Virus record (IMG/VR): IMGVR_UViG_3300036399_001297
Location: 1-64,000 of that record
Length of the DNA: 64,000 nucleotides
Direction: 5' to 3' (one strand)
From: a virus
Positions 1-64,000 of the stretch are shown piece by piece (within the stretch, counting starts at the first letter, position 1; the number at the start of each line of letters is the position of its first letter). A program made the position numbers and the translations under genes. The notes beneath the pieces were generated by a model. The model was not told the DNA's origin, did not search any database, and was given only the letters and a program-made list of their open reading frames with translations.

Positions 1-239
1 CCGAGACGGTAGGTGTTGGAGTAGGTGTTTCCGAGACGGTAGGTGTTGGAGTAGGTGTTTCCGAGACGGTAGGTGTTGGAGTAGGTGTTTCCGAGACGGT
101 AGGTGTTGGAGTAGGTGTTTCCGAGACGGTAGGTGTTGGAGTAGGTGTTTCCGAGACGGTAGGTGTTGGAGTAGGTGTTTCCGAGACGGTAGGTGTTGGA
201 GTAGGTGTTTCCGAGACAGTAGGTGTTGGAGTTGATGTG
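1..239 (-). repeat. 30-bp in-frame tandem repeat (at least 8 units)
   Basis: Seven identical 30-bp units occupy 1-210 (plus-strand unit begins ccgagacggtaggtgttgga). An eighth, diverged unit covers 211-240, then shorter degenerate units continue to about 285. The array continues past the left edge. Each unit encodes [10 protein letters not shown] on the minus strand. Base-perfect identity suggests recent expansion or continuing homogenisation. Confidence 0.97.
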
Positions 240-430
240 CTAGTAGGTGTTGGTGTTGATGTGCTAGTAGGTACTGGTGTTGGAGTTACAGGAGAATTTA
301 ATCTATTTTGAATATCTTGGATAGAATCTATTATACCATTCACCTCAGAATACAATTCTTCAAAATTTGAATTTATTTTGCTTCTTATAGAAAGTAAACT
401 TTCTCTGTTATTTAAAATTCTTCTAGCCAT
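1..430 (-). CDS. Thr-Pro repeat structural/adhesin-like protein, truncated at window edge
   Basis: The ORF starts with ATG at 428-430 and runs off the left edge with no stop, so only 143 codons are visible. The first ~55 residues are non-repetitive and look helical (they begin [13 protein letters not shown]). A Thr-Pro stalk follows, first two TPTPTSTS-like units and then identical ten-residue units [10 protein letters not shown] encoded by the 30-bp array. Two other proteins here (17384-18295 and 21074-22573) have the same kind of stalk, each followed by a distinct C-terminal domain, so a globular C-terminal domain probably lies beyond the edge. A late-type octamer lies 10 nt upstream. A virion fibre, whisker or decoration role is inferred; no family was recognised. 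Confidence 0.75.
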
Positions 431-440
431 ATATATATAT

Positions 441-448
441 TACTTAGT
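441..448 (-). promoter_or_regulatory. Late-type octamer ACTAAGTA upstream of the gene starting at 430
   Basis: ACTAAGTA on the minus strand lies 10 nt before the ATG. It resembles the T4 late box TATAAATA and the nATAAGTA boxes elsewhere in the window, but the spacing is longer than the usual 5-8 nt, so support is moderate. Confidence 0.4.
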
Positions 449-464
449 ATTTTTAAAACCCATT

Positions 465-944
465 TTAATTTTCATTCCAATCATATTCATCTATCCATAA
501 AAATGAGTCGTTCCATGTATATTCGTAGTATTTTATTTCTATACCACTAATCCAAGGAAATTGGATATTTTCGGATTCGTTAAATGTACTAATATACGGT
601 AACAGAGTGTCGCTGGTTAATTTTCCGTAACCAGCTTCGTTTTCCATTATAACATCCACATATCCTATAGTTTTAGGTTCTTGTGGAAAATTAAATACTA
701 AAAATCTATCATTAATTACATTGAAAGACGGAACTAGTATACCCCTAAAAGGCGGATACGCTTTTTTTTGGGTTGCTGTTCCTGATATAAAAGGATTAAA
801 ACATCTTATATTATCAAACATCATTTCGTTTGATGCGCTTAAATACAATTTTCTTGGGCGTAGAAACGATTTACCCTTAATGAATATATCTACAGTCGAA
901 ACGCTATAGTTTAAATTTAATTTTTGCGGTAAAACTTTTTTCAT
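465..944 (-). CDS. Hypothetical virion protein with possible Ig-like (IPT/TIG-type) fold
   Basis: 159 aa, two nt downstream of the gp15-like gene and apparently in the same late transcript. The sequence reads like one beta-sandwich domain, with an early strand (VSTVDIFIKGKSF), an FVFNFPQEP-type central strand and a GYVDVIMENEAGYGKLTS strand typical of Ig-like IPT/TIG repeats. Tyr/Trp-rich C-terminus. No catalytic motif, signal peptide or membrane segment. A structural role (neck, tail or fibre-associated) is inferred only from position and apparent fold. Confidence 0.7.
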   Translation of the reverse strand: MKKVLPQKLNLNYSVSTVDIFIKGKSFLRPRKLYLSASNEMMFDNIRCFNPFISGTATQKKAYPPFRGILVPSFNVINDRFLVFNFPQEPKTIGYVDVIMENEAGYGKLTSDTLLPYISTFNESENIQFPWISGIEIKYYEYTWNDSFLWIDEYDWNEN

Positions 945-946
945 TT

Positions 947-1690
947 TTAAAATTGAGGTCTTGCTGATATACTATAATGTTCGGTTAAAACTTCGTCTAT
1001 ATCTATTAAAATATTATCATCAAATGTTGATGAGTGATAATCAGAATTTATTACATATACTTTATTTATCACCTCGTCTAAACGCTTAAATAACCAACCT
1101 TTAATTGTGAATGACGTATCAGCTGTAATCCTATAAGATTGATTTCCTTGTAAATCGGTAGGATAATTTATTTTTATATTACCATCCCATAATATTTCAG
1201 ATCGTATTTCTGTTGGGTATTTTGGATTTACGGTTGGAACTTTCCATGATATGATAATATATGGATCACAATAAGGGACAAAATTGGATATTATCTGATC
1301 CATGTCATTTTGATACTTTGTTACAATTGTCATAGAAACACCTATATTAATAGGTACTGGTTGTAATATTTTTTTATCGTATGGTAAAGAATCTTCTTCG
1401 TTAGAATAAGGAACCCTAAATCCTTCGTTTTTATTAAAAACTCTTGTATTATCTCTGGCAATTGAATTTATATTTACACCTATAACCGGAACCGTTAATC
1501 CACCGGGTGCGGGATTATTCAGATAATTGAAAACTCTTGTTTTTGGAGCATAAACATATAATACTTTTTTGTCGGATGGGGTTAAAAGTTGTTTATTTTT
1601 ATCATAACGTTTAATTATAACATCATTAAAAGCAGCGACCATCTGCTCAAGGAGTGTTTGTATTTCCCAATTAAACGTATATTTTTTCAT
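947..1690 (-). CDS. gp15: T4 gp15-like tail sheath stabiliser / tail completion protein
   Basis: 247 aa, first gene of a short late cluster. The centre (about residues 118-160) has the family-like run VPINIGVSMTIVTKY, then DMDQIISNFVPYCDPYI, which recalls the T4 gp15 pattern of a hydrophobic strand, a 'dQIieqilPyf' helix and a strand. Late residues (SYRITADTSFTIKGWLF) resemble the closing strands. In T4, gp15 caps the contracted or extended sheath and binds the head-side tail end. T4 gp15 is of similar length (about 270 aa). The match is by pattern only; another T4-type connector or baseplate protein is the alternative. Confidence 0.55.
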   Translation of the reverse strand: MKKYTFNWEIQTLLEQMVAAFNDVIIKRYDKNKQLLTPSDKKVLYVYAPKTRVFNYLNNPAPGGLTVPVIGVNINSIARDNTRVFNKNEGFRVPYSNEEDSLPYDKKILQPVPINIGVSMTIVTKYQNDMDQIISNFVPYCDPYIIISWKVPTVNPKYPTEIRSEILWDGNIKINYPTDLQGNQSYRITADTSFTIKGWLFKRLDEVINKVYVINSDYHSSTFDDNILIDIDEVLTEHYSISARPQF

Positions 1691-1699
1691 CTATATAAA

Positions 1700-1707
1700 T
1701 ATTTATT
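1700..1707 (-). promoter_or_regulatory. Late-type octamer AATAAATA, 9 nt before ATG
   Basis: Minus-strand AATAAATA, one base from the T4 late box TATAAATA, lies 9 nt upstream of the gp15-like start at 1690. gp55, the T4 late sigma factor that recognises this box in T4, is encoded at 15253-15858. Confidence 0.55.
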
Positions 1708-1745
1708 AAAAATAAACGTTTTAAATATTTTTTAAAAAATATAAA

Positions 1746-3398
1746 TTAAAAGAATCGATCTAAAAAGTACTTAGGTAAGGTTTTGCTATATCTTTGAATA
1801 GTATTAACAGCAGTTCCATCCAAAATATATGTGATAGAAAAATCATCCTTTGATCTTGTACACCTCCCACACATTTGAATTATTTTATCTATCATTTTGG
1901 ATGTATAATGTTCAGGATTTTCTTTGAACATTTTTTTAATTCTATTTGAATTTAAAGGTAAATATGGGGCTTTGGTAATAATTTGAAATCTGCCATATTC
2001 ATCATCTAAACTTATACCTGTATCTAATGATGGACTAATTAAAATAGTAGGTTCATTAGATTCAAAATGTTCTTTTATAATATCTTCATTTGTTATACCG
2101 TCTTCTCTAAAAAGAAACCGCCTATCATTTTTTAATTGTTTTTTAAACTCCTCGGTAATTTTATTTGTATGTGTATGTATTAATCCCTTTTCATTAGAAT
2201 GATTTTTACATAGTTCGATAGCATCTTTTACTAAATTCGGTAGCATTTGATCCATTGTTTTATAAGATAAACAATATTTTTTAGAACACATGATAGGTGA
2301 TTTTTTAGGATCAAAACTAGATTTTATTTCAAAATATTCATAATCTTTTTCGTCTATTCCTAGCGTCTTGGCAAATTCTTTATGATTTGATATAGTAGCA
2401 GAAATCATTAATATTTTATCCGCTTTATCAAAAATATTTTTTGATAATGGTTTTATATTATAAGGAGCAAATGTTACTTTATCTGTTGAAAAAGATTCTA
2501 TCAAATATTCACATTCTTTCCAATTAGACAATACCAAATCCATAGTAGATATTAAATTTGTAAGTCTGAATAATTTGCTAGAAATGCTATTATTAATTTT
2601 ATCGAAACCCGATTTTAATGAAACTTTTTGAGCGTTTACAAAACAGTCTTCGTATTCTTTTACAACTTCAATATGTAAATCTTGTAACCATTTTTTAGCT
2701 GAATTTGTATTATCATCTATTATTTTTGTAAATGGTATACCTTCAAATTTTAAATTTTTATAATTTATAGTTAAAGTGTATTTATTTATCAGTTCGTCTT
2801 CCAATTCAGAAGCTTCATCCATAATCAATATTTGTCTTCTTTGTAAGAAATCAGGAAGATTTAAAAATACACTATAATTTAATACAGGAGATTTTGATAT
2901 CAAACCGTTATTTCTATTTCTATAATAAGGGCATCTGTTTTCTTGGAAGCATTCTAATTTTTGAGACGGTAGTAATGTACAAGGCGCAAAATCGGTAGAA
3001 AAACTATTATCTATGTCGCATCTGTAATTTCCCTTTCCTTTGATAATATTTCCATCTATGAACAAATTGGAATATTGATCTTGTAAAGATTTACTAATAG
3101 TAAGAATAAAAGCACCGAAAAAATCAACATCTAAAAATTCTTGAGATACGCTAAATTCGTTATCTTTATTTTTTTTGTATATCGAATAATTTTCGATGTA
3201 TTCTTTTAGATGATCGTCTATTGTGCGGGTACTTTCGGCTATTGTTTTTGCTATATGAGACTTTCCCGAACCTGTGGGCAAACATCCTATGGCAATTTTT
3301 TTACCAGAATCCCATATTTTCTGTATCCTTTGAAACGCTTCAATTTGTTGTGCTCTAGGGGATGACCCAACCGGAAAAAAATCTAAAAATCTGGACAT
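1746..3398 (-). CDS. Superfamily 2 helicase of the XPD/DinG (Fe-S) type
   Basis: 550 aa. Walker A is PTGSGKS (residues 41-47) and the Walker B/DEAH box is IMDEAS (about 202-207). Four cysteines (C127, C140, C150, C156) lie between motifs Ia and II, the position of the Fe-S cluster in XPD/DinG helicases. Near the C-terminus are a DinG-like motif V region (ISPSLDTGISL, then RFQIITKAPY) and motif VI QMCGRCTRS. Members of this family unwind DNA 5' to 3'. The gene has its own vegetative promoter placed for a leaderless transcript, is transcribed leftward, and its -35 overlaps the stop codon of the upstream gene. T4 itself has no close equivalent, so this is a replacement or addition to Dda-like functions (inference). 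Confidence 0.88.
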   Translation of the reverse strand: MSRFLDFFPVGSSPRAQQIEAFQRIQKIWDSGKKIAIGCLPTGSGKSHIAKTIAESTRTIDDHLKEYIENYSIYKKNKDNEFSVSQEFLDVDFFGAFILTISKSLQDQYSNLFIDGNIIKGKGNYRCDIDNSFSTDFAPCTLLPSQKLECFQENRCPYYRNRNNGLISKSPVLNYSVFLNLPDFLQRRQILIMDEASELEDELINKYTLTINYKNLKFEGIPFTKIIDDNTNSAKKWLQDLHIEVVKEYEDCFVNAQKVSLKSGFDKINNSISSKLFRLTNLISTMDLVLSNWKECEYLIESFSTDKVTFAPYNIKPLSKNIFDKADKILMISATISNHKEFAKTLGIDEKDYEYFEIKSSFDPKKSPIMCSKKYCLSYKTMDQMLPNLVKDAIELCKNHSNEKGLIHTHTNKITEEFKKQLKNDRRFLFREDGITNEDIIKEHFESNEPTILISPSLDTGISLDDEYGRFQIITKAPYLPLNSNRIKKMFKENPEHYTSKMIDKIIQMCGRCTRSKDDFSITYILDGTAVNTIQRYSKTLPKYFLDRFF

Positions 3399-3404
3399 CT
3401 CTAA

Positions 3405-3433
3405 AATATAGAGTATTTTTTTAAAGGTGTCAA
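3405..3433 (-). promoter_or_regulatory. Vegetative promoter TTGACA-N17-TATATT for the helicase gene
   Basis: -35 TTGACA at 3428-3433 (perfect consensus), 17-bp spacer, -10 TATATT at 3405-3410, then 6 nt to the ATG at 3398, so the transcript should start at or next to AUG. The TGA in TTGACA is the stop codon of the 3430-3687 gene. Confidence 0.85.
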
Positions 3434-3687
3434 TTCATTTCCAAATTTTTATTCAAAGATTTGGATAGTTCATGATCTACTACTTTTAATACACAAGGAG
3501 CAGCATAATAAACAAAATTTTCTTTATCTCTTCCTGTATACAAACGACCAAAATTTTGCTTATTATTAATTTTTGGATAAGATTTCAAAGGTATTTGACT
3601 TATATCTAAAATGTTTAAATCTTTTTCTGGTATTTTTATAATAGTACCAGAAAAAACATTGAATATATGTATTAATTTATTTTCCAT
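3430..3687 (-). CDS. Small hypothetical protein
   Basis: 85 aa, not recognised. It has two hydrophobic strands at the start (IHIFNVFSGTIIKIP) and a short YTGRDKENFVYYAAPC segment. Its start overlaps the upstream gene by 11 nt, typical of the leftward operon 5863 to 3430. Its TGA stop lies inside the -35 box of the helicase promoter. No membrane segment or nucleic-acid-binding motif is evident. Confidence 0.7.
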   Translation of the reverse strand: MENKLIHIFNVFSGTIIKIPEKDLNILDISQIPLKSYPKINNKQNFGRLYTGRDKENFVYYAAPCVLKVVDHELSKSLNKNLEMN

Positions 3688-4030
3688 TTATAGTTAATAT
3701 TATATTAAAATATTTTGATTTTGCAACCTTTGGATTGAATAATGTAAAATATGGTTCAACGTCAAATAAATGTTTTTTTAGTGTAGATATTCTATAATCA
3801 AAATACATCAAATCGTCTTCATCGTGAGATTCTATACCAAATGGTATAGGTATCTCTATTTTATCCTTTGTTTTCTTTTCATTTTCTAGAATAAAAACTA
3901 AATAAAAATTTCTTTGGTAGAATAATACCAATTTACCTTTTTTTAAAATTTTATTTTTTAATTCGAACGATATATTTTTTTGCAATAATTTTTTGCAATT
4001 ATGTTCTATATATGTTCCGTTGATAAGCAT
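3677..4030 (-). CDS. Hypothetical protein
   Basis: 117 aa, not recognised. Lys/Phe-rich, probably alpha/beta (LVLFYQRNFYLVFILENE, then KIEIPIPFGIESHDEDD). It sits 4 nt after the 4035-4433 gene in the leftward early operon and overlaps the next gene by 11 nt. No catalytic motif seen. Confidence 0.7.
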   Translation of the reverse strand: MLINGTYIEHNCKKLLQKNISFELKNKILKKGKLVLFYQRNFYLVFILENEKKTKDKIEIPIPFGIESHDEDDLMYFDYRISTLKKHLFDVEPYFTLFNPKVAKSKYFNIILTINGK

Positions 4031-4034
4031 ATTT

Positions 4035-4433
4035 TTAACGATCCATGAATGATGCTTTTTCAGCGGGAGTCATTTTTGACAATACTAAGTTATAATACTG
4101 CCAAAATTTAGTACTATCTGGATAGGTTTTCAATGGAAGCATTGGCGTTCTTACTATATTTACGCTTTCACCGGGTACGGCTCTCCAGTCTTGCATTATT
4201 ATATCCCAAAAAAATTCCAAATTTTTAGGTCTTGGTTCGTATGCTCGCGGCAATGATGGTTTCTTGAAATGTAAAAGTTTAAGTCCTTCAGATGAATTCA
4301 ATAATTTACGATCTAAAGTCAACAACATTCTACGAGTTCTTGGTAATCTGTTTTTATCTCTACGTGTAAAAACAACCTCAACCACATGAGTTTGTGCTAT
4401 TTGATATAAACCTGATAATCCAATATTACCCAT
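4035..4433 (-). CDS. WYL_2-like (DUF2693-type) small SH3/Sm-fold protein
   Basis: 132 aa. The pattern VVEVVFTRRDKN...RRMLLTLDRKLL, followed by FFWDIIMQDWRAVPGESVNIV, matches the phage WYL_2/DUF2693 domain: a beta-barrel with a 'V.FtK.dG..R.m.cTld' start and a '..WD....WR.f...s' finish. These small proteins are common in T4-like and other phages and may bind nucleic acid; their exact role is not established. It overlaps the co-chaperonin-like gene by 8 nt in the same operon. Confidence 0.6.
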   Translation of the reverse strand: MGNIGLSGLYQIAQTHVVEVVFTRRDKNRLPRTRRMLLTLDRKLLNSSEGLKLLHFKKPSLPRAYEPRPKNLEFFWDIIMQDWRAVPGESVNIVRTPMLPLKTYPDSTKFWQYYNLVLSKMTPAEKASFMDR

Positions 4434-4815
4434 TTTTTGGTTTAGCTACTCCAAATATTCTAGCTTCATTCAAAAATACTAAATTTGAAATGTTATTTAA
4501 ACTAGCAACTTTAATACCTTTATCATTAGGAAAAATTACACAATCACCCTTTTTAACGGTTTGGCAATTCGGACCAGCTAGATGAACTTTTCCTACTCTC
4601 CAAGCAAAATTAACAACATCAACAGGAACCCAAATATTTCCACGTTTAATTTGTGTCCCGTCTGATGAAATATCTATATACTCTACCATTAGAATATCGT
4701 CTAATACATCTGTTAATTCCCATCCTTCCAGATTCAAATCAGAATTTTTATAACTTTCTAGTTCAACAAGCCCTTTATTTAAATTTTCTACGTTTTTTGG
4801 TATTAGATCAATCAT
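4426..4815 (-). CDS. GroES/gp31-like co-chaperonin
   Basis: 129 aa. The core of about residues 40-105 has GroES-like features: an early DILMVEYIDIS strand, a loop, IWVPVDVVNFAWRVGKV, then GPNCQTVKKGDCVIFPND, closely recalling the 'vGpG...vkvGD.Vif...' barrel region of Hsp10. T4 gp31 replaces GroES for folding the major capsid protein gp23, and T4-like marine phages often carry a GroES-type gene. An N-terminal extension of ~35 residues is not typical of bacterial GroES. The mobile loop is not clearly identifiable, so the GroEL-binding role is inferred. Confidence 0.6.
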   Translation of the reverse strand: MIDLIPKNVENLNKGLVELESYKNSDLNLEGWELTDVLDDILMVEYIDISSDGTQIKRGNIWVPVDVVNFAWRVGKVHLAGPNCQTVKKGDCVIFPNDKGIKVASLNNISNLVFLNEARIFGVAKPKNG

Positions 4816-4821
4816 ATGTTT

Positions 4822-5205
4822 TTATTTATCTTCGGTTTTTATATTTTCAAGTAATTTATCGTAAATGTCTATTTCTCTTTTAGAAATTTCATATTCTTTC
4901 GCTAAAACATCTTCATTCGACTCTTCTTCATTTTTAAAACCTTTTTTCTTTATATATTCTATTTTTTTATGTATTTTAGGTAAAAGTGTTTTATAGAATT
5001 TACAATTATCTAAAAAATTTTCAGAATTGTCTATGCATTTGTCCCATCTATTAGTAGATACATTTATAATTTTACACACATCTAAATCGGACATAGACAA
5101 CCATCTATTTATAATATAATTAGATATATTATTTTCGTAAATAGGTTCTTTTTCTTTTTTCTTTAAAACCCAATCTAAAAATTCAAAAATATTACTAGTT
5201 TGCAT
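4822..5205 (-). CDS. gp62: gp62-like sliding-clamp-loader small subunit
   Basis: 127 aa. It has the T4 gp62-like arrangement: an N-terminal FEFLDWVLKKK helix, NYIINRWLSM (matching the conserved 'ppfivNr.LS' of gp62), a KFYKTLLPK segment and a C-terminal LAKEYEISKREIDIYDKLL helix. In T4, gp62 with gp44 loads gp45; a gp45-like clamp is at 41824-42576, while no gp44 is visible in this window. It is the second gene of the leftward early operon and overlaps its neighbour by 11 nt. At 127 aa it is shorter than T4 gp62 (187 aa). Confidence 0.62.
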   Translation of the reverse strand: MQTSNIFEFLDWVLKKKEKEPIYENNISNYIINRWLSMSDLDVCKIINVSTNRWDKCIDNSENFLDNCKFYKTLLPKIHKKIEYIKKKGFKNEEESNEDVLAKEYEISKREIDIYDKLLENIKTEDK

Positions 5206-5863
5206 ACAATTTTTTAAAAAGTTTATTTGATACTTCCCAGTCAGTGCTTAACATCGAATCACCCAATCCATAGTGTACAACTCGTAATGGAAAAACACCA
5301 GCTTTAATTTTTAAATTATTTGCTCTTAAACAAAATGAAATGTCATAATGATGAAATTTAAAATTTTCATCCCATTGTAATTGTTTCTCAAGTGCCTTTT
5401 CGACATTTACTCCTATAAATAAACCGTCGAGTAATAATGCTCTGCTATCAGTAGGGCCAAAAACAGTTGTCCAAATTTTTTTATCTTTTGAATAATGTGC
5501 AACTTCTCCGACATAAGAATCTTGTTTACTCATTAAATGCCATGCACACATATTAGAATTTAGATCACATGCTTTAGTACCAGCTAAACCTATAATATCG
5601 TATTTTTCAAATGCCATTTGAATTTTTTCTATCGAAAAAAGATCGTCTATAAGTACATCATCGTGTATAAAAATTACATAATCGTTTTTATATTCTTCGG
5701 TTAAGAATCTATTATAAAGTTTAGGCAATCCTTCGGTATTATTTTCTATGATATTAACCTGATGCAACAATGAAGTTTTTTCTATAAAAAGTCCTAATGG
5801 TTTTGTTTTTAAGAAATTTTGTTTATTTTCTTGGGTGGCTACTACGAATTTAATGTTTTTCAT
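5195..5863 (-). CDS. Glycosyltransferase family 2-like protein
   Basis: 222 aa. It has a GT-A type core with NTEGLPKLYNRFL, YVIFIHDDVLID (the HDD acts as the DxD-type metal/nucleotide-sugar site, about residues 66-70), and LLDGLFIGVNV. It ends with FHHYDISFCLRANN, the acceptor-side motif of the StrF-like Glyco_tranf_2_5 group. It leads the early operon that also holds gp62 and the co-chaperonin, away from the main glycosyltransferase island. Substrate unknown; modification of a virion or host surface glycan is a guess. Confidence 0.75.
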   Translation of the reverse strand: MKNIKFVVATQENKQNFLKTKPLGLFIEKTSLLHQVNIIENNTEGLPKLYNRFLTEEYKNDYVIFIHDDVLIDDLFSIEKIQMAFEKYDIIGLAGTKACDLNSNMCAWHLMSKQDSYVGEVAHYSKDKKIWTTVFGPTDSRALLLDGLFIGVNVEKALEKQLQWDENFKFHHYDISFCLRANNLKIKAGVFPLRVVHYGLGDSMLSTDWEVSNKLFKKLYAN

Positions 5864-5869
5864 GTTTTA

Positions 5870-5897
5870 AATATATATTTGTGCTGTTAAATGATAA
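5870..5897 (-). promoter_or_regulatory. Vegetative promoter TTATCA-N16-TATATT
   Basis: Minus-strand -35-like TTATCA (5892-5897), 16-bp spacer and -10 TATATT (5870-5875), then 6 nt to ATG 5863. The -35 bases overlap the plus-strand late octamer at 5893-5900. Confidence 0.5.
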
Positions 5898-5900
5898 GTA
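5893..5900 (+). promoter_or_regulatory. Late-type octamer GATAAGTA that decides the start at 5912
   Basis: GATAAGTA predicts initiation about 6 nt downstream, near 5906. The upstream ATG at 5891 would lie outside the transcript, so the ATG at 5912 is preferred. Confidence 0.55.
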
Positions 5901-5911
5901 ATTTTATCATA

Positions 5912-6532
5912 ATGTCTAAAAAAGTCAAAAATAATAAAAGAAATATGAAAACATTAGTTCCACAAACATCTTTAAATGTAAAAAAACAAATAAAAAACGT
6001 ACTTGATGCGAATAGACGCAAAATGGATTTGAATGAATCTGATATTCCTTTTATTTCTAGTTTTGTTAAAGCTTTATTACAAGAACAGGGAGAGGATAAG
6101 GGTGAACCTATACCATCTACAAATGCTCCTGTTACTGAGCCATCAGAAACATCAGATGTTTTTTCGCCAGAAAAAAATAAAGAAGATTTCGAAAAATCTT
6201 TATCACAAGAAACCGATCCATCTAACTTTGAAACCGAAGGATTATCTCCTGAAATAACTCAACAAAACATAACCCAAATCAAAACATGGGCTGATAAATT
6301 AGATGAATTTGCAAACTTTTTAAATGATCCTGACAAGGGAACATCACTTCATAGAATATTGGCTGATTCCGACAGACCGGGTAGTTTGTTGAGGGGTGTG
6401 ACTCGTAAGGCTTCCGATTCTATTACTCGTATTGCTGGTGAAGTGGAAAAATTAAAGGAAGTTCTCAATACCTTTATCATAACCGCACCTAAGAAAATGC
6501 GTGACAATGAACAATCGGGTAGACCTTCCTAA
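5912..6532 (+). CDS. Hypothetical late protein, possibly virion-associated
   Basis: 206 aa from the ATG at 5912; an in-frame ATG at 5891 adds seven residues but precedes the predicted transcript start. It has a basic N-terminus (MSKKVKNNKRN), an acidic Pro/Ser/Glu-rich centre (about residues 70-125) and a helical C-terminal part (WADKLDEFANFLND, then ITRIAGEVEKLKEVL). Not recognised. It is followed after 3 nt by the next small late gene. The coiled-coil-like end and late box suggest a head, scaffold or tail component, by inference only. Confidence 0.7.
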   Translation: MSKKVKNNKRNMKTLVPQTSLNVKKQIKNVLDANRRKMDLNESDIPFISSFVKALLQEQGEDKGEPIPSTNAPVTEPSETSDVFSPEKNKEDFEKSLSQETDPSNFETEGLSPEITQQNITQIKTWADKLDEFANFLNDPDKGTSLHRILADSDRPGSLLRGVTRKASDSITRIAGEVEKLKEVLNTFIITAPKKMRDNEQSGRPS

Positions 6533-6535
6533 TAT

Positions 6536-6895
6536 ATGAAATACGATCAACACTTATTAGAAAGTGCTTATAAAAAAATTTATTTAAAAGAAGAAATTTC
6601 TTCATTTGGAGACGGAGAATATGATCCTTTGCCGAATCCCCCGCAAAAATCCGAAGCCGAAATCGACCGTGAAATTGATGAAGAAGATGACCGTGCCGAA
6701 GTAACTGATTCTGTACAAGAAATAATAAGTAAATTGGGTGATCGGGTAAATACAGAACCTTTGTTAAAAAAACTTAATGATTTAAGTTCGGATAATATAG
6801 AAACTTTAATCAAAACTCTTAATGAAGAAGAACAGTGGACGTTAAAGGATAATCTTATTAGATTTTTATTTATGTTAAGAGGTTATCAATTTTAA
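6536..6895 (+). CDS. Small acidic protein with candidate capsid-targeting leader
   Basis: 119 aa. The N-terminus MKYDQHLLESAYKKIYLKEE resembles the leaders of several other small late proteins here and contains L-K-E, a possible prohead-protease site of the T4 (L/I)-x-E type. The rest is acidic (EAEIDREIDEEDDRAE) with a helical C-terminus. It is cotranscribed with the preceding gene. Its stop overlaps the converging primase stop by 4 nt. An internal-head-protein role is inferred from the leader. Confidence 0.7.
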   Translation: MKYDQHLLESAYKKIYLKEEISSFGDGEYDPLPNPPQKSEAEIDREIDEEDDRAEVTDSVQEIISKLGDRVNTEPLLKKLNDLSSDNIETLIKTLNEEEQWTLKDNLIRFLFMLRGYQF

Positions 6896-7842
6896 AACAA
6901 ATTTTTTAAAATAAAATCATAATCTATTTCATTTAAATCTTTATCCATAGCCATTTCATTAAAATCTTTATACTTTAAAGTTGGCCATTTAAATAATTTT
7001 TCAGAATCATTTAATAGTTTTAATACTTTCTGTTTGGTTTCGTCATCTTTGGTTACTGATATATTATCCAATACCCATATTTTTCTATGAAAAGGAAAAG
7101 TATTAAGTTGTTCTTTTTGGGTTTTTGTTAATGTTAATCCGCAAACAGCAACACCGTTTCTAACAAACATAGAATCTATCGGACCTTCAAATAAAAATAT
7201 ATAATCTATATCAGTATCTATGTTTTCTATTCCAAATATAGTCTTGTCATGACCCATTTTTCCCAAATATCTAGGTTCTGATCCATCTAATGCTCTAGTT
7301 TGATAAAAGACTATTTTATTAGACATGTCATAAAATGGTATAATCAATCTATTTTTATGAACCTTATCGGTAAAACTTATATAATAACTTTTTGATCTAT
7401 TTATGGCGGTATCAAGTTTTCTTTCCTTTATATAATCCAATGCTTTATTAAAAAATTTATTATTTTTATAATATTTTTGTTGTATAGGATCTAATATATT
7501 GATCGAATCGTAAGGTAAAGAAGGAATAATCAATTCCTTTTTAATTTCTACGTTTTTAATTTCAGATGAAAAATCATCATTCTTATTTTCTAATAATATT
7601 TCATCATAAGATTGTCCGGTAATATTAGAAAGCCAATTTATAGCAGACCATGATTTTTGACAATTGAAACAGTATAATGATTGAGTTTTCGGATAATAAA
7701 AAAGTCTTTTCTTTTTACCCCAAGAATTACCTTCTCTACATATCGGACAAGATGCATTATAATTCCCATCATATTTATTAAATGATGGATAGCCCGAATA
7801 GGTATAAAAAGCATTCAGTATATAATTTTCACTTAATGTCAT
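6892..7842 (-). CDS. gp61: gp61-like DNA primase (DnaG type)
   Basis: 316 aa. The N-terminal zinc ribbon is CPIC (C32, C35) with CFNC (C58, C61). The TOPRIM core begins DYIFLFEGPIDSMF (E219, D223), followed by IWVLDN as the second acidic site. The length fits T4 gp61 (342 aa). Primase makes RNA primers for lagging-strand synthesis with the gp41 helicase (37048-38439). The gene stands alone, leftward, behind a vegetative promoter with a striking 17-bp inverted repeat. Confidence 0.88.
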   Translation of the reverse strand: MTLSENYILNAFYTYSGYPSFNKYDGNYNASCPICREGNSWGKKKRLFYYPKTQSLYCFNCQKSWSAINWLSNITGQSYDEILLENKNDDFSSEIKNVEIKKELIIPSLPYDSINILDPIQQKYYKNNKFFNKALDYIKERKLDTAINRSKSYYISFTDKVHKNRLIIPFYDMSNKIVFYQTRALDGSEPRYLGKMGHDKTIFGIENIDTDIDYIFLFEGPIDSMFVRNGVAVCGLTLTKTQKEQLNTFPFHRKIWVLDNISVTKDDETKQKVLKLLNDSEKLFKWPTLKYKDFNEMAMDKDLNEIDYDFILKNLF

Positions 7843-7871
7843 TGAGTTGGTATTATGACATTAAGTGAAAA
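7826..7871. promoter_or_regulatory. 17-bp perfect inverted repeat across the primase promoter and start
   Basis: Arm 7826-7842 (ttttcacttaatgtcat) and arm 7855-7871 (its exact reverse complement) are separated by 12 nt. One arm is the first 17 nt of the primase coding sequence. The other lies over the -10 and spacer, so this is a candidate operator. Confidence 0.75.
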
Positions 7872-7879
7872 AATGTCAA
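7852..7879 (-). promoter_or_regulatory. Vegetative promoter of the primase gene
   Basis: Minus-strand TTGACA at 7874-7879, then CATAAT at 7852-7857 after 16 bp (or TAATAC at 7850-7855 after 18 bp), 7-9 nt before ATG 7842. It predicts a leaderless or near-leaderless mRNA. Confidence 0.7.
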
Positions 7880-7882
7880 CTT

Positions 7883-8671
7883 TTATTTATCGAAGTCGTT
7901 ATAATTATCGTCTAACATTCCTTTTTCGCCCCAAGGATCATCCATATCTATACCCAAATCCTTAGCGGTTTCCGGATCAATATCATGAGAAATTGAACTA
8001 TCCGTATTCATAGGATCAATATCTCCTTCTTCGGTATCGGTTCTAAATGCTTCCATCCCATCGTCTTTACTGTCAAATGATTCCGGTGCTTCTAATTCAT
8101 CTAATGACGGGTCTTTAACAGCAATTAATTTACCATTTTCTTCGCCCAATTGACCATCTGAAATCATTTTATTTATGATCTTGTCAACTTCTTCTTCTTC
8201 ATGACCGTATTTAGAAATGTATGCTTTAACTTCTTCTTTTGTAGCAGCTTCATCATCAGATTCGATGATATAATTATAAATATGTTCTTCTACGCTTGAG
8301 ATCGATTTTGTTTGTTCTTCTTGATTGGCTGCATTTTCATCAAATTCTACAAAATATGAATGATCCGGTGTATTTAAAACGTGCCAGAATCTTTTGAATA
8401 ACAATTTTCTTTCGTCTGGTCCTAAGCCTTGATTCAAGAAACCATGATTTATGGTGCTTTCCCATTCAGGTTTGGTTTCTGGTAAATTTCCGGTGGATTG
8501 TACGTGTTGTAATGCTTGTAGATAGAAATTTTTAAAAGGGCTTTTTAGATTTTTTAAATCTTCGGTCAATTTATCTAAGTTTAAAGTAAATTTAGGGTAT
8601 ACTTTTTTCTTTCTTCCTTCGTTGACTGTTACGACTTTTTCAAAAAGAATGTCAAAATTTGTTTTTTTCAT
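7883..8671 (-). CDS. Acidic late protein with candidate capsid-targeting leader
   Basis: 262 aa. The leader MKKTNFDILFEKVVTVNEG carries V-N-E|G, a plausible prohead protease site. A basic stretch (RKKKVYPKF) and an alpha-helical domain follow, then a very acidic second half (for example DEEAATKEE-type helices and DDPWGEKG near the end). A TATAAATA box lies directly upstream. The charge pattern (basic then acidic) resembles scaffold or internal head proteins, but no family is recognised and the assignment is inferential. Confidence 0.72.
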   Translation of the reverse strand: MKKTNFDILFEKVVTVNEGRKKKVYPKFTLNLDKLTEDLKNLKSPFKNFYLQALQHVQSTGNLPETKPEWESTINHGFLNQGLGPDERKLLFKRFWHVLNTPDHSYFVEFDENAANQEEQTKSISSVEEHIYNYIIESDDEAATKEEVKAYISKYGHEEEEVDKIINKMISDGQLGEENGKLIAVKDPSLDELEAPESFDSKDDGMEAFRTDTEEGDIDPMNTDSSISHDIDPETAKDLGIDMDDPWGEKGMLDDNYNDFDK

Positions 8672-8673
8672 GG

Positions 8674-8681
8674 TATTTATA
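8674..8681 (-). promoter_or_regulatory. Exact T4-type late box TATAAATA (second box GATAAATA at 8685-8692)
   Basis: TATAAATA lies only 2 nt before ATG 8671, too close for a start at AUG by T4 geometry. GATAAATA at 8685-8692 is 13 nt upstream and would give a leader of about 8 nt. Which one is used cannot be decided from sequence. Confidence 0.55.
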
Positions 8682-8695
8682 AACTATTTATCTTT

Positions 8696-9358
8696 TTAGG
8701 GTACAATTATTTCTTTTTCTGGCGGCATATATATATCTGACATCAAAGAATCTTCATCTCCATAAGCTTTTCCTTCTTTGGTTATGTATAATTCGGTTAA
8801 TTTTATTCTTTGTTCTGGTGTTCCGTATATCTCAATAAAAGCTGGGCAATCATCTTTTGGAAAAATTTTGCCATCCGACTTTATATATGTCTGTTGAAAA
8901 ATTTTAAAAATTGAATCGATTTCTTCTCTATATTGAGCATTCGTACTTCTCAAACCGTCATTAACAATATCTATAGGATTTTGTTTTGTCAACGGAAAAA
9001 AGAAAATTATATCATACATTCTTAATGTTTCATGTACTATGGTTCTAGTCTTGTCAACAAATTCATCACTTGCTTTTCCGTTTAGATTCAACCAAACAGT
9101 ATATGCTAGATTATCCAAAACGCATCTGTCATAGATTACATTATCATCTTTTGAAAATTCTATAGCTTGATCTACCAAAACGTCAAGAATAATTTTTTGA
9201 GATTCTTCATCGCCTTCTTCATTTATCGTAAGATTTTTTTCTTTGATAATATCCCTGTAGGTCTTTTCGGTGGTTTTATACATCGGCCAATTTTTTAAAA
9301 AATCAGAAATGTAAGTTGTTTTTCCTTGGCAAGCTGTTCCGGTTACGCAGATTTTCAT
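8696..9358 (-). CDS. P-loop kinase/ATPase of the AAA_28 (NadR-like) type
   Basis: 220 aa. Walker A is GTACQGKTT (residues 7-15) at the very N-terminus. VIYDRCVLDNLAYTVW is the 'DR..lDn' signature of AAA_28/NadR-like kinases, followed by a FFFPL strand and a C-terminal helical part. These proteins phosphorylate nucleotides, nucleosides or nicotinamide riboside-type substrates; the substrate here is unknown. The start overlaps the stop of the 9355-9639 gene (4 nt), so the two are translationally coupled. Confidence 0.75.
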   Translation of the reverse strand: MKICVTGTACQGKTTYISDFLKNWPMYKTTEKTYRDIIKEKNLTINEEGDEESQKIILDVLVDQAIEFSKDDNVIYDRCVLDNLAYTVWLNLNGKASDEFVDKTRTIVHETLRMYDIIFFFPLTKQNPIDIVNDGLRSTNAQYREEIDSIFKIFQQTYIKSDGKIFPKDDCPAFIEIYGTPEQRIKLTELYITKEGKAYGDEDSLMSDIYMPPEKEIIVP

Positions 9359-9639
9359 ATAAAATTTTCCTCCAACACAATTTCAGGAAAATATTTAATC
9401 AATACTTCCGTGTGTAAATCGTTATATTCTGTTTTTTCATTCAATTGTTTCAAAACACTTATTCTGTTTACAGGTATAGATGGATTTTCTACTCTAAACT
9501 TTAAGGCTAAATCTTTTAAATTCATAGTATCATCATAATCCCAGTCAGCGTTTGCATCAACTGAACATGCGAATAATAGCGATTCAACTATAAGAGAAAA
9601 TTCTTTTTCTGTCAATGATAAATTAATTTTTTGATCCAT
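9355..9639 (-). CDS. Small hypothetical protein
   Basis: 94 aa, not recognised. Acidic and helical (LSLTEKEFSLIVESLLFACSVD, split here by a turn at NADWDYDD). It leads a two-gene early unit with the P-loop kinase (ATGA overlap). A TTGACA element that overlaps the stop codon of the next upstream gene precedes it. Confidence 0.65.
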   Translation of the reverse strand: MDQKINLSLTEKEFSLIVESLLFACSVDANADWDYDDTMNLKDLALKFRVENPSIPVNRISVLKQLNEKTEYNDLHTEVLIKYFPEIVLEENFI

Positions 9640-9655
9640 AATACATACCTATATA

Positions 9656-9683
9656 TTATTAATCAAAATTATTATAATGTCAA
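9656..9683 (-). promoter_or_regulatory. Vegetative promoter TTGACA with weak -10
   Basis: Minus-strand TTGACA at 9678-9683, with TAATAA (9656-9661, 16-bp spacer) or TAATAT (9653-9658, 19 bp). ATG 9639 is 13-16 nt beyond. The TGA in TTGACA is the stop codon of the 9680-10051 gene. Confidence 0.5.
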
Positions 9684-10051
9684 ATAGAAGATTCCTTTGG
9701 TTTTTCTCCTGCGGTTATGAATTGTTTGAGTTGATCTATTAATGCTTCTGCGTTTTTATCATCTACAGACTTTGCGGCCAAAGATCTTTTAAATTCTTCT
9801 TGTCTCTGTTGATCAATGTTAAAAAAATCTTTAAACATTTTTAACAAATCAGTTTTTACGCCAATAACATCATTCGGGTCTGGTAATGATGATTGGTTTA
9901 TTTGTTCTTCCGAAGGATTTTCTGCTGGTGGTTGTCCTTGTGTTTCTAAATTTTCAGGAGATTGTTGCATATCAGTAGGTATTGGAGCCTCTTCATTTAA
10001 AAATATTTTATAAGAATTTTTATATATAGCATCAAATTTAGAAATTTTCAT
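9680..10051 (-). CDS. Small late protein with candidate capsid-targeting leader
   Basis: 123 aa. The leader MKISKFDAIYKNSYKIFLNEE contains L-N-E before EAPIP. A Pro/Gln/Glu-rich linker follows (about residues 25-60), then a helical C-terminus (DLLKMFKDFFNIDQQRQEEF). A TATAAGTA box lies 5 nt before the ATG, so it is a late gene with a leaderless transcript. A packaged internal head protein is the favoured but unproven reading. Confidence 0.72.
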   Translation of the reverse strand: MKISKFDAIYKNSYKIFLNEEAPIPTDMQQSPENLETQGQPPAENPSEEQINQSSLPDPNDVIGVKTDLLKMFKDFFNIDQQRQEEFKRSLAAKSVDDKNAEALIDQLKQFITAGEKPKESSI

Positions 10052-10056
10052 GAAAT

Positions 10057-10064
10057 TACTTATA
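10057..10064 (-). promoter_or_regulatory. Late-type box TATAAGTA, 5 nt before ATG
   Basis: TATAAGTA (one base from TATAAATA) on the minus strand, with exactly 5 nt to ATG 10051. T4 late initiation is about 6 nt after the box, so +1 would be the A of AUG. Confidence 0.7.
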
Positions 10065-10083
10065 CATTATATCTTATAAAAAA

Positions 10084-10091
10084 GATAATTA
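10084..10091 (+). promoter_or_regulatory. Late-type box GATAATTA, 7 nt before ATG
   Basis: GATAATTA fits the relaxed late consensus nATAAnTA and lies 7 nt upstream of ATG 10099. It would drive the 10099-11411 unit with the lysis genes. Confidence 0.45.
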
Positions 10092-10098
10092 TTTATAT

Positions 10099-10383
10099 AT
10101 GAATTTTAAAAATATTTTAAACGAAAATCTCGAAAATATGATGGGTGATATCAAAAATATGAAACTGTCTAATGATCCGGCTTTAAACATTCAGCCTGAA
10201 CAATCAAACAATCAACCTCAAAATATTTCACCTCAAAATATTAAACCATCCGTAAAGGTATTTATGGATCCAAAAACAAATCAGTATAAAATTACAGATG
10301 GTACTGGTAAAACATTGGCTACTATTAACAATAAAAATGATTTTGCTGTTGTTATAGACGCTTTAAAATCATATGTTAACTAA
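10099..10383 (+). CDS. Small late protein preceding the lysis genes
   Basis: 94 aa. The start MNFKNILNENLENMM resembles the shared leader (F-x-N-I-L-N-E). A Gln/Asn/Pro-rich linker is followed by a compact C-terminal domain (VKVFMDPKTNQYKITDGTGK, then a strand and helix ending in ALKSYVN). It overlaps the holin-like gene by 11 nt. No known family. Confidence 0.7.
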   Translation: MNFKNILNENLENMMGDIKNMKLSNDPALNIQPEQSNNQPQNISPQNIKPSVKVFMDPKTNQYKITDGTGKTLATINNKNDFAVVIDALKSYVN

Positions 10384-10813
10384 TATAAAAAATATATTTT
10401 TAAATGCATCCTCTTTTTTACAGAGCAATGTTGTTCCACCCAAAACTCCTTTATTTTTAGAAGAAGAGTTAGGTGCTGTAAATTTTTTAAAATCTAAAAA
10501 ATTTTTTATAGTATTTACAAGCATTTTAATAATTTGTTTTTTTTATTTTACAAGTATAGGTATATTATTTTTATTGCCTAATATGCCAGAAAAAATAACA
10601 GGATTTGTAACATTATTTTCAAAAACTATAGAATTGTTTACTCTGGTTGTTGGATTTTATTTAGGGGTTCAGACTATTTTAGACTATAAAGTAAACAGTT
10701 CAACGTCTACTAATTATAACGCAAATATTACATCTAATACAAATGTAATAAAGGAATATTTGCATTCTCCAAAAGATGATGATTTTACTTTAGAATATGT
10801 TTATGAAAAGTGA
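10373..10813 (+). CDS. Holin-like membrane protein
   Basis: 146 aa with two strong transmembrane segments: about residues 44-66 (FFIVFTSILIICFFYFTSIG) and about 80-104 (ending IELFTLVVGFYLGVQTIL). They are separated by a short loop, with a polar C-terminal tail. Size, topology and direct overlap with the endolysin gene support a holin that opens the inner membrane at lysis. It bears no resemblance to the T4 t holin, so the role rests on topology and context. Confidence 0.65.
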   Translation: MLTNIKNIFLNASSFLQSNVVPPKTPLFLEEELGAVNFLKSKKFFIVFTSILIICFFYFTSIGILFLLPNMPEKITGFVTLFSKTIELFTLVVGFYLGVQTILDYKVNSSTSTNYNANITSNTNVIKEYLHSPKDDDFTLEYVYEK

Positions 10814-11411
10814 GTATTTAAATTTTGATTGGTCGCCTATAATAAATTGGGAATCGGGCGGGAAATCGTATTATGAAAAATATTTAAACCGCTTCACGTA
10901 TCCAGGCGGGGCTTCGGGACCGACTATAATGATAGGAGTAGATTGTGCATATTATAATGAAAACGAATTAAAAAATATTTTTAATTTTTTACCCGAATCT
11001 GATATAAAATTAATATTAGGGTGTATCGGAAAAACCGGACCATCGGCTAAAACTTATATTAAAAAATTATCTCATATAAAAATTTCATGGGAAAACGCCG
11101 AAAAAGTTTTTTATGATATAATTCTTCCTAAATTTTATAATTTAACCTTAAAAATTTGGCCAAAAGTTGAAAACTTATGTCCCAATGCGCAAGTAGCATT
11201 GACTTCTATTGTTTTTAATCGAGGCGCTTCTTTATCTGGTGCATCAAGATTGGAAATGAGAGAGCTAAAGGTTTTAGTGCCATCAAAAAAATATAAAGAA
11301 ATATCTGACGAAATATTAAAGATGAAAAGATTATGGATTGGTAAAAATTTAGACGGTCTTTTAAAAAGAAGAGAAGAAGAATCTAAATTGGTTTTATCCT
11401 GTTTAAACTAA
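10803..11411 (+). CDS. Lysozyme-fold endolysin
   Basis: 202 aa from ATG 10803 (an ATG at 10797 is possible and adds two residues). The N-terminal WESGG carries the likely catalytic Glu, and SGPTIMIGVDCAYY is equivalent to the 'T.GyG' region of GH24-like lysozymes. NAQVALTSIVFNRGAS is the conserved helix and LDGLLKRREEESKLVL is the characteristic C-terminal 'GL..RR..E..L'. It would cleave peptidoglycan after holin release. No signal peptide is evident. Its start overlaps the holin-like gene and its stop overlaps the converging 11408-11878 gene by 4 nt. Confidence 0.8.
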   Translation: MKSEYLNFDWSPIINWESGGKSYYEKYLNRFTYPGGASGPTIMIGVDCAYYNENELKNIFNFLPESDIKLILGCIGKTGPSAKTYIKKLSHIKISWENAEKVFYDIILPKFYNLTLKIWPKVENLCPNAQVALTSIVFNRGASLSGASRLEMRELKVLVPSKKYKEISDEILKMKRLWIGKNLDGLLKRREEESKLVLSCLN

Positions 11412-11878
11412 CGATTCAACAACTTAAGTAATATTTCTTTTTGTTCTCCGGTTAGTCCTAAACACGGTATACCATCAAACATTAAAGAATTTTGGCAAAA
11501 CGTTTCGTCAATTATAGGAATTTTTCGATTTTTACAGAAGATTTTTTTGCAATAAGAATAAACTTTATCTATAAAAAAATCAGGATCTTCTAGGTGTTCG
11601 GAAAAATCTGAAAAATCTATGTCGGTATCAAAAAATATAAGTTTCATATTTTTTTCGGAACTTATTTTTTTCAATTCTAACTCAACCTCAACTATTGTTT
11701 TTTTTAAAATATCATTTACACAACGAATATTCTTTTTTATTCTTCCTTCTTCTAAAAGATTCCACTCGTACAAATAATCTAATATCTCGACTATTAGATC
11801 ATTACTAAAAGAATTAATAGAAAATAGTAAAAGTCTTTCTGATAAAATACAATATAGATGATTATTTATTTGTATCAC
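11408..11878 (-). CDS. Hypothetical protein
   Basis: 156 aa, GTG start at 11876-11878 overlapping the upstream stop by 17 nt. Helical N-terminal half (LIVEILDYLYEWNLLEE), then a strand LIFFDTDIDFSDF and a Cys-containing region (YCKKIFCKNRK). Not recognised. It is the last gene of the leftward unit that begins at 13145. Confidence 0.65.
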   Translation of the reverse strand: MIQINNHLYCILSERLLLFSINSFSNDLIVEILDYLYEWNLLEEGRIKKNIRCVNDILKKTIVEVELELKKISSEKNMKLIFFDTDIDFSDFSEHLEDPDFFIDKVYSYCKKIFCKNRKIPIIDETFCQNSLMFDGIPCLGLTGEQKEILLKLLNR

Positions 11879-12401
11879 AAGAATTTATTATAGCATTTAA
11901 TATAACCTTTTCAACTATTTCCGGTGAAAGACTACAATTCGCCTGTGAAATACTTTCCTTAAGATCTTTAATATTGTTATATATCTTATTTTGAATTTTA
12001 GATATTTTTATTTTATCTTCAAAGTTAACATTTTCAAAAATAGTTTGTTCTCTTATTAGCAAAGACTCTAAAAAAGGTTCAGATAATTTTTTAATCGAAT
12101 CGGCTATACGTTTATAAAATCTATCTAAAGGAGATTTATACTTTAAATCATTGTTTTGATTTAAAGTTTCGAATAAATGAGTTAATATTGTTGTTTTTTT
12201 TACTTGCTCTTTAATTTTTTGGTACATTATATTTCCTTTTATATGATTGCCTCCGTATGGGTTATATGGACAATTTGAAGACATATTAGGTGAACCACAA
12301 TAAATACATTTATCGTATTCGTCCATATGAGCATGAGCATTTACAGGAGAGTATATACATCCTGATCCATAATTAGATGCTCCGCAATAAACACATTTCA
12401 T
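11862..12401 (-). CDS. Protein with two tandem CxxC...C...H zinc-finger-like modules
   Basis: 179 aa. Two near-duplicate modules start the protein: CVYCGASNYGSGCIYSP followed by HAH, then CIYCGSPNMSSNCPYNP followed by NH. Each has C-x2-C-x7/8-C and a downstream His, probably binding one zinc. The remaining ~120 residues are helical. Not matched to a named family. ATGA overlap with the nuclease-like gene upstream implies translational coupling. A nucleic-acid or protein-binding role is inferred. Confidence 0.7.
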   Translation of the reverse strand: MKCVYCGASNYGSGCIYSPVNAHAHMDEYDKCIYCGSPNMSSNCPYNPYGGNHIKGNIMYQKIKEQVKKTTILTHLFETLNQNNDLKYKSPLDRFYKRIADSIKKLSEPFLESLLIREQTIFENVNFEDKIKISKIQNKIYNNIKDLKESISQANCSLSPEIVEKVILNAIINSCDTNK

Positions 12402-12919
12402 ACTTCTAGTCCTTTATCAAATTTATAAACATTTTTAATTTCTAAAATTTTATTTTTATTATTGTTTAAAAAATTTTCGGCTATTTCTATATTATATTTA
12501 TTATTATATGATAAAAAATTATCTTTTGTCAAGAAATTATATTCTTTCGGGTAACAAACATATGTAGATTTATGGGTTATTTTAAAAAAAAGTAACCAAA
12601 ACGATTTGTTTGTATGTGATGCCTGTGATATCCATTTGTCGAGTATACCACATTTTCCTTCAAACAAAGAATGAAATGGAAAATCTTTATAATTTTTTAC
12701 TTCTATAGAAAAATGAGATAATTCTTCTGGTACTACTATATCTCCTTCATTTAGATCTTGCTGTTCTTTAGTATATTTAGAAAAATTAGAAATATTTTTA
12801 CCTCCAAAAAAAGCACCAGATGTAAAAACTCTCATGAAAGATAACCCAAAACACTCAGAAAGCATATTGCAAACATATTGTTCTCCTCTTTTTCCTTTGT
12901 TTTTATTTTTATTTGGCAT
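12398..12919 (-). CDS. PD-(D/E)xK-type nuclease, Holliday-resolvase-like
   Basis: 173 aa from ATG 12919 (MPNKNKNKGKRGEQYV); an upstream in-frame ATG at 12964 lies deep inside the preceding gene and is less likely. GKRGEQYVCNML gives the first helix with Glu. EGDIVVPEELSHFSIEVKNYKDF gives D-x(n)-E-x-K, the catalytic core of restriction-like nucleases such as Hjc/RecU, and a SFWLLFFKI strand follows. T4 uses the unrelated gp49 for this step, so this could be its functional replacement (inference). Confidence 0.62.
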   Translation of the reverse strand: MPNKNKNKGKRGEQYVCNMLSECFGLSFMRVFTSGAFFGGKNISNFSKYTKEQQDLNEGDIVVPEELSHFSIEVKNYKDFPFHSLFEGKCGILDKWISQASHTNKSFWLLFFKITHKSTYVCYPKEYNFLTKDNFLSYNNKYNIEIAENFLNNNKNKILEIKNVYKFDKGLEV

Positions 12920-13145
12920 TTTTCTTTGATTTTCTTTTTTTATTAGATTTTTTTCCTGTGGCAAAAACAGTCAATTCGGGTGGATTTCTTTTGATAACCT
13001 TACCTAAAACTTTAGGAATTCTGTTGTCTCCAGCAGTTTTATCGGCCCATGATGTAGAAACATCACCAAAAACACTCATAGCGCCTCCAGCGGTATTACT
13101 TTCCATTATTTTTTTATATAGAATGTTAAAATTATTATTTTTCAT
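12909..13145 (-). CDS. Small basic late protein with candidate capsid-targeting leader
   Basis: 78 aa. The leader MKNNNFNILYKKIMESN closely parallels MKKTNFDILFEKV of the 7883-8671 protein. A Gly/Ala/Ser-rich middle is followed by a very basic tail (KKSNKKRKSKKNAK). A TGTAAGTA box lies 6 nt before the ATG. Basic tails suit DNA-binding internal head proteins. It overlaps the nuclease gene start by 11 nt. Confidence 0.7.
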   Translation of the reverse strand: MKNNNFNILYKKIMESNTAGGAMSVFGDVSTSWADKTAGDNRIPKVLGKVIKRNPPELTVFATGKKSNKKRKSKKNAK

Positions 13146-13151
13146 TAAATA

Positions 13152-13159
13152 TACTTACA
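13152..13159 (-). promoter_or_regulatory. Late-type box TGTAAGTA, 6 nt before ATG
   Basis: TGTAAGTA on the minus strand with 6 nt to ATG 13145. It heads the leftward unit 13145-11408. Confidence 0.55.
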
Positions 13160-13410
13160 TTTTTGGCCTAAAATATTCTAAATGTATTCTAAATATATTA
13201 CAAATATTATTCTATATATTATAAATATAACTTCTAAAACCCGCCCCCCTCCCCTTTAAATTATACTATATTTTTTAAATGTCAAGTATATTCTTAATAA
13301 TTTTAGTTAACAGACAATAAAATATAACAGTATAACAGATAATATTTGTCTAAAACCCACCCACCGCCCTTAAGCTTAATCTGTAATATTTCTTATGTCA
13401 ATAAAAAAAT
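13160..13410. other. Divergent non-coding region with paired C-rich tracts and AT repeats
   Basis: About 250 bp with no supportable ORF. It has near-repeats attctaaatgt, attctaaatat and attctatatat (13175-13219). Two C-rich tracts are each preceded by taaaac: cccgcccccctcccc within 13235-13260, and cccacccaccgccc within 13351-13372. They are G-rich on the minus strand and stand out in a ~30% GC genome. aacag motifs recur between 13308 and 13340. Genes diverge from here. A replication-origin or regulatory role is speculative. Confidence 0.5.
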
Positions 13411-13439
13411 TTGCATATTTTTAAAAAATGTGATAATAT
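13411..13439 (+). promoter_or_regulatory. Vegetative promoter TTGCAT-N17-TAATAT of the uvsY operon
   Basis: -35 TTGCAT 13411-13416, 17-bp spacer, -10 TAATAT 13434-13439, then 9 nt to ATG 13449. Leader predicted to be only about 2-3 nt. Confidence 0.75.
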
Positions 13440-13448
13440 AGTAAATAT

Positions 13449-13844
13449 ATGGATATTTTAGAAGAATATAAAAAAGAAATAACAGAGGATACTAAAATAG
13501 ACCAGATTAATATTTTGGATAAACAGTTGATGCTTCCTTCTATAAAACATAAATGGGTTGCTAGATTGATAGATTCTAAAAAAAACTTAAATAAATTAAA
13601 CAAAAAGAAAAAAGATATTAAAAAATTAGTAGTAGAACAAATTCAAGATAATATACCTAAAAATTTACCAAAAGCCGCGCTTGATCTAAAGATAGAAGGA
13701 TCGGAAAAGGTAAAAGAAATTAACGACGAAATAGAAAAATATGAATTGTTAATAGATTATTTAGAAAAAGTTGAAAAAATATTTTCAAGCATGAGTTTTG
13801 ATTTTAAAACTGCTACTGATTTAATTAAAATGGAAACAACATGA
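13449..13844 (+). CDS. uvsY: UvsY recombination mediator
   Basis: 131 aa, close to T4 UvsY (137 aa). The pattern matches the family: acidic N-terminal helix, DTKIDQINILDKQLMLPSIKHKW (broken by the conserved 'iPslh.K' turn), a Lys-rich middle, and a C-terminal EINDEIEKYELLIDYLEK helix before the final FDFKTATDLIK helix. UvsY helps UvsX displace gp32 from ssDNA. It is the first gene of the uvsY-uvsW-55-47 operon and overlaps uvsW by 4 nt. Confidence 0.8.
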   Translation: MDILEEYKKEITEDTKIDQINILDKQLMLPSIKHKWVARLIDSKKNLNKLNKKKKDIKKLVVEQIQDNIPKNLPKAALDLKIEGSEKVKEINDEIEKYELLIDYLEKVEKIFSSMSFDFKTATDLIKMETT

Positions 13845-15256
13845 TATCCATAGATTTTTATAACGATAAAAAAAATTTAATGCAAATAGTTTCTGACTCT
13901 GATGAGTTGGAACTTATAAGGCATCATTTTTCGTGTCCAAATCCAGCAGCAATATCTAGAAATAAATTCATACCAAAAAGATTGTATGCGATAACACCAG
14001 CCGGAAAATTTGAATCTGGTTTGTTGGAAGAAATAAAAAAATATCTAATTTCAGAAAATCTAAGGTTTGAAATATCCGAAGACATAAAAAATTCAAAAAT
14101 CGTTTTTAACGCATCTGAAATAGTGCCTATGCATATTCCATATAGGGAATATCAAGAAAACGCGATAGTGACCGCTATAAGAGAAAACAATGGGGTTATT
14201 GTTGTCGGTACTGGTGGTGGAAAAACACTACTGACGGCTGGATTGATTGTAAACTTACGAGAAAATTTAAAAAAACTAAATGCTAAAGTTTTGGTTACGG
14301 TTCCAACGATTCAACTTGTGGAACAAACTGCATCAGATTTTAAAGAATACGGTCTGACGAAAATATCAAAATGGTCGGGTAAAAACAAATTAGATGCTGA
14401 CGCCGAAATTATTGTAGCCGGAACACAATATCTGGTAGGAAAAAATACAGATTTATCTATATTAAACGACATAGATATTTTAATAATGGATGAGTGTCAT
14501 GTACTTAAAAAAAATAACGAAATAAATAATATTTTTAAATTTATAAAAACCCCGTTCAAATTCGGATTAACCGGATCACTACCAGAAGAAAAAATAGACC
14601 AATGGAATATAAACGGTAAACTGGGACCAATAATTTTCGAAAAGAAAACCGACGAACTCAAAAAAGGCGAGTACGTTTCAGACTTCCAAATTTATCTTAT
14701 AGAAATTGATCATGGTAAAACAAATTTTCCGTTTAATCCCAACTCACCTACATCTAAATATGAAAATGAATTAACATATTTGATGACGTGTGAAAAAAGA
14801 AATGATATAATCTCAAAACTGGTTAACAAAATAAATAAAAACACAATTATAATGGTTGATCGCATTTTGCACGGCGAAGAATTGTTAAATAGCCTTAAAA
14901 AAATATGTATCGATTCCCCTGTTTATTTTATACAAGGATCAACCGAAATGGAAGATCGGGAAAAAATAAAAAATTTGATGGAGAACGAAAGTAATGTTAT
15001 AGTTGTTGCAATATCTAAAATATTTTCAACTGGCATAAATATACCAAATCTTCATTCGATTGTTTTTGCATCCGCTGGAAAAGCTAAAATAAAAATAGTA
15101 CAAAGTATAGGACGTGCTTTGCGTTTACATCCTACAAAAGAAAAGGCTTATATTTTTGACATAGCAGATAACACGTATTATGGTAAAATACATAAAGACG
15201 AACGCAAAAAACTTTATAAGGCCGAAAAATATCCATTTATAGAAAAAAACATATGA
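13841..15256 (+). CDS. uvsW: UvsW-type recombination DNA helicase
   Basis: 471 aa; T4 UvsW is 503 aa. SF2 motifs: Q/I region YREYQENAIV, Walker A GTGGGKT (residues 123-129), motif II MDECH (216-220), motif III GLTGSL, motif V FSTGINIPNL and motif VI QSIGRALRLH. UvsW drives branch migration, regression of forks and R-loop removal at the switch to recombination-dependent replication. ATGA overlaps link it to uvsY and to gene 55. Confidence 0.88.
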   Translation: MISIDFYNDKKNLMQIVSDSDELELIRHHFSCPNPAAISRNKFIPKRLYAITPAGKFESGLLEEIKKYLISENLRFEISEDIKNSKIVFNASEIVPMHIPYREYQENAIVTAIRENNGVIVVGTGGGKTLLTAGLIVNLRENLKKLNAKVLVTVPTIQLVEQTASDFKEYGLTKISKWSGKNKLDADAEIIVAGTQYLVGKNTDLSILNDIDILIMDECHVLKKNNEINNIFKFIKTPFKFGLTGSLPEEKIDQWNINGKLGPIIFEKKTDELKKGEYVSDFQIYLIEIDHGKTNFPFNPNSPTSKYENELTYLMTCEKRNDIISKLVNKINKNTIIMVDRILHGEELLNSLKKICIDSPVYFIQGSTEMEDREKIKNLMENESNVIVVAISKIFSTGINIPNLHSIVFASAGKAKIKIVQSIGRALRLHPTKEKAYIFDIADNTYYGKIHKDERKKLYKAEKYPFIEKNI

Positions 15257-15858
15257 GAAGAAAAAAAATTAACCCTGATTTATTGGTAATAGACGATCAA
15301 GCATTGGAAGACATGGAAAGAGAGTTATTACTGGAAAGTGATGATGACAATTCAACTGACTACGATGAAGATGATGATTTTTTAGATTCAGAAGAAGATT
15401 CTGACGAAGATTCTGAAGACATCTCTGAAAATACAGTGAAAACAAAACCGGAAAAGAAAAAAATTTATATAGTGCCAAAGGAATTTGATGATGCTATTAT
15501 GGAATATTATAAAACCGGAAATCTTACAAACCAATTAGCCGAAATGGTTGATAAAATTGCTCAAAAACTTGCTTATGCTCCAAATTTTATTAACTACAGC
15601 TATAGATCTGATATGATAGGTGATGCTATTATAAAAATGATGAAAGCTCTAATTGGTAAAAAATATCAACATAATAAAGGTTCAAATCCATTTTCTTATT
15701 TCACTAGAATAGCATTCAATGCTTATAGAAACCGAATCAAAATAGAAAAAAGAAATCAAGAAATCCATGAAAAATATAAAGAAGAATTGATGATGTTTAG
15801 CGAGCAATATAACACCATAGTAAAAAACAAAAATATAAAGATTAATAACGATAGATGA
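15253..15858 (+). CDS. gp55: gp55-like late sigma factor
   Basis: 201 aa. The conserved core is YRSDMIGDAIIKMMKA, then SNPFSYFTRIAFNAYRNRI, the sigma region 2-like -10-binding segment of T4 gp55. It is preceded by an unusually acidic N-terminal arm (Asp/Glu/Ser run, about residues 15-55). T4 gp55 directs RNA polymerase to TATAAATA late promoters, and many such boxes occur here. 4-nt overlaps join it to uvsW and 47. Confidence 0.85.
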   Translation: MRRKKINPDLLVIDDQALEDMERELLLESDDDNSTDYDEDDDFLDSEEDSDEDSEDISENTVKTKPEKKKIYIVPKEFDDAIMEYYKTGNLTNQLAEMVDKIAQKLAYAPNFINYSYRSDMIGDAIIKMMKALIGKKYQHNKGSNPFSYFTRIAFNAYRNRIKIEKRNQEIHEKYKEELMMFSEQYNTIVKNKNIKINNDR

Positions 15859-16904
15859 AACAATTTAAAAGCAATAAGATAGGAATTTTTTCTGATATAC
15901 ACATTGGATTGGGACAGGATAGTTCCATATGGCACGAAATAGTTTTGAATTTTGGTAAATGGGCATCCGAAACTTACAAAAAAAGAGGAATTACCGAAAT
16001 TGTCATACCCGGTGATGTGTTTCATAATAGATCCGAAATCTCCGTAAAAACTCTTGATGTGTGTAAACAGTTCTTTGATTATTTTAAAGATTTTGAATTG
16101 ATTATTTCGGTAGGAAATCATGATGTTTTTAAAAAAAATGCATCTGACATACATTCTCTAAAACTTTTATCAGAGTGGAAAAACATAACTATAATTGATC
16201 TTAAACCTGAAATATATAAAACCGTAAAAAATAAAACTGTTTCTTTTATACCATGGGCAACCGATATAGAAAATTTTCCGGTAACAGATATTTGTTTCGG
16301 TCATTTGGATATACAATCATTTTATATGAATGGTTTGAAATTATGTGATCATGGGTTTGAATCAAAAAATCTTTTCGAAAAATCAAAATATATTATATCT
16401 GGACATTTTCATAAAAAAGAATTTAGAGAATATACGGATGGTAATATTCTTTATGTGGGTAGTCCATTTCAACATAATTTTGGTGATGTTGGAGACGAAA
16501 GAGGAATTTACATTTTCGATTTTGAAAAAAATAATTTTGAATTTATACAAAACACAGAATCACCGACACACAAAAAGATTAAAATATCTGATATATTAGA
16601 TAAAAAAATTAAATCCGAAGATCTTAAAAGAGACGTACCAAACAATTTAATTTGTTTGATAATAGACAAATCTATTACACCTGATGTATATTCAGTATTA
16701 ATATCGAAAATTCAAAATTTAGAGCCTAAAATTTTAAAAATCGAACACGCAGAACCACAAAAAGAATTGAATACTGATGGTAGCGAAGAGTTTGAATTAT
16801 CCGATATATCCAAATCATTAGAAGAATACGTAGATTCTATGGATATTCAAAATAAAAAAGAATTAAAAGATTATATATTAAATATATATGATAATTTAAA
16901 ATAA
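15855..16904 (+). CDS. gp47: gp47-like recombination nuclease (Mre11/SbcD type)
   Basis: 349 aa; T4 gp47 is 339 aa. Metallophosphoesterase motifs are in order: FSDIHIG (motif I), IPGDVFHNR (II), SVGNHDV (III), FGHLDIQ and SGHFHK with GSPFQHNF (IV-V). It forms the end-processing nuclease with gp46, which here lies 11 kb downstream instead of beside it. Last gene of the operon; its end is 1 nt from the converging 16906 gene. Confidence 0.9.
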   Translation: MKQFKSNKIGIFSDIHIGLGQDSSIWHEIVLNFGKWASETYKKRGITEIVIPGDVFHNRSEISVKTLDVCKQFFDYFKDFELIISVGNHDVFKKNASDIHSLKLLSEWKNITIIDLKPEIYKTVKNKTVSFIPWATDIENFPVTDICFGHLDIQSFYMNGLKLCDHGFESKNLFEKSKYIISGHFHKKEFREYTDGNILYVGSPFQHNFGDVGDERGIYIFDFEKNNFEFIQNTESPTHKKIKISDILDKKIKSEDLKRDVPNNLICLIIDKSITPDVYSVLISKIQNLEPKILKIEHAEPQKELNTDGSEEFELSDISKSLEEYVDSMDIQNKKELKDYILNIYDNLK

Positions 16905-16905
16905 A

Positions 16906-17343
16906 TTATCCGCCGCTTTTGCCTGATGAAAAATCTTGTTTAAATCTTAAAAGAAAATCAGGAATTTTTTGGTTTCTTATTTGTAAATTATAAACCAGTC
17001 TTTTGGCTTGATCAATTTTTTCTTTTTTAACTTCTTCCGCCAAAGAATTTAAAATTTTCGGGTCTGTGTTTATAATATCTCCGATAGATTTATTATTATT
17101 TAAAAGATCTACTATCTTATCAACCGAAGCTGTTGCATCTAATTCTGGATTGACCATAGAATCTATAGCAGCACGATCAGAATCAGGATATTTCATGGAG
17201 TTAACCTCATCGGCTTTAATATTAGAAGGAAACAAAGCAGAACCTAACATTCCGGCTACAGCTGCACCAGTTTTTAAATTTAATTCGTTTATTATAATAT
17301 TATTATAAACTTCTTCCATCAATAATGTATCATTATCTCTCAT
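16906..17343 (-). CDS. Small late protein with candidate capsid-targeting leader
   Basis: 145 aa. The leader MRDNDTLLMEEVYNNIIINE parallels MRDNDQIFLENIYSNLLKE of the 19912-20790 protein and ends in I-N-E. Next comes a small-residue hydrophobic stretch (TGAAVAGMLGSALF), a helical region and a Gly/Ser tail. TATAAGTA is 8 nt upstream. Function unknown; packaged internal protein inferred. Confidence 0.72.
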   Translation of the reverse strand: MRDNDTLLMEEVYNNIIINELNLKTGAAVAGMLGSALFPSNIKADEVNSMKYPDSDRAAIDSMVNPELDATASVDKIVDLLNNNKSIGDIINTDPKILNSLAEEVKKEKIDQAKRLVYNLQIRNQKIPDFLLRFKQDFSSGKSGG

Positions 17344-17351
17344 ATTTTAAA

Positions 17352-17359
17352 TACTTATA
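17352..17359 (-). promoter_or_regulatory. Late-type box TATAAGTA, 8 nt before ATG
   Basis: TATAAGTA on the minus strand, 8 nt before ATG 17343. Confidence 0.6.
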
Positions 17360-17383
17360 CCTATATGTTATACAAATAATATT

Positions 17384-18295
17384 TTAACCAGCAACAGATA
17401 GATTGAGTGATGTTGTAGCGGAACAAACATAAGAATTACCAGATTGTCCTTCTAACGAAAAAGGACTAAAATATCTTTCTGCTACTGCATCAAAACTTCT
17501 TCCTAACATAGTACAAGTAGCAGTAGCACCGGAAAAAACACCTGCGGTTGGAGTTGTTACCAACCAATCATTAGGTCCATATATACTAGCAGGACTTCCT
17601 ACATTTCCGATCAAATTTAAACATACTGTGTTACTATTACTACTAGCAACAGTACAAGAATATCCACAATTAATACTGGCAGAATTTATTTGTTGCGTTC
17701 CGTTTGGAAGCAGCAGTTCAACGTTATAATTTACAGAAAACGAATCGCCAAATGAATTTGCAGCAGAAAAATTTCTTGTTTTCGATCCACTCACTGTACC
17801 GTTGCGATACCATGTACCACTACCGTAATAGCTACCACTATCAGCGAAACTATGACTAAAGTTTACTGTCCAAGTTGATCCGTTTGCTATATTTTGCCAA
17901 TCGGTTAACGGTATACACAACGTTCCTCCTCTCGGTATAGGTGCTGGTGTTGGTGTTATCGTTGGAGTATTTGTAGGCGTTGGAGTATTTGTGGCAGTTG
18001 GTGTATTAGTAGGTGTTAATGTAGGAGTAGGAGTTAAAGTGTTAGTAGGTGTTAATGTAGGAGTAGGAGTTAAAGTGTTAGTAGGTGTTAATGTAGGAGT
18101 AGGAGTTAAAGTGTTAGTAGGTGTTAATGTAGGTGTCGGGCTAGGTGTATTAGTAGGTGTATTAGTCGGTGTTGGTGTATAAGTTCTAGTAGGTTGGAAT
18201 GTTTGGGTTGGTTTGGGTGTGGGTGTTAATGTAATATAAACCACCGGATCATCTACATCGTCAACACTAGGATCACCATAACAAGAAATATACAT
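17384..18295 (-). CDS. Thr-Pro repeat protein with beta-rich C-terminal domain
   Basis: 303 aa. It has a short N-terminal segment, then a Thr-Pro/Asn stalk (about residues 22-118, including 12-residue units [12 protein letters not shown]). A C-terminal domain of ~180 residues follows, rich in Ser/Gly/Asn and aromatic strands with several Cys ([16 protein letters not shown]). The domain looks like a beta-sandwich adhesin or carbohydrate-binding fold; no family is named. There is a late-like box upstream and no signal peptide. A virion decoration or fibre-tip role is inferred. Confidence 0.78.
18012..18136 (-). repeat. 36-bp in-frame tandem repeat (3 perfect units plus partial)
   Basis: Units at 18012-18047, 18048-18083 and 18084-18119 are identical, each encoding a 12-residue Thr-Pro/Leu/Asn unit on the minus strand. 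A partial unit follows. Confidence 0.95.
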
Positions 18296-18301
18296 TATAA
18301 A

Positions 18302-18309
18302 TAATTAAT
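18302..18309 (-). promoter_or_regulatory. Late-like box ATTAATTA, 6 nt before ATG
   Basis: ATTAATTA, a weak match to nATAAnTA, with exactly 6 nt to ATG 18295. Confidence 0.35.
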
Positions 18310-18317
18310 ATATTCTA

Positions 18318-18345
18318 TTGATTTTATTACTAAATGTATTAATAT
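18318..18345 (+). promoter_or_regulatory. Vegetative promoter TTGATT-N16-TAATAT
   Basis: -35 TTGATT 18318-18323, 16-bp spacer, -10 TAATAT 18340-18345, 6 nt to ATG 18352. Predicts a leaderless transcript of the first glycosyltransferase-like gene. Confidence 0.72.
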
Positions 18346-18351
18346 ATAAAA

Positions 18352-19125
18352 ATGGAAAACAATGAAGTTGGAATTGGTTTAATTGATATATACGATGACA
18401 AATCTTTAGTAGACTGTTCTTATAGTTTATCTAAAACTACAAACAATGCGTCAGTTTATGTGATTTCAAACAGAATTTTAGGACTTAAAGATTTTAAATA
18501 TGATGAAAAACTAACTCATCATGTTTCTATGGCAACATTAAGAAATCATTGTATCGCACACTTTAGAGGATTAGGTCTTAAATATATATTTTTAATAAAT
18601 TCAAATGTTATTATAACTGACCCAAATTTTATTGAAAATACAATTAAAACCGCCGAAGCATTTGGAACATGGTTTATGACCGGATATCAAGAAAATCCTA
18701 CACATCTTGATGATTCTGATGCAAGTCGATCATTGTGTGTGAATACTAAATTAAATACAGATTTTATATTCTTACGCTCTGGTATTATTGGAAATTTGGG
18801 ATATTTTGATGAAAGATATATAAACACAAAAGATTTGGACGTATTAGATTATATAAATAAAGCCCGTAAAATTGAAATTTATCCACCACATCCATTTCAT
18901 CCAACAGTAGGAAATATTTTAAAATATTCTGATTCAAAAATTCAAAAGGTAGACCATTCTGATATATTAGATACTAAAAACAAATCTGTAGGGTTTTCTT
19001 ATGGATATTTTCACCACCAACATAAATATATTCCGGATCATGATGAGATAAAATCTATATCAAAAGACGAATTAATTGTTTTTATGGGAGATTTGCAACA
19101 AAATTATGCTACATATGGAAAATGA
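18352..19125 (+). CDS. Glycosyltransferase-like (GT-A) protein
   Basis: 257 aa. It has SMATLRNHCIAHFRGLGL, then YIFLINSNVIITDPNFIE, which is placed like the nucleotide-sugar DxD region of GT2 enzymes but with N-S-N in place of the acidic triad. LGYFDERYINTKDLDVLDYI follows, equivalent to the acceptor 'GyFDE.y' motif. Loss of the acidic triad may mean a divergent or inactive enzyme. It leads a rightward pair and overlaps the next gene by 11 nt. Confidence 0.65.
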   Translation: MENNEVGIGLIDIYDDKSLVDCSYSLSKTTNNASVYVISNRILGLKDFKYDEKLTHHVSMATLRNHCIAHFRGLGLKYIFLINSNVIITDPNFIENTIKTAEAFGTWFMTGYQENPTHLDDSDASRSLCVNTKLNTDFIFLRSGIIGNLGYFDERYINTKDLDVLDYINKARKIEIYPPHPFHPTVGNILKYSDSKIQKVDHSDILDTKNKSVGFSYGYFHHQHKYIPDHDEIKSISKDELIVFMGDLQQNYATYGK

Positions 19126-19969
19126 AAAAATTGGGTGTGCTTTAATAACCTGTGATAGACCCGATTTTTATAAAAAATCGTTAAATTCTTTATTGGATGC
19201 GGCTCAAGATAAAAATATAGAATATGTTGTAATAAATGATGGATTAGATAAGCTTCCCCTTTATCCTGTTAATTTTATCGAAACTGGTGGTAAAAAAGGC
19301 GTTGCTGTTGCTAAAAATCTAGGGTTAAAATTTTTGATTGATACCGGATGCACACATTTATTTTTAATGGAGGACGACATTGAGATAGTTGATAATAATG
19401 TATTTTCTGAATATATAAAAACCTCAAAAAAGACCGGAATAAAACATTTAAATTTTGGATTGCACGGAAACCATAATAGAGATTCTTTCGGGAATCCTAC
19501 TATTATAAAATCTATTAATTATGGAAATAATACTATTATAGATTTATACCCAAATATTTTAGGAGCATTTAGTTACTATCATAAATCAGTAATAGAAAAA
19601 ATTGGTTTTATAGATGAAGAATATTATTTAAGTATGGAACATGTAGATCATACATATAAAGCATCTTTAAATAACTATACAAGCCCTTGGAGATATTTTG
19701 CGGATATTCATAGATCGCATGAATATCTTATAGATATTGTACCAGACCATCAACAAAGTAAAATTAGAAACGAATCAAATTTTCAAGAAATTTTTAAAAA
19801 AGGATTAGATCTTTTTATAAAAAAGAATGGTTTCAGCGTTGTACAAGGATACGGACCCAAAGAAAATTTTGTAGATGAAAAAACCTGTAGAGAAAAACTT
19901 AAAGAAATTTATCACATGACAAATATTTTACCTACAGCAGAATCTACCAAATTATCAACCCAAGCATAG
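19115..19969 (+). CDS. Glycosyltransferase family 2 protein
   Basis: 284 aa from ATG 19115 (MENEKIGCALITCDRP); an upstream ATG at 19076 lies far inside the previous gene and is disfavoured. GT-A features are CALITCDRPDFYKKSL, YVVINDG, HLFLMEDDIEI (EDD, catalytic metal site) and IGFIDEEYYLSMEHVDHTYK (acceptor side with ED/H-type motif). The C-terminus overlaps the converging 19912-20790 gene by 58 nt. Acceptor unknown. Confidence 0.82.
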   Translation: MENEKIGCALITCDRPDFYKKSLNSLLDAAQDKNIEYVVINDGLDKLPLYPVNFIETGGKKGVAVAKNLGLKFLIDTGCTHLFLMEDDIEIVDNNVFSEYIKTSKKTGIKHLNFGLHGNHNRDSFGNPTIIKSINYGNNTIIDLYPNILGAFSYYHKSVIEKIGFIDEEYYLSMEHVDHTYKASLNNYTSPWRYFADIHRSHEYLIDIVPDHQQSKIRNESNFQEIFKKGLDLFIKKNGFSVVQGYGPKENFVDEKTCREKLKEIYHMTNILPTAESTKLSTQA

Positions 19970-20790
19970 ACTTCGGTTTCAAAATAGGAAATAATATCAT
20001 CTATTTCTTCTTGAAGTTCTGGTGTTATTTGTACAGAATACGGACCTTGAGGAGTTCCCCAAGTAAAATATGTAGGCAAAACTTTAGGAAATTCTCTATT
20101 AAAAACAATTTTTCCGGTTATTATATATTGAGCTATTACTTCATTTGTAAACTCATAAACATTTCTTAATTTTCTATCTCTTGCTGATTTAAAAGTACCT
20201 AGAGCATGAGCAACTTGTCTTTGAATTTCTCTTATATTTCTTATTTTTTTAAAATCGGGTTCATAACTAGAAACTTTTAAATTTCTTTTATAAATTTTTT
20301 CGGAAACACTATTGATCATTTTTTGAAGCATATTATCAAGTTGAATATATTCGTAACTATTACCATTAATATCACCAGATCTTCTTAGAGCATGACCGAA
20401 TCGATGCGCTAATGTCCACGCAGTAGTAGGTACTTTTTCGGCTCCTTTATTATTAGTAAAAAAAATTGTAATATTATTTTCATTAATAGGAATATCTAAT
20501 TTTAATTTATCTCTAATAAAATAAGGATCTACTTCGCCAACTTCGGTATATTTCCATCCTTCTTTTGTAGAAACCATATAGATATCAAAATCCTGTCTGG
20601 TTTTAGCCCAAAGTTTTTTTATTTTTTCTACACCAGCATTACTAGTTAATATACCACGACTTGCCTTATCGTATCCTCTTTTTTTAGAAGTCGGTTCCCA
20701 TTCACCAACTAAATTAAAACTATCTATCGGTGCCTCTTTTAATAAATTAGAATATATGTTTTCTAAAAAAATTTGATCATTATCTCTCAT
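19912..20790 (-). CDS. Late protein with candidate leader and AHRFGHAL motif
   Basis: 292 aa. The N-terminus MRDNDQIFLENIYSNLLKEA nearly duplicates the leader of the 16906-17343 protein and ends L-K-E|A. The body contains TTAWTLAHRFGHALRR, which recalls the zincin helix H-E-x-x-H but has Arg where the catalytic Glu is expected. A long helical region and acidic C-terminus follow. A packaged effector or structural protein is possible; protease activity is not supported. ATGA overlap with the upstream gene. Confidence 0.7.
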   Translation of the reverse strand: MRDNDQIFLENIYSNLLKEAPIDSFNLVGEWEPTSKKRGYDKASRGILTSNAGVEKIKKLWAKTRQDFDIYMVSTKEGWKYTEVGEVDPYFIRDKLKLDIPINENNITIFFTNNKGAEKVPTTAWTLAHRFGHALRRSGDINGNSYEYIQLDNMLQKMINSVSEKIYKRNLKVSSYEPDFKKIRNIREIQRQVAHALGTFKSARDRKLRNVYEFTNEVIAQYIITGKIVFNREFPKVLPTYFTWGTPQGPYSVQITPELQEEIDDIISYFETEVYAWVDNLVDSAVGKIFVM

Positions 20791-21059
20791 TTTTTCTTTT
20801 TTCTTTTTTTAGGAACACAGTTAGGAACCATTCTTTTTCCCTTTTTCTTCATTCCTTGCTGCTCATATCCTTCCCAACAAGCTTCTAATATCATATTAAA
20901 ATCTAAATATGATTCTGTCTGAGATTCGTTTTCACTAGATGATATAGCACCGATTTGAGCTACTGCTTTCTTTTTAGTACCATGCGTACCAAAACATTTA
21001 TTTCCTGCTTTTTTACAAACTTTATATTTATTACCGGATTTTTTTATAGTGTAGGGCAT
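20787..21059 (-). CDS. Small basic phage protein with CWEGYEQ..NCVPK motif
   Basis: 90 aa from ATG 21059; a start at 21080 would overlap the upstream gene and precede the conserved MPYTIKKSGNKYKV start. The N-terminal part (KYKVCKKAGNKCFGTHGTKK, KAVAQIGA) is a small module seen in many phage proteins. The C-terminal part, ILEACWEGYEQQGMKKKGK and PNCVPKKRKKKK, is another recurrent phage motif. Its precise role is not established. Highly basic, so nucleic-acid contact is plausible. Coupled to the 19912-20790 gene by ATGA. Confidence 0.72.
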   Translation of the reverse strand: MPYTIKKSGNKYKVCKKAGNKCFGTHGTKKKAVAQIGAISSSENESQTESYLDFNMILEACWEGYEQQGMKKKGKRMVPNCVPKKRKKKK

Positions 21060-21073
21060 ATTATTACTTATTA

Positions 21074-22573
21074 CTAACAATTAGCATTATCGTATGTACA
21101 AGATCCATCGTCACACATATAGTTAACATTTGGATTATAATTAGATGAACAATAGTCTGTACATCCTCTTACTTCTGGTAAACATGAACCATCATCAAAT
21201 TGAGCCGAATAACTATAATTCGAAGAACATGGATTTGTACAACCAAAATATTCAGGACAATTTGCATAATCGTAATTACAAGACCCATCATCACATAAAA
21301 CAGATGGGTTATAGTTAGATGAACAATAATCATTTAAACAACCCTTACTTTCAGCATTACACGATCCGTCATCTATTACCGCAGTATAATCATAATTCGA
21401 TGAACATGGATTTGTACATCCATATGTTATTAGAGTTCCGATTGCGTTTTGATATTCTATTGGATATCCGCCATATTGATCGGTGCAATTTGAACAAGTT
21501 CTACTTTGTTGAAAGTATTGTCCTTGCGGAACAGTGGAAGGATCAGGTGTCCAAGATGTCCAATTTGGTGTTGTAATACCAACAGCAGATTTAGTTTGAT
21601 TCGTAAAACAACCTCCCAAGTCACTTCTAGATTGTGTGAAAATTGTATTAAAGCAATAGTTAGTCGGTTCTGGTGTCCAATTTGACCAATTAGGAGTTGT
21701 ACAAGGTTCTGAATACTCATAGGTTCTTATAACACCGCTTTCACATTTAACGCCTGCCCAAGATACACTTCCAACTTCAGGTGGACATGTACCACAATTC
21801 TGCGAACTTGCGTATCTTCCGTATTCATCATAATTCCATATATATTCTCCTAATTGAATAAATTCACAATTCGTTTCTCTGCCATAACCATATCTTAAAT
21901 TTGGTTGTATCGTACATGTGAAATTTAATATACAATCACCTCCGGTATTACAATATGGATCATAATAACTAAGAATACTACCACTACCGAAACCACTGCA
22001 ATCATCTGGACCGCAACTTCCAGTATGATATGCAGAATCTGGTGGATACTCAATTTTCATTTCTCTTGTTTTGTAATAAGTACCGTTAGATAAAAATTTA
22101 CAGCTTGTATTTACTATAGGTGCTGGCGGCGTCCATTCGGGTAAAACTATTAAAGTAGGCGTAGGATTAGGTGTATTAGTAGGTGTTCCTGTTGGTGTAT
22201 TAGTAGGTGTTCCTGTTGGTGTATTAGTAGGCGTCTCTGTCGGAGTATTAGTAGGTGTCTCTGTCGGAGTATTTGTTGGTATAGGTGTATTAGTAGGTGT
22301 TCCTGTAGGTGTTATAGTGGGATTATTAGTAGGTAAAGGTGTATTAGTAGGTGTTCCGGTAGGAGTGCTAGTAGGAACCAGAGACGGTACAGGCGTGGGT
22401 GTAGGAGGAACTGGTGTAGAAGTAGGTCTAGGTGTGGGGGTAGGTGTATACAAATAGTCAGTATCACAACACGTAATTGTTTTACCATCAAGACATTCAA
22501 AAACCATATGTGGAATTTTTCCATAATCCACAGATTTAAAACGACCTCCAGCTAAATTTATTTTATTATACAC
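21074..22573 (-). CDS. Thr-Pro stalk protein with Cys-rich and DDGSC repeats
   Basis: 499 aa, GTG start at 22571-22573 supported by a late box 6 nt upstream. It has a short N-terminal region, a Thr-Pro stalk (about residues 43-142), a Cys/Trp-rich middle with repeated [13 protein letters not shown]-type units, and a C-terminal array of four Cys-pair repeats of the form GC(T/L)(N/D)..CSSNY.....DDGSC. The last motif is common in secreted and surface proteins of aquatic bacteria and their phages. Disulphide-rich adhesin or fibre decoration is inferred; no signal peptide. Confidence 0.8.
22147..22447 (-). repeat. Irregular Thr-Pro coding repeats (24-bp-like units)
   Basis: The plus strand shows repeated ggtgtattagtaggtgttcc-type units with variants (cctgtt, ctctgtcgg, cctgta). 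It shares the gtattagtaggtgtt core with the array at 18012-18136. Confidence 0.85.
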
Positions 22574-22579
22574 TTTGAA

Positions 22580-22587
22580 TACTTATT
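22580..22587 (-). promoter_or_regulatory. Late-type box AATAAGTA, 6 nt before GTG start
   Basis: AATAAGTA with exactly 6 nt to the GTG at 22573, supporting that unusual start codon. Confidence 0.6.
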
Positions 22588-22604
22588 TTTTTTTACAAAA
22601 AATA

Positions 22605-22632
22605 TTGATATTTATTGTTTTTGTAATAATAT
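22605..22632 (+). promoter_or_regulatory. Vegetative promoter TTGATA-N16-TAATAT
   Basis: -35 TTGATA 22605-22610, 16-bp spacer, -10 TAATAT 22627-22632, 12 nt to ATG 22645. Leader about 5 nt. Drives the glycosyltransferase operon. Confidence 0.65.
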
Positions 22633-22644
22633 ATAATATAAATT

Positions 22645-24105
22645 ATGCCAAAAATTGGAGTAGCTATTATAACCTTTAACAGACCCGACTATTATAAACA
22701 AGTATTAGAAAAGATACCAAAAAATAAAATAGATCATTTAATTGTTATAAATGATGGTAAAAATGTATATGTTGAAAATAATGATGCTGATTGTGTTATA
22801 AAAAATAATACTCAATTAGGGGTAGCCATTTCAAAAAATAAAGCTCTAAAAATTTTAATAGAAAAATACGAGTGTGATTATATCTTTATAGTCGAAGATG
22901 ATGTTTTAATTTTAGATGAAAACGTTTTTGATATTTATATTGATACTGCAAATATTTTTGGGGTGCATCATTTAAATTTTGAAAAGGTTGCAGGAAATGA
23001 TAAGACTTTAAAATATTCGTATGAATCACCGTCAGGACATTCTATTGGTTTTTATCACAACCCTCAAGGAGCATTTTCATTTTTCAATAGCAATATAATT
23101 AAAAAGTTAGGATACTTTGATGAAAATTATACTAATGCATTTGAACATATTGATTTAGAATATAATTTAGCTAAAAATAAAGTAGCACCACCCTTTTGGT
23201 ATTTTCCTGATGTTTTACATTCCGACAAACTTTTAACTACCATTGAAGGAAGTGATGAAAATTCTACTATAACAAATAAAGAAAAATACAGAGAAAATTG
23301 GGATAAATCAGCCGAATATTTTGTAAAGAAACATGGATTTTTTACAAATACGATTCAAGAAATAGATAAAAAACTTCTACCGATGTTTTTAATACATCTT
23401 GAAAAAAATTATAGCAGAAAAAAACTATACAATAAGAATAAAAAGTTAGCAATCATAATTCCTTACAGAGACAGAAAATTAGCATTGGATACTATTATAC
23501 CAAAACTGTCCGAATATGTGTCAAAACAAGTTGAAAATTTTGAAATGTTTGTTGTAGAACAAGACAATAATAATCCTTTTAATAAAGGACTATTAAACAA
23601 TCTCGGATTTTTAATAAATCCTGATTTTGATTATTATTGTTTTCATGATGTTGATTTGATACCAGAATTTTCGGATTATTCTTATCCCGAAAAACCAACA
23701 CATTTAAGTTCTCATTGTAGTCAATTTAATTATATTAATATTCCAGATAAAATAATGGGAGGAGTTATAACTTTTCAAAAAGAACATTTTATAAAAGTAA
23801 ACGGATATCCTAACAATTTTGAAGGATGGGGGAAAGAAGATGATTGCTTATATTTGAGATGTGAAAAAAATAATTTAAATCCGTATAAACATCCATTCGG
23901 CCGATATTTTTCAGTACCTCATCAACATAGATTAACAAATGAAATTGAAAATGAATTACATCTAAAAAACGGTAAAAAGTTTAAAGAAGAATCCGAAGGA
24001 TTATCTAACGGAGATATCAATGGGTTATCAACCATTGACATTAATAAATTTTTACTTAATATTAAGAAGGAAAATTTATATACACATATAAAAATTAAAT
24101 TATAA
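22645..24105 (+). CDS. Two-domain glycosyltransferase (GT2 + GT7-like)
   Basis: 486 aa. The N-terminal GT-A domain has GVAIITFNRPDYYKQVL, LIVINDG and YIFIVEDDVLI (EDD) and closes with LGYFDENYTNAFEHIDLEY. The C-terminal domain (from about residue 270) has LAIIIPYRDR, YYCFHDVDLIPE (DVD), GGVITFQKEHF, then GYPNNFEGWGKEDDCL, the hallmark of beta-1,4-galactosyltransferase-like GT7 enzymes. One chain could add two successive sugars. First gene of the main operon. Confidence 0.87.
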   Translation: MPKIGVAIITFNRPDYYKQVLEKIPKNKIDHLIVINDGKNVYVENNDADCVIKNNTQLGVAISKNKALKILIEKYECDYIFIVEDDVLILDENVFDIYIDTANIFGVHHLNFEKVAGNDKTLKYSYESPSGHSIGFYHNPQGAFSFFNSNIIKKLGYFDENYTNAFEHIDLEYNLAKNKVAPPFWYFPDVLHSDKLLTTIEGSDENSTITNKEKYRENWDKSAEYFVKKHGFFTNTIQEIDKKLLPMFLIHLEKNYSRKKLYNKNKKLAIIIPYRDRKLALDTIIPKLSEYVSKQVENFEMFVVEQDNNNPFNKGLLNNLGFLINPDFDYYCFHDVDLIPEFSDYSYPEKPTHLSSHCSQFNYINIPDKIMGGVITFQKEHFIKVNGYPNNFEGWGKEDDCLYLRCEKNNLNPYKHPFGRYFSVPHQHRLTNEIENELHLKNGKKFKEESEGLSNGDINGLSTIDINKFLLNIKKENLYTHIKIKL

Positions 24106-24107
24106 TC

Positions 24108-24647
24108 ATGAATAAAAAATTATCAATTTTGATGTGCGGTTTGAAAGACAGAGAGCCGCTATTAATGAACTTGGCTAAAATTTTGAAAACTCAAGGTGAT
24201 GGGCGTATAGAAATATTAGCAAATATAGACGCAGGAGAATCCTCTATTGGAAAAAAAAGAAATGAACTTTTATATTCTGCAAAAGGAGAATATGTTTGTT
24301 TCGTTGATGACGATGATATGATATCACCATATTACATATCAAAAATATTAAATGGTATAGAAACAAATCCTGACTGTGTAGGTATTAAAGGTGTGATAGT
24401 ACAACGAAATATACAACCAAGAATATTTATACATTCGGTACAATATAAGGATTGGTACGAAGAAAATAAAATATATTATAGGTGTCCAAATCATTTAAAC
24501 CCAATAAAAAGAGAAATAGCCAAACAAGTAGGATTTCCTGATGTATCCTATCATGAAGATCAAAATTTTTCATTAAGAGTTAAAGACCTTTTAAAAACCG
24601 AATCGTTTATAGACGAACCACTTTATTTTTATTATCCATCAAAATAA
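24108..24647 (+). CDS. Short GT2 glycosyltransferase
   Basis: 179 aa. GT-A motifs are LSILMCGLKDREPLL, SSIGKKRNELLYSAKGEYVC (split here by the conserved Lys/Arg-Asn region) and FVDDDDMISPYYI (DDD). A C-terminal acceptor motif with YHEDQNFSLR (ED) follows. Length is minimal for a GT2 catalytic domain. It lies 2 nt after the previous gene. Confidence 0.8.
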   Translation: MNKKLSILMCGLKDREPLLMNLAKILKTQGDGRIEILANIDAGESSIGKKRNELLYSAKGEYVCFVDDDDMISPYYISKILNGIETNPDCVGIKGVIVQRNIQPRIFIHSVQYKDWYEENKIYYRCPNHLNPIKREIAKQVGFPDVSYHEDQNFSLRVKDLLKTESFIDEPLYFYYPSK

Positions 24648-24648
24648 T

Positions 24649-25914
24649 ATGCAGACAGATCATAAACTTTTAATCAAATTTCCCACCAGAAACAGACCAG
24701 AAAAATTTTTTTCGGTTCTTGATGAATATATAAAAAAGGCAAATAATTTAAACAAAATTGCTTTCCTGATTACTCTTGATAATGACGATCAATCTATGAA
24801 AAAAAATATCCATAGATTGGAAGAGTATAAAAAAATATGTAAATTAGTATATTTTTTCGGTGACAGCAAAACGAAAATACAAGCTTGTAACGCAGACATA
24901 AATAAGGTTTCTGGTTGGGATATTATTTTATTGGCCTCTGATGATATGATTCCGATTATAAATGGATACGATGATATTATTAGAAAAGATATGAATGATT
25001 TTTTTGGGGATATGGACGGAGTTTTGTGGTATAATGATGGCGGACAAAATCGAATCAATACCCTTTCTATATTAGGAAAAAAATACTACGAGAGATTTGG
25101 TTATATTTATCATCCAGATTATATTAGCCTTTGGTGCGATAACGAATTCACCGAAGTATCGGAACGTTTAAATAAAGTATATAAATCCGATAAAATTATT
25201 ATAGAACATAAACATCCAGCATACCAAAAAACAAATTATGATGAATTGTATGTAAGAAACGAATCATACTTTAGCATAGATAAAGAAATATACGAAAGAA
25301 GAAACGCTAAAAATTTTGATTTAGATGAAAAAGATTATCCTATAAGTTTATCGATTTTGACTCCGTCCGTACCAGAAAGGATAGAATCGCATCTAATTCC
25401 TCTTTTAAATAAAATTAAAGGTCAAATCGGAGATTTGCCAATAGAACATTTAGTTTTAATAGATAATAAAAAAAGAAGCATTGGTTATAAAAGAGATAGT
25501 TTGGTGAAAACCGCTAAAGGAAAATATTTGGCGTTTGTTGATGACGATGATGATATATCAGAAGATTATGTTTCTGAATTATATGACGCAATATCAAAAA
25601 CTAATGTAGATGTGATAACATTTGACCAATATTGTTATGTCAACGATAATGGAGTTAGTGTTATAAATTTTTCATTGAATCATAAAGAAAATGAAAATTA
25701 CCGCCCAAACTCTAATATAAAAAGAATGCCTTTCCATGTGTGCGCTTGGAGAAGTAAAATAGCCCAAAAATATGATTTTGTCGATTTAAATTACTCCGAA
25801 GATTGGTATTGGTGTGAGCAACTTTTAAAAGAAACAAAAACAGAATTTCATATAGATAAAATTTTACACTCATATATCTATAGTGATAAAGTTACAACAA
25901 CACCTCATAGATAA
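24649..25914 (+). CDS. Two-domain glycosyltransferase
   Basis: 421 aa. N-terminal GT-A domain: LIKFPTRNRPEKFF, AFLITLDNDD, WDIILLASDDMIP (SDD). C-terminal domain (from about residue 232): LSILTPSVPERIE, RSIGYKRDSLVKTAKGKYLA, FVDDDDDISEDYV and YSEDWYWCEQLL. The C-terminal half resembles the 24108-24647 enzyme, suggesting internal duplication plus fusion. It joins the next gene without a gap. Confidence 0.82.
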   Translation: MQTDHKLLIKFPTRNRPEKFFSVLDEYIKKANNLNKIAFLITLDNDDQSMKKNIHRLEEYKKICKLVYFFGDSKTKIQACNADINKVSGWDIILLASDDMIPIINGYDDIIRKDMNDFFGDMDGVLWYNDGGQNRINTLSILGKKYYERFGYIYHPDYISLWCDNEFTEVSERLNKVYKSDKIIIEHKHPAYQKTNYDELYVRNESYFSIDKEIYERRNAKNFDLDEKDYPISLSILTPSVPERIESHLIPLLNKIKGQIGDLPIEHLVLIDNKKRSIGYKRDSLVKTAKGKYLAFVDDDDDISEDYVSELYDAISKTNVDVITFDQYCYVNDNGVSVINFSLNHKENENYRPNSNIKRMPFHVCAWRSKIAQKYDFVDLNYSEDWYWCEQLLKETKTEFHIDKILHSYIYSDKVTTTPHR

Positions 25915-26604
25915 ATGAAAAAAATGATAACTTTTTGTCTTTTTGGTGATAAAAAGATCTTTCAAGAGGGGGCAATTAAAAACATAAAATTGTCTCAAGA
26001 AATATATCCAGATTGGATATTAAAATTTTATGTATTCAAAGAAGATTTTAATTTTTCATCAAGACTCGAAAACTATAAAAATGTAGAAGTTGAAAAAATT
26101 GATAAAGATGGAGGGTTTTATTCGACTATTTATAGATTTTTACCATTAAGCGATCCGAGTATTAATTATTTTATATCAAGAGATTGCGATTCTCGTATAT
26201 CTTATAGGGAGAAACTTGCGGTAGATGAATGGATAAATTCAAATAAATGTTTTCATATAATGAAAGATCATCCTTTTCATATAACACCGGAATATCCTAT
26301 TTTAGCTGGTATGTTTGGATCAAAGGGAGGCATTTTTCCTGATATTAAAAACTATATGAAAAATATATGTAAAAATTTTGAGGATCAAAAAGGAATAGAT
26401 CAAAAGTTTTTATACCATTTATATCATGATTATGTAAAAAATGATTATATATTGCATCATTCTGAAAACTTTCCTACACCTAGAGACTTTAAAAAAGATA
26501 AAATATTTTTTGTGGGTCAAGCCTTTGATGAGAATGATAATTTTCACGCCAACTGGAAAGTTGATTTAGAAAAATTAGGTATAAATATAAATAACTATCA
26601 ATGA
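25915..26604 (+). CDS. GT-A type glycosyltransferase-like protein
   Basis: 229 aa. ITFCLFGDKKIFQEGAIKNI, KVDLEK at the end and the central YFISRDCDSRISYREKLAVD suggest a nucleotide-sugar-dependent transferase with D-C-D as the DxD. A conserved-looking FHIMKDHPFHITPEYPILAG segment follows. It is a distinct branch from the GT2 neighbours. Overlaps the next gene by 4 nt. Confidence 0.65.
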   Translation: MKKMITFCLFGDKKIFQEGAIKNIKLSQEIYPDWILKFYVFKEDFNFSSRLENYKNVEVEKIDKDGGFYSTIYRFLPLSDPSINYFISRDCDSRISYREKLAVDEWINSNKCFHIMKDHPFHITPEYPILAGMFGSKGGIFPDIKNYMKNICKNFEDQKGIDQKFLYHLYHDYVKNDYILHHSENFPTPRDFKKDKIFFVGQAFDENDNFHANWKVDLEKLGININNYQ

Positions 26605-27275
26605 TTTATATATATCATCATTTAGGTCTAGGGGATCATATAATATGTAATGGTTTGGTCAGATCGTTAATAAAAAATAATTTAGAATATACTTTGTTCG
26701 TTAGACCCCAATATTTAAATAGTGTTAAATATATGTATAAGGATTTAACAAATTTATCATTTAAAGAAGGATGTGATAACAGTATAAATAATTTTTTATA
26801 TAGTATAGATGTTCACAATCAAATTAGAATAGGATTTATACAAGCACCAGAAAATTATTCTTGGGATGAATATTTTTATATCCAAAAAAACATATCATTC
26901 ATAAATAGATGGGAAATGTTTAAAATAGATAGAGATTTTTATAAAGAAGATGAACTGTTTAATAAATTAAATCCAGAAAATTCTAAATTTGCTTTGATAC
27001 ATAATGCTGGTAGTGATGGTAATGATCGTATAGATTATTCTAAAATAGATCCAACCTTAAAAATTATTAAAGTTTCTCCCGAACACACAGATAACATTTT
27101 TAGTTATTTAGGATTGGTTTATAGAGCAGAAGAGATACATTGCGTAGAATCTTGTTTTAATGTGTTAGTTGATTCTCTAGACGTTAATACTAAATTATTT
27201 TATCACAAAAATCATAATAGAAGAAGTGTAGAAAAAAATCAACATAAACTTAAAAAACAATGGATTATAGTATAA
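26601..27275 (+). CDS. GT-B/GT9-like glycosyltransferase
   Basis: 224 aa. It opens with HHLGLGDHIICNGLVRSL, the glycine-rich 'GlGD.l..tp.ir.L' start of heptosyltransferase-like GT9 enzymes. ALIHNAGSDGNDR is the second-domain start, then VYRAEEIHCVESCF stands where the 'a....g.Ds.' nucleotide-sugar loop is found. It is shorter than bacterial GT9 proteins (about 330 aa). It overlaps the methyltransferase gene by 16 nt. Confidence 0.55.
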   Translation: MIYIYHHLGLGDHIICNGLVRSLIKNNLEYTLFVRPQYLNSVKYMYKDLTNLSFKEGCDNSINNFLYSIDVHNQIRIGFIQAPENYSWDEYFYIQKNISFINRWEMFKIDRDFYKEDELFNKLNPENSKFALIHNAGSDGNDRIDYSKIDPTLKIIKVSPEHTDNIFSYLGLVYRAEEIHCVESCFNVLVDSLDVNTKLFYHKNHNRRSVEKNQHKLKKQWIIV

Positions 27276-27910
27276 AAAATTTTGAAGAATATTATGATGT
27301 ATTACCAAACGGATTAATACATCAAAAAAAAATTATAAATGAAATTAAAAAATATGATTTTGAATATGTAAATGATCGATACAATTTGTATGGCGATCAA
27401 TGCGATATGATGTCTTATTTAAGGTATGGTTTTTTAATGGGTGCTATAAAAGAAATACCAAAATCTATATTGGATGTTGGGTATGGTAATGGAAGTTTTT
27501 TAAAAATATGTAAAAATTCAATTAAAACTTGTTATGGTAATGATATTTCGGGGTATCCCTTACCTAAAAATGTTTATTTCGTGGATGATATAACAAAAGA
27601 TTATTACGATGTTATTAGTTTTTTCGATGTTTTAGAGCATTTTGGTGATATAAATATAATAAAAAAATTAAATTGTAAATATATTTATATAAGTGTTCCA
27701 GAGTGTCATTTTATTAACAAAGAATGGTTTTGGAATTGGAAGCATCGTAGACCAGACGAACATTTATGGCACTTCAATATTGATTCTATAACGTCTTTTT
27801 TTAAAACAAATGGTTTCGATTTAGTTTCATCATCAAACGTGGAAGATATCATCAGAAAACCTTCCGACGAAACATCAAATATTTTATCTTGTGTTTTCCA
27901 AAAAAAATAA
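27260..27910 (+). CDS. Class I SAM-dependent methyltransferase
   Basis: 216 aa. Motif I is ILDVGYGNGSFL, motif II region CYGNDISGYPLP, and motif III/IV is VISFFDVLEHFGD. Late YISVPECHF matches Methyltransf_23-type enzymes that act on sugars or small molecules. Its place at the end of the glycosyltransferase operon suggests capping or tailoring of a glycan. DNA methylation is not supported (no N6A or C5 motifs). Confidence 0.8.
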   Translation: MDYSIKNFEEYYDVLPNGLIHQKKIINEIKKYDFEYVNDRYNLYGDQCDMMSYLRYGFLMGAIKEIPKSILDVGYGNGSFLKICKNSIKTCYGNDISGYPLPKNVYFVDDITKDYYDVISFFDVLEHFGDINIIKKLNCKYIYISVPECHFINKEWFWNWKHRRPDEHLWHFNIDSITSFFKTNGFDLVSSSNVEDIIRKPSDETSNILSCVFQKK

Positions 27911-27923
27911 TATAATATTTTAA

Positions 27924-29723
27924 ATGAAAAATATTATATTTGAAACTTTAAAATTTCAAAACTTTCTATCGGTTGGGAATTCGCCAATCGAAATTAATTT
28001 TACTCAAGGTATTAATATAATAACCGGAGAAAATCTAGACAATATAGGTAGTAGAAATGGCATAGGAAAAACTACTATATTAAATGCTTTATATTGGAAT
28101 ATTTTTGGAGAGACTATCAACGATCTTAAAAAAACAAGAATACAAAATAATAAAAGTAAAGATGAATGTTTTAGTGTTTTAAATTTTAGTGCCGAAAAAG
28201 ACCTTTTTAAGATCAAAAGAGTTTTAGAGCCAGCATCAATAAAAATTTTTAAAAACGATGAAGATATAACATTATCTACTATCGAAAAAAACAATGAATA
28301 TATATGTGATGTATTGGGGGTAAATCAAGATGTATTTAAAAATTCTGTTATATTATCGTCAGATAACACCATACCTTTTATGGCGCAAAAGAAAATAGAA
28401 AAGAGAAAGTTTATAGAAGGCGTCATGAATTTAAATATTTTCAGCGAAATGCTTTTAAAAATAAGAAAGGATTACAATGACACTAAAAAAATTTCTGATA
28501 CAAAAACCGTTCTTTTTACCAGCGAGCAAAAAAATCTAGATAATTTAAAAAAACAAAAAATAAACAACGAAATTCTTAAAAATGAAAAAATTGAATCGTT
28601 ATTAAATAGAATCGAAGACAATAAGAAAGAAATTAAAAATATACAGAATAATGATTTTGATGTAACAAATACCATTAAAAACCTACAAGAAGAGTTGTAT
28701 AATAAAGAAGAAAAAATAAACGACATCGAAACAAAAGATTTTATAAAAATAAATGAAAAGTTAAAAGATTTTGAAATTTCTTTAAATGTAAAGAAATCAA
28801 AAATAATAGATTTGAATAAAGAATTAGACAATCTTAAAAAAGCAACAGGTGTTTGCCCTAGCTGTAAAAGACCTTACTCGGAAGATAAATGTTCAAGCGA
28901 AGATAGAATAAATGAAATAACAACAGAACTTGATAACCTAAAGAAAGACTTTAACGATATTTCCGATGAAGACGAAACATTAAAACTTAAATTAAACAAA
29001 ATAAAAGAGATATTACAACAATCAAAAATTAAAAACGTTCAAATAAAAAAAGAAATAGAAAGACTTAAAAATTTAGATAATCAGATTAAAATTATAGAAA
29101 CTAAAAACGAAGAGATATTAAAAAATATAGAAGCACTAAAGGATGAAAAAGACAATACTGATATATTAATAGAAAATTTAACAACCGAAATAAAAACAAT
29201 ACAAGAAGAAATAAAAACCTTATACAAAGAACTCGACATCCTAGAAAACGCTAAATTGATAGTTTCAGAAGACGGTGTTAAAACTATAATCATAAAGAAA
29301 ATTTTAAAATTTTTAAATGAAAGATTGAACTTTTATCTTTTAACACTAGAAGCACCATGTTCATGTTATTTTGACGATACATTCGATACGACCATAAAAA
29401 CATTAAACGGTAAAGATATGGATTATTGGAATTTATCTGGTGGAGAAAGAAAAAGAGTTGATGCTGCTGTAATTTTTACATTTCAAGATTTATTAAAAAT
29501 GCAAACTGGTATAAATTTTAACATCAGTATATATGATGAATGGGCTGATAGCGCATTAGATGAAAAAGGACTGGTAAAATTTTTGGAAATTTTAAGAAAT
29601 AAAGTTAATAAAGAAAACGAATCAATATATATAATATCTCACAATCCAAATATTTCCAATATGGACATAGATAATATAATATTCCTACAAAAGAAAAACG
29701 GTATTACTTCTATTAAAGTATAG
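27924..29723 (+). CDS. gp46: gp46-like recombination endonuclease subunit (Rad50/SbcC type)
   Basis: 599 aa; T4 gp46 is 560 aa. Walker A is NGIGKTT (about 45-51). Long coiled-coil arms flank the zinc hook CPSCKRPYSEDKC (around residue 310). ABC signature is LSGGERKRVDAA and Walker B IYDEWADSALD. Partner of gp47 in double-strand-end resection and in recombination-dependent replication. In T4 the pair are near neighbours; here gp47 ends at 16904. Confidence 0.9.
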   Translation: MKNIIFETLKFQNFLSVGNSPIEINFTQGINIITGENLDNIGSRNGIGKTTILNALYWNIFGETINDLKKTRIQNNKSKDECFSVLNFSAEKDLFKIKRVLEPASIKIFKNDEDITLSTIEKNNEYICDVLGVNQDVFKNSVILSSDNTIPFMAQKKIEKRKFIEGVMNLNIFSEMLLKIRKDYNDTKKISDTKTVLFTSEQKNLDNLKKQKINNEILKNEKIESLLNRIEDNKKEIKNIQNNDFDVTNTIKNLQEELYNKEEKINDIETKDFIKINEKLKDFEISLNVKKSKIIDLNKELDNLKKATGVCPSCKRPYSEDKCSSEDRINEITTELDNLKKDFNDISDEDETLKLKLNKIKEILQQSKIKNVQIKKEIERLKNLDNQIKIIETKNEEILKNIEALKDEKDNTDILIENLTTEIKTIQEEIKTLYKELDILENAKLIVSEDGVKTIIIKKILKFLNERLNFYLLTLEAPCSCYFDDTFDTTIKTLNGKDMDYWNLSGGERKRVDAAVIFTFQDLLKMQTGINFNISIYDEWADSALDEKGLVKFLEILRNKVNKENESIYIISHNPNISNMDIDNIIFLQKKNGITSIKV

Positions 29724-29758
29724 TTGTAATTTGTTAAAAATATGTAATTATAGTATAC

Positions 29759-31066
29759 ATGGCAATTTCACTTAGAGAAAACGATAGTAATATTAATAAT
29801 AAAGTTGTATATCAATATAACATTATAAAATCAGGATTTCCTAATGCTCCTGTTGGAATGCCAACAGGATCTCCAAGCTATTCTTATGTGGCGGCAAGTC
29901 CTATAAAAGTACCAGAACCACCTCCAATAGAAATGCCAGAAGCAAATTTACCTAGAGCATTAAATTATTATGCTGATTACGGTGGCTGTGGATATTGGCG
30001 CATGATTTGGCCAGAATACCTTATTAATGGGTATAATAAAGGTATTATATCGGGAATGACTCAAATGATACTTGATATGCGTTTTTATAGTTCATTAAAA
30101 GCCGTTAGAATGCAAAGACAAGCCACCGATTCTCAGGTTGCATTTGTAGAAGAATTACAAAAAGTCAAAAAACAAATGGGATTCCGTTTGATCTATGAAA
30201 TTGATGATATAGCACTAAGAGATGATATTCCTCTTTATAATAGATGCAGAGATGCTTTTACAGACCAAAAGATTGTAGATAATATCATGAAAGTTATGGG
30301 ATCGGTTGACGAAATAACCGTAACATGTAAATTCATGAAAGATTACTACCAAGATAAAACTGGTAATAAAAATATTACAGTTTTACCTAACTATGCTCCA
30401 AAATTCTGGCTGGATAAATATTACGATAGAAAAAAATTAGAAAATAATTTTGATAAAAATAAGAAAAGACCTAGAATACTATATGCTGGATCAGGAACTC
30501 ATATTGACGTTCTAAATAGAACAGGCGGCAAGGATGATTTTGGTCATATTGTTGAGTCTATTATAAAGGCTAGAAAGAAATTTAAATTTGTATTTAAAGG
30601 ATGTTATCCAGTAGCATTGAAACCATTCATCAATTCAGGTGAAATGGAATTTCACAATTGGTCGCCTTTATTTGAACTACCGAAAGGATTAGAAGAATTG
30701 GGCTGTAATGCAGTATATGCGCCTTTGGTTGATAATATTTTTAACAAGTCTAAATCTAATATTAAAATGATTGAATCCGGTGCTATCGGCCTACCCGGTG
30801 CATTCCAAGATCTTTGTACCTACGAAGAAGCACCGTTTAGATTTAAAACCGGAGATGAATTAATAGATCAACTATCTACGATAACAAAAGATTTTGATTC
30901 TTATATCAAGCATTCTACCAATGCTAGAAAATATGTTGAAACGATGTGGCTTGAAGATCATATCAACGAATATGAAGCCGTATATTTCACAGAATATGGC
31001 AGCAAAGAGAGAAATAAAAATGCTCCTAGATTGATAGAACTTAACCCCGAACAAAAAATAAATTGA
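29759..31066 (+). CDS. GT-B glycosyltransferase
   Basis: 435 aa. It has a Pro-rich N-terminal arm, then YYADYGGCGYWRMIWP. RLIYEIDDIALRDDIP is the 'yeiDDd....' segment of phage GT1/GT4-like enzymes, followed by EITVTCKFMKDYY. The second Rossmann domain runs from RPRILYAGSGTHIDV to NIKMIESGAIGLPGAF, the nucleotide-sugar-binding 'K..E..a.G.P' region. Its TGA stop forms part of the -35 box of gene 43. Confidence 0.8.
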   Translation: MAISLRENDSNINNKVVYQYNIIKSGFPNAPVGMPTGSPSYSYVAASPIKVPEPPPIEMPEANLPRALNYYADYGGCGYWRMIWPEYLINGYNKGIISGMTQMILDMRFYSSLKAVRMQRQATDSQVAFVEELQKVKKQMGFRLIYEIDDIALRDDIPLYNRCRDAFTDQKIVDNIMKVMGSVDEITVTCKFMKDYYQDKTGNKNITVLPNYAPKFWLDKYYDRKKLENNFDKNKKRPRILYAGSGTHIDVLNRTGGKDDFGHIVESIIKARKKFKFVFKGCYPVALKPFINSGEMEFHNWSPLFELPKGLEELGCNAVYAPLVDNIFNKSKSNIKMIESGAIGLPGAFQDLCTYEEAPFRFKTGDELIDQLSTITKDFDSYIKHSTNARKYVETMWLEDHINEYEAVYFTEYGSKERNKNAPRLIELNPEQKIN

Positions 31067-31090
31067 CGGTCATAAAAAATATTGTATACT
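31063..31090 (+). promoter_or_regulatory. Vegetative promoter TTGACG-N16-TATACT of gene 43
   Basis: -35 TTGACG 31063-31068 (overlapping the TGA stop of the previous gene), 16-bp spacer, -10 TATACT 31085-31090, 6 nt to ATG 31097. This fixes 31097 rather than the in-frame TTG at 31082 as the start. Confidence 0.82.
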
Positions 31091-31096
31091 ATTTCG

Positions 31097-33658
31097 ATGG
31101 GGTTTCGCAATATTTTTTATAACAATAAAACAAATTCTATTCATCTGTGGACGTGGGATGAAAACGGAAATCGGACAGAATTCGATCAAACCGTAGAACC
31201 TTATTTTTTTATAGAATCTAATGATGCTAATGACGGTGTTTCTATTTTTAAATCAAATCTAAAAAAGATAAAATTTGAAAATAATTATGATAGAAAGAAT
31301 TACTTGGAATCATCGCCAATTAAAAAAATATATCACAATCTACCAATAGAACAGCAATATCTATTAGATACATTCAAAACTGGTATTAAAGATGAACACC
31401 CCTTAAAAATTTTCTATCTTGATATCGAAACTTATGCAACCAATAGAAAATTTTCCACACCAGAAGAAGCATCAGATCCCATAAATCTCATAACTATATA
31501 TGATAGTTTGTCTAAAAAATTTTATACATGGGGATTAAAACATTCTTATTATACAAAGGATGATGATGTTATATACACAAAATGCGATTCTGAAAAAGAA
31601 TTATTAGTTTTATTTTTAAAATTTTGGCGGTCAGATTATCCAGATGTGGTTACTGGATGGAACTCTCATGGGTATGATATTCCTTATATTATAAACAGAA
31701 TCGAAAAAGTGTTGGGTGAGGATAAAAATAAAAAACTTTCTCCTGTAAATAAAATATGGCTTAAACCCAAAGCATCCGTAAATCTAAAAGGACAAGCAAA
31801 AGATAGGTGGATAATATATGGAATATCCCATCTAGACTATATGGACGTTTATCAAACCTTTGCTTTAGGGGATAGAGAATCGTATTCTTTGAATTATATT
31901 TCCGAATACGAATTAAAGGAACAGAAAGTGGCCTTTAATTCCGTATCATTGTCAGATTTAGCCGATACAGATTGGCATACCTTCGTAGATTATAATATCC
32001 AAGACGTAAAACTTCTTATTAAACTTGAAGAAAAGTTAAAATATTTAAAATTAGTTAAAAATTTAGCATACAAAGGATTTATTCCATTCGAAAGAGCGAT
32101 GGCAAAGGTGCAACTAATTACAGGAGCAGTAGCATTTCAAGCTCTCAAAGATGGTATGTATATACCAACATACAATATACAAAACGAAAAGGGAAAGTTT
32201 GAAGGCGGGTATGTCAAAGAACCCGTACCCGGTCTGTATGAAAATATCGTAACATATGACGCTAATTCTTTGTATCCGAATACAATTATAACCTTAAACA
32301 TATCACCCGAAACTAAAGTGGGTAAAATTACAAAAATAGAAAATAATAATTACCATTTATTACTTTCAAATAATAAAGAGGTTGTTATATCAAAAGAAAA
32401 ATACGATAAATTAATAACAAAAGAAAACCTAGCTGTATCTAAATCCAATGTACTATATACTCAAAAATTTAAAGGAGTAATACCAAAATTTGTAGACAAT
32501 CTTTATGATCTTAGAGTAAAAGCTAAAAAAGAACAAGGTAAATACGAAAAATTGTATTCAAAAGAAACCGATATAAATTTAAAAGCAAAATACGAAGAAC
32601 TTATTACCGATAATAAAACGTTATCGGAAGTTTATAAAGTGGTCTTAAATTCTTGTTACGGTGTATTCAGTCAAAAATATTCACCTTTATTTGATCTAGA
32701 CCATGCCGAATCCATAACTTTAACAGGACAATCTGCGGTTAAACAAGGCGCTCAAATAATGTTTGATAAATTTATATCAGAAGGAATCGATTGTAAATTT
32801 GATGATATAATTAGATATTCTGACACTGACAGTATATTTATAGAATTTACAAAAATACTGAAAGATAGAAATATAAATCTAGCAAAAAATAATTTGATCG
32901 AAAAAGATTCAAACACCTTGATAGAAAATTTTGGAGATTATCTAAACGCAGAAATACAAGAATGGGCTAAAAAAGAATTAAATTCATTAGACCCTCGATA
33001 TGTTTTCAAAAGAGAAAAAATATGTGATATTGCGGTTCTACAAAAGAAAAAATTTTACATATTACATATTTTGGATAGTGAAGGGATTGCTAAAAATGAA
33101 TTTCTATATAAAGGAATCGAAGTAGCCAAATCTATCATGTCAAAAGAAGTTAAAAGTCTTATAAAAAATAGTATAGAAACAGCAATTCTTTCTAAGAATA
33201 AAGAAACATCGATGAGAATTTTCAATGAAAGTTTTGAAAAATTTCTGAATTTCAACGAAGAATTACTATCGGTTAGAAAAAAAGTTAACGATTATGATAA
33301 AGGAGAAAGGGGATATGTTGATGGTAAATACGCACTAGGTACACCAAATCATACTAAGGCCGCTATAAATTATAACGAACTTCTCAAAAAATTAGAAATT
33401 GATAACAAATATTTAAAAATTGGAAACGGCCAAAAATTTAAATTTTTCTATTGCGAAAGAAATAAATATGGATATTCAAATATGGGATTTTTTACAGATT
33501 ATCCAGAAGAATTTAAGACTTATATAAAACCAGATTATAAATTAATGTTTGAAAAAACTATAGCTCCTGTTATCGGAAGAGTTTATTCTATTATCGGATG
33601 GCCAAAACCTAAAGTTGGATTCGATTATCATACAAACCTATTAGACCTCTTCTCTTAG
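31097..33658 (+). CDS. gp43: Family B DNA polymerase (T4 gp43 type)
   Basis: 853 aa; T4 gp43 is 898 aa. Exonuclease: Exo I FYLDIETY (D109, E111), Exo II TGWNSHGYDIPYI, Exo III DYNIQDVKLL. Polymerase: motif A YDANSLYPN (about residue 388), motif B KVVLNSCYG (about 514), motif C YSDTDSIF (about 576). All catalytic residues are present, and no intein interrupts it. The predicted transcript starts at AUG. Confidence 0.95.
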   Translation: MGFRNIFYNNKTNSIHLWTWDENGNRTEFDQTVEPYFFIESNDANDGVSIFKSNLKKIKFENNYDRKNYLESSPIKKIYHNLPIEQQYLLDTFKTGIKDEHPLKIFYLDIETYATNRKFSTPEEASDPINLITIYDSLSKKFYTWGLKHSYYTKDDDVIYTKCDSEKELLVLFLKFWRSDYPDVVTGWNSHGYDIPYIINRIEKVLGEDKNKKLSPVNKIWLKPKASVNLKGQAKDRWIIYGISHLDYMDVYQTFALGDRESYSLNYISEYELKEQKVAFNSVSLSDLADTDWHTFVDYNIQDVKLLIKLEEKLKYLKLVKNLAYKGFIPFERAMAKVQLITGAVAFQALKDGMYIPTYNIQNEKGKFEGGYVKEPVPGLYENIVTYDANSLYPNTIITLNISPETKVGKITKIENNNYHLLLSNNKEVVISKEKYDKLITKENLAVSKSNVLYTQKFKGVIPKFVDNLYDLRVKAKKEQGKYEKLYSKETDINLKAKYEELITDNKTLSEVYKVVLNSCYGVFSQKYSPLFDLDHAESITLTGQSAVKQGAQIMFDKFISEGIDCKFDDIIRYSDTDSIFIEFTKILKDRNINLAKNNLIEKDSNTLIENFGDYLNAEIQEWAKKELNSLDPRYVFKREKICDIAVLQKKKFYILHILDSEGIAKNEFLYKGIEVAKSIMSKEVKSLIKNSIETAILSKNKETSMRIFNESFEKFLNFNEELLSVRKKVNDYDKGERGYVDGKYALGTPNHTKAAINYNELLKKLEIDNKYLKIGNGQKFKFFYCERNKYGYSNMGFFTDYPEEFKTYIKPDYKLMFEKTIAPVIGRVYSIIGWPKPKVGFDYHTNLLDLFS

Positions 33659-33865
33659 TTTTTTTAAAAATTCTTTAGCCCAATTACTTACACGTTTTTG
33701 GTATTCATCTTGAAAATTATCTATGCGATCTATCAATTCTTGGTATGAATCAGTTTCTATTATTTCATCTTCCAATTTAAGATGAGTTCCGTAAAACTTA
33801 TCAGTTTCGGGTTGAACCCAAATTTTAAAATTTTTATAATTTTTATTTAAAAGTCTCCAGTTCAT
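33641..33865 (-). CDS. Small hypothetical protein on the opposite strand
   Basis: 74 aa, converging on gene 43 with an 18-nt overlap. Basic N-terminus, and a plausible compact fold (NYKNFKIWVQPETDKFYGTH, then a charged C-terminal helix). Not recognised. It is the only leftward gene between 22573 and 44310, so its reality is less sure than its neighbours'. Confidence 0.5.
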   Translation of the reverse strand: MNWRLLNKNYKNFKIWVQPETDKFYGTHLKLEDEIIETDSYQELIDRIDNFQDEYQKRVSNWAKEFLKKLREEV

Positions 33866-33885
33866 AAATAATTTTTGATTTGTAC

Positions 33886-33913
33886 TTGAATTATTTATCC
33901 AATGTGTTAAATT
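33886..33913 (+). promoter_or_regulatory. Vegetative promoter TTGAAT-N16-TAAATT
   Basis: -35 TTGAAT 33886-33891, 16-bp spacer, -10 TAAATT 33908-33913, 8 nt to ATG 33922. Confidence 0.62.
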
Positions 33914-33921
33914 AATAATGT

Positions 33922-34320
33922 ATGGAAAACACTACAGAAACAGAAACAGAAACAAAAACAAAACTTATAACATTCCTCGATCCTATTGGCAGAACCATCT
34001 TAGGTGAACAAGAACAATGTGAAACACAATTTGCGGTAAAAAACCCCGTAATTCTTCATGTCGTATCTGATAATCAAGGTCGCATGTCTGTTCAACTATT
34101 GCCTCTATTCTTTAGAGAATTTTTGGCCGATAAATCTGAAGATGTTATTTTTTATTACAACTGTTCTAATATTACAAAAACAAATCTAGAAAGTTTGGAT
34201 TTCAGACTTCAGGCTCAATATAATCAACTCTTTAATAAGAGCAATGTGTTCGTTCCTCCTAGTGCTGAAACGGTAAATACCGGAAAATCAGAAAAGGTGG
34301 TAAATTTATTCGAAGAATAG
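33922..34320 (+). CDS. Conserved hypothetical protein of T4-like phages
   Basis: 132 aa. After a Thr-Glu repeat (TETETETKTK) comes ITFLDPIGRTILGE, then KNPVILHVVSDNQGRMSVQL and LPLFFREFLAD. This pattern resembles a hypothetical family I associate with marine T4-like phages. It is a single-gene unit bounded by its own promoter and a strong terminator. Role unknown; its place between polymerase and recombinase genes suggests DNA metabolism or its regulation. Confidence 0.75.
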   Translation: MENTTETETETKTKLITFLDPIGRTILGEQEQCETQFAVKNPVILHVVSDNQGRMSVQLLPLFFREFLADKSEDVIFYYNCSNITKTNLESLDFRLQAQYNQLFNKSNVFVPPSAETVNTGKSEKVVNLFEE

Positions 34321-34341
34321 TTTATATAAAAACTACAAAAG

Positions 34342-34376
34342 AAATCCCGAAATGTTTTGACATTTCGGGATTTTTT
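34342..34376 (+). terminator. Rho-independent terminator overlapping the uvsX promoter
   Basis: The 13-bp stem aaatcccgaaatg/catttcgggattt (34342-34354 with 34361-34373) has a 6-nt loop ttttga and is followed by a T run to 34376. It ends the 33922-34320 transcript. Confidence 0.9.
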
Positions 34377-34384
34377 GTTATTAT
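34357..34384 (+). promoter_or_regulatory. Vegetative promoter TTGACA-N16-TATTAT of uvsX, inside the terminator
   Basis: The perfect -35 TTGACA (34357-34362) occupies the terminator loop and first bases of its 3' arm. The 16-bp spacer is the rest of the 3' arm plus the T run; -10 TATTAT is 34379-34384, 6 nt before ATG 34391. Confidence 0.85.
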
Positions 34385-34390
34385 ATCCAT

Positions 34391-35242
34391 ATGGCTAAAA
34401 CTAAAAAAGAAAACCTAGAAAACGAACCCCTCGCTGACATTGACGATGCTTTTAAAATCCTAGATGATTTAAATCCAGACGCAGCATTTCTAAATGAGAA
34501 TACCCTTTCCACAGTTAAGGAATGGATAGACACTGGTTGTATGGCTTTAAACGCTATAATTTCGGGTTCGTTGTATGGCGGTATACCTATGGGTAGAATT
34601 ACAGGATTTGCTGGACCCCAAGCATGTGGAAAAACTTTAATGGTTAATAAAATAATGGCTCATGCTCAAAAGAAGGGTATGAGAGTAGCTTATTTTGATA
34701 CTGAAAATGCTCTTGATCCTGATACAGCATCAAATTTAGGATGCGATCCATCAAAAATTAAACATTGTCCAACAGAGGTAATCGAAGAATGTAGAAATCA
34801 AATTGTAAAATTTTTGAAAAGCATCATCGATAATAATCTACAGGGAAAAGTTTTGTTGGTTATAGATTCTTTGGGAAATCTTATATCCTCTAGAGAAGCA
34901 AAAGTAATCGAAGACGGAAAAGATTCGGCAGATATGGGTGCGAGGGCTGTTGCGTGTTTATGTCCAAATACACTTATACACACCATAGACGGAGTTAAAA
35001 AGTTATCCGATTTAAAAATAGGAGATTTTGTTTTGACTCATTTAGGTAGATATAAAATGATAACAAATAAGTGGGAAACAAACCATAAAGAATATATTAA
35101 AATAAAAACAAAAAATTCTTATATTTTATTATCAATAAATCATAAACTTTTAGTAAAAAGAAATTCAAAACTATCATATATAGAGGCCCAAAATATTAAA
35201 CCTACTGATAAATTATTAAAGTTTAACGAGCAAAATCATTAA
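34391..35242 (+). CDS. uvsX: UvsX recombinase N-terminal part fused to N-half of a split intein
   Basis: 283 aa. Residues 1-188 are the UvsX/RecA-type core: Walker A GPQACGKT (about 75-82) and Walker B VLLVIDSLGN. At C189 (codon 34955-34957) an intein N-fragment of 95 residues begins. Block A is CLCPNTLIHT with GVKKLSDLKIGDFVLT, and block B is ILLSINHKLLV (His present). The ORF ends normally without the rest of UvsX; the missing part with the C-intein is at 36370-37041. Trans-splicing would restore a ~365-aa recombinase (T4 UvsX is 391 aa). Leaderless promoter upstream. Confidence 0.93.
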   Translation: MAKTKKENLENEPLADIDDAFKILDDLNPDAAFLNENTLSTVKEWIDTGCMALNAIISGSLYGGIPMGRITGFAGPQACGKTLMVNKIMAHAQKKGMRVAYFDTENALDPDTASNLGCDPSKIKHCPTEVIEECRNQIVKFLKSIIDNNLQGKVLLVIDSLGNLISSREAKVIEDGKDSADMGARAVACLCPNTLIHTIDGVKKLSDLKIGDFVLTHLGRYKMITNKWETNHKEYIKIKTKNSYILLSINHKLLVKRNSKLSYIEAQNIKPTDKLLKFNEQNH

Positions 35243-35258
35243 AATGTAGAGCAAAATA

Positions 35259-35266
35259 CATAAGTA
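35259..35266 (+). promoter_or_regulatory. Late-type box CATAAGTA before the uvsX-locus homing endonuclease
   Basis: CATAAGTA with 7 nt to ATG 35274, inside the gap between the uvsX N-half and the endonuclease ORF. Confidence 0.6.
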
Positions 35267-35273
35267 TGAATAT

Positions 35274-36380
35274 ATGGAAAATATATTCATAAATTATTTT
35301 AAAAAGAATAAAATAAAATTATCAGAAAAATCATGGAATAATTTAACTCTTATAAAAAATATAAGAGTTGAAAAATTTTTATCAATACCTAAAAACGAAA
35401 CTAGATATAAATGGTTTTGTGATTATGACGGAACATCAACAGCTTTAAATTTTGTAAGAAAAAATAGCAAAAAAATAATGATAGAAAAACTTTGTTATAT
35501 ATGTGAAAGTAGTTTAGGTGAACAAACTTTATCAAAACAATTTTCTTTTATATATTCAAGTAATAACGAAAATCTCAAACCATCATCACATTTAAATAAA
35601 ATGTGTTTTAATTGCGCCACAAGAGAAAATTCTAAAAACGGATTAGAGAAAAGAAAAAAAACATGCTTAGATAAATACGGCATAGAATATAAAATTTTAG
35701 ATTCTGACGTAATTAAAAATAGAAAAAAAATTTTAACCGATAGATACGGTGAAAACTATAAAGAATTTTTTTGGGAAAAAGCAAAAAACACTTATATAAG
35801 AAAACTTGGCGTTTCTCATAATACAAAAATTCCAGAAGTTCTGGAAAAAATGGTAAAAAATAGATTAGAAACATTAAAAACCTTATCTCCGGAAAAATGG
35901 AAAGAATGGTCTGATAATAAAATAAAGGCATATAACAAAGAAGGATCTAGTGGATTATTTGGCAGAAATGATTTTGATGGAAATAGTAAGATAGCTAAGG
36001 ATTTTATATCTAAACTTATAAATGTATTAAATCTGCAAGAGAACGAATATATTACAGAAAAACCACATTCGAAATATAATATTGATCTTTATATAAAAGA
36101 TTTGGTTATAGTAGAATTTTATGGTGATTTTTGGCACGCAAATCCAGAAATATATAAACCAGATGACATTATAGGTGTAAGTTACAACACAATTACCGCG
36201 AAAGAGAAATGGGAAAAAGACGCTTACCGAATAGAAAAATTAAAAAACGAATTAAATCTTCCGGTTATAATTGTATGGGAAAAATCATATAAAGAAAATA
36301 AAGATAAAATAATACTTGATATAATCAAAAATATTAATATAATAAAAACCAACAAAGAAATTAAAACATATGTTTATTGA
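35274..36380 (+). CDS. Vsr-like (EDxHD-type) free-standing homing endonuclease
   Basis: 368 aa. The C-terminal part (about 260-350) has KYNIDLYIKDLVIVEFYGDF, then WHANPEIY, matching the Vsr-like core in which E, D and H lie in VEFYGDFWH, followed by AYRIEKLKNELNLPVIIVWE. The N-terminal and middle parts are basic, with CYIC and CFNC pairs probably forming a zinc module, and repeated KTCLDKYGIEYK-like DNA-binding modules. The position between split-intein halves of uvsX matches the fractured-gene arrangement described for environmental phages (Dassa and colleagues, 2009). It overlaps the downstream C-half by 11 nt. Confidence 0.85.
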   Translation: MENIFINYFKKNKIKLSEKSWNNLTLIKNIRVEKFLSIPKNETRYKWFCDYDGTSTALNFVRKNSKKIMIEKLCYICESSLGEQTLSKQFSFIYSSNNENLKPSSHLNKMCFNCATRENSKNGLEKRKKTCLDKYGIEYKILDSDVIKNRKKILTDRYGENYKEFFWEKAKNTYIRKLGVSHNTKIPEVLEKMVKNRLETLKTLSPEKWKEWSDNKIKAYNKEGSSGLFGRNDFDGNSKIAKDFISKLINVLNLQENEYITEKPHSKYNIDLYIKDLVIVEFYGDFWHANPEIYKPDDIIGVSYNTITAKEKWEKDAYRIEKLKNELNLPVIIVWEKSYKENKDKIILDIIKNINIIKTNKEIKTYVY

Positions 36381-37041
36381 AAATAATTACGAAGAAATTG
36401 ATATACTAGAAATCACAAAAATAGAAGAAGAAAAAACTTTAATAGACATTTCTGTTGAAGAAGATGAGACATTTTGTATTACTGATGAAAGAATTATAAG
36501 TCATAATTGTAAGTCTATGCTTAGAGCGATTACACATACAGCAGCAAAGGCTAATTGTCCTGTTGTTTTCACTAATCATATTTACGACAATCCTGGTGCG
36601 ATGTATCCAACCTTGATTAAAAACCAATCGGGTGGTTCTGGTCCTCTGTATATGAGTTCGGTACTGGTTCAGATGTCTACAAAGCAGGAACGAGTCGGAA
36701 AATCTGATAATAAAAATTCAAATGATGATGTCACACCTTTATCCAAAGATGTTAACGGATTAACAATGAGAGCATTGACTACAAAAAATAGATTCGTTCC
36801 TCCATTTTTGGAATGTGAAATGTATCTAAATTTTAGAACCGGACTTTCTAAATATTCAGGATTATTGGAAATGGCAGAAGGTTACGGTGTAATAGCAAAA
36901 CAAGGTCATAGATACGCTCTTGGAGAAGAAGTTTTAGGGTTTTATAAAGATTGGAGAGAAGATGAAATCGTCTGGAATAAGATCTTACCAAAACTTGAAG
37001 AGAAATTGCAAACCGAATTGAAGTTTAAAAAAGAAGATTAA
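36370..37041 (+). CDS. uvsX: C-half of split intein fused to UvsX C-terminal part
   Basis: 223 aa. Residues 1-46 are the C-intein: block F TLIDISVEEDETFCITDERI and block G IISHN ending at N46. C47 (codon 36508-36510) is the +1 nucleophile and starts the C-extein CKSMLRAITHTAAKANCPVV, then FTNHIYD, the UvsX continuation. ATG 36370 overlaps the endonuclease stop, so translation is probably coupled. It supplies 177 residues of mature UvsX. Confidence 0.92.
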   Translation: MFIENNYEEIDILEITKIEEEKTLIDISVEEDETFCITDERIISHNCKSMLRAITHTAAKANCPVVFTNHIYDNPGAMYPTLIKNQSGGSGPLYMSSVLVQMSTKQERVGKSDNKNSNDDVTPLSKDVNGLTMRALTTKNRFVPPFLECEMYLNFRTGLSKYSGLLEMAEGYGVIAKQGHRYALGEEVLGFYKDWREDEIVWNKILPKLEEKLQTELKFKKED

Positions 37042-37047
37042 TCATTA

Positions 37048-38439
37048 ATGCAACCAGCATCTCTATCTTTCGATAAGAAATTATTTGAGAAAGTTTTTAT
37101 ATATAATTGTCTAAAGGATTCTTTATATTTAGAGACTGTAATTGATCACACTAAACCATCATTCTTTCAAAACGAAAATATTAGAACGGTTTATAGCGTT
37201 ATACATTCGTATTTCTGTTTACATAAAAAAATACCAAATTCAACAGAATTAAATCTTCATGTTACGGATGATGATACTAGAAAATCTTTAAAAGATGTGA
37301 TTTTGTCGTTTAAAGATATTGATAAAACCTATGATAAAGATGTTTTATTAAATATAACCGAAAAATTTTTAAAGGAAAAAACAGTACTTCAAACTGTTCA
37401 GAAAACATCAGTAGAAATACAATCGGGAGATTTCGATACTTCTAAAATTTTTAAAGAATTTGAGAAGGCTTGCAATATATCTTTAGTACATGATCACGGT
37501 ATAGATTATTTAGAAAATATAGATAAACATTGTGAAGATTTGTTAAAAACCTTTGAAACTATATCAACCGGATGGTCTTGGTTGGATGATAAATTAGGCG
37601 GCGGTTTTATGAAAAACGGAAAATCTTTATATCTGTTTTTCGGTCAAACTAATGTTGGAAAATCTATTTTTTTGGGAAATATAGCAACAAATGTACTAGA
37701 GCAAAATAAAACTGTTGTGTTAATTTCGATGGAAATGTCGGAAGAAGTATATGCAAAAAGAATCAGTGCTTGTATTTCTGACATACCGATGAGTGATTTA
37801 AAAGAAGAAATCCCAAGTTTAAAAACATATCTAAATGACTATAAAAATAATCACGAAAAATCAAAATTGATCATTAAAGAATTTCCACCTAAAAGTGTCA
37901 CTCCTACACATATTAAAACTTATATACATAGATTGGTGAGAAAAGGAATTAAACCAGAATTAATAGTAATCGACTACCTATCTCTTATTTCAGCCGGAAC
38001 AAAAGGATTAAATAGTTACGAATCGCAAAAAGAAGTAGCCGAACAAATAAGAAGTCTTTCTTATGAATTCGAATGCAGTATAGTCACAGCAGTACAAACA
38101 AATCGATCTGGTTATGGAGACAACCAACCCGAATTGGAATCTACATCAGAATCAATGGGAATTGCTCATACGGTAGATGCTCAAATATCTATATGGACAA
38201 GTGAAGAGGATAAAGATTTACATGTAATCCATATGGGGGTAGTCAAAAACCGATTTGGACCTAGAGATTGTCAAACTATTTTAGAAATAGATTACCCAAC
38301 ATTAAAATTAAAGGAGCCAGATGATGTAATTGATGATCTAGCGGTAAAAACTAGACCGATCAAAAAAAATATTGAGTCTTCTGATAATTTAAAAATTAAA
38401 AGTACATTAGATATTATACAGAGTTTAGACAATGATTGA
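37048..38439 (+). CDS. gp41: gp41-like replicative DNA helicase (DnaB type)
   Basis: 463 aa; T4 gp41 is 475 aa. An N-terminal helical domain is followed by the RecA-like core: Walker A GQTNVGKS (about 199-206), VVLISMEMSEEVYAKRI (H1a-like), Walker B LIVIDYLSLIS, and QTNRSGYGDNQPE with an Arg-finger region. Works with gp61 primase as the primosome. No intein here, although split gp41 inteins are known from related environmental phages. 6 nt after uvsX-C. Confidence 0.9.
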   Translation: MQPASLSFDKKLFEKVFIYNCLKDSLYLETVIDHTKPSFFQNENIRTVYSVIHSYFCLHKKIPNSTELNLHVTDDDTRKSLKDVILSFKDIDKTYDKDVLLNITEKFLKEKTVLQTVQKTSVEIQSGDFDTSKIFKEFEKACNISLVHDHGIDYLENIDKHCEDLLKTFETISTGWSWLDDKLGGGFMKNGKSLYLFFGQTNVGKSIFLGNIATNVLEQNKTVVLISMEMSEEVYAKRISACISDIPMSDLKEEIPSLKTYLNDYKNNHEKSKLIIKEFPPKSVTPTHIKTYIHRLVRKGIKPELIVIDYLSLISAGTKGLNSYESQKEVAEQIRSLSYEFECSIVTAVQTNRSGYGDNQPELESTSESMGIAHTVDAQISIWTSEEDKDLHVIHMGVVKNRFGPRDCQTILEIDYPTLKLKEPDDVIDDLAVKTRPIKKNIESSDNLKIKSTLDIIQSLDND

Positions 38440-38447
38440 AAAATTCT

Positions 38448-38473
38448 ATGTTTTATATAAATATATAAAACAT
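38448..38473. promoter_or_regulatory. 12-bp-arm AT-only inverted repeat before the DHH gene
   Basis: Arm atgttttatata (38448-38459) and its exact complement (38462-38473) flank a 2-nt centre, ending 2 nt before ATG 38476. It may be an operator, or an RNA hairpin occluding the start if read through from gp41. Confidence 0.65.
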
Positions 38474-38475
38474 AA

Positions 38476-39366
38476 ATGGATAATTGCTTTCACATATTTA
38501 ATCATAAAGATCTAGACGGTGTTTTGAGTCTTTTGGTATTTAAATGGTTTTACCCCGAAGCCACTATTACCTATAAAGCCGTAACAAATTTAAACGTCGA
38601 GGTACAAATAGAAGAACACTTAAAAAATATTATCAATCCTCATAATATATACGTGTTAGATTTAGCATTACGCGAATCATTCAAACCTTTTGATTTGCCG
38701 TTTGTAACTTTTATAGATCATCATAAAAGATCTAATGAATTTAAAGATATTTTTACAAATTCTAAAATACTACTAAAGGAATATAGCTCAAATGTAAAAT
38801 TGACCTATAAAATTTTAGAAAAAATTAAATCGATTACATTAACAAATGAGCAAAAAAAATTAATATTATTAGGAGATGATTTCGATTCAGGTGAAAATAA
38901 ATTCGAAGAATCGTATGATTTAAATATATTATTTTGGGCTTTTTATAAAAATAACATTGGAAATTTTTTAAAAAAGTATAATAATGGGTTTTTTGGAATT
39001 TCTGAAAAAGAGAAAAAAATAATTTTAGAATGTAAAATGCAAGCGATTGGATTTTTGCGCGAACTTCCTATATTTAAAGGTTCCATAAACATCGAAGGGC
39101 AAAACAAAACTGTTATATGCAGTCACGGAGAAACCATAAATACTCTAACATTGGATTATATGCTAAAAAAATATGAAACAGATTTATTGTTTTTTATAAA
39201 TACTAAGACCGAAAAAGTTAATTTAAAACAAAAAAAATCAGAAAACAATATAGATTTAGCCAAATTTGCAACTAAATATTGCAATGGAAACGGTCATAAT
39301 CTATCAGCTGGTGGTAATATGACAGATATTTTTATGGAGTTGACAAAAAATTTTAAAGCTATATGA
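38476..39366 (+). CDS. DHH-family phosphoesterase (RecJ/NrnA-like nuclease)
   Basis: 296 aa. DHH motifs: I FNHKDLDGVLS, II YVLDLAL, III FIDHHK, IV LLGDDFDS, and a DHHA1-like GNGHNLSAGG near the C-terminus. Such enzymes are Mn-dependent 5'-3' exonucleases or nanoRNases. It stands where T4 has RNase H in the order rnh-dsbA-33-59-32, so primer removal is an attractive inference. ATGA overlap with the next gene. Confidence 0.85.
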   Translation: MDNCFHIFNHKDLDGVLSLLVFKWFYPEATITYKAVTNLNVEVQIEEHLKNIINPHNIYVLDLALRESFKPFDLPFVTFIDHHKRSNEFKDIFTNSKILLKEYSSNVKLTYKILEKIKSITLTNEQKKLILLGDDFDSGENKFEESYDLNILFWAFYKNNIGNFLKKYNNGFFGISEKEKKIILECKMQAIGFLRELPIFKGSINIEGQNKTVICSHGETINTLTLDYMLKKYETDLLFFINTKTEKVNLKQKKSENNIDLAKFATKYCNGNGHNLSAGGNMTDIFMELTKNFKAI

Positions 39367-39668
39367 TAATAACATCATCGCAACAAATACAAGATCTATT
39401 AAACCCATCTGAACAGTTGAACCTCTTAGAATTTGAAATGATTACTATGATGTTTGCCTCATACATATGCATAATCAAAAACAAAAAATTAAACTATTTA
39501 AATTTTTTAAAAATTTTAGTGGAAGATAAAAAAATACAACAAATATATTGTAAAGCATTAGGAGAAGAAAGTTTTCAAAATGTAGTTAAAACGTATTTAA
39601 ATTCTACGCCTAATGTATATAAAAAAATATTCAGATCTAAATTCAATAAAAATATAAAATGCAATTAA
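39363..39668 (+). CDS. Small hypothetical protein, positional candidate for gp33 co-activator
   Basis: 101 aa, all-helical, basic C-terminus (RSKFNKNIKCN). No confident similarity. Its size (T4 gp33 is 112 aa) and place directly before a 214-aa gene and gp32 match T4 order 33-59-32, and a YLNFLKILVEDKK-type helix vaguely recalls gp33. Late transcription with gp55 would need a gp33-like clamp contact. Low certainty. Confidence 0.6.
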   Translation: MIITSSQQIQDLLNPSEQLNLLEFEMITMMFASYICIIKNKKLNYLNFLKILVEDKKIQQIYCKALGEESFQNVVKTYLNSTPNVYKKIFRSKFNKNIKCN

Positions 39669-40303
39669 CCGAAAAAGAAAAAAATATATACAACTGTTTT
39701 TTAAAACATTTCAGAAACGGAGAACCATTTAAACCTAGAAAAAATTTTAATGATATTTCAATATCAGTGATAACTGATATTAAAAAAGTATCTAGATTGT
39801 TAGAAAAATTCAATTATATAAATTGGGATGAATTTTTTGGATCAGTTAGACGTTTAAATCCAGACGAAAAATGCCCTAACTTAAATTTTTTTACAACAAG
39901 ACCAGCTATAAAATGTTATAATCTTTTTAAAAAACAGCAAGAAAATAGAAATCCTGAATTACAGATAGACGACATCCGAAAGAGTATGCACCATATCGGA
40001 ATGTTTTGCTTAAAAAATAAAATAAATTTAAATGATTACATAAAACACAAAACTAGTTTAATGTACTCTTGGATAAAAGATTATCAGGAACATAAAATAA
40101 ATCTATATTGTATATTAGATTTAGGAGATGTTTCTGGTCAATTGAGTAAATTATCAGAAGACGAAAAAGAACTATATGCTAATGAAATATTTAAAGCCAT
40201 ATCAACCGCAAAAATGAGATATAACACAAATCAAACTATCAAAACCTACGTAAAAGAATCACACAAAAAAATAGAAACTTTTTTAAAAAAACACTTGCAA
40301 TAA
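39659..40303 (+). CDS. Possible gp59-like helicase loader
   Basis: 214 aa (T4 gp59 is 217 aa), directly upstream of gp32 as in T4. All-helical. An N-terminal NIYNCFLKHFRNGE segment and a C-terminal MYSWIKDYQEHKINLYCILDL resemble, only loosely, gp59's first helix and its '...K..q.n.is...ilLD' region. gp59 loads gp41 on gp32-covered forks. Assignment depends mainly on synteny and length. Overlaps the preceding gene by 10 nt. Confidence 0.6.
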   Translation: MQLTEKEKNIYNCFLKHFRNGEPFKPRKNFNDISISVITDIKKVSRLLEKFNYINWDEFFGSVRRLNPDEKCPNLNFFTTRPAIKCYNLFKKQQENRNPELQIDDIRKSMHHIGMFCLKNKINLNDYIKHKTSLMYSWIKDYQEHKINLYCILDLGDVSGQLSKLSEDEKELYANEIFKAISTAKMRYNTNQTIKTYVKESHKKIETFLKKHLQ

Positions 40304-40304
40304 A

Positions 40305-40312
40305 ATATAAAT
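40305..40312 (+). promoter_or_regulatory. TATAAATA box upstream of gp32
   Basis: Exact T4 late box, 36 nt before ATG 40349, giving a leader of about 31 nt, unlike most starts here. A TTGCAA lies at 40294-40299, but its -10 partner is poor. Confidence 0.45.
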
Positions 40313-40348
40313 AATGCTAACCTATAAAAGAATTAAAAAATTCAAATC

Positions 40349-41197
40349 ATGAAATACAACACATCACTATTCGAATCTATCAAAGATTCATTGAACAAAA
40401 AGCAAACAAATACAGATAGCGGTTTCAAGGATTTCCTTAAACTTGAAAAGGATAATACTTACATCGTAAGATTATTGCCTAACGTAGAAAATTTCGAAAA
40501 AACATTTCTACATTACTATTCACATATTTGGAAATCCAATAAGGACGGTTCGATTGTTAACGTATTCTGCCCTAATTCCTATAACGAAAGATGCCCCGTC
40601 GATGAATATCGCTCAAAGATTTGGAAATCTGGTTCAGAAGAAGAAAAGGAAAGCATTAAACCTTTGAAGAGAAACGAAAATTGGTTGGTGAATGTATACG
40701 TAATCAAAGATCCTACAAATCCAGAGAATCAAGGAAAAGTTAAAATCTTGAGATACGGTAAACAACTTGATAAGATTATTATGAACGCAATTCAAGGAGA
40801 TGAATCTGATGAATTTGGTGCTAGAATTTTTGATCTGTCAGAAAACGGTTGTAACCTAAAAATCAAAGTAGAATCAAACGAAGGTGGTTATGCTACCTAT
40901 GTGGCATCTCGTTTCCAGTCACCAACAGAAATTTCTGATCTTGAAAATCCAGATGGTGTTTACGAGTCTATAAAAAATCTTGAGGATATTTTCAAGCATC
41001 AATCATACGAAGATATTCAAAATGTTTTGAATTCTCATTGGTTCAATAAAGAAGTAACCACTCAAAAACAAGATACACGGTCTACTATTGAAGACGATAT
41101 TGATGACGATGTGGTTGTATCCAAAAAAGAAACCGAAAAGGCTTCTTCCACCGATAAGGCAGATATTGATCTCGATGATCTTTTGAAGAATTTGTAA
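40349..41197 (+). CDS. gp32: gp32 single-stranded DNA-binding protein
   Basis: 282 aa; T4 gp32 is 301 aa. An N-terminal basic cooperativity arm is followed by the OB core with the zinc site formed by a His in LHYYSHIW and Cys residues in VFCPNSYNERCPV. Lys/aromatic-rich strands bind DNA. The C-terminus is acidic (TIEDDIDDDVVV, DIDLDDLLKNL) and contacts gp59, gp43 and other partners. Unlike its neighbours it has an untranslated leader, in which T4 gp32 carries an autoregulatory operator; none could be confirmed here. Confidence 0.9.
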   Translation: MKYNTSLFESIKDSLNKKQTNTDSGFKDFLKLEKDNTYIVRLLPNVENFEKTFLHYYSHIWKSNKDGSIVNVFCPNSYNERCPVDEYRSKIWKSGSEEEKESIKPLKRNENWLVNVYVIKDPTNPENQGKVKILRYGKQLDKIIMNAIQGDESDEFGARIFDLSENGCNLKIKVESNEGGYATYVASRFQSPTEISDLENPDGVYESIKNLEDIFKHQSYEDIQNVLNSHWFNKEVTTQKQDTRSTIEDDIDDDVVVSKKETEKASSTDKADIDLDDLLKNL

Positions 41198-41201
41198 TCG
41201 T

Positions 41202-41834
41202 ATGAATAATGATCCATATGAAAATTTAGAAGTTGCAAAGCTGGCCGCTATTATGAGCGGCCAGCTACGCCGAATAGATAAAGAAACTGAATCTTCTACG
41301 CCAGCAAATAGAATAGATTTGCGAAAATTTCAACAGCAAGTGGTAAATTCCGCAAATCCTAATTCTGCTAGAAATGTTGACTTCAATTATTATCAAAATC
41401 CAGATGAGGCTAGAATGATGGAGTATTTAAATAATGAAGCTTTGAATAAGGTTCCAGAATTAATTCCCGCTCCAAATTATATCCCACCTCAAACTGTTCA
41501 TGTACCGCCTGAAAATATTACGCCAATTGTTCAGTCTATTCCTGAACCAGAGCCTATACAACAAGTCAAAATAACAGAAAATCAGGTCAATTATATTCCC
41601 AATGAAGAGTTAATTGTTTATATTAAAAGCATTGACAATTCGTTAAAAGACTTGTGTTCTTTTTTGATTACTTCTGACTTTAAAAAAAACAAAAAAAATC
41701 AAACATTAAAAAAAACGAAAATAAAAACGACATCAACAGCCGACTATTTGATTCCAACGATCTCAAAGGAGAGGGAACTGGAATTGTTGAGAGAGAAAAA
41801 CCTATATATGAAAGACATACAGAATGTCGAATAG
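41202..41834 (+). CDS. Hypothetical protein
   Basis: 210 aa, not recognised. The N-terminal part includes KLAAIMSGQLRRIDKE (encoded by a GC-rich hairpin). A Pro-rich linker (PAPNYIPPQTVHVPPENITP) follows, then a helical ELIVYIKSIDNSLKDLCSFL and a Lys-rich basic stretch near the end. It sits between gp32 and gp45 and overlaps gp45 by 11 nt, so a replication or transcription accessory role is possible. Confidence 0.65.
   Translation: MNNDPYENLEVAKLAAIMSGQLRRIDKETESSTPANRIDLRKFQQQVVNSANPNSARNVDFNYYQNPDEARMMEYLNNEALNKVPELIPAPNYIPPQTVHVPPENITPIVQSIPEPEPIQQVKITENQVNYIPNEELIVYIKSIDNSLKDLCSFLITSDFKKNKKNQTLKKTKIKTTSTADYLIPTISKERELELLREKNLYMKDIQNVE
41239..41266 (+). other. GC-rich 11-bp hairpin inside the ORF after gp32
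   Basis: Stem agctggccgct/agcggccagct with loop attatg, perfect 11 bp, starting 42 nt after the gp32 stop. No T run follows, so it is not a standard terminator. It is the strongest GC stem noticed in the window. Confidence 0.8.
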
Positions 41835-42576
41835 AAAAATCTCCTTATCTAAGGAACATTTGGAAAAAATTCTCAAGCCCATTAATAAAATTACTGAATC
41901 GTGCGTATTAAAAGGAAAAGCAGATCAACTTCATACCATTTGTTCCACAGAAGATAAATCAGTAATATTATATGCAAAATTAAAAATTTCAAATGTTTTA
42001 GATGATGACTTAAAATTAAATCTTATAGGTATTAAAAAACTAATATCTGGATTAAATTCTTTAGGAAATTCGGGAGATTTTACATTATCATTTCACGATA
42101 ATTATATAAAATGCGAAATAGATGATAATGGTAAAAAAACACATTTAAAATATCATTTAGTAGATGATAATATCATTAAAGAATTTCCTTTAAAAATAGA
42201 AAAAATAACAGCACTATCGTTTAATACGGAATTTGATTTGTCAGCAGATAATGCAAAAAAAATTCTCGCCGCTTCTTCATTTGCTACAGAAGCTCAAAAA
42301 GTTTATTTTTCTTTGACTGATGGTGTTATAAATGCTGAAATAACCGATAAAACTGTCCCAAATATAGATAGCATGTTAATTCCTATCACAAATACTTGGA
42401 ACGGAGAAGAACTTATTTCAGATTTTCCCATAAGTTTAGAAATATTTAAAAATCTAGTGTCTTTAAAAAATAACATTAGAGTTAAAATAAATAACGAGTG
42501 TAAAGTTGCAATTTTTCATATTATCGAAGATGGAGTATTGGAGTTGAAATACATAGTATCAGCACTAATTAAATAG
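41824..42576 (+). CDS. gp45: gp45-like sliding clamp
   Basis: 250 aa; T4 gp45 is 228 aa. Two beta-rich halves: SLSKEHLEKILKPINKI, then IICS/LHTICSTEDKS-like strands and LIGIKKLISGLNSL. The second half begins FNTEFDLSADNAKKILAASS and has YFSLTDGVINAEI. The trimeric ring tethers gp43 and, in T4, couples replication to late transcription through gp55/gp33. It overlaps the upstream gene by 11 nt. Confidence 0.8.
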   Translation: MSNRKISLSKEHLEKILKPINKITESCVLKGKADQLHTICSTEDKSVILYAKLKISNVLDDDLKLNLIGIKKLISGLNSLGNSGDFTLSFHDNYIKCEIDDNGKKTHLKYHLVDDNIIKEFPLKIEKITALSFNTEFDLSADNAKKILAASSFATEAQKVYFSLTDGVINAEITDKTVPNIDSMLIPITNTWNGEELISDFPISLEIFKNLVSLKNNIRVKINNECKVAIFHIIEDGVLELKYIVSALIK

Positions 42577-42580
42577 TGTT

Positions 42581-42895
42581 ATGGCTAAAAATAAAGTTAC
42601 AAATTGCTCATATTTCATAAAAAGAATGAGAGATTCTGGTTATGTGTGTGATAAACTTCCTATTGATTATAATACAACAGATCCTCGTTCTTGGACTGTT
42701 ATACTAGATCCGTATCAAACCAATGTTTTAATTACTTGTTTTAACAATCATAATGAATTGGATGAAGAGTATTTTGAATTACACGATGGCGGTCAATACA
42801 TAACAGAACATTTTAAAATTAAAACAAGTTCTATTGAAGTTATTATAGAATACCTAATTAAATTTGGAATCAATAATAAATCAATAAAATATTAA
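42581..42895 (+). CDS. Conserved hypothetical protein
   Basis: 104 aa. SYFIKRMRDSGYVCDKL, DPRSWTVILDP and EYFELHDGGQYITEHFKI give a compact alpha/beta protein resembling an uncharacterised group from large phages. No catalytic residues are obvious. It follows gp45 by 4 nt in the same operon. Confidence 0.7.
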   Translation: MAKNKVTNCSYFIKRMRDSGYVCDKLPIDYNTTDPRSWTVILDPYQTNVLITCFNNHNELDEEYFELHDGGQYITEHFKIKTSSIEVIIEYLIKFGINNKSIKY

Positions 42896-42907
42896 AAATA
42901 CTTCAAT

Positions 42908-43279
42908 ATGACTAAAAAATCATCAAAAAATAAATCGACGGAAATAGCAAAAGAATCAAAGACTCCTAGTTTATCTTCCGCCAATATACAAGATATAGAA
43001 GAAAAAATTTTAACCGCGATCAATAACCAAGAATTGCAAAGAGGTATTGAAAAATGGATAAGAAATAATGAACAAAAACAAAAAGAAAATAATAGAGATT
43101 TAGGTCTATTGAGTGGTATTATCGGTGAGTATCTTGATTCTTACATACTGTTTGGTTATAATTTAGAAGGAGAACGTGTAATAATACAAAGCCAATCTTC
43201 CCCCAAAGATCGTGACGCTTTAATGGAATTTTTAAAAATAGTTTTTTTGAAACATCATCAAGGAGATATAAATGAGTGA
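42908..43279 (+). CDS. Hypothetical protein
   Basis: 123 aa, not recognised. Lys/Ser-rich disordered N-terminus (MTKKSSKNKSTEIAKE), then helical (IEEKILTAINNQELQRGIE) and a C-terminal GYNLEGERVIIQSQSSPKDR strand-turn. It overlaps the next gene by 8 nt; the AAGGAG Shine-Dalgarno of that gene lies inside its last codons. Confidence 0.65.
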   Translation: MTKKSSKNKSTEIAKESKTPSLSSANIQDIEEKILTAINNQELQRGIEKWIRNNEQKQKENNRDLGLLSGIIGEYLDSYILFGYNLEGERVIIQSQSSPKDRDALMEFLKIVFLKHHQGDINE

Positions 43280-44252
43280 TAAAGACCCTATCTGTACTAC
43301 AGATGATTTTATTTCATCAACAAATAAATTACCAAATTCTAACACCTCAAAATTTCAAGATCCTTCTTGTTTAACCGGAGGAGGAATCTTAGACAAAGAT
43401 AATTTATTTAGTTTTATTCATCCTCTAACATCACCATTCACAAATATAAACGATATAAAACCGTTTTTGTGTGAAGTAATGAGGGTTGCTGGCTTAGATC
43501 CTTCTATAATTGATAATATAGATCCGGTTTTAAACGAAGATCCTGAAAGCTCATTACAAGAATATCAAAATCAATTATTAAATTTTGATGCACTAAAATG
43601 TACAGGCGATCCTAGATTAAGCATGGGCGATTATCTAGAAAAAATGATGGGTGAATATATGCCTATCGCAGCAGAACAAGTTGAAAAAATAAGATCAGGT
43701 CAAGGATTGGAAAACCCATTAACTTCCGAATTCTTGGAAAGAAAGGCGATAGAATATGTTGAAAGTGTTTTTTCAGAAAAAACAAAAAGATTTACCGACT
43801 ATATTATTTCTATTTCTACCCCATTGCTATCAGACGAAAAAATTAAAGCTATAGAAAAAGCAAAACAAGATCCAAGGTTTAATCTAAAAAATGATGATGG
43901 TAGTTTTAAAATCAATCCTTTTCCGGTCACTTATGCTGGTTGGGAAAGATATACTGTTGGTCATGAAATCGGAGAAACGGTTCCTCTCTGTAATAATCTG
44001 GATAATTTCGTTTACATGTTCTATGTAAAAATAGAAAACTTTACCGAAACATCTGATGCAAGAACCGGAGCAATGATAGAAAAAAAATCAAACCATCCTG
44101 TACCAGAAAGAAAATATTTTAGGTATTATGTAGACCAAAGAGAAGTGGTTGCTAAAAATTTAAATACTCCTTTAAACATTACAAAGGAAAGAGGATTTGA
44201 AAATGGAGATCACCTAATGGCTATGGGTACATATAGTATACCTGATTATTAA
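43272..44252 (+). CDS. Hypothetical protein, possibly structural
   Basis: 326 aa. Disordered N-terminus, a helical middle (YLEKMMGEYMPIAAEQVEKI) and a beta-rich C-terminal part (NFVYMFYVKIENFTE, then ERKYFRYYVDQREVV). Not recognised. It has a clear ribosome site (AAGGAG, 6 nt spacing). Last gene before a bidirectional terminator and the leftward tail block. Confidence 0.65.
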   Translation: MSDKDPICTTDDFISSTNKLPNSNTSKFQDPSCLTGGGILDKDNLFSFIHPLTSPFTNINDIKPFLCEVMRVAGLDPSIIDNIDPVLNEDPESSLQEYQNQLLNFDALKCTGDPRLSMGDYLEKMMGEYMPIAAEQVEKIRSGQGLENPLTSEFLERKAIEYVESVFSEKTKRFTDYIISISTPLLSDEKIKAIEKAKQDPRFNLKNDDGSFKINPFPVTYAGWERYTVGHEIGETVPLCNNLDNFVYMFYVKIENFTETSDARTGAMIEKKSNHPVPERKYFRYYVDQREVVAKNLNTPLNITKERGFENGDHLMAMGTYSIPDY

Positions 44253-44266
44253 TATGTTTTTATATT

Positions 44267-44304
44267 AAAAAAGCCGAAGAATTTTATAGTTCTTCGGCTT
44301 TTTT
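44267..44304. terminator. Bidirectional Rho-independent terminator
   Basis: aaaaaagccgaagaa (44267-44281) pairs exactly with ttcttcggctttttt (44290-44304) across an 8-nt loop, with A/T tracts on both sides. It separates converging genes 43272-44252 and 44310-47705. Confidence 0.93.
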
Positions 44305-44309
44305 ATTTA

Positions 44310-47300
44310 TTATAAACAATCTTCGCTTATTGAAAATCTTACCAAATCTCTTGGTTTTATTTCACCGTTTGCATCATATTCCCATTTTTGACTATTCGGG
44401 TTGAAATCGTATACAATATCTAGACCATTTCCGGTAATACTATTATTTATTGTAATTATATTTCCCGATAAATCTGTTGTTGTAGTAATAAATCCGCCAG
44501 AAAGCCCACTTAAAATTGTGTTATTGGTTGTTATAGTAACACCCTTAAAATATCCTTGTGGGGTTATTTTACCATAATTTAAATTGTTTATAGGAACACC
44601 ATATCTAGAATTTCTTGCGTTCCTTCTTCTAGAAGCATTTGAACCAGTACTAAACCCAAATCCGCCGCCACCACAACCAGCTAACGAATGCGGACCACCA
44701 ACAGGATCGTCTCCCTGTGCTGGTGCTGGATTAGGAGCTTCTGAACTAGGATCATCAGCCATATTCACCCACGCAGCATTATCAGCGGCTCTGGTCATTT
44801 GAGGAGCATCAAATTGATGAGAATGGTCATCAGGAACCTTAGATGAATTAGATGTAAAATTAAAAACCACACCAGCACCATACCCAACAAAATATCCAGT
44901 AGGAACAGGATGAATACCTATCATCAATAATATTCTATCGTATACTTCTTGGAATATAGTTAGTAATCCTTTAGGGGTAAGCATCAACATTTTTAAAGGA
45001 TTGTCACGAACCAATACGTTTTTAATCTTATCAAAAATATTAATACCAGCCGCACCACCTGTATAATATGTTGTTGCGTTTGAGGTTGATTTTGGTGAAG
45101 AGTTGGAGGTAGTTTCAGATCTCATTGTTTTAACCTTGAGATGTTTTACCGATAAAGCACCGTCTAATGTGATAGAACCTTTAACTCCTAAATTTCCTGA
45201 TACTGATAGATTTCCGTTCACCCCAACGCTTGGAGCAGTCAGACCTATACCTTTTGCTCCGGTTATATGAACTAAATCGCCGTTTACATTTGTAACGTTT
45301 TTAGATGTTAAAACTACTGGACCGTCTGTAGAATTTAAATCCAAAAATCCGCCTGTGATAGATATTTTACCGTTTGATTCCATTGAGATACCCGGTGATC
45401 CGGCTATCATTTTAATATCATTTGCGGATCTAAAAAATAAATCTCCAGCAGATGTTTTGTTTGGAATTATATACACAACAGTTGGAACCTTTTCTCCGGT
45501 TAGATGTAATGGATTTGCTTTAGCCCCTGTACCTTTTTTCATACCAGTTGGTATACAACCACAATCGTCTTTTAATTCTTTTGAACATTTTGCATTGTTC
45601 ATATGTTCACCGCCAGCATCAATACCATAAGAACCTAATACGGTTTGTACATTTGATCCCGCCTTAAAATTCTTTGCGCTTTCGTTTATTTCATTTTGTT
45701 TTTGTGAAAAAGTTTCGGCTGCTTTTTTACTAGCATTTTCCATAGCACTTGCATAAGATTTAACCTTTCCTTTATCACACATACCGCACCCCTCACCACC
45801 CGATACGGCCAATGCACTAATTTCGTTTAACATTGGTATAACTATAAAGTTTATTAAAAATTTAGTTACACCCCAATTCCAACAATCCCAAGGTAAAATA
45901 TTAGAATATTTTCGTATGGTTCTTAATATTTTTGTAACAAAGTCTGATCTATCATCTGCTAATTTTTGATCACATACAGGACAACTAACATCTTCTCCCC
46001 CTTGAGCTATATCGTTTGCTTGTTGATTTGCTATTTGCTCTACTAGTGCTTGTTCTTTTTTTAACTGATCTGATGCTGCTTTTTGATCTTTTTGAGAGAC
46101 TCCAGATGTTACTTCAAGATCACCAACAATTTTAACTTTTCCGTTTGGTGCTGTTATTACTACATCTCCTGACGAACCACCATCAATAAGAGTTCCTTCT
46201 TCATTACCCTTAATAGAACCACCACTATTACCGGGAGTTTGCAATTCAAATGTCGGACCATTAAGGCGAAGTCCCGCATCCTCAAGATTATTTATGTCAA
46301 CAAATGATTTGCAATAAGGTATCGCACTTCGAGTTCCAGACACCTCAACTCCACTTCTCATACCACCGCCAGCTTGATTGTTAGAATCAACCCATTTATA
46401 TTCGGATGTTGAGTCTTCTGTTAAACTTGGCATATTATCTAACGATATTGAATCTTGCGGTAATTCAATTGAATCGTCTATTTGTTTTGCTAATAATACT
46501 AATCCAGCCGCAGGAGAAGATGCTCCTATAGCATATCTTATAGAATCTGGTTCGTATGCAGCAGCAAAATAAACAGGTCTTTGCACATCTCCACCATAGA
46601 AGAATGCCCATAATTTAGCTCCCATTCTAGGAAAAGAAAAAACTCCATGAGGTCTACCACTATATCCAGCAAAAGCAGATGCGGGGGAAGGAGCATCGTC
46701 AACAGGTTCTGGGATAGGAGAAGGCAATGAATTGTCGGTTGCTGCTACTTGCACAGGTTTAAAATTTGGATCAACCTTAGTAGAAAACCAATTAGAATGT
46801 TGTGACCATTCATTCGGTCTTCTCATTGGACCAAAATAAGAAGACATACCTCTCCATCCTTGATAATTTTTCTGCCCTGATTCCGCCCTTCCTGCTATAT
46901 ATCCTGATCCATTTTGACCTCCTTTACTTGTAGGTAAAACCCATGTTTTTGCTACATTAATATAAGCATCCGCCACTTTATTTGGATCTAATACATCCGA
47001 CCTAGTTTTCAAACCGTACTGACCAGCTTTAAATTGTCCAGGTCCATAAGATTCTCCACCATCACCCACGGCATAAATATTATGAGTCGATTCTTGTTGT
47101 TGCAGCATCGTAAAATATCTAGCATAAGAAGCAGGAGATCCATCTATACCGAAATCTTTTCCGTCAAGAGGTATATAACCATTTAATGATGAATTTGCAA
47201 TTTTTTGTTGCATCACATTATAAAAATTAACAGGATCTATATTTCCTTTTTTATCAACCGATATATTACCAATATTTCCCTGTATAGATTGAAAAGTTTG

Positions 47301-47705
47301 ATCCGGTAATTCCACGTCTGATGAATCACCGTTTTTAGTAGACCAAGCGGGAGGATCGGGGGGATTTAGATCTGGCGTTTGAACATCAGGGTTAATTGTT
47401 TCTTGAAAACCTAATGCGGTTTGATTTGTAACGGGATTATAAAATGCACTTGTTCCACCTCCTGCTATTGGTGCAGCACATTCAGACCAAGGAAGAACTG
47501 TTCGCAAATCTTGTATTATATCAGGTGTTAATACACTTGGATCAATATGCCCAAAACTTAAATCTTTTATATTTTTATTTATTTTTTTATAAAGTGTGTT
47601 CGATACACCGGGAAAAAATATCTGACATCTTCCTCTATTTTCCGGATCACTTTCTGCTCCTGTTATTACTAGTCCTAAATAATTTCCGTATAATTTTTTT
47701 TTCAT
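44310..47705 (-). CDS. gp5: gp5-like baseplate hub spike with lytic domain
   Basis: 1131 aa; T4 gp5 is 575 aa. The N-terminus YLGLVITGAESDPENRGRCQ starts an OB fold, which seems to resume near HGVFSFPRMGAKLWAFFYGG. Between them (about 165-290) lies a lysozyme/transglycosylase-like domain with QQQESTHN (E195 likely catalytic) and GESYGPGQFKAGQYG. Cys pairs (CPVCDQ, CGMCDKG) occur in the middle. A C-terminal repetitive beta-prism/helix (VNGNLSVSGNLGVKGSITLD) would form the needle. It punctures the envelope and cleaves peptidoglycan at infection. Confidence 0.85.
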   Translation of the reverse strand: MKKKLYGNYLGLVITGAESDPENRGRCQIFFPGVSNTLYKKINKNIKDLSFGHIDPSVLTPDIIQDLRTVLPWSECAAPIAGGGTSAFYNPVTNQTALGFQETINPDVQTPDLNPPDPPAWSTKNGDSSDVELPDQTFQSIQGNIGNISVDKKGNIDPVNFYNVMQQKIANSSLNGYIPLDGKDFGIDGSPASYARYFTMLQQQESTHNIYAVGDGGESYGPGQFKAGQYGLKTRSDVLDPNKVADAYINVAKTWVLPTSKGGQNGSGYIAGRAESGQKNYQGWRGMSSYFGPMRRPNEWSQHSNWFSTKVDPNFKPVQVAATDNSLPSPIPEPVDDAPSPASAFAGYSGRPHGVFSFPRMGAKLWAFFYGGDVQRPVYFAAAYEPDSIRYAIGASSPAAGLVLLAKQIDDSIELPQDSISLDNMPSLTEDSTSEYKWVDSNNQAGGGMRSGVEVSGTRSAIPYCKSFVDINNLEDAGLRLNGPTFELQTPGNSGGSIKGNEEGTLIDGGSSGDVVITAPNGKVKIVGDLEVTSGVSQKDQKAASDQLKKEQALVEQIANQQANDIAQGGEDVSCPVCDQKLADDRSDFVTKILRTIRKYSNILPWDCWNWGVTKFLINFIVIPMLNEISALAVSGGEGCGMCDKGKVKSYASAMENASKKAAETFSQKQNEINESAKNFKAGSNVQTVLGSYGIDAGGEHMNNAKCSKELKDDCGCIPTGMKKGTGAKANPLHLTGEKVPTVVYIIPNKTSAGDLFFRSANDIKMIAGSPGISMESNGKISITGGFLDLNSTDGPVVLTSKNVTNVNGDLVHITGAKGIGLTAPSVGVNGNLSVSGNLGVKGSITLDGALSVKHLKVKTMRSETTSNSSPKSTSNATTYYTGGAAGINIFDKIKNVLVRDNPLKMLMLTPKGLLTIFQEVYDRILLMIGIHPVPTGYFVGYGAGVVFNFTSNSSKVPDDHSHQFDAPQMTRAADNAAWVNMADDPSSEAPNPAPAQGDDPVGGPHSLAGCGGGGFGFSTGSNASRRRNARNSRYGVPINNLNYGKITPQGYFKGVTITTNNTILSGLSGGFITTTTDLSGNIITINNSITGNGLDIVYDFNPNSQKWEYDANGEIKPRDLVRFSISEDCL

Positions 47706-49051
47706 TATTTTTTAACTGGTTCTGCTTTTGGTGCAAAACGGATATCAACTTTTGATAATTGTCCTTTAATCGCTGTTCCGGTTTTGTTTAATTCTTGACC
47801 TGTAACATTAATAAAATTTTTAATACTCATTTCTAAAGGATTTACCGGATTGTTATTATCATCTACAAATCTACCGTCAGCAGTTTGATGTATATTTGGA
47901 CCCATAGAAGCAGGTTCAGGAACAGATTGACCCAAACCACCAGCAATACCATCTACTCTTCCCACAAAATAGTCTGCCGCTCTTAATGCTGGATATTTAC
48001 CACCGTATTTACTGACGAGAGCACCATAAAAATTTCCTTGTAAAGCACTCATAACATAACCATATCCATAATTGTTTAACTGGTCTGTTAAGAAACCATT
48101 AGGATCTGATCCAACCTGATCTACTAAATCTATTATTTTTTGTATATCGGCTGGAATAAACCCCTTTAATGTTGAAAACGGATTTCTAACTAAATTTGAT
48201 GCAGCATTTATATAACTTTGAAAAGTATTTAAATATTGGAAAAAAGATCCCTTACCACCAAACATTGACGCAAAAAATCCAACATCATCTAAAAGGGTTT
48301 GAATTGCTTCTAAAATTAAACAAATCAAATCTAATGGGATAATTTGCTCGATTATACTAACCAACATTTTTTGAATTTTTGTAACAATACCATTTATATA
48401 AGCATAGAATTGTTGGATAGCTCGCATTGCTCCTTTATAGATATTAAAAACAATACTTTGAAAAGCTTTCATAACACCTCTTATAGCACCAACAACTCTT
48501 TGTAATGATCCAGCACCCATAGGAGGCATAGATAGATAAGCTCTACTTTTAATTAATACACAATATTTTTCTACGGTTTCTGTAAATTTTGGATGTATTT
48601 TATTTAGTGCTTGTTCTACTAATGTAGGTGTATTTCGCTTAGATGCCTTTACAGGACTTTCTTGTAACATTTGAGACAAAGAAGCCATTAATCCTTCCGA
48701 ACCCGTGTCTTCTAAAGCACCAGATAAACCAGCAGGAGTTTTTTTAAACGCAGCAAATTTTCCATTTTTAGCATTAGTCCATCGAATAAGCCTTTGATAT
48801 AAAGATTTTTTAATCGTAACCTTTCTTAATTTTGTAGCATCTCGATATTCTACAACTGTACTAAAACTATCTACTCCCTTTACTAACATAAAAAGATATG
48901 CTTTATACATCCACATACGATCTCCGGTTAAACTTTGTAGATTAGCCAATGCTTTTCTACCTTCTTCGGAATTCAATAAATTGCTTTCTTTTTCCAAAGC
49001 ATTTATACCATTAATTTCTTTATATCTCCATCTTGATGTTGCATCCGCCAT
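47705..49051 (-). CDS. Large hypothetical tail/baseplate protein
   Basis: 448 aa. Mostly helical: a charged N-terminal third, then hydrophobic amphipathic helices (FYAYINGIVTKIQKMLVSII, IPLDLICLILEAIQTLL), then GFIPADIQKIIDLVDQ and a polar C-terminus. It sits between the gp5-like gene and the gp27-like cluster in the late transcript, so a baseplate hub or membrane-interacting virion protein is likely. No family recognised. The start overlaps a divergent early promoter region. Confidence 0.72.
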   Translation of the reverse strand: MADATSRWRYKEINGINALEKESNLLNSEEGRKALANLQSLTGDRMWMYKAYLFMLVKGVDSFSTVVEYRDATKLRKVTIKKSLYQRLIRWTNAKNGKFAAFKKTPAGLSGALEDTGSEGLMASLSQMLQESPVKASKRNTPTLVEQALNKIHPKFTETVEKYCVLIKSRAYLSMPPMGAGSLQRVVGAIRGVMKAFQSIVFNIYKGAMRAIQQFYAYINGIVTKIQKMLVSIIEQIIPLDLICLILEAIQTLLDDVGFFASMFGGKGSFFQYLNTFQSYINAASNLVRNPFSTLKGFIPADIQKIIDLVDQVGSDPNGFLTDQLNNYGYGYVMSALQGNFYGALVSKYGGKYPALRAADYFVGRVDGIAGGLGQSVPEPASMGPNIHQTADGRFVDDNNNPVNPLEMSIKNFINVTGQELNKTGTAIKGQLSKVDIRFAPKAEPVKK

Positions 49052-49067
49052 AATAATCTGTTAAAAT
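49039..49067 (+). promoter_or_regulatory. Vegetative promoter TTGCAT-N17-TAAAAT of the dNMP kinase gene
   Basis: -35 TTGCAT 49039-49044, 17-bp spacer, -10 TAAAAT 49062-49067, 9 nt to ATG 49077. Same geometry as the uvsY promoter. It lies across the start of the opposing late gene. Confidence 0.7.
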
Positions 49068-49074
49068 ATTTATC
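49067..49074 (-). promoter_or_regulatory. Late-type box GATAAATA, 15 nt before ATG
   Basis: GATAAATA on the minus strand upstream of ATG 49051. The longer spacing leaves a leader of about 10 nt. Confidence 0.45.
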
Positions 49075-49076
49075 CA

Positions 49077-49682
49077 ATGAGTCAAAATATTAAAGGGTTG
49101 ATAGGAATAGCCGGAAATGCTTTTGTAGGAAAGGATTCTTTTTGTAAAGCACTAATTAAAGCATTTGATAAAAAATTTAAGATTAAAGCCGTAAGACGTT
49201 CTTTGGCTGGTGATACGATAAGAAAAAATTTAAAAGAGATTTCTAAAACTCAATTTAATATAGATATAGAAAATCCTACAATAGAAGAAAAAAAATTAAT
49301 AAGACCCTTTATGGTAGAATACGGATTATTAATGAGAAAAATATCAGAAGGTAGGTATTTTATAGAGCAATTTAAAGACTCTGGATATATAGATATTATA
49401 ACCGATATTAGATATACCGAATATCCTAAAGACGAGTTGTACTGGTTAAGAAACGAAAAAAACGGATTTCTTTTATTTTTAGAACGAGATGATATAGAAC
49501 CCGCGAATAGTCACGAAGAAAAACACAATAAAATTTTAAGGGTAGAATCAAATTTATATATGAAAATACCAACATTTAAAGAAGATATGGAAAAAAATTT
49601 ATATGTATATGCAGAACGTGTTGTCGAAAAATATATAACTAAATATTTACCATTTTCCGACTGGACAACTTTCGGCCTTTAA
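49077..49682 (+). CDS. Deoxynucleoside monophosphate kinase (T4 gp1-like)
   Basis: 201 aa. P-loop GIAGNAFVGKDSF (about 10-22) is the 'G.AG...GKD' form of T4-type dNMP kinases. IDIITDIRYTEYPKDEL resembles the 'vitDvRf..Ea' motif, and a lid-like Lys/Glu region follows. It phosphorylates dNMPs for phage DNA synthesis. A lone rightward early gene in the leftward late block; its end overlaps the converging 49647-49967 gene by 36 nt. Confidence 0.8.
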   Translation: MSQNIKGLIGIAGNAFVGKDSFCKALIKAFDKKFKIKAVRRSLAGDTIRKNLKEISKTQFNIDIENPTIEEKKLIRPFMVEYGLLMRKISEGRYFIEQFKDSGYIDIITDIRYTEYPKDELYWLRNEKNGFLLFLERDDIEPANSHEEKHNKILRVESNLYMKIPTFKEDMEKNLYVYAERVVEKYITKYLPFSDWTTFGL

Positions 49683-49967
49683 ATATGTTTTAACTGCCAT
49701 ATAACATCCACATTTTGAACATCTTTCTTGTTCTTTGATATAAAACTCACAAGAATTGCATATAGACAATCTTCTATTTTTTTCGTCATCCGAAACATTT
49801 AAAGGATTTCCGTCCACTACACTTTGTACATTTCTAACTACGCTTTGCCCCACGTTTTGAACCATTTGTTTAAACGGTGGGAGAGTTTGTTTTTGTATAC
49901 TTTGACCGGAAAGCTCTCTGATTTTTGAGGCTTGTTGTATTTTTCGTTTTAATTCATCTCTATCCAT
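49647..49967 (-). CDS. Small zinc-ribbon phage protein
   Basis: 106 aa from ATG 49967 (MDRDELKRKIQQ); longer in-frame starts fall within the upstream gene. The C-terminal half has ICNSCEFYIKEQERCSKCGC, then ESCPVGKW: a zinc ribbon (CxxC...CxxCxC...C) found in many T4-like and other phages, of unknown function. It is cotranscribed with the gp27-like gene, 4 nt away. Confidence 0.75.
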   Translation of the reverse strand: MDRDELKRKIQQASKIRELSGQSIQKQTLPPFKQMVQNVGQSVVRNVQSVVDGNPLNVSDDEKNRRLSICNSCEFYIKEQERCSKCGCYMAVKTYLKAESCPVGKW

Positions 49968-49971
49968 AATA

Positions 49972-51675
49972 TTAAAATTTTGTATCTTCTTTTTCCCATA
50001 TCTTAGAATGAGCATCAACTTTGGTACTAACAACATTTGAAAAATATGAATTTTGTTTAAATGTATGTACAACTTTAATTATCATCCATTGTCCTAAAAA
50101 TCTATCGCTAAAAGGGTCAGAATCTCCATCACCGGAAATAGAATCTACGAAAATAAATCTTCCCGGTGCTCGTATGGTTAAACCTCTAACCGTAAAAGAC
50201 AGTGCTTCATTTAAAAATAAAGCATCTTTAAGCATTTGATTTCTAGCATAAAAAGAAAAAAAATTGTTACTGTTAAATTGATCATCAGTATTAAAATGAT
50301 TTGATAAAAAAACATTATTTATAGCAACGGATTGTTTTTTTGTTTGGTTTAAATTTAACAAAATTTGTGCTCTATCTCGTTTTTCTACAAAATTATAAAG
50401 ACCAGCTTCTGCGAGATTTTCCATTTTACTCACAACACTTTCTGCTGTATTATCACCGAACACAATATGAAACTTTCCGGTTCTAAAATCATAAGTGTGA
50501 ACCGGACTATTAACTATTTTTTTATCATCCGACGAAACCATAGGAGAATACTGATAGGAAATAATTTTGTTTCCGGTTCCTGAAATAAAGTTAAATATAT
50601 CATTACCATTATCCGCCCATGCTCTTGGAACATAAGGTTTATTTTTATCGCCTATTCTATCACCCGAATCAACCTCATTTAAAAATAATCTTTCGACTTG
50701 TTCTTCTTTAGATTTATAAAACATTTCTCTTAAAGATATAAGTCTCCATTCTTTTTCTTTTTGAACTCTAGAAATCCTTAGAAAAACCGGACCTTCTTCA
50801 TCGGTTCCAGCATAAGGTATCATATATTCCAAATCATCCAAGGCATTAGAAATAGCAGGAGATGTGTAAAATATATTATTTCTTGTATCACCAGCAACCC
50901 AATTTCCACCAGTAACATTAAGATCCGCGCAATCGCTTAATTTTTTGGTTGGATCTTTTATACTTCCCCCTTCATAAAATCCTATTTTGATATCTGATTC
51001 ATCAGGATTTTTTCCGGCAGTATCTAAAATAGAACGAATGGCAATATTAGCCGGAATCATTCTAGTATTATCAGTAGGCAATTGTGTACTATTAGGATCA
51101 TTTAAAAATCCTTTTCCTATAGTTTTAAGAGAATATTCCATACCCTCTTTTGCTGTTGACCATTCTAGATTTTTTTCCGATAAAATCTGATATCTTTCAT
51201 CACAAAAATATAATTTTCTTCTTTTTACTTTATTTTCTTTAGTATCTATATCTTCTATATCATATATAACACAATCAAAAGACATCTGCCATTTTTGTTT
51301 AAATTCATCAGACGTTTTATTAATAGTGCCATCCCATAAAGATACTTTACTATCATCTTTAACTATGGGTAATATATTTATACTCATTTTATTTCTACCA
51401 TCTGTTCTAAAAATAAATGGAGCCTTATCGTTATTTTCTTTAGACTTTCTTTCAAAAGTTTCAAAATCATTATTCAATATTAAATATCCCCTGACTGCCC
51501 AATCCATCAAACTTTCTTCTATACATAATGTATCGATAAAAAAGAAACGTACCGGAAGAGGTTCGGTATCCGGTAATTGATTATATAAATATATTTCAAT
51601 ATAATATTGTTGATCTCCTATTTGATGTAGAAATCCTTTATCTTTAAAAAAATTATTTGATGAAACATCTATCAT
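49972..51675 (-). CDS. gp27: gp27-like baseplate hub protein
   Basis: 567 aa from ATG 51675, whose ATGA overlaps the upstream TGA; the in-frame ATG at 51690 is less likely. The C-terminal LTIRAPGRFIFVDSISGDGD, then FLGQWMIIKVVHTFKQNSYF is the end of gp27/VgrG-like hub domains. T4 gp27 (391 aa) forms the trimeric hub that carries gp5. The extra length is mainly N-terminal and central. Neighbouring gp5-like and tube-like genes support the call. Confidence 0.68.
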   Translation of the reverse strand: MIDVSSNNFFKDKGFLHQIGDQQYYIEIYLYNQLPDTEPLPVRFFFIDTLCIEESLMDWAVRGYLILNNDFETFERKSKENNDKAPFIFRTDGRNKMSINILPIVKDDSKVSLWDGTINKTSDEFKQKWQMSFDCVIYDIEDIDTKENKVKRRKLYFCDERYQILSEKNLEWSTAKEGMEYSLKTIGKGFLNDPNSTQLPTDNTRMIPANIAIRSILDTAGKNPDESDIKIGFYEGGSIKDPTKKLSDCADLNVTGGNWVAGDTRNNIFYTSPAISNALDDLEYMIPYAGTDEEGPVFLRISRVQKEKEWRLISLREMFYKSKEEQVERLFLNEVDSGDRIGDKNKPYVPRAWADNGNDIFNFISGTGNKIISYQYSPMVSSDDKKIVNSPVHTYDFRTGKFHIVFGDNTAESVVSKMENLAEAGLYNFVEKRDRAQILLNLNQTKKQSVAINNVFLSNHFNTDDQFNSNNFFSFYARNQMLKDALFLNEALSFTVRGLTIRAPGRFIFVDSISGDGDSDPFSDRFLGQWMIIKVVHTFKQNSYFSNVVSTKVDAHSKIWEKEDTKF

Positions 51676-52286
51676 AAAACAGTATTGCAAGTAGAGTCAT
51701 CAACATCTTTTAATAGATTTGCATGAACCTGATTGAATGAAAAAGAAACATTACATATAATTTCTGTTGGATCTTGATGAGATAATTTTACATCTGATAA
51801 TGATGTCGGAAAAGCATGAGTGTATTTAAACCCTATTATTCTATTGTTAAATTCATCTAAAGCGTATGTTGTAACGGTTGTAACAAAATCATACATTGTA
51901 TTTTGGACCGCATTAGGACCAGCGGAATCGTCCTTTGTTTTATAATTGAAAACTGGAATACCGGATTTTTGATCATTGAATAAATTTATCCATTTCCACA
52001 AAATCCAATAATTTTTCCAACCATTATCAATAACAAAAGGAACACTCAATCCAGTATATGCAGGTCTTGATATAGATGAAGCCTTTAAAACCTGTCCACC
52101 AAAAGGAACATCTATCGCAGGAACACTAACAGTAGGAACAGGAGATCCGTAACAAGTATATTGGACCGTATCGGGATGAAAATCGCTTTTTAAAAGATTA
52201 TCGTATTTACCTTTGAAATATTTAGGTAAATCTAAAACCAATAAAAATTTATCATTCCTTGCTCTATTTAATACAGCCTGATTCAT
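51672..52286 (-). CDS. Tail-tube-fold protein (gp19/gp54 family)
   Basis: 204 aa. VSVPAIDVPFGGQVLKA, then YTGLSVPFVIDNGWKNYWIL and a C-terminal RIIGFKYTHAFPTSLSDVKL with ICNVSFSFNQVHANLL follow the tail-tube barrel plan. Adjacent to the gp27-like hub, it may be a tube initiator like gp54 or a second hub tube ring. A late box lies 5 nt before its start. Confidence 0.65.
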   Translation of the reverse strand: MNQAVLNRARNDKFLLVLDLPKYFKGKYDNLLKSDFHPDTVQYTCYGSPVPTVSVPAIDVPFGGQVLKASSISRPAYTGLSVPFVIDNGWKNYWILWKWINLFNDQKSGIPVFNYKTKDDSAGPNAVQNTMYDFVTTVTTYALDEFNNRIIGFKYTHAFPTSLSDVKLSHQDPTEIICNVSFSFNQVHANLLKDVDDSTCNTVL

Positions 52287-52291
52287 AAAAA

Positions 52292-52299
52292 TACTTAAT
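52292..52299 (-). promoter_or_regulatory. Late-like box ATTAAGTA, 5 nt before ATG
   Basis: ATTAAGTA with 5 nt to ATG 52286, placing +1 at the start codon. It overlaps the end of the terminase C-half region. Confidence 0.5.
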
Positions 52300-52304
52300 A
52301 TGAT

Positions 52305-53987
52305 TTAAAAAAATACCAGAGGATTATAACCGTCTTCGTTTTTTAATTCTTGTTCCTTTTTATCATTAGATCTCCAAATTATTTCTGGACTATGAGATTT
52401 GTATTCATATTCGTATCTATTTTTTGTAATATTAGGTTCCCATTTAAGTAATTCCGATTGAAATCCTAATCCTTCTGATATAACAGCCGGATCTTCTTTT
52501 ATTTTACCTTCGGGTAAATAGGCTAGGGGAGCATTATAAGATATTTCTTTTTTTGTGGTATTAACCGTACCAAATATAATAGGACTCTTTTTAATAAGAT
52601 CGGAATTATCGATAAAAGGAGTCATAAATAATGGTCTTCCTTGATCATCGGTTTGTTTAACATTAAAATATTTTTGTGCTAATGTTGGTTCTAGGATAAA
52701 TAAAGCCCATACTAATGACCAAACTCTATCATCTCTATCACTTTCATTTTTTTTAGAAAATGTGTAATTAGGCAGTTGTACAAATTCTGCTATTTCTATT
52801 AAAGTATCGAGATCAAATATTTTAACAGCTTTTAAACTATCTACCCAATAACGGAAATTTGTCATACTCCGATATCTAGTATTCGTATGATTGTATATAC
52901 CCAATCTATTTTCATTATTGTAGTGCTGAGACATCCCCTCAAATTTATAAGTAACCACTGATTCATAATTGTGGGTTCTGGCAACAACATCTAAAACCTG
53001 TTGACCGTAATTATTGTTTTCGATTAGTATAGGAGGTCTACCCCAATCATTTGCGATACCGATAAGACGTGTACCGAAATGATACGGTGTTATAGTATTG
53101 GATGCAAATATAGCCACCTGTTCTATATTGGTTAAATCTGAAACATCTAAAACTTGAGCTACTGTATTAGTTCTTCCTATCCCCTCACCAACGTCCACCC
53201 CTATAATATAATGACTTGTTGGTTTTGGTTGTCTATAAATTTTATAAGAACCTTCGTCTGTTGCTAAAATAGGCTCTTTACATAATTTTTTAAGTTCTTC
53301 TAAATGTTCGGCTGATATAACAGATTTGCCTAACGTATGAAAAGTATTTTCGTGTTCTTGTTGAAATGTATGTAGTGATCCTAATGAAGCTATTTCACTT
53401 TTCTTCCATTCTTCATTACGGTCATCATTTTCACTCCAATGCACTTTTTCCAGTTTCCATCCACTGTCAGGTTTTTGAGCTTCTAAATATAATTGATAAA
53501 ATTTATTTTCTTTATCGGCTCCGTTAGGTGTAGATATTCCAACAATCTGACTTTTTTTAGAAGACGTTATAGTAGGTATAACAGATTTCCATAATTCCTC
53601 CATCAAATCATTTTGTATATGTGCCATTTCATCAATTATGAGGCATTGATGTGATAATATATTATTAGAAATATATTTATGATTATCTACAACTTCTAAA
53701 AATTCATAAACAGGATCATTATTTTCATATTCCTCTTTTTTTATTAAAGAAATATTATTCCAAAAAATATCACCGATTTTAGAATTTTTAGCATATTTCC
53801 ATTTTTTTGATGAAATCATAATTTTATGTTTAGGTGTACAGTTTAAAATTTCACCATTAGAAAAGTATAATTTTAACTTTTTATTATTTTTTCCAACAAT
53901 TAATCCTTTAAAATCTTTAAATCCCTCATCGGTTAAAATTTCAAAATCATTATTTTTATAAATTTTGTAATCAGATAAATCGGCCAT
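52305..53987 (-). CDS. gp17: C-half of atypical split intein fused to terminase large subunit C-part
   Basis: 560 aa from ATG 53987 (MADLSDYKIYKNND), which follows the endonuclease stop by one base; an ATG at 54017 is within that gene. Residues 1-114 are intein: block B FSNGEILNCTPKHKIMI lies here rather than on the N-half, and block F is VYEFLEVVDNHKYI. Block G ends ILSHQ, with terminal Gln instead of Asn. C115 starts the C-extein CLIIDEMAHI (Walker B), followed by GISTPNG and the nuclease domain (IIGVDVGEG, ILIENNNYGQ, DDRVWSLVW). It completes TerL only after trans-splicing. Confidence 0.9.
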   Translation of the reverse strand: MADLSDYKIYKNNDFEILTDEGFKDFKGLIVGKNNKKLKLYFSNGEILNCTPKHKIMISSKKWKYAKNSKIGDIFWNNISLIKKEEYENNDPVYEFLEVVDNHKYISNNILSHQCLIIDEMAHIQNDLMEELWKSVIPTITSSKKSQIVGISTPNGADKENKFYQLYLEAQKPDSGWKLEKVHWSENDDRNEEWKKSEIASLGSLHTFQQEHENTFHTLGKSVISAEHLEELKKLCKEPILATDEGSYKIYRQPKPTSHYIIGVDVGEGIGRTNTVAQVLDVSDLTNIEQVAIFASNTITPYHFGTRLIGIANDWGRPPILIENNNYGQQVLDVVARTHNYESVVTYKFEGMSQHYNNENRLGIYNHTNTRYRSMTNFRYWVDSLKAVKIFDLDTLIEIAEFVQLPNYTFSKKNESDRDDRVWSLVWALFILEPTLAQKYFNVKQTDDQGRPLFMTPFIDNSDLIKKSPIIFGTVNTTKKEISYNAPLAYLPEGKIKEDPAVISEGLGFQSELLKWEPNITKNRYEYEYKSHSPEIIWRSNDKKEQELKNEDGYNPLVFF

Positions 53988-53988
53988 T

Positions 53989-54855
53989 TTATTTTTTTCT
54001 ATGTTTTTTTCCACCACTTTTTATCCATCCAGTTGGAATATCTTGAGAAATAGGATGTCTTTTAATCTTATTTGTAGTCGTATCACATATAAAAATATAT
54101 TTTTCTATACATTTTTTACCAGTGCCTTTTACCCATCCATCAGGTATAGTTATATCCGGATTATGTCGTTTACAAACATTAGCGACTGAGTTATATATAT
54201 AAATAGAACCTTTACCTGATATTTTTGATATATTTTCTTTATTATTTTCGCGTGATTTTAAAATACCATCCCTAATATTTTTTTTAGCTTCTTCGGATCT
54301 TTTCATACCCCTGTGTTTTTCGGCCATTTTTTTAATTTTTTCGGGATTTTTATTGATTTTTATCATACGTTCTTTATGTTTTTCCGGATTTTCTTTTATC
54401 CATTTTTTAATACCAATTCCTTTTCTTTTATTTATTTCTGGATTATCAAAAACTTTTTCTCTCATCATTTTTTTATAGTCTTCAGATTTCCATTTTTTTT
54501 TAAATCTTGTAGATATCTTTTTTATTGCCTTTGATGACCACGCACAAGGCCCATAGCCACCTTCTTTAATGTTATACGTATCATTTCTTTCTATAAATTC
54601 TAATGTTACTAATTTTCTTTCGGCGTGAAGTGCTTCTTGATACGTATTATAAAAATTCAATATTGTTTTTTTAAAATTTTCTATTCCATATTTTTTTATG
54701 GATCTTTTTAAATTAAGACCAGACCCCATATAACCATCATCTATATTATCTGTCCTATGAACTCCTATATAAATTTTACCGTTTTTAATATTTTCAATTT
54801 CATATAAATAATTGTATTTTCTATTTATTTTCGGATCGTTTAAATGTTTCTTCAT
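53989..54855 (-). CDS. GIY-YIG free-standing homing endonuclease
   Basis: 288 aa. The N-terminal nuclease has YLYEIENIKNGKIYIGVHRT (GIY-YIG variant), GYMGSGLNLKRSIKKYG and HAERKLV/NIKEGGYG (catalytic Arg/Glu region). The middle is Lys-rich with NUMOD-like helices. The C-terminus holds two similar DNA-binding units, each ending in GWVKGTGKK or GWIKSGGKK. It lies between the two halves of terL and is preceded by a late box. Presumably it spreads the fractured terL allele. Confidence 0.88.
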   Translation of the reverse strand: MKKHLNDPKINRKYNYLYEIENIKNGKIYIGVHRTDNIDDGYMGSGLNLKRSIKKYGIENFKKTILNFYNTYQEALHAERKLVTLEFIERNDTYNIKEGGYGPCAWSSKAIKKISTRFKKKWKSEDYKKMMREKVFDNPEINKRKGIGIKKWIKENPEKHKERMIKINKNPEKIKKMAEKHRGMKRSEEAKKNIRDGILKSRENNKENISKISGKGSIYIYNSVANVCKRHNPDITIPDGWVKGTGKKCIEKYIFICDTTTNKIKRHPISQDIPTGWIKSGGKKHRKK

Positions 54856-54861
54856 TAGAAA

Positions 54862-54869
54862 TACTTATA
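54862..54869 (-). promoter_or_regulatory. Late-type box TATAAGTA before the GIY-YIG gene
   Basis: TATAAGTA with 6 nt to ATG 54855, in the 47-nt gap after the terminase N-half stop. Confidence 0.68.
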
Positions 54870-54902
54870 CACGATGATTTATTATAGATGAATTTGCTTA
54901 TA

Positions 54903-56642
54903 TCAATCATTTAAAACTATAAAATGAGGCGGTTCTTCTTGATTATTTTTTAACAATTCTTCTAGATCTTTTAAATTGATTTTAAATATTTCTTCTGTTT
55001 TTTTATCTTTTAATGTTACAATTGTGTCACCAGTAACACAATTTATAGATTGACCTCTAACAGCAGAAGCAGAAGTAGAAGAAACTATAATACTTGACCC
55101 ATTACTAAGATCGAATCCGTTTTTTCTATTAGATTTTACAGCTGGTTTTAAATATACAGGCAATTCTTCAAAAGCCATTTTTATTCTAGAAAAAATTTCC
55201 ATGGCAGTATCAGCTTTGTTAGCCAGTATAGCAACTTTTTTATATTCATGAAAGCATACTAACCATAAAGCATACATGGAAACAATTGTGCTATTGTGAG
55301 TAGGTATTAAACCTTTTCCACATAGATATAAAGAATCTGGACTATCTACGGTGATACATCTAACAGGAACACTTTCTACTTCTTTAATATCTTTTATATA
55401 AAAATATTGATTTCTTTTAGATGTTGACAAATAAGTTTTTACAAATCTAGAACATTTAAAATCCGAACAAGTAACACATTCTCTTGGTTTAAAATATAGA
55501 ATACCACATTTTGTATATTCTTTATCTTTAATTTTAGGTATTTTTTCATTATATTTTACCTTATATCCTAAACTTTCTATCAATTCTTTTACTTGTAAAA
55601 TTAAAGGTATATTAGTATTATAAAAAATAGCACTTCCGTTTTTTTCAATATATCCATCAGAATCCATTAAACCTTTTAAAAGCTCCATTCTTTGATGTTT
55701 GGATGCTTTTAAAAATATATCGGGTATATGTTTATTTTTAAATAAATTGTTAGTTCTTAAATGATAGTATAAAGAATTTTTTTTATCTTCGTTAGTTAAT
55801 TTTACAAGAAAATTGTCTTTTTTATATTCTTTAACGTTTATTATTTTATAAAAATCTAATTCTTTTATCTTTTTTAAAATAGAATCTATATCTCTTATTC
55901 CTATAGTTATTCTAGAATCATTCGAATGTCCATCTCCTAACCACAAACCTAAAATATATGGATTTATAGGTAAATTCTTGTTATCATTATATAAACCATC
56001 TACACACGAAATTATACGATGATTTGGTTCTCCGCTTAATGTCGTTAAAGTTTTTAAAATTTCTTCTGTTGTTTTTGAACAACCTTTACTTTTTTTAGTT
56101 TTTCTATCATTTCTAGTTTCAGTAAACCAAAGATGTTCAGCATCAGCGATTATTTTTTCACCGTTATCAAATAATATTTCGTAACATTTTCTATTGTGTA
56201 ATATATCATGCGCTTTTGTTACGTTGTAGATGTTTCCGTCAGAACCATATATTTTATCTCCGGTTTTTAAATCTCCCATTTTTAAAAATCCATTTGGAGT
56301 TGGTATAGGAGTTTCAATAGAAAGAGCTTTCCCCATCTGTCTCGAAGCACATACCAATAATCTTCTTTCGTCCTTTAAACTTTTTAATATTCTTTTTTGA
56401 TATTTTCTAAGTTTAATTTTTATTTTACCTTCATCTAAATTTACAATATGAAAATGTCTTTCCGCAAAATGTAAAATACTTTTAGCACATGTTCTATTTT
56501 CTTCGAACATCTCTTCGGTAAAGATTATTTTTGCGTTCTTGTTTAGAAGATTTTCATTTCCTTTATAATATCCACCATCGACAAGAATATTATCTTTATC
56601 AATTTCAGGAACATCAGGAATAGGTGCTTTTTTTCTTGGCAT
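54903..56642 (-). CDS. gp17: Terminase large subunit N-part with class 3 intein, fused to N-half of split intein
   Basis: 579 aa. N-extein 1-105 ends in the Walker A CASRQMGK. Residues 106-450 are a contiguous intein, after which Walker A resumes as STIVSMY. Residues 451-534 continue the ATPase domain (AILANKADTAMEI, then SSTSASAVRGQSIN). At C535 (codon 55038-55040) a 45-residue N-intein begins CVTGDTIVTLKDKK and the ORF stops. Joined to the C-part it gives about 635 aa (T4 gp17 is 610). It packages DNA into the prohead and cuts concatemers. Confidence 0.92.
   Translation of the reverse strand: MPRKKAPIPDVPEIDKDNILVDGGYYKGNENLLNKNAKIIFTEEMFEENRTCAKSILHFAERHFHIVNLDEGKIKIKLRKYQKRILKSLKDERRLLVCASRQMGKALSIETPIPTPNGFLKMGDLKTGDKIYGSDGNIYNVTKAHDILHNRKCYEILFDNGEKIIADAEHLWFTETRNDRKTKKSKGCSKTTEEILKTLTTLSGEPNHRIISCVDGLYNDNKNLPINPYILGLWLGDGHSNDSRITIGIRDIDSILKKIKELDFYKIINVKEYKKDNFLVKLTNEDKKNSLYYHLRTNNLFKNKHIPDIFLKASKHQRMELLKGLMDSDGYIEKNGSAIFYNTNIPLILQVKELIESLGYKVKYNEKIPKIKDKEYTKCGILYFKPRECVTCSDFKCSRFVKTYLSTSKRNQYFYIKDIKEVESVPVRCITVDSPDSLYLCGKGLIPTHNSTIVSMYALWLVCFHEYKKVAILANKADTAMEIFSRIKMAFEELPVYLKPAVKSNRKNGFDLSNGSSIIVSSTSASAVRGQSINCVTGDTIVTLKDKKTEEIFKINLKDLEELLKNNQEEPPHFIVLND
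55293..56327 (-). other. Class 3-type intein (Ala1, WCT) with LAGLIDADG endonuclease in TerL Walker A
   Basis: 345 residues of the host ORF (106-450). Starts ALSIETPIPTPNGFLKMGDL with Ala at position 1. Block B is ADAEHLWF (H170, W172), block F VPVRCITVD (C429) and block G LIPTHN with T448, then +1 Ser. W, C and T together are the class 3 signature. The endonuclease motifs are LGLWLGDG and LLKGLMDSDGYI. Confidence 0.88.
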
Positions 56643-56643
56643 T

Positions 56644-57003
56644 TTATCTATTTAATTGTTTCTTTAATTCATTCAATACCATATAAACATAATCGGATTT
56701 CAATATTCTTAATGTTGTTCCATTTTCGGGAAATTCGACAGGATTTGATATTTGATTATATTCACAAACCAACCACCATAGATCAGTAGTATTATAAAAT
56801 TTATAAGAAATATAAGGCCATGTATCACCTTCTTTTGTTTGATATTGTTGATCTATTGTATTATCATTTGCCGGATAAACGGTAATATTTTTTAAAATAT
56901 TATAAAATGTTGTTTTTGTTTCGTCATCATTATAAACATTAAAAAAATTTTCAAATCTATATACCGAAAGATTTTTTATAGGATTTTGTATGCTGTCATT
57001 CAT
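56644..57003 (-). CDS. gp53: gp53 baseplate wedge protein
   Basis: 119 aa. FFNVYNDDETKTTFYNILKN, then QYQTKEGDTWPYISYKFY and LWWLVCEYNQISNP are the Phage_gp53 (LysM-like) pattern: two strands around a 'G.tw..is...Y.....w..i...N.i..p' core. T4 gp53 (196 aa) links adjacent wedges around the hub. It is short but contains the conserved domain. Directly follows the gp48-like gene. Confidence 0.85.
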   Translation of the reverse strand: MNDSIQNPIKNLSVYRFENFFNVYNDDETKTTFYNILKNITVYPANDNTIDQQYQTKEGDTWPYISYKFYNTTDLWWLVCEYNQISNPVEFPENGTTLRILKSDYVYMVLNELKKQLNR

Positions 57004-57008
57004 ATTAT

Positions 57009-58094
57009 TTATTGTAGCTTGGGATTATATACGCCTCTCGCAAAAGCTCCGTTAGCACTACCGTCAGATTCTTTTTTATTTTCAACTAAAAAATCTTTAA
57101 TATTTCCTAAAACCTCGTCAACACCCTTACCTTCTTCTATAACATCTATTTTGCTGCCCCCCATAGTACCTTCAAATACATTAGAACTTTGACTGAGTAA
57201 AGATTGGAATGTTATCGATACACTATATCCTTCTGGTATTAATATATTACCGTATTCCTTTAAAACTCTAGTGGTTCCTATACTTTTAATATCTAATTTA
57301 GAAATAAAAGCAACAGGCATATAAATACCCCCTTGATACACATTTTCGACTTTATATAGTTTTGGTGGCACATAACTCATAAAGGTTGTACGAGTTTTTA
57401 AATTTTGAAATGTTAATAATGTAATCAAACTATAATTTTTATAAGCTGATGCGGTATCGATTGTATTATATAATGGAAAACTTATGGTAAGTGTTTCTGC
57501 GCCAGATCCACTAAATTTTCTAACTTCTTCGGCTCCTACGCCAGTAAAAAGATTAGATACTATATTTTTACCCAACACTGCATCCTGAGCGCCTTTTATA
57601 AGACCTCCTGCGATTGGTATATATTGAAGAGGATTTATTGCTCCAGCTACACCATCACCAAGCTCTATTAAACCTTCGGTAACACCTTTCATTGTAGTAT
57701 CTGCTTCTTTATCCCATCTGTTAGAAACAGATCGTAAACTATCATTATTTTTTATTAGATGTGGAAATACATAATTAAATCCGGTTGGATTACCACTATA
57801 CATTGTTAAATAGGGGTCCATACTTTTATCAGTTGCAAATAATTCATTTTTTAATTGCATGGCTCTTTGAATATTTGTAATAGTTTGCCCCCATGTTAAT
57901 TCATATTCCTTAACCATTACACTAGGAACCTCATCAGTATCCCCACTAATTTTCCAAGGAAATGACCTCAAAACATTAATTAGAGAAGAACCCCCGTTTG
58001 GTTTAGCCTTAGAATATGTAACATTTCCTATAAACGGTATAGCTATAGTAACTTCATCTATATGAAAAAGATCAAAATTGTTTATAAATGCCAT
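57009..58094 (-). CDS. gp48: gp48-like baseplate tail-tube cap protein
   Basis: 361 aa; T4 gp48 is 364 aa. A loop-rich N-terminal part is followed by a hydrophobic helix region (INPLQYIPIAGGLIKGAQDA). The C-terminal tube-type barrel reads AETLTISFPLYNTID, TFMSYVPPKLYKVE, AFISKLDIKSIGT, GYSVSITFQSLL. Position between gp53 and the tape measure gene, and the length, match the T4 gp48 role at the tube-baseplate junction. A Shine-Dalgarno-like AAAGGA precedes it. Confidence 0.65.
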   Translation of the reverse strand: MAFINNFDLFHIDEVTIAIPFIGNVTYSKAKPNGGSSLINVLRSFPWKISGDTDEVPSVMVKEYELTWGQTITNIQRAMQLKNELFATDKSMDPYLTMYSGNPTGFNYVFPHLIKNNDSLRSVSNRWDKEADTTMKGVTEGLIELGDGVAGAINPLQYIPIAGGLIKGAQDAVLGKNIVSNLFTGVGAEEVRKFSGSGAETLTISFPLYNTIDTASAYKNYSLITLLTFQNLKTRTTFMSYVPPKLYKVENVYQGGIYMPVAFISKLDIKSIGTTRVLKEYGNILIPEGYSVSITFQSLLSQSSNVFEGTMGGSKIDVIEEGKGVDEVLGNIKDFLVENKKESDGSANGAFARGVYNPKLQ

Positions 58095-58097
58095 ATT

Positions 58098-60914
58098 TTA
58101 AGCTATCCTTTCTGTTGTAGAAGATCTCCACCAATCACTTCTAAGATCAAAAATAGGATCTCTTTTTCCGGTAGTATAACCACCGTAGTCGGAAGATTGA
58201 TTATTACTTGAATTAGATACTGAAATATTATTTACTGGTGTATTGATATAAGATCCTCCATTTGAATTATCCTTTAATTCTCTCAATCCGGCTAATAATA
58301 TATTTGTAAATTCTCCTAATTGTTTATTGATGTTTTCTTCTATTATACCACCACGTTTTAGGGCATAAACATCATCATCTTGATTTAAATATGTTCTTGT
58401 ATTATTTTGAGGATTATAATAATATTTTCCTTCAGAAATATTAGAAATGTCAGAAAAAGAATTATTAGAAGAATCAAAAAAGTCATCAGCTTTCTTTTCT
58501 TCGATTTGTGCGTTTTCATCAAATTGTGCTTCTAATTGTTTTTGTTTTAATATTCTATATTCTTTAAGGTTTGAATTTGCAATATCTAAAGCTTGTTTTA
58601 ATTCTCTTTCTTGATGACCTTTTAGATTATTTGCTGGTTCCAGCATAGCATCCGATATTCTTTCGTCTCTTGATTTTTTATCCAAAAATGGAATTGAAGG
58701 CCCAATTCTATTTGACAAAACAGATTTTAATTCTTGTTCTAATTTTTCTTTTTCCGCTTGAGCGTCATCTATATTTTTTTGAATCTCATCTAAATTTTTT
58801 TGACTAAATATATTTGGTTTTTTACTACCTTTAACTTGTTCCAATCTTTGTCTAGCTTGTTTTTGGGCATCCGATACAACCTCTTGATTTAATTGTTCAG
58901 TTACACTTAATGCGTTTTCATCTATTTTTAGATCACCTGTATTATCATCATAAGTAATACCTAACCAGTTTGCTACTGATTTTCTCATACCCCCAACTTT
59001 TGGTATAAAACTACACATCCATCTAAACATACTTTTTTTCAATTCATCGTTAAATTTATCCCAAGAAAAAGATTCAGAACCATCCCCACCAAATGTTCCA
59101 GAATTAACCATAGCCTGTAATATAGCCGGAAATGGACCAAGAAAAGGTGTTTCGGTTAAATAGTCTAATGCTTCCTTCCAATTACCTTGACCTAAAGCAT
59201 AAAAACCTTTACCCCATTTAATTAATCCTCCGACCAAAGGAATTTCTTGAATAAACTCGACCATCTTACCAAGAAAATCAATTTTCATACCTTGTTTTTC
59301 TTCCATTGTTTTTGCATCACCTGTATTAAATTCTAACATACCATTTAATACATCTAACCCTAAACTTAAAAATATTCCATAACCGGGTATCAAATTAGCC
59401 AGACCAGAAACAATATTGAATCCCATGCTAACATAATCACCACTATCATAATCTTGTTTTGCAAAATAAAAGCTAAATAAACTACCGACAAAAGGAATTG
59501 CTTTTAACAGTGTTTTTGATAAGCCACCAAAGAGTTTAGCGCCGATTTTAGGAAAAAACGAAGCTAATTTACCAGCACCTTCCCCAAAAGCCTCTCCACC
59601 AACTTTTCCAAATATACTACCAATACTTTTTTCTATAATATCTCCAATGGTTTCAAAAACCTGTCCTTGCATTTTTAAACCAAAGCCAACCCCACCAACA
59701 CCACCCAAAGTAAGCCATTTTTCCATACCGTCCCATATCTTTGAAAATTTTCCTAAAATATCATCAAAAGATTTTATTTTTATTCCTAATTTATCTTCTA
59801 ACCAAGGTTTAAACATATTATCCCATAAAGGACCAATAGCAGACATTAATAATCCACCCGCTAAAAGAATACCGCCGATTTTATATAATAAATTAGACCA
59901 AAAACCTCCTTCTTCTTGAATTTTATCGGTAAGATTAGTATCACCCACTAATTCTTCTTTTTTGTCAGATATATTAAATCCTATAAAAATATCTTTGAGA
60001 TAATTTATTGTTTTTTCAGATAAAGAAACTTCTGGAATTTCGTCACCAATCTTTTTTTGTTCTGCTCCTATTTTACCAGATACATTATCATTTTTTACTA
60101 AATCCGGTAAATAATCAGCCATTACCTTATCAAATATAGAAAAATAAGTCGATGTAAAAGATTTTATACTAAACATCGAGTCATTTATTTTTTCTAGCAA
60201 TGTTTTATTTGAGGCTGTTTCTTCTATTAAGACTGTTATATTATTAGTTAATTCTTCAGAAAAATCATTTACTGTAAAATTTTTATTATCTTCTGTTAAA
60301 GTTTTATCTTCTACAGGTTCTATTTGTTTTGTTATTTCTGATGCCTTTTTATCTTCTACAGGTTCTATTTGTTTTGTTATTTCTTCTGAAATATCCTCAA
60401 CCATAGGAATACTTCTAGCTTTTAATTTAGATGTTTTTCTTTTTTGGGATAAGGGTTCTACACTTTCCTTTAAATCTTCTGAATTTAAATTATTTTCTAT
60501 ATCTGAAATCTTTTTTTGTATTTTATCATTTAGATTTGTAAAATTTATATCAGGTAAAATTTTTTTAAAATCATAATAATATAAACTTTGTCCCAATTTA
60601 TCATAAAAATTTTCCATTTTTGAAAAAAACGGATTTATGATATCGTCCAATCTTTTGTCTATATTCCTATTTTTTTTATAATTTTCTATATCAATGATAT
60701 CTGAAGATTTTTTAATATATGAATTGTTATTACTATTTTCTGATATTTTATCTTCTATTTTTTTATAAAAAGATTTATATTGATCAAAAAGTGGATTTAT
60801 AACTTCTTTTTGAAATTGATCACGAATAAGATACAATTGGTTTTCATCAAACAGTATATTAGATATATCTGTATTGTTGTTACCAAAAATATTATTAAAA
60901 TCAAAATCAGCCAT
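58098..60914 (-). CDS. Tape measure protein
   Basis: 938 aa; T4 gp29 is 590 aa. Long helical N-terminal part with coiled coils and a 15-residue direct repeat (EITKQIEPVEDK twice). The central hydrophobic segments (LLYKIGGILLAGGLLMSAIG, LLKAIPFVGSLFSFYF, GLANLIPGYGIFLSLGLDVL) are typical of tape measures that contact the membrane. A long helical region (AEKEKLEQELKSVL) precedes a Ser/Asn-rich end. It sets tail length and is ejected ahead of the DNA. Late box 6 nt upstream. Confidence 0.83.
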   Translation of the reverse strand: MADFDFNNIFGNNNTDISNILFDENQLYLIRDQFQKEVINPLFDQYKSFYKKIEDKISENSNNNSYIKKSSDIIDIENYKKNRNIDKRLDDIINPFFSKMENFYDKLGQSLYYYDFKKILPDINFTNLNDKIQKKISDIENNLNSEDLKESVEPLSQKRKTSKLKARSIPMVEDISEEITKQIEPVEDKKASEITKQIEPVEDKTLTEDNKNFTVNDFSEELTNNITVLIEETASNKTLLEKINDSMFSIKSFTSTYFSIFDKVMADYLPDLVKNDNVSGKIGAEQKKIGDEIPEVSLSEKTINYLKDIFIGFNISDKKEELVGDTNLTDKIQEEGGFWSNLLYKIGGILLAGGLLMSAIGPLWDNMFKPWLEDKLGIKIKSFDDILGKFSKIWDGMEKWLTLGGVGGVGFGLKMQGQVFETIGDIIEKSIGSIFGKVGGEAFGEGAGKLASFFPKIGAKLFGGLSKTLLKAIPFVGSLFSFYFAKQDYDSGDYVSMGFNIVSGLANLIPGYGIFLSLGLDVLNGMLEFNTGDAKTMEEKQGMKIDFLGKMVEFIQEIPLVGGLIKWGKGFYALGQGNWKEALDYLTETPFLGPFPAILQAMVNSGTFGGDGSESFSWDKFNDELKKSMFRWMCSFIPKVGGMRKSVANWLGITYDDNTGDLKIDENALSVTEQLNQEVVSDAQKQARQRLEQVKGSKKPNIFSQKNLDEIQKNIDDAQAEKEKLEQELKSVLSNRIGPSIPFLDKKSRDERISDAMLEPANNLKGHQERELKQALDIANSNLKEYRILKQKQLEAQFDENAQIEEKKADDFFDSSNNSFSDISNISEGKYYYNPQNNTRTYLNQDDDVYALKRGGIIEENINKQLGEFTNILLAGLRELKDNSNGGSYINTPVNNISVSNSSNNQSSDYGGYTTGKRDPIFDLRSDWWRSSTTERIA
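60304..60384 (-). repeat. 45-bp-period direct repeat inside the tape measure gene
   Basis: Identical 36-bp stretches at 60304-60339 and 60349-60384, encoding EITKQIEPVEDK twice in frame. Confidence 0.9.
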
Positions 60915-60920
60915 TTTAAA

Positions 60921-60928
60921 TATTTATG
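60921..60928 (-). promoter_or_regulatory. Late-type box CATAAATA, 6 nt before ATG
   Basis: CATAAATA with 6 nt to ATG 60914 (tape measure). Confidence 0.68.
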
Positions 60929-60940
60929 GCTAGAAAGTAG

Positions 60941-61720
60941 TTAACCGATAAAAAATAAAGGATCTATTTTTATTGTATATGATTCGTTTTCTTTTTGAAA
61001 AGTTAAAAAAGCATCAACGGTTTTTTTCCATTCTGACACAACATTTAAAATTTCTTGTATTAGACTAGCTGGCATTTTTTCTACCAGTCTGATTCTTTGT
61101 TTAAAGGTTAAAGGCAACATATCAATATGTTGGTCGTTAATTTTTAATTTTTTAATAGATTTTGCTAATTCTCCTATAAAAGCATTAGATATAACTTCTT
61201 GTATATCGTCGGTATTTTTAATATCTTCTGCTTTTTTATTATCCTTTAAGATTGTTTCATCATAATCTTTTTCTTCTAAAATATAACTAGGATAAATTGT
61301 TATAAATATATTATTATGAGATAATACAGTTTCTTTTGGGTGTGTATAATTCTTTTTAAATTCTGCTATTACCGGAGAAATATCAACATCAATTTTATCA
61401 TCTTTTTGTTGTATTTTGATAATATTAGATACCTTTTCACGTAATTGTAAACATATCAATATTTTATCTAATATAGTAAATTCCGAAATATCTTCAGACG
61501 AATTATTTTTAATTATTTCATATAAAGCACTGTTAAATTTTTTACTATAAATACTGCTATCCATAGAACCTGTTAAAATATCTTTTTGTTGTAATGCTGT
61601 AATTTCGTTGAATTTTACAGTTTTATTTTTTGAAGGAATCCAAACTTCAAAAGAATAACTATCAGCGATTTGGGTTAATTCTATTAGGGCTTTATTAAAA
61701 TCTAAAATATCTTCTTCCAT
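60941..61720 (-). CDS. T4 gp26/gp51-like baseplate hub assembly protein
   Basis: 259 aa. SYSFEVWIPSKNKTVKFNEI, QQKDILTGSM, LYEIIKNN, then FTILDKILICLQLREKVSNI follow the T4_baseplate (gp26/gp51) pattern of 'f.i....k...frp....ek.ll' and a '...d...i.l.lR..s.g' helix. The C-terminal ~70 residues are helical. Its neighbour 61756-62613 is of the same type. These chaperone-like proteins are needed for hub formation in T4. TATAAATA lies 6 nt upstream. Confidence 0.68.
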   Translation of the reverse strand: MEEDILDFNKALIELTQIADSYSFEVWIPSKNKTVKFNEITALQQKDILTGSMDSSIYSKKFNSALYEIIKNNSSEDISEFTILDKILICLQLREKVSNIIKIQQKDDKIDVDISPVIAEFKKNYTHPKETVLSHNNIFITIYPSYILEEKDYDETILKDNKKAEDIKNTDDIQEVISNAFIGELAKSIKKLKINDQHIDMLPLTFKQRIRLVEKMPASLIQEILNVVSEWKKTVDAFLTFQKENESYTIKIDPLFFIG

Positions 61721-61726
61721 ATTTAT

Positions 61727-61734
61727 TATTTATA
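61727..61734 (-). promoter_or_regulatory. Exact late box TATAAATA, 6 nt before ATG
   Basis: TATAAATA with 6 nt to ATG 61720. Confidence 0.75.
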
Positions 61735-61755
61735 TCTATATTATGTTAAATCAAC

Positions 61756-62613
61756 CTATTCCATAGGAAATGGATTTTTGCTTTTACTTTCTTTTTCCTG
61801 CATATAAAAATTTAAATACATTCTTCTTTCAGCGGGAGAGGTTTTCATCAAATATTCTGGATTCATATCAGACAATAAATATATTTCTCTATGGATACTC
61901 TCTATGTCGTATAAAGATAATATTTTAATTATTTCTAAATAAGAACTATTATATATGTTTATTTTAAAATTTTTAAAATATTCTATATTGAATATGTTGA
62001 TTTTATCCAAAGTATCAAATATATTTAATAAGTTTTGTTTAATTTTAAAAACTAAAGACAATGGCAATTTATTATATAACACCTCTCTTTGATCATATGA
62101 TAAATTGGAAAAATTTATATTATTTATTTTTTTAATAAACAGATAGAAAGAATTCATAATATCTGCTGTATTTTTTTTGATATTAATTATTGTATTAAAA
62201 TCTTTTAAATAAGGAAATCCTAACACTATATTATAATTTGAATCTGTTATTTTTAATAAATTTGTATCTATATTATCATATATGTTTTTTAGGATATCAT
62301 TTAGATTTAAATTTATTTTGGCTTTTACATTATTAATCTCGGTCATCAATTCCAATTTAGGACCAGTAGAAATAGTTCTACTTTTGATAATATAAAATAT
62401 AAATTCTATTAAATCTATATTTTCAAAATCTTTTTTATTTTTAATAGAAGATAGACAAACTTCTTTTAAAAAATTAAAATACTGCGAGCTATCATTAAAC
62501 GTTAAACGAGATTTTGAAAGATATAACTGATCTTTTGTTGTTATTTCTTTAAAATTTGTTTTTATATTTGAATATGGAAATTCTAAGAAATAATCGTAAT
62601 ATACATTATCCAT
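61756..62613 (-). CDS. T4 gp26/gp51-like baseplate hub assembly protein (paralogue)
   Basis: 285 aa. LEFPYSNIKTNFKEITTKDQ, LKEVCLSSIKNKKDFENIDL, then IEFIFYIIKSRTISTGPKLE and AKINLNLNDILKNI give the full T4_baseplate pattern. The C-terminus has MNPEYLMKTSPAERRMYLNF, which resembles the gp51-type '...sP.er..yi' end. A strong AGGAGG ribosome site lies 14 nt upstream. Two such genes in tandem probably correspond to gp26 and gp51. Confidence 0.72.
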   Translation of the reverse strand: MDNVYYDYFLEFPYSNIKTNFKEITTKDQLYLSKSRLTFNDSSQYFNFLKEVCLSSIKNKKDFENIDLIEFIFYIIKSRTISTGPKLELMTEINNVKAKINLNLNDILKNIYDNIDTNLLKITDSNYNIVLGFPYLKDFNTIINIKKNTADIMNSFYLFIKKINNINFSNLSYDQREVLYNKLPLSLVFKIKQNLLNIFDTLDKINIFNIEYFKNFKINIYNSSYLEIIKILSLYDIESIHREIYLLSDMNPEYLMKTSPAERRMYLNFYMQEKESKSKNPFPME

Positions 62614-62621
62614 CTTTTATG

Positions 62622-63368
62622 TTATCCTCCTAACCCCTGAAGAAAGCTTAATAACCCGTTACTGTTAGATTTTTTATCTACATGATTAGCAGTATCACCT
62701 TCGGATACTGAGTATTTATCATAAACAAAGTTTACCTTTTGTACTTTTAATGCATCTGGTTGGTGACTGTATGTTTCTTGTCCTATATTTATAGGAACAA
62801 CATTTTTATAAGAAAATATTTTTCTAGGGACCATTGATGTAAATGAACCAGTTTTAGCATAGAAAAACACATCAACTTGCCCACATTTTACGTTTTTACG
62901 AGAATCGCTTCCTCTCGCAACTAAACCATAATAAGAAGCTAATATCAACCAAGGTCTTATAAAGAAATCTACAAATGATGCATTGGTTTCTAAAAAATCT
63001 ATGGTTAAATTATCATAAGAGGCTCTAGTATCACTTGTAGCTGGAGCCATAAATCCACCGTAGGAAAGACCCCTGTTTTGAGCCGCAAGCGATTCTCTTG
63101 GTGTGTTTACTTGTTTAGCAAATGCACACCCCATCATACTATCCAAAGAATACTGAAACGTTTCGCTAATTAATCTGTTACGAGTCTTATTGGAATATTT
63201 CCAATCCTGCCCATATTCCATTCTGTTTAAAGCATTTTGAAAATTCTGAGATAACAAAGGAAGACTATCGAAATGAAATAAAACAAGCCACTGTGACGGT
63301 AAAACAGGATTTCCCGCCCATGTTCCTAAAACTTCACTCAAATAATATTCATACGAGCTAGATGCCAT
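62622..63368 (-). CDS. Tail-tube-fold protein, second copy
   Basis: 248 aa. The N-terminal LSEVLGTWAGNPVLPSQWLV is unusual. The body has LTIDFLETNASFVDFFIRPW, QVDVFFYAKTG and NVVPINIGQETYSHQPDALK then VQKVNFVYDKYSV, a tail-tube/initiator barrel with inserted loops. Together with 63398-63973 it may form alternate rings or be the gp54-like initiator. TATAAATA lies exactly 5 nt upstream of ATG. Confidence 0.68.
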   Translation of the reverse strand: MASSSYEYYLSEVLGTWAGNPVLPSQWLVLFHFDSLPLLSQNFQNALNRMEYGQDWKYSNKTRNRLISETFQYSLDSMMGCAFAKQVNTPRESLAAQNRGLSYGGFMAPATSDTRASYDNLTIDFLETNASFVDFFIRPWLILASYYGLVARGSDSRKNVKCGQVDVFFYAKTGSFTSMVPRKIFSYKNVVPINIGQETYSHQPDALKVQKVNFVYDKYSVSEGDTANHVDKKSNSNGLLSFLQGLGG

Positions 63369-63373
63369 ATAAA

Positions 63374-63381
63374 TATTTATA
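63374..63381 (-). promoter_or_regulatory. Exact late box TATAAATA, 5 nt before ATG
   Basis: TATAAATA with 5 nt to ATG 63368; by T4 geometry +1 is the A of AUG. Confidence 0.78.
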
Positions 63382-63397
63382 CGAAACAGCTAATTTA

Positions 63398-63973
63398 TTA
63401 TCTGGATATTCTCCAATATTGATACGCTAAATTAACTTGTTGTGTAACAATTTCTCCGGATTGTGTTATATCTAAATTTATGGCTCCTAATGATCGGCAA
63501 TATGCTCCATAAAGAGTATAAGTTCTTCCTTGAAGTACTCCGCCGTTTTTGTCCACAAGACTCATTACAATTTGATTATCGGCTGATTTATTTGGAATAT
63601 TATAAGCACCGGAAGAGGTTTGATCGTTGAATACTAAATGAGTCCAATCTTCAAATTTTCTTCTGATGGAATAATTTTGAGGCATTCTAAACGTAACTTG
63701 CCAATTGTCAGATCCAGTATATTTGGCCGTACCGGGAACATTGAATTGTAATCCCATAAAAGGAGTCGGAATATTTGTGATTTCACGACCGGGTAATGTG
63801 GTTGTGGTTACATACAACAATTCATCTTGAGAAAATTTAGTTCCCCCTAAATTTACAATACGAAATAGATTCGTACGCGCAAAATCATTAGTGGAAATAG
63901 TGTCATAAAAATTCTCAATACCTAATGTAGTAAAGAGTCCTGTTGCTATGTTATTTAAAGTTTCGTTTGCCAT
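63398..63973 (-). CDS. gp19: gp19-like tail tube protein
   Basis: 191 aa; T4 gp19 is 163 aa. ARTNLFRIVNLGGTKFSQDE, LLYVTTTTLPGREITNIPTP, NVPGTAKYTGSDNWQVTFRM, then YSIRRKFEDWTHLVF and the C-terminal LGAINLDITQSGEIVTQQVN follow the contractile-tail tube pattern closely ('tt.lPgr.i......y.g.......r......s.r..fe.W'). It forms the inner tube rings. Late box 5 nt upstream, last gene in the window. Confidence 0.82.
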   Translation of the reverse strand: MANETLNNIATGLFTTLGIENFYDTISTNDFARTNLFRIVNLGGTKFSQDELLYVTTTTLPGREITNIPTPFMGLQFNVPGTAKYTGSDNWQVTFRMPQNYSIRRKFEDWTHLVFNDQTSSGAYNIPNKSADNQIVMSLVDKNGGVLQGRTYTLYGAYCRSLGAINLDITQSGEIVTQQVNLAYQYWRISR

Positions 63974-63978
63974 ATAAA

Positions 63979-63986
63979 TATTTATC
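63979..63986 (-). promoter_or_regulatory. Late-type box GATAAATA, 5 nt before ATG
   Basis: GATAAATA with 5 nt to ATG 63973. Confidence 0.72.
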
Positions 63987-64000
63987 TTTTTATCCGATTA

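Follow-up and report, generated by a model that had tools for sequence, protein, structure and literature searches.

A perfect 17-bp inverted repeat lies across the start codon of the DNA primase gene of a T4-related phage and reaches back into that gene's promoter. Our preferred reading, to which we give a probability of about two in three, is that it encodes a start-codon hairpin built into the primase promoter, with translation depending on which promoter made the RNA. Read-through RNA from the gene upstream, probably made late via GATAAATA/TATAAATA, would carry both arms, and its hairpin would hold the primase AUG and codons 1-6, leaving primase untranslated from that RNA. RNA from the TTGACA/CATAAT promoter would begin in the loop, without the 5' arm, and be a near-leaderless message with an open AUG.

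The repeat and its promoter match

The stretch of DNA analysed (the window) is 64,000 nucleotides long, with 29% G+C, and comes from a virus record of 83,004 bases. The features needed for the argument are:

6892-7842 (-): T4 gp61-like DNA primase (PHROG 47, E 5e-40; ~30% identity to Straboviridae primases)
7826-7842 (-): hairpin 3' arm, primase ORF nt +1 to +17, codons 1-6
7843-7854 (-): hairpin loop, 12 nt, including the remainder of the -10 and the predicted transcription start
7852-7857 (-): -10-like CATAAT with TG in front, 9 nt before the ATG
7855-7871 (-): hairpin 5' arm, within the promoter and predicted to be only in read-through RNA
7874-7879 (-): -35-like TTGACA, a promoter match
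7883-8671 (-): same-strand upstream gene, its stop 40 nt before the primase ATG; N-terminus MKKTNFDILFEKVVTVNEG, common to most relatives' upstream genes
8674-8692 (-): two T4-late-type boxes before the upstream gene, GATAAATA at 8685-8692 and TATAAATA at 8674-8681
15253-15858 (+): gp55-like late sigma factor (PHROG 234, E 3e-24)

The arms, TTTTCACTTAATGTCAT (7826-7842) and ATGACATTAAGTGAAAA (7855-7871), are 17 nt long, 100% complementary and separated by a gap of 12 nt, just as a preliminary description of this DNA had them, and the 3' arm coincides exactly with nucleotides 1-17 of the primase ORF. No other perfect inverted repeat in the window is as long, and this one is confirmed as genuine, far beyond chance: in 150 order-2 Markov simulations arms of at least 16 never arose, and arms of at least 15 did so six times. 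No second copy of the 17-mer is present in the window at up to three mismatches, or in the whole record at up to two, and among viral contigs there are 17 scattered single matches. In an Rfam search the hairpin reached the gathering score of no family, the sole match (17.4 bits against a gathering score of 72.9) being chance. Nor does the repeat have the form of an intrinsic terminator; it is absent from the terminator scan, and the stem is followed by TTATATACTG, with no T-run.

The preliminary assignment of the gene as primase is upheld by the PHROG 47 match, by the identity to Straboviridae primases and by a CHC2 zinc ribbon that scores just under the Pfam cut-off. Its promoter match consists of TTGACA (7879-7874), a spacer of 16 and CATAAT (7857-7852), with 11/12 matches. 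The 5' arm takes up the greater part of the spacer together with bases 1-3 of the -10, in agreement with the earlier remark that the repeat overlaps both. Transcription is predicted to start at 7845, 3 nt before the ATG. A -10 hexamer some 5-9 nt before the start codon, the mark of leaderless genes, is what the primase has, and the best -10 hexamer is at that distance in 29 of 42 distinct primase upstream regions and in 14 of 17 polymerase upstream regions. Judged by these hexamers the near-leaderless layout is general among these primase and polymerase starts; the close -10 in 29/42 primase regions makes it likely that the primase's own mRNA is near-leaderless, and the earlier view that a leaderless transcript would include one arm only is thereby strengthened.

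Other arrangements in the window deserve recording. A 16-bp repeat at 44266-44305, between converging genes, is likely a two-way terminator. A terminator-like hairpin at 34339-34396 (+) has TTGACA in and beside its loop, and this could act as -35 element for the gene that follows (TTGACA-N16-TATTAT-6 nt-ATG at 34391). The ORFs at 16906-17343 and 19912-20790 (-) have identical first 15 bases, ATGAGAGATAATGAT. Matches to the terminase large subunit are split (52305-56642) into 52305-54017 and 54903-56642 (-), with a homing-endonuclease-like ORF at 53989-54855 between them, possibly an intron or a split gene.

Pairing and sequence in related primases

The two nearest relatives, L003 and L004 (primase protein identity to this phage 86% and 80%), have a repeat at the same place, with arms GCTTAGTGTCAT / ATGACACTAAGC and TAGTGCCATGA / TCATGGCACTA respectively. 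Within this nearest trio the pairs at ORF positions 4, 7 and 12 are altered on both sides with pairing intact, and the arms are spaced by 12, 9 and 12 nt. Further relatives were aligned on the primase start codon. Their arms are TATTGTCA/TGACAATA in L128 and L129; TTCTGGTATT/AATACCAGAA in L131 and L134, with one mismatch in L132; TTCAGGTATT/AATACCTGAA in L136, of which L138 has a variant carrying G:U; TCTGTTAA/TTAACAGA in L139; and AAAAGAGTCTGG(T)/(A)CCAGACTCTTTT in L141, L144 and L148, L142 having 13 bp. In L005, which is more distant, the repeat measures 8 bp, TTCAGTTA/TAACTGAA. In all, a repeat straddling the start codon is present in ten related primase starts, with no fewer than five different sequences and registers among them; stem sequence and register vary across lineages, and so does the loop (5-30 nt). 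On these alignments, then, what is conserved is complementarity across the start codon and not the sequence of the arms. The preliminary description had looked to conservation of the upstream arm in related phages: its complementarity is kept, its sequence is not.

The hairpin is not a feature of all primases of the family, an idea that was considered and rejected with distant members at background: other primases at ~40% identity are mostly at background with no hairpin, and the two T4-like isolates checked (L151 and L152) have no repeat at the annotated primase start. A search of genome contigs yielded one distant relative with a 39%-identity primase (L149), in a 375-kb contig titled as a Paludibacteraceae MAG, a title that is possibly a host hint for the wider family or possibly the result of a mis-binned phage.

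The best-repeat score peaks at the primase start codon, where its mean over 10 primase starts is 10.8 as against ~5.3 nearby. The summed score for the 10 is 108, the null from 20,000 draws in the same contigs being 53.8 (sd 4.6, maximum 75); for six sequence-distinct groups the sum is 66 against 32.2 (sd 3.5), a value reached in 0 of 50,000 draws, though since the lineages share ancestry such statistics overstate independence, and the differing registers lessen this without removing it. Repeats of 7-8 bp tested singly are not significant (p ~0.09-0.15). With random synonymous recoding of the first codons the observed score exceeds the null (P ~0.01-0.045) in this phage, L003, L004, L142 and L144, and in the remaining primase starts there is no such excess.

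Are other genes so equipped? Related contigs supply 172 distinct gene starts, of which five score at least 11; four of the five are primase. In this phage the top three of 95 gene starts are those of primase (17), DNA polymerase (13) and an SbcC/gp46-like gene (13); of 3,000 random positions three reach 13-14 and none reaches 15. The features of the latter two are:

27909-27921 (+): SbcC/gp46-like gene repeat, 5' arm, including TATAAT
27928-27940 (+): SbcC/gp46-like gene repeat, 3' arm, codons 2-6 of the gene at 27924-29723
31069-31084 (+): DNA polymerase promoter repeat, 5' arm; TTGACG 31063-31068, N16, TATACT 31085-31090, 6 nt, ATG
31108-31123 (+): DNA polymerase repeat, 3' arm, polymerase codons 4-9
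31097-33658 (+): T4 gp43-like DNA polymerase (PHROG 262, E 1e-177; ORF as listed from 31082)

A hairpin as a conserved polymerase feature is unsupported, since over 18 starts P = 0.05 and the repeat is strong only in this phage and L119, and the gp46 hairpin was not seen in L125, L126 or L127. The polymerase and gp46 repeats, not being conserved in close relatives, are suggestive only.

Read-through RNA and the rival explanations

The preliminary description had reasoned that, with a single arm transcribed, the repeat must act as DNA. That does not follow, as read-through RNA from the same-strand gene 40 nt upstream would carry both arms. Each of the 13 primase loci checked has an ORF on the same strand that stops 30-41 nt before the primase start. 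The upstream protein of this phage has an N-terminal pattern, FD..(V/F)E...EG, common to the upstream proteins of most relatives, and we take it to resemble T4 capsid-targeting sequences. TAAATA is enriched 5' of genes in this phage (24 of 73, with 6.2 expected) and a gp55-like sigma factor is encoded, so that a T4-type late class is likely; judged by these sequence motifs and its own late boxes, the upstream gene would therefore probably be a late gene, and probably a head gene, with RNA able to enter the primase gene. We infer that such entry takes place.

Several further late-type boxes are of note. The box NATAAATA is often 5-6 nt before an ATG (63368-63381, 63973 onward and 58098-60914, all (-), and many others), and the tail-tube gene has GATAAATA-TTTAT-ATG; this spacing suggests that late mRNAs may be near-leaderless as well. 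At 38447-38474 (+) a 13-bp palindrome is centred on TATAAATA, just before the DHH-phosphoesterase-like gene at 38476. The start of ORF 35274 is in a strong predicted hairpin (35250-35310 (+), z -4.7) beside a TAAGTAT box, and going by the predicted fold this is perhaps the same device on a late-type promoter.

At the 15 starts examined the 5' arm occupies spacer, -10 or discriminator sequence, so that 0-2 of its bases fall past the predicted start site and belong to the predicted near-leaderless mRNA. Folding was predicted over -200 to +150, the readout being the unpaired fraction of the first 15 nt of the ORF. For this phage it is 0.02 in read-through RNA, 0.75 in leaderless RNA and 0.52 with the upstream sequence shuffled. 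Among the relatives the predicted read-through values are 0.12 for L003, 0.17 for L004 and 0.14-0.38 for most others, and the leaderless values 0.42-0.76. Accessibility is lower in read-through than in leaderless RNA at all 12 primase starts tested, at two only slightly; the effect is weak in L128 (0.61 vs 0.68) and L144 (0.38 vs 0.42). The gp46 start of this phage behaves as the hairpin reading predicts (0.28 read-through, 0.89 leaderless), and at the polymerase start no opening in leaderless RNA is predicted (0.39 vs 0.39). A consideration that tells against the hairpin as silencer is that an internal AUG without a Shine-Dalgarno may translate poorly in read-through RNA anyway, and a silencer would then be less needed.

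The main rival, unlikely in our estimate and compatible with the switch rather than exclusive of it, is that the hairpin serves the upstream gene as a structure at the 3' end of its RNA (stabiliser, RNase III or other processing site, or weak terminator) after the stop codon. In its favour the hairpin is just past a same-strand stop codon at 13/13 loci, RNase III could cleave a stem of 17 bp, and processing would likewise stop primase translation from read-through RNA. Yet the 3' arm is always within primase codons though there is room for a hairpin upstream, the score maximum is at the start codon, the terminator scan and the missing T-run speak against termination, and the hairpin persists in L136 and L138, where the upstream gene is kinase-like and non-homologous. 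Re-initiation at primase by ribosomes that have completed the upstream gene and opened the hairpin is the least probable of the explanations considered: the stop codon is just 30-41 nt from the primase start, but the 5' arm is ~9-27 nt outside the translated upstream region, and because it is beyond that region translation does not traverse it. Template switching typically yields long perfect arms, and such fold-back copying, offered in the preliminary description, could have created the second arm as a functionless relic. It could create an arm; it would not place repeats at the same start codon lineage after lineage, in different registers and with near absence from other gene starts, and the compensatory pairing at positions 4, 7 and 12 also speaks against a passive relic, which makes this reading highly improbable.

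Hardly more probable is the other reading proposed earlier, in which a DNA operator with two half-sites covers the primase promoter. The repeat does overlap the -10 and spacer, and the DNA polymerase promoter of a related phage, L100, has a dyad, TGACACTA-TGT-TAGTGTAA, whose TTAGTGT half-site is common to the L003 primase promoter. An operator should have half-site sequence and spacing conserved in relatives, and here arm sequence, length and spacing all change while complementarity stays. Compensatory change, the varying spacing (12, 9 and 12 nt in the trio), and unrelated arm sequences at other offsets in other lineages argue for pairing and not for a protein half-site; besides, the record has no third copy of the arm, and the G:U of L138 retains RNA pairing while breaking the DNA dyad. 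The L100 dyad (2966-3001 (+)) is compact, with a ATACCGAC-ATG junction as in the L003 primase promoter; a half-site TTAGTGT(C/A)A shared across promoters was entertained and dropped, as it is in these two promoters and not general. Equally improbable is that a protein, for instance a RegA-like repressor or primase itself, binds the hairpin RNA and represses translation. T4 does have RegA and gp43 (PMC3014915), but stem sequence, loop length and register vary by lineage, no common loop motif was seen among the lineages, and leaderless RNA would be without the hairpin to be bound.

A start-codon hairpin escaped by the primase's own promoter is thus the reading that we prefer. A wider proposition, on which we would put even odds, is that this T4-related branch makes near-leaderless early mRNAs from promoters that also serve as anti-start-codon strands, with each such gene translated only from its own promoter. 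Late read-through would then make no primase (nor perhaps, in this phage, polymerase or gp46), and the strand would be rebuilt in new registers as codons drift.

Known start-site hairpins and leaderless genes

A search of open-licence papers found none on this arrangement. If the hairpin reading is right, the classic means by which T4 keeps late genes silent has a converse here, in which a replication gene is shielded from read-through, and start-site hairpins extend to near-leaderless messages with no Shine-Dalgarno to hide. Promoter, start codon and antisense strand of the start codon are packed in ~55 bases, and the pairing rebuilt in different registers is a natural series of compensatory experiments. 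For uncultured phages it offers a search rule: a start codon preceded at 5-9 nt by a -10 box, and first codons complementary to the promoter.

In T4 e, soc, 49, I-TevI and segB, and in Aeh1 mobE, a helix hides the start region in long RNA initiated upstream; the promoter is within the region of the 5' strand, and the local transcript, without the inhibitory strand, is translated (PMC3014915, PMC2988022). As in T4 e, soc, 49 and I-TevI, the 3' strand of the repeat here covers the translation start, and, going by the predicted start sites at the 15 starts, the promoter would likewise yield RNA from which the 5' strand is missing. The T4 hairpin genes are all late genes on early or middle transcripts (PMC2988022), and they have Shine-Dalgarno leaders and are driven by T4 late (or middle) promoters; the primase, in contrast, has TTGACA-N16-CATAAT, a host-type -35/-10 promoter, with a predicted near-leaderless mRNA, and its 3' arm is coding sequence of an early-type replication gene. 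Timing would be reversed too, the silenced RNA here being likely the late one. Leaderless genes of Deinococcus-Thermus have a -10 hexamer a few nucleotides before the start codon and leaderless or near-leaderless mRNA (PMC12340547), a layout like that of the -10 box adjoining the primase ORF; in the parts of that account consulted no complementary promoter arm hiding the start codon is described, and phage go unmentioned there. The T4 gene 43 operator, a protein-bound hairpin ~40 nt upstream within the gene's own leader (PMC3014915), likewise puts structured RNA close to where a replication gene begins, but the primase hairpin differs from it in being missing from the predicted mRNA of its own gene.
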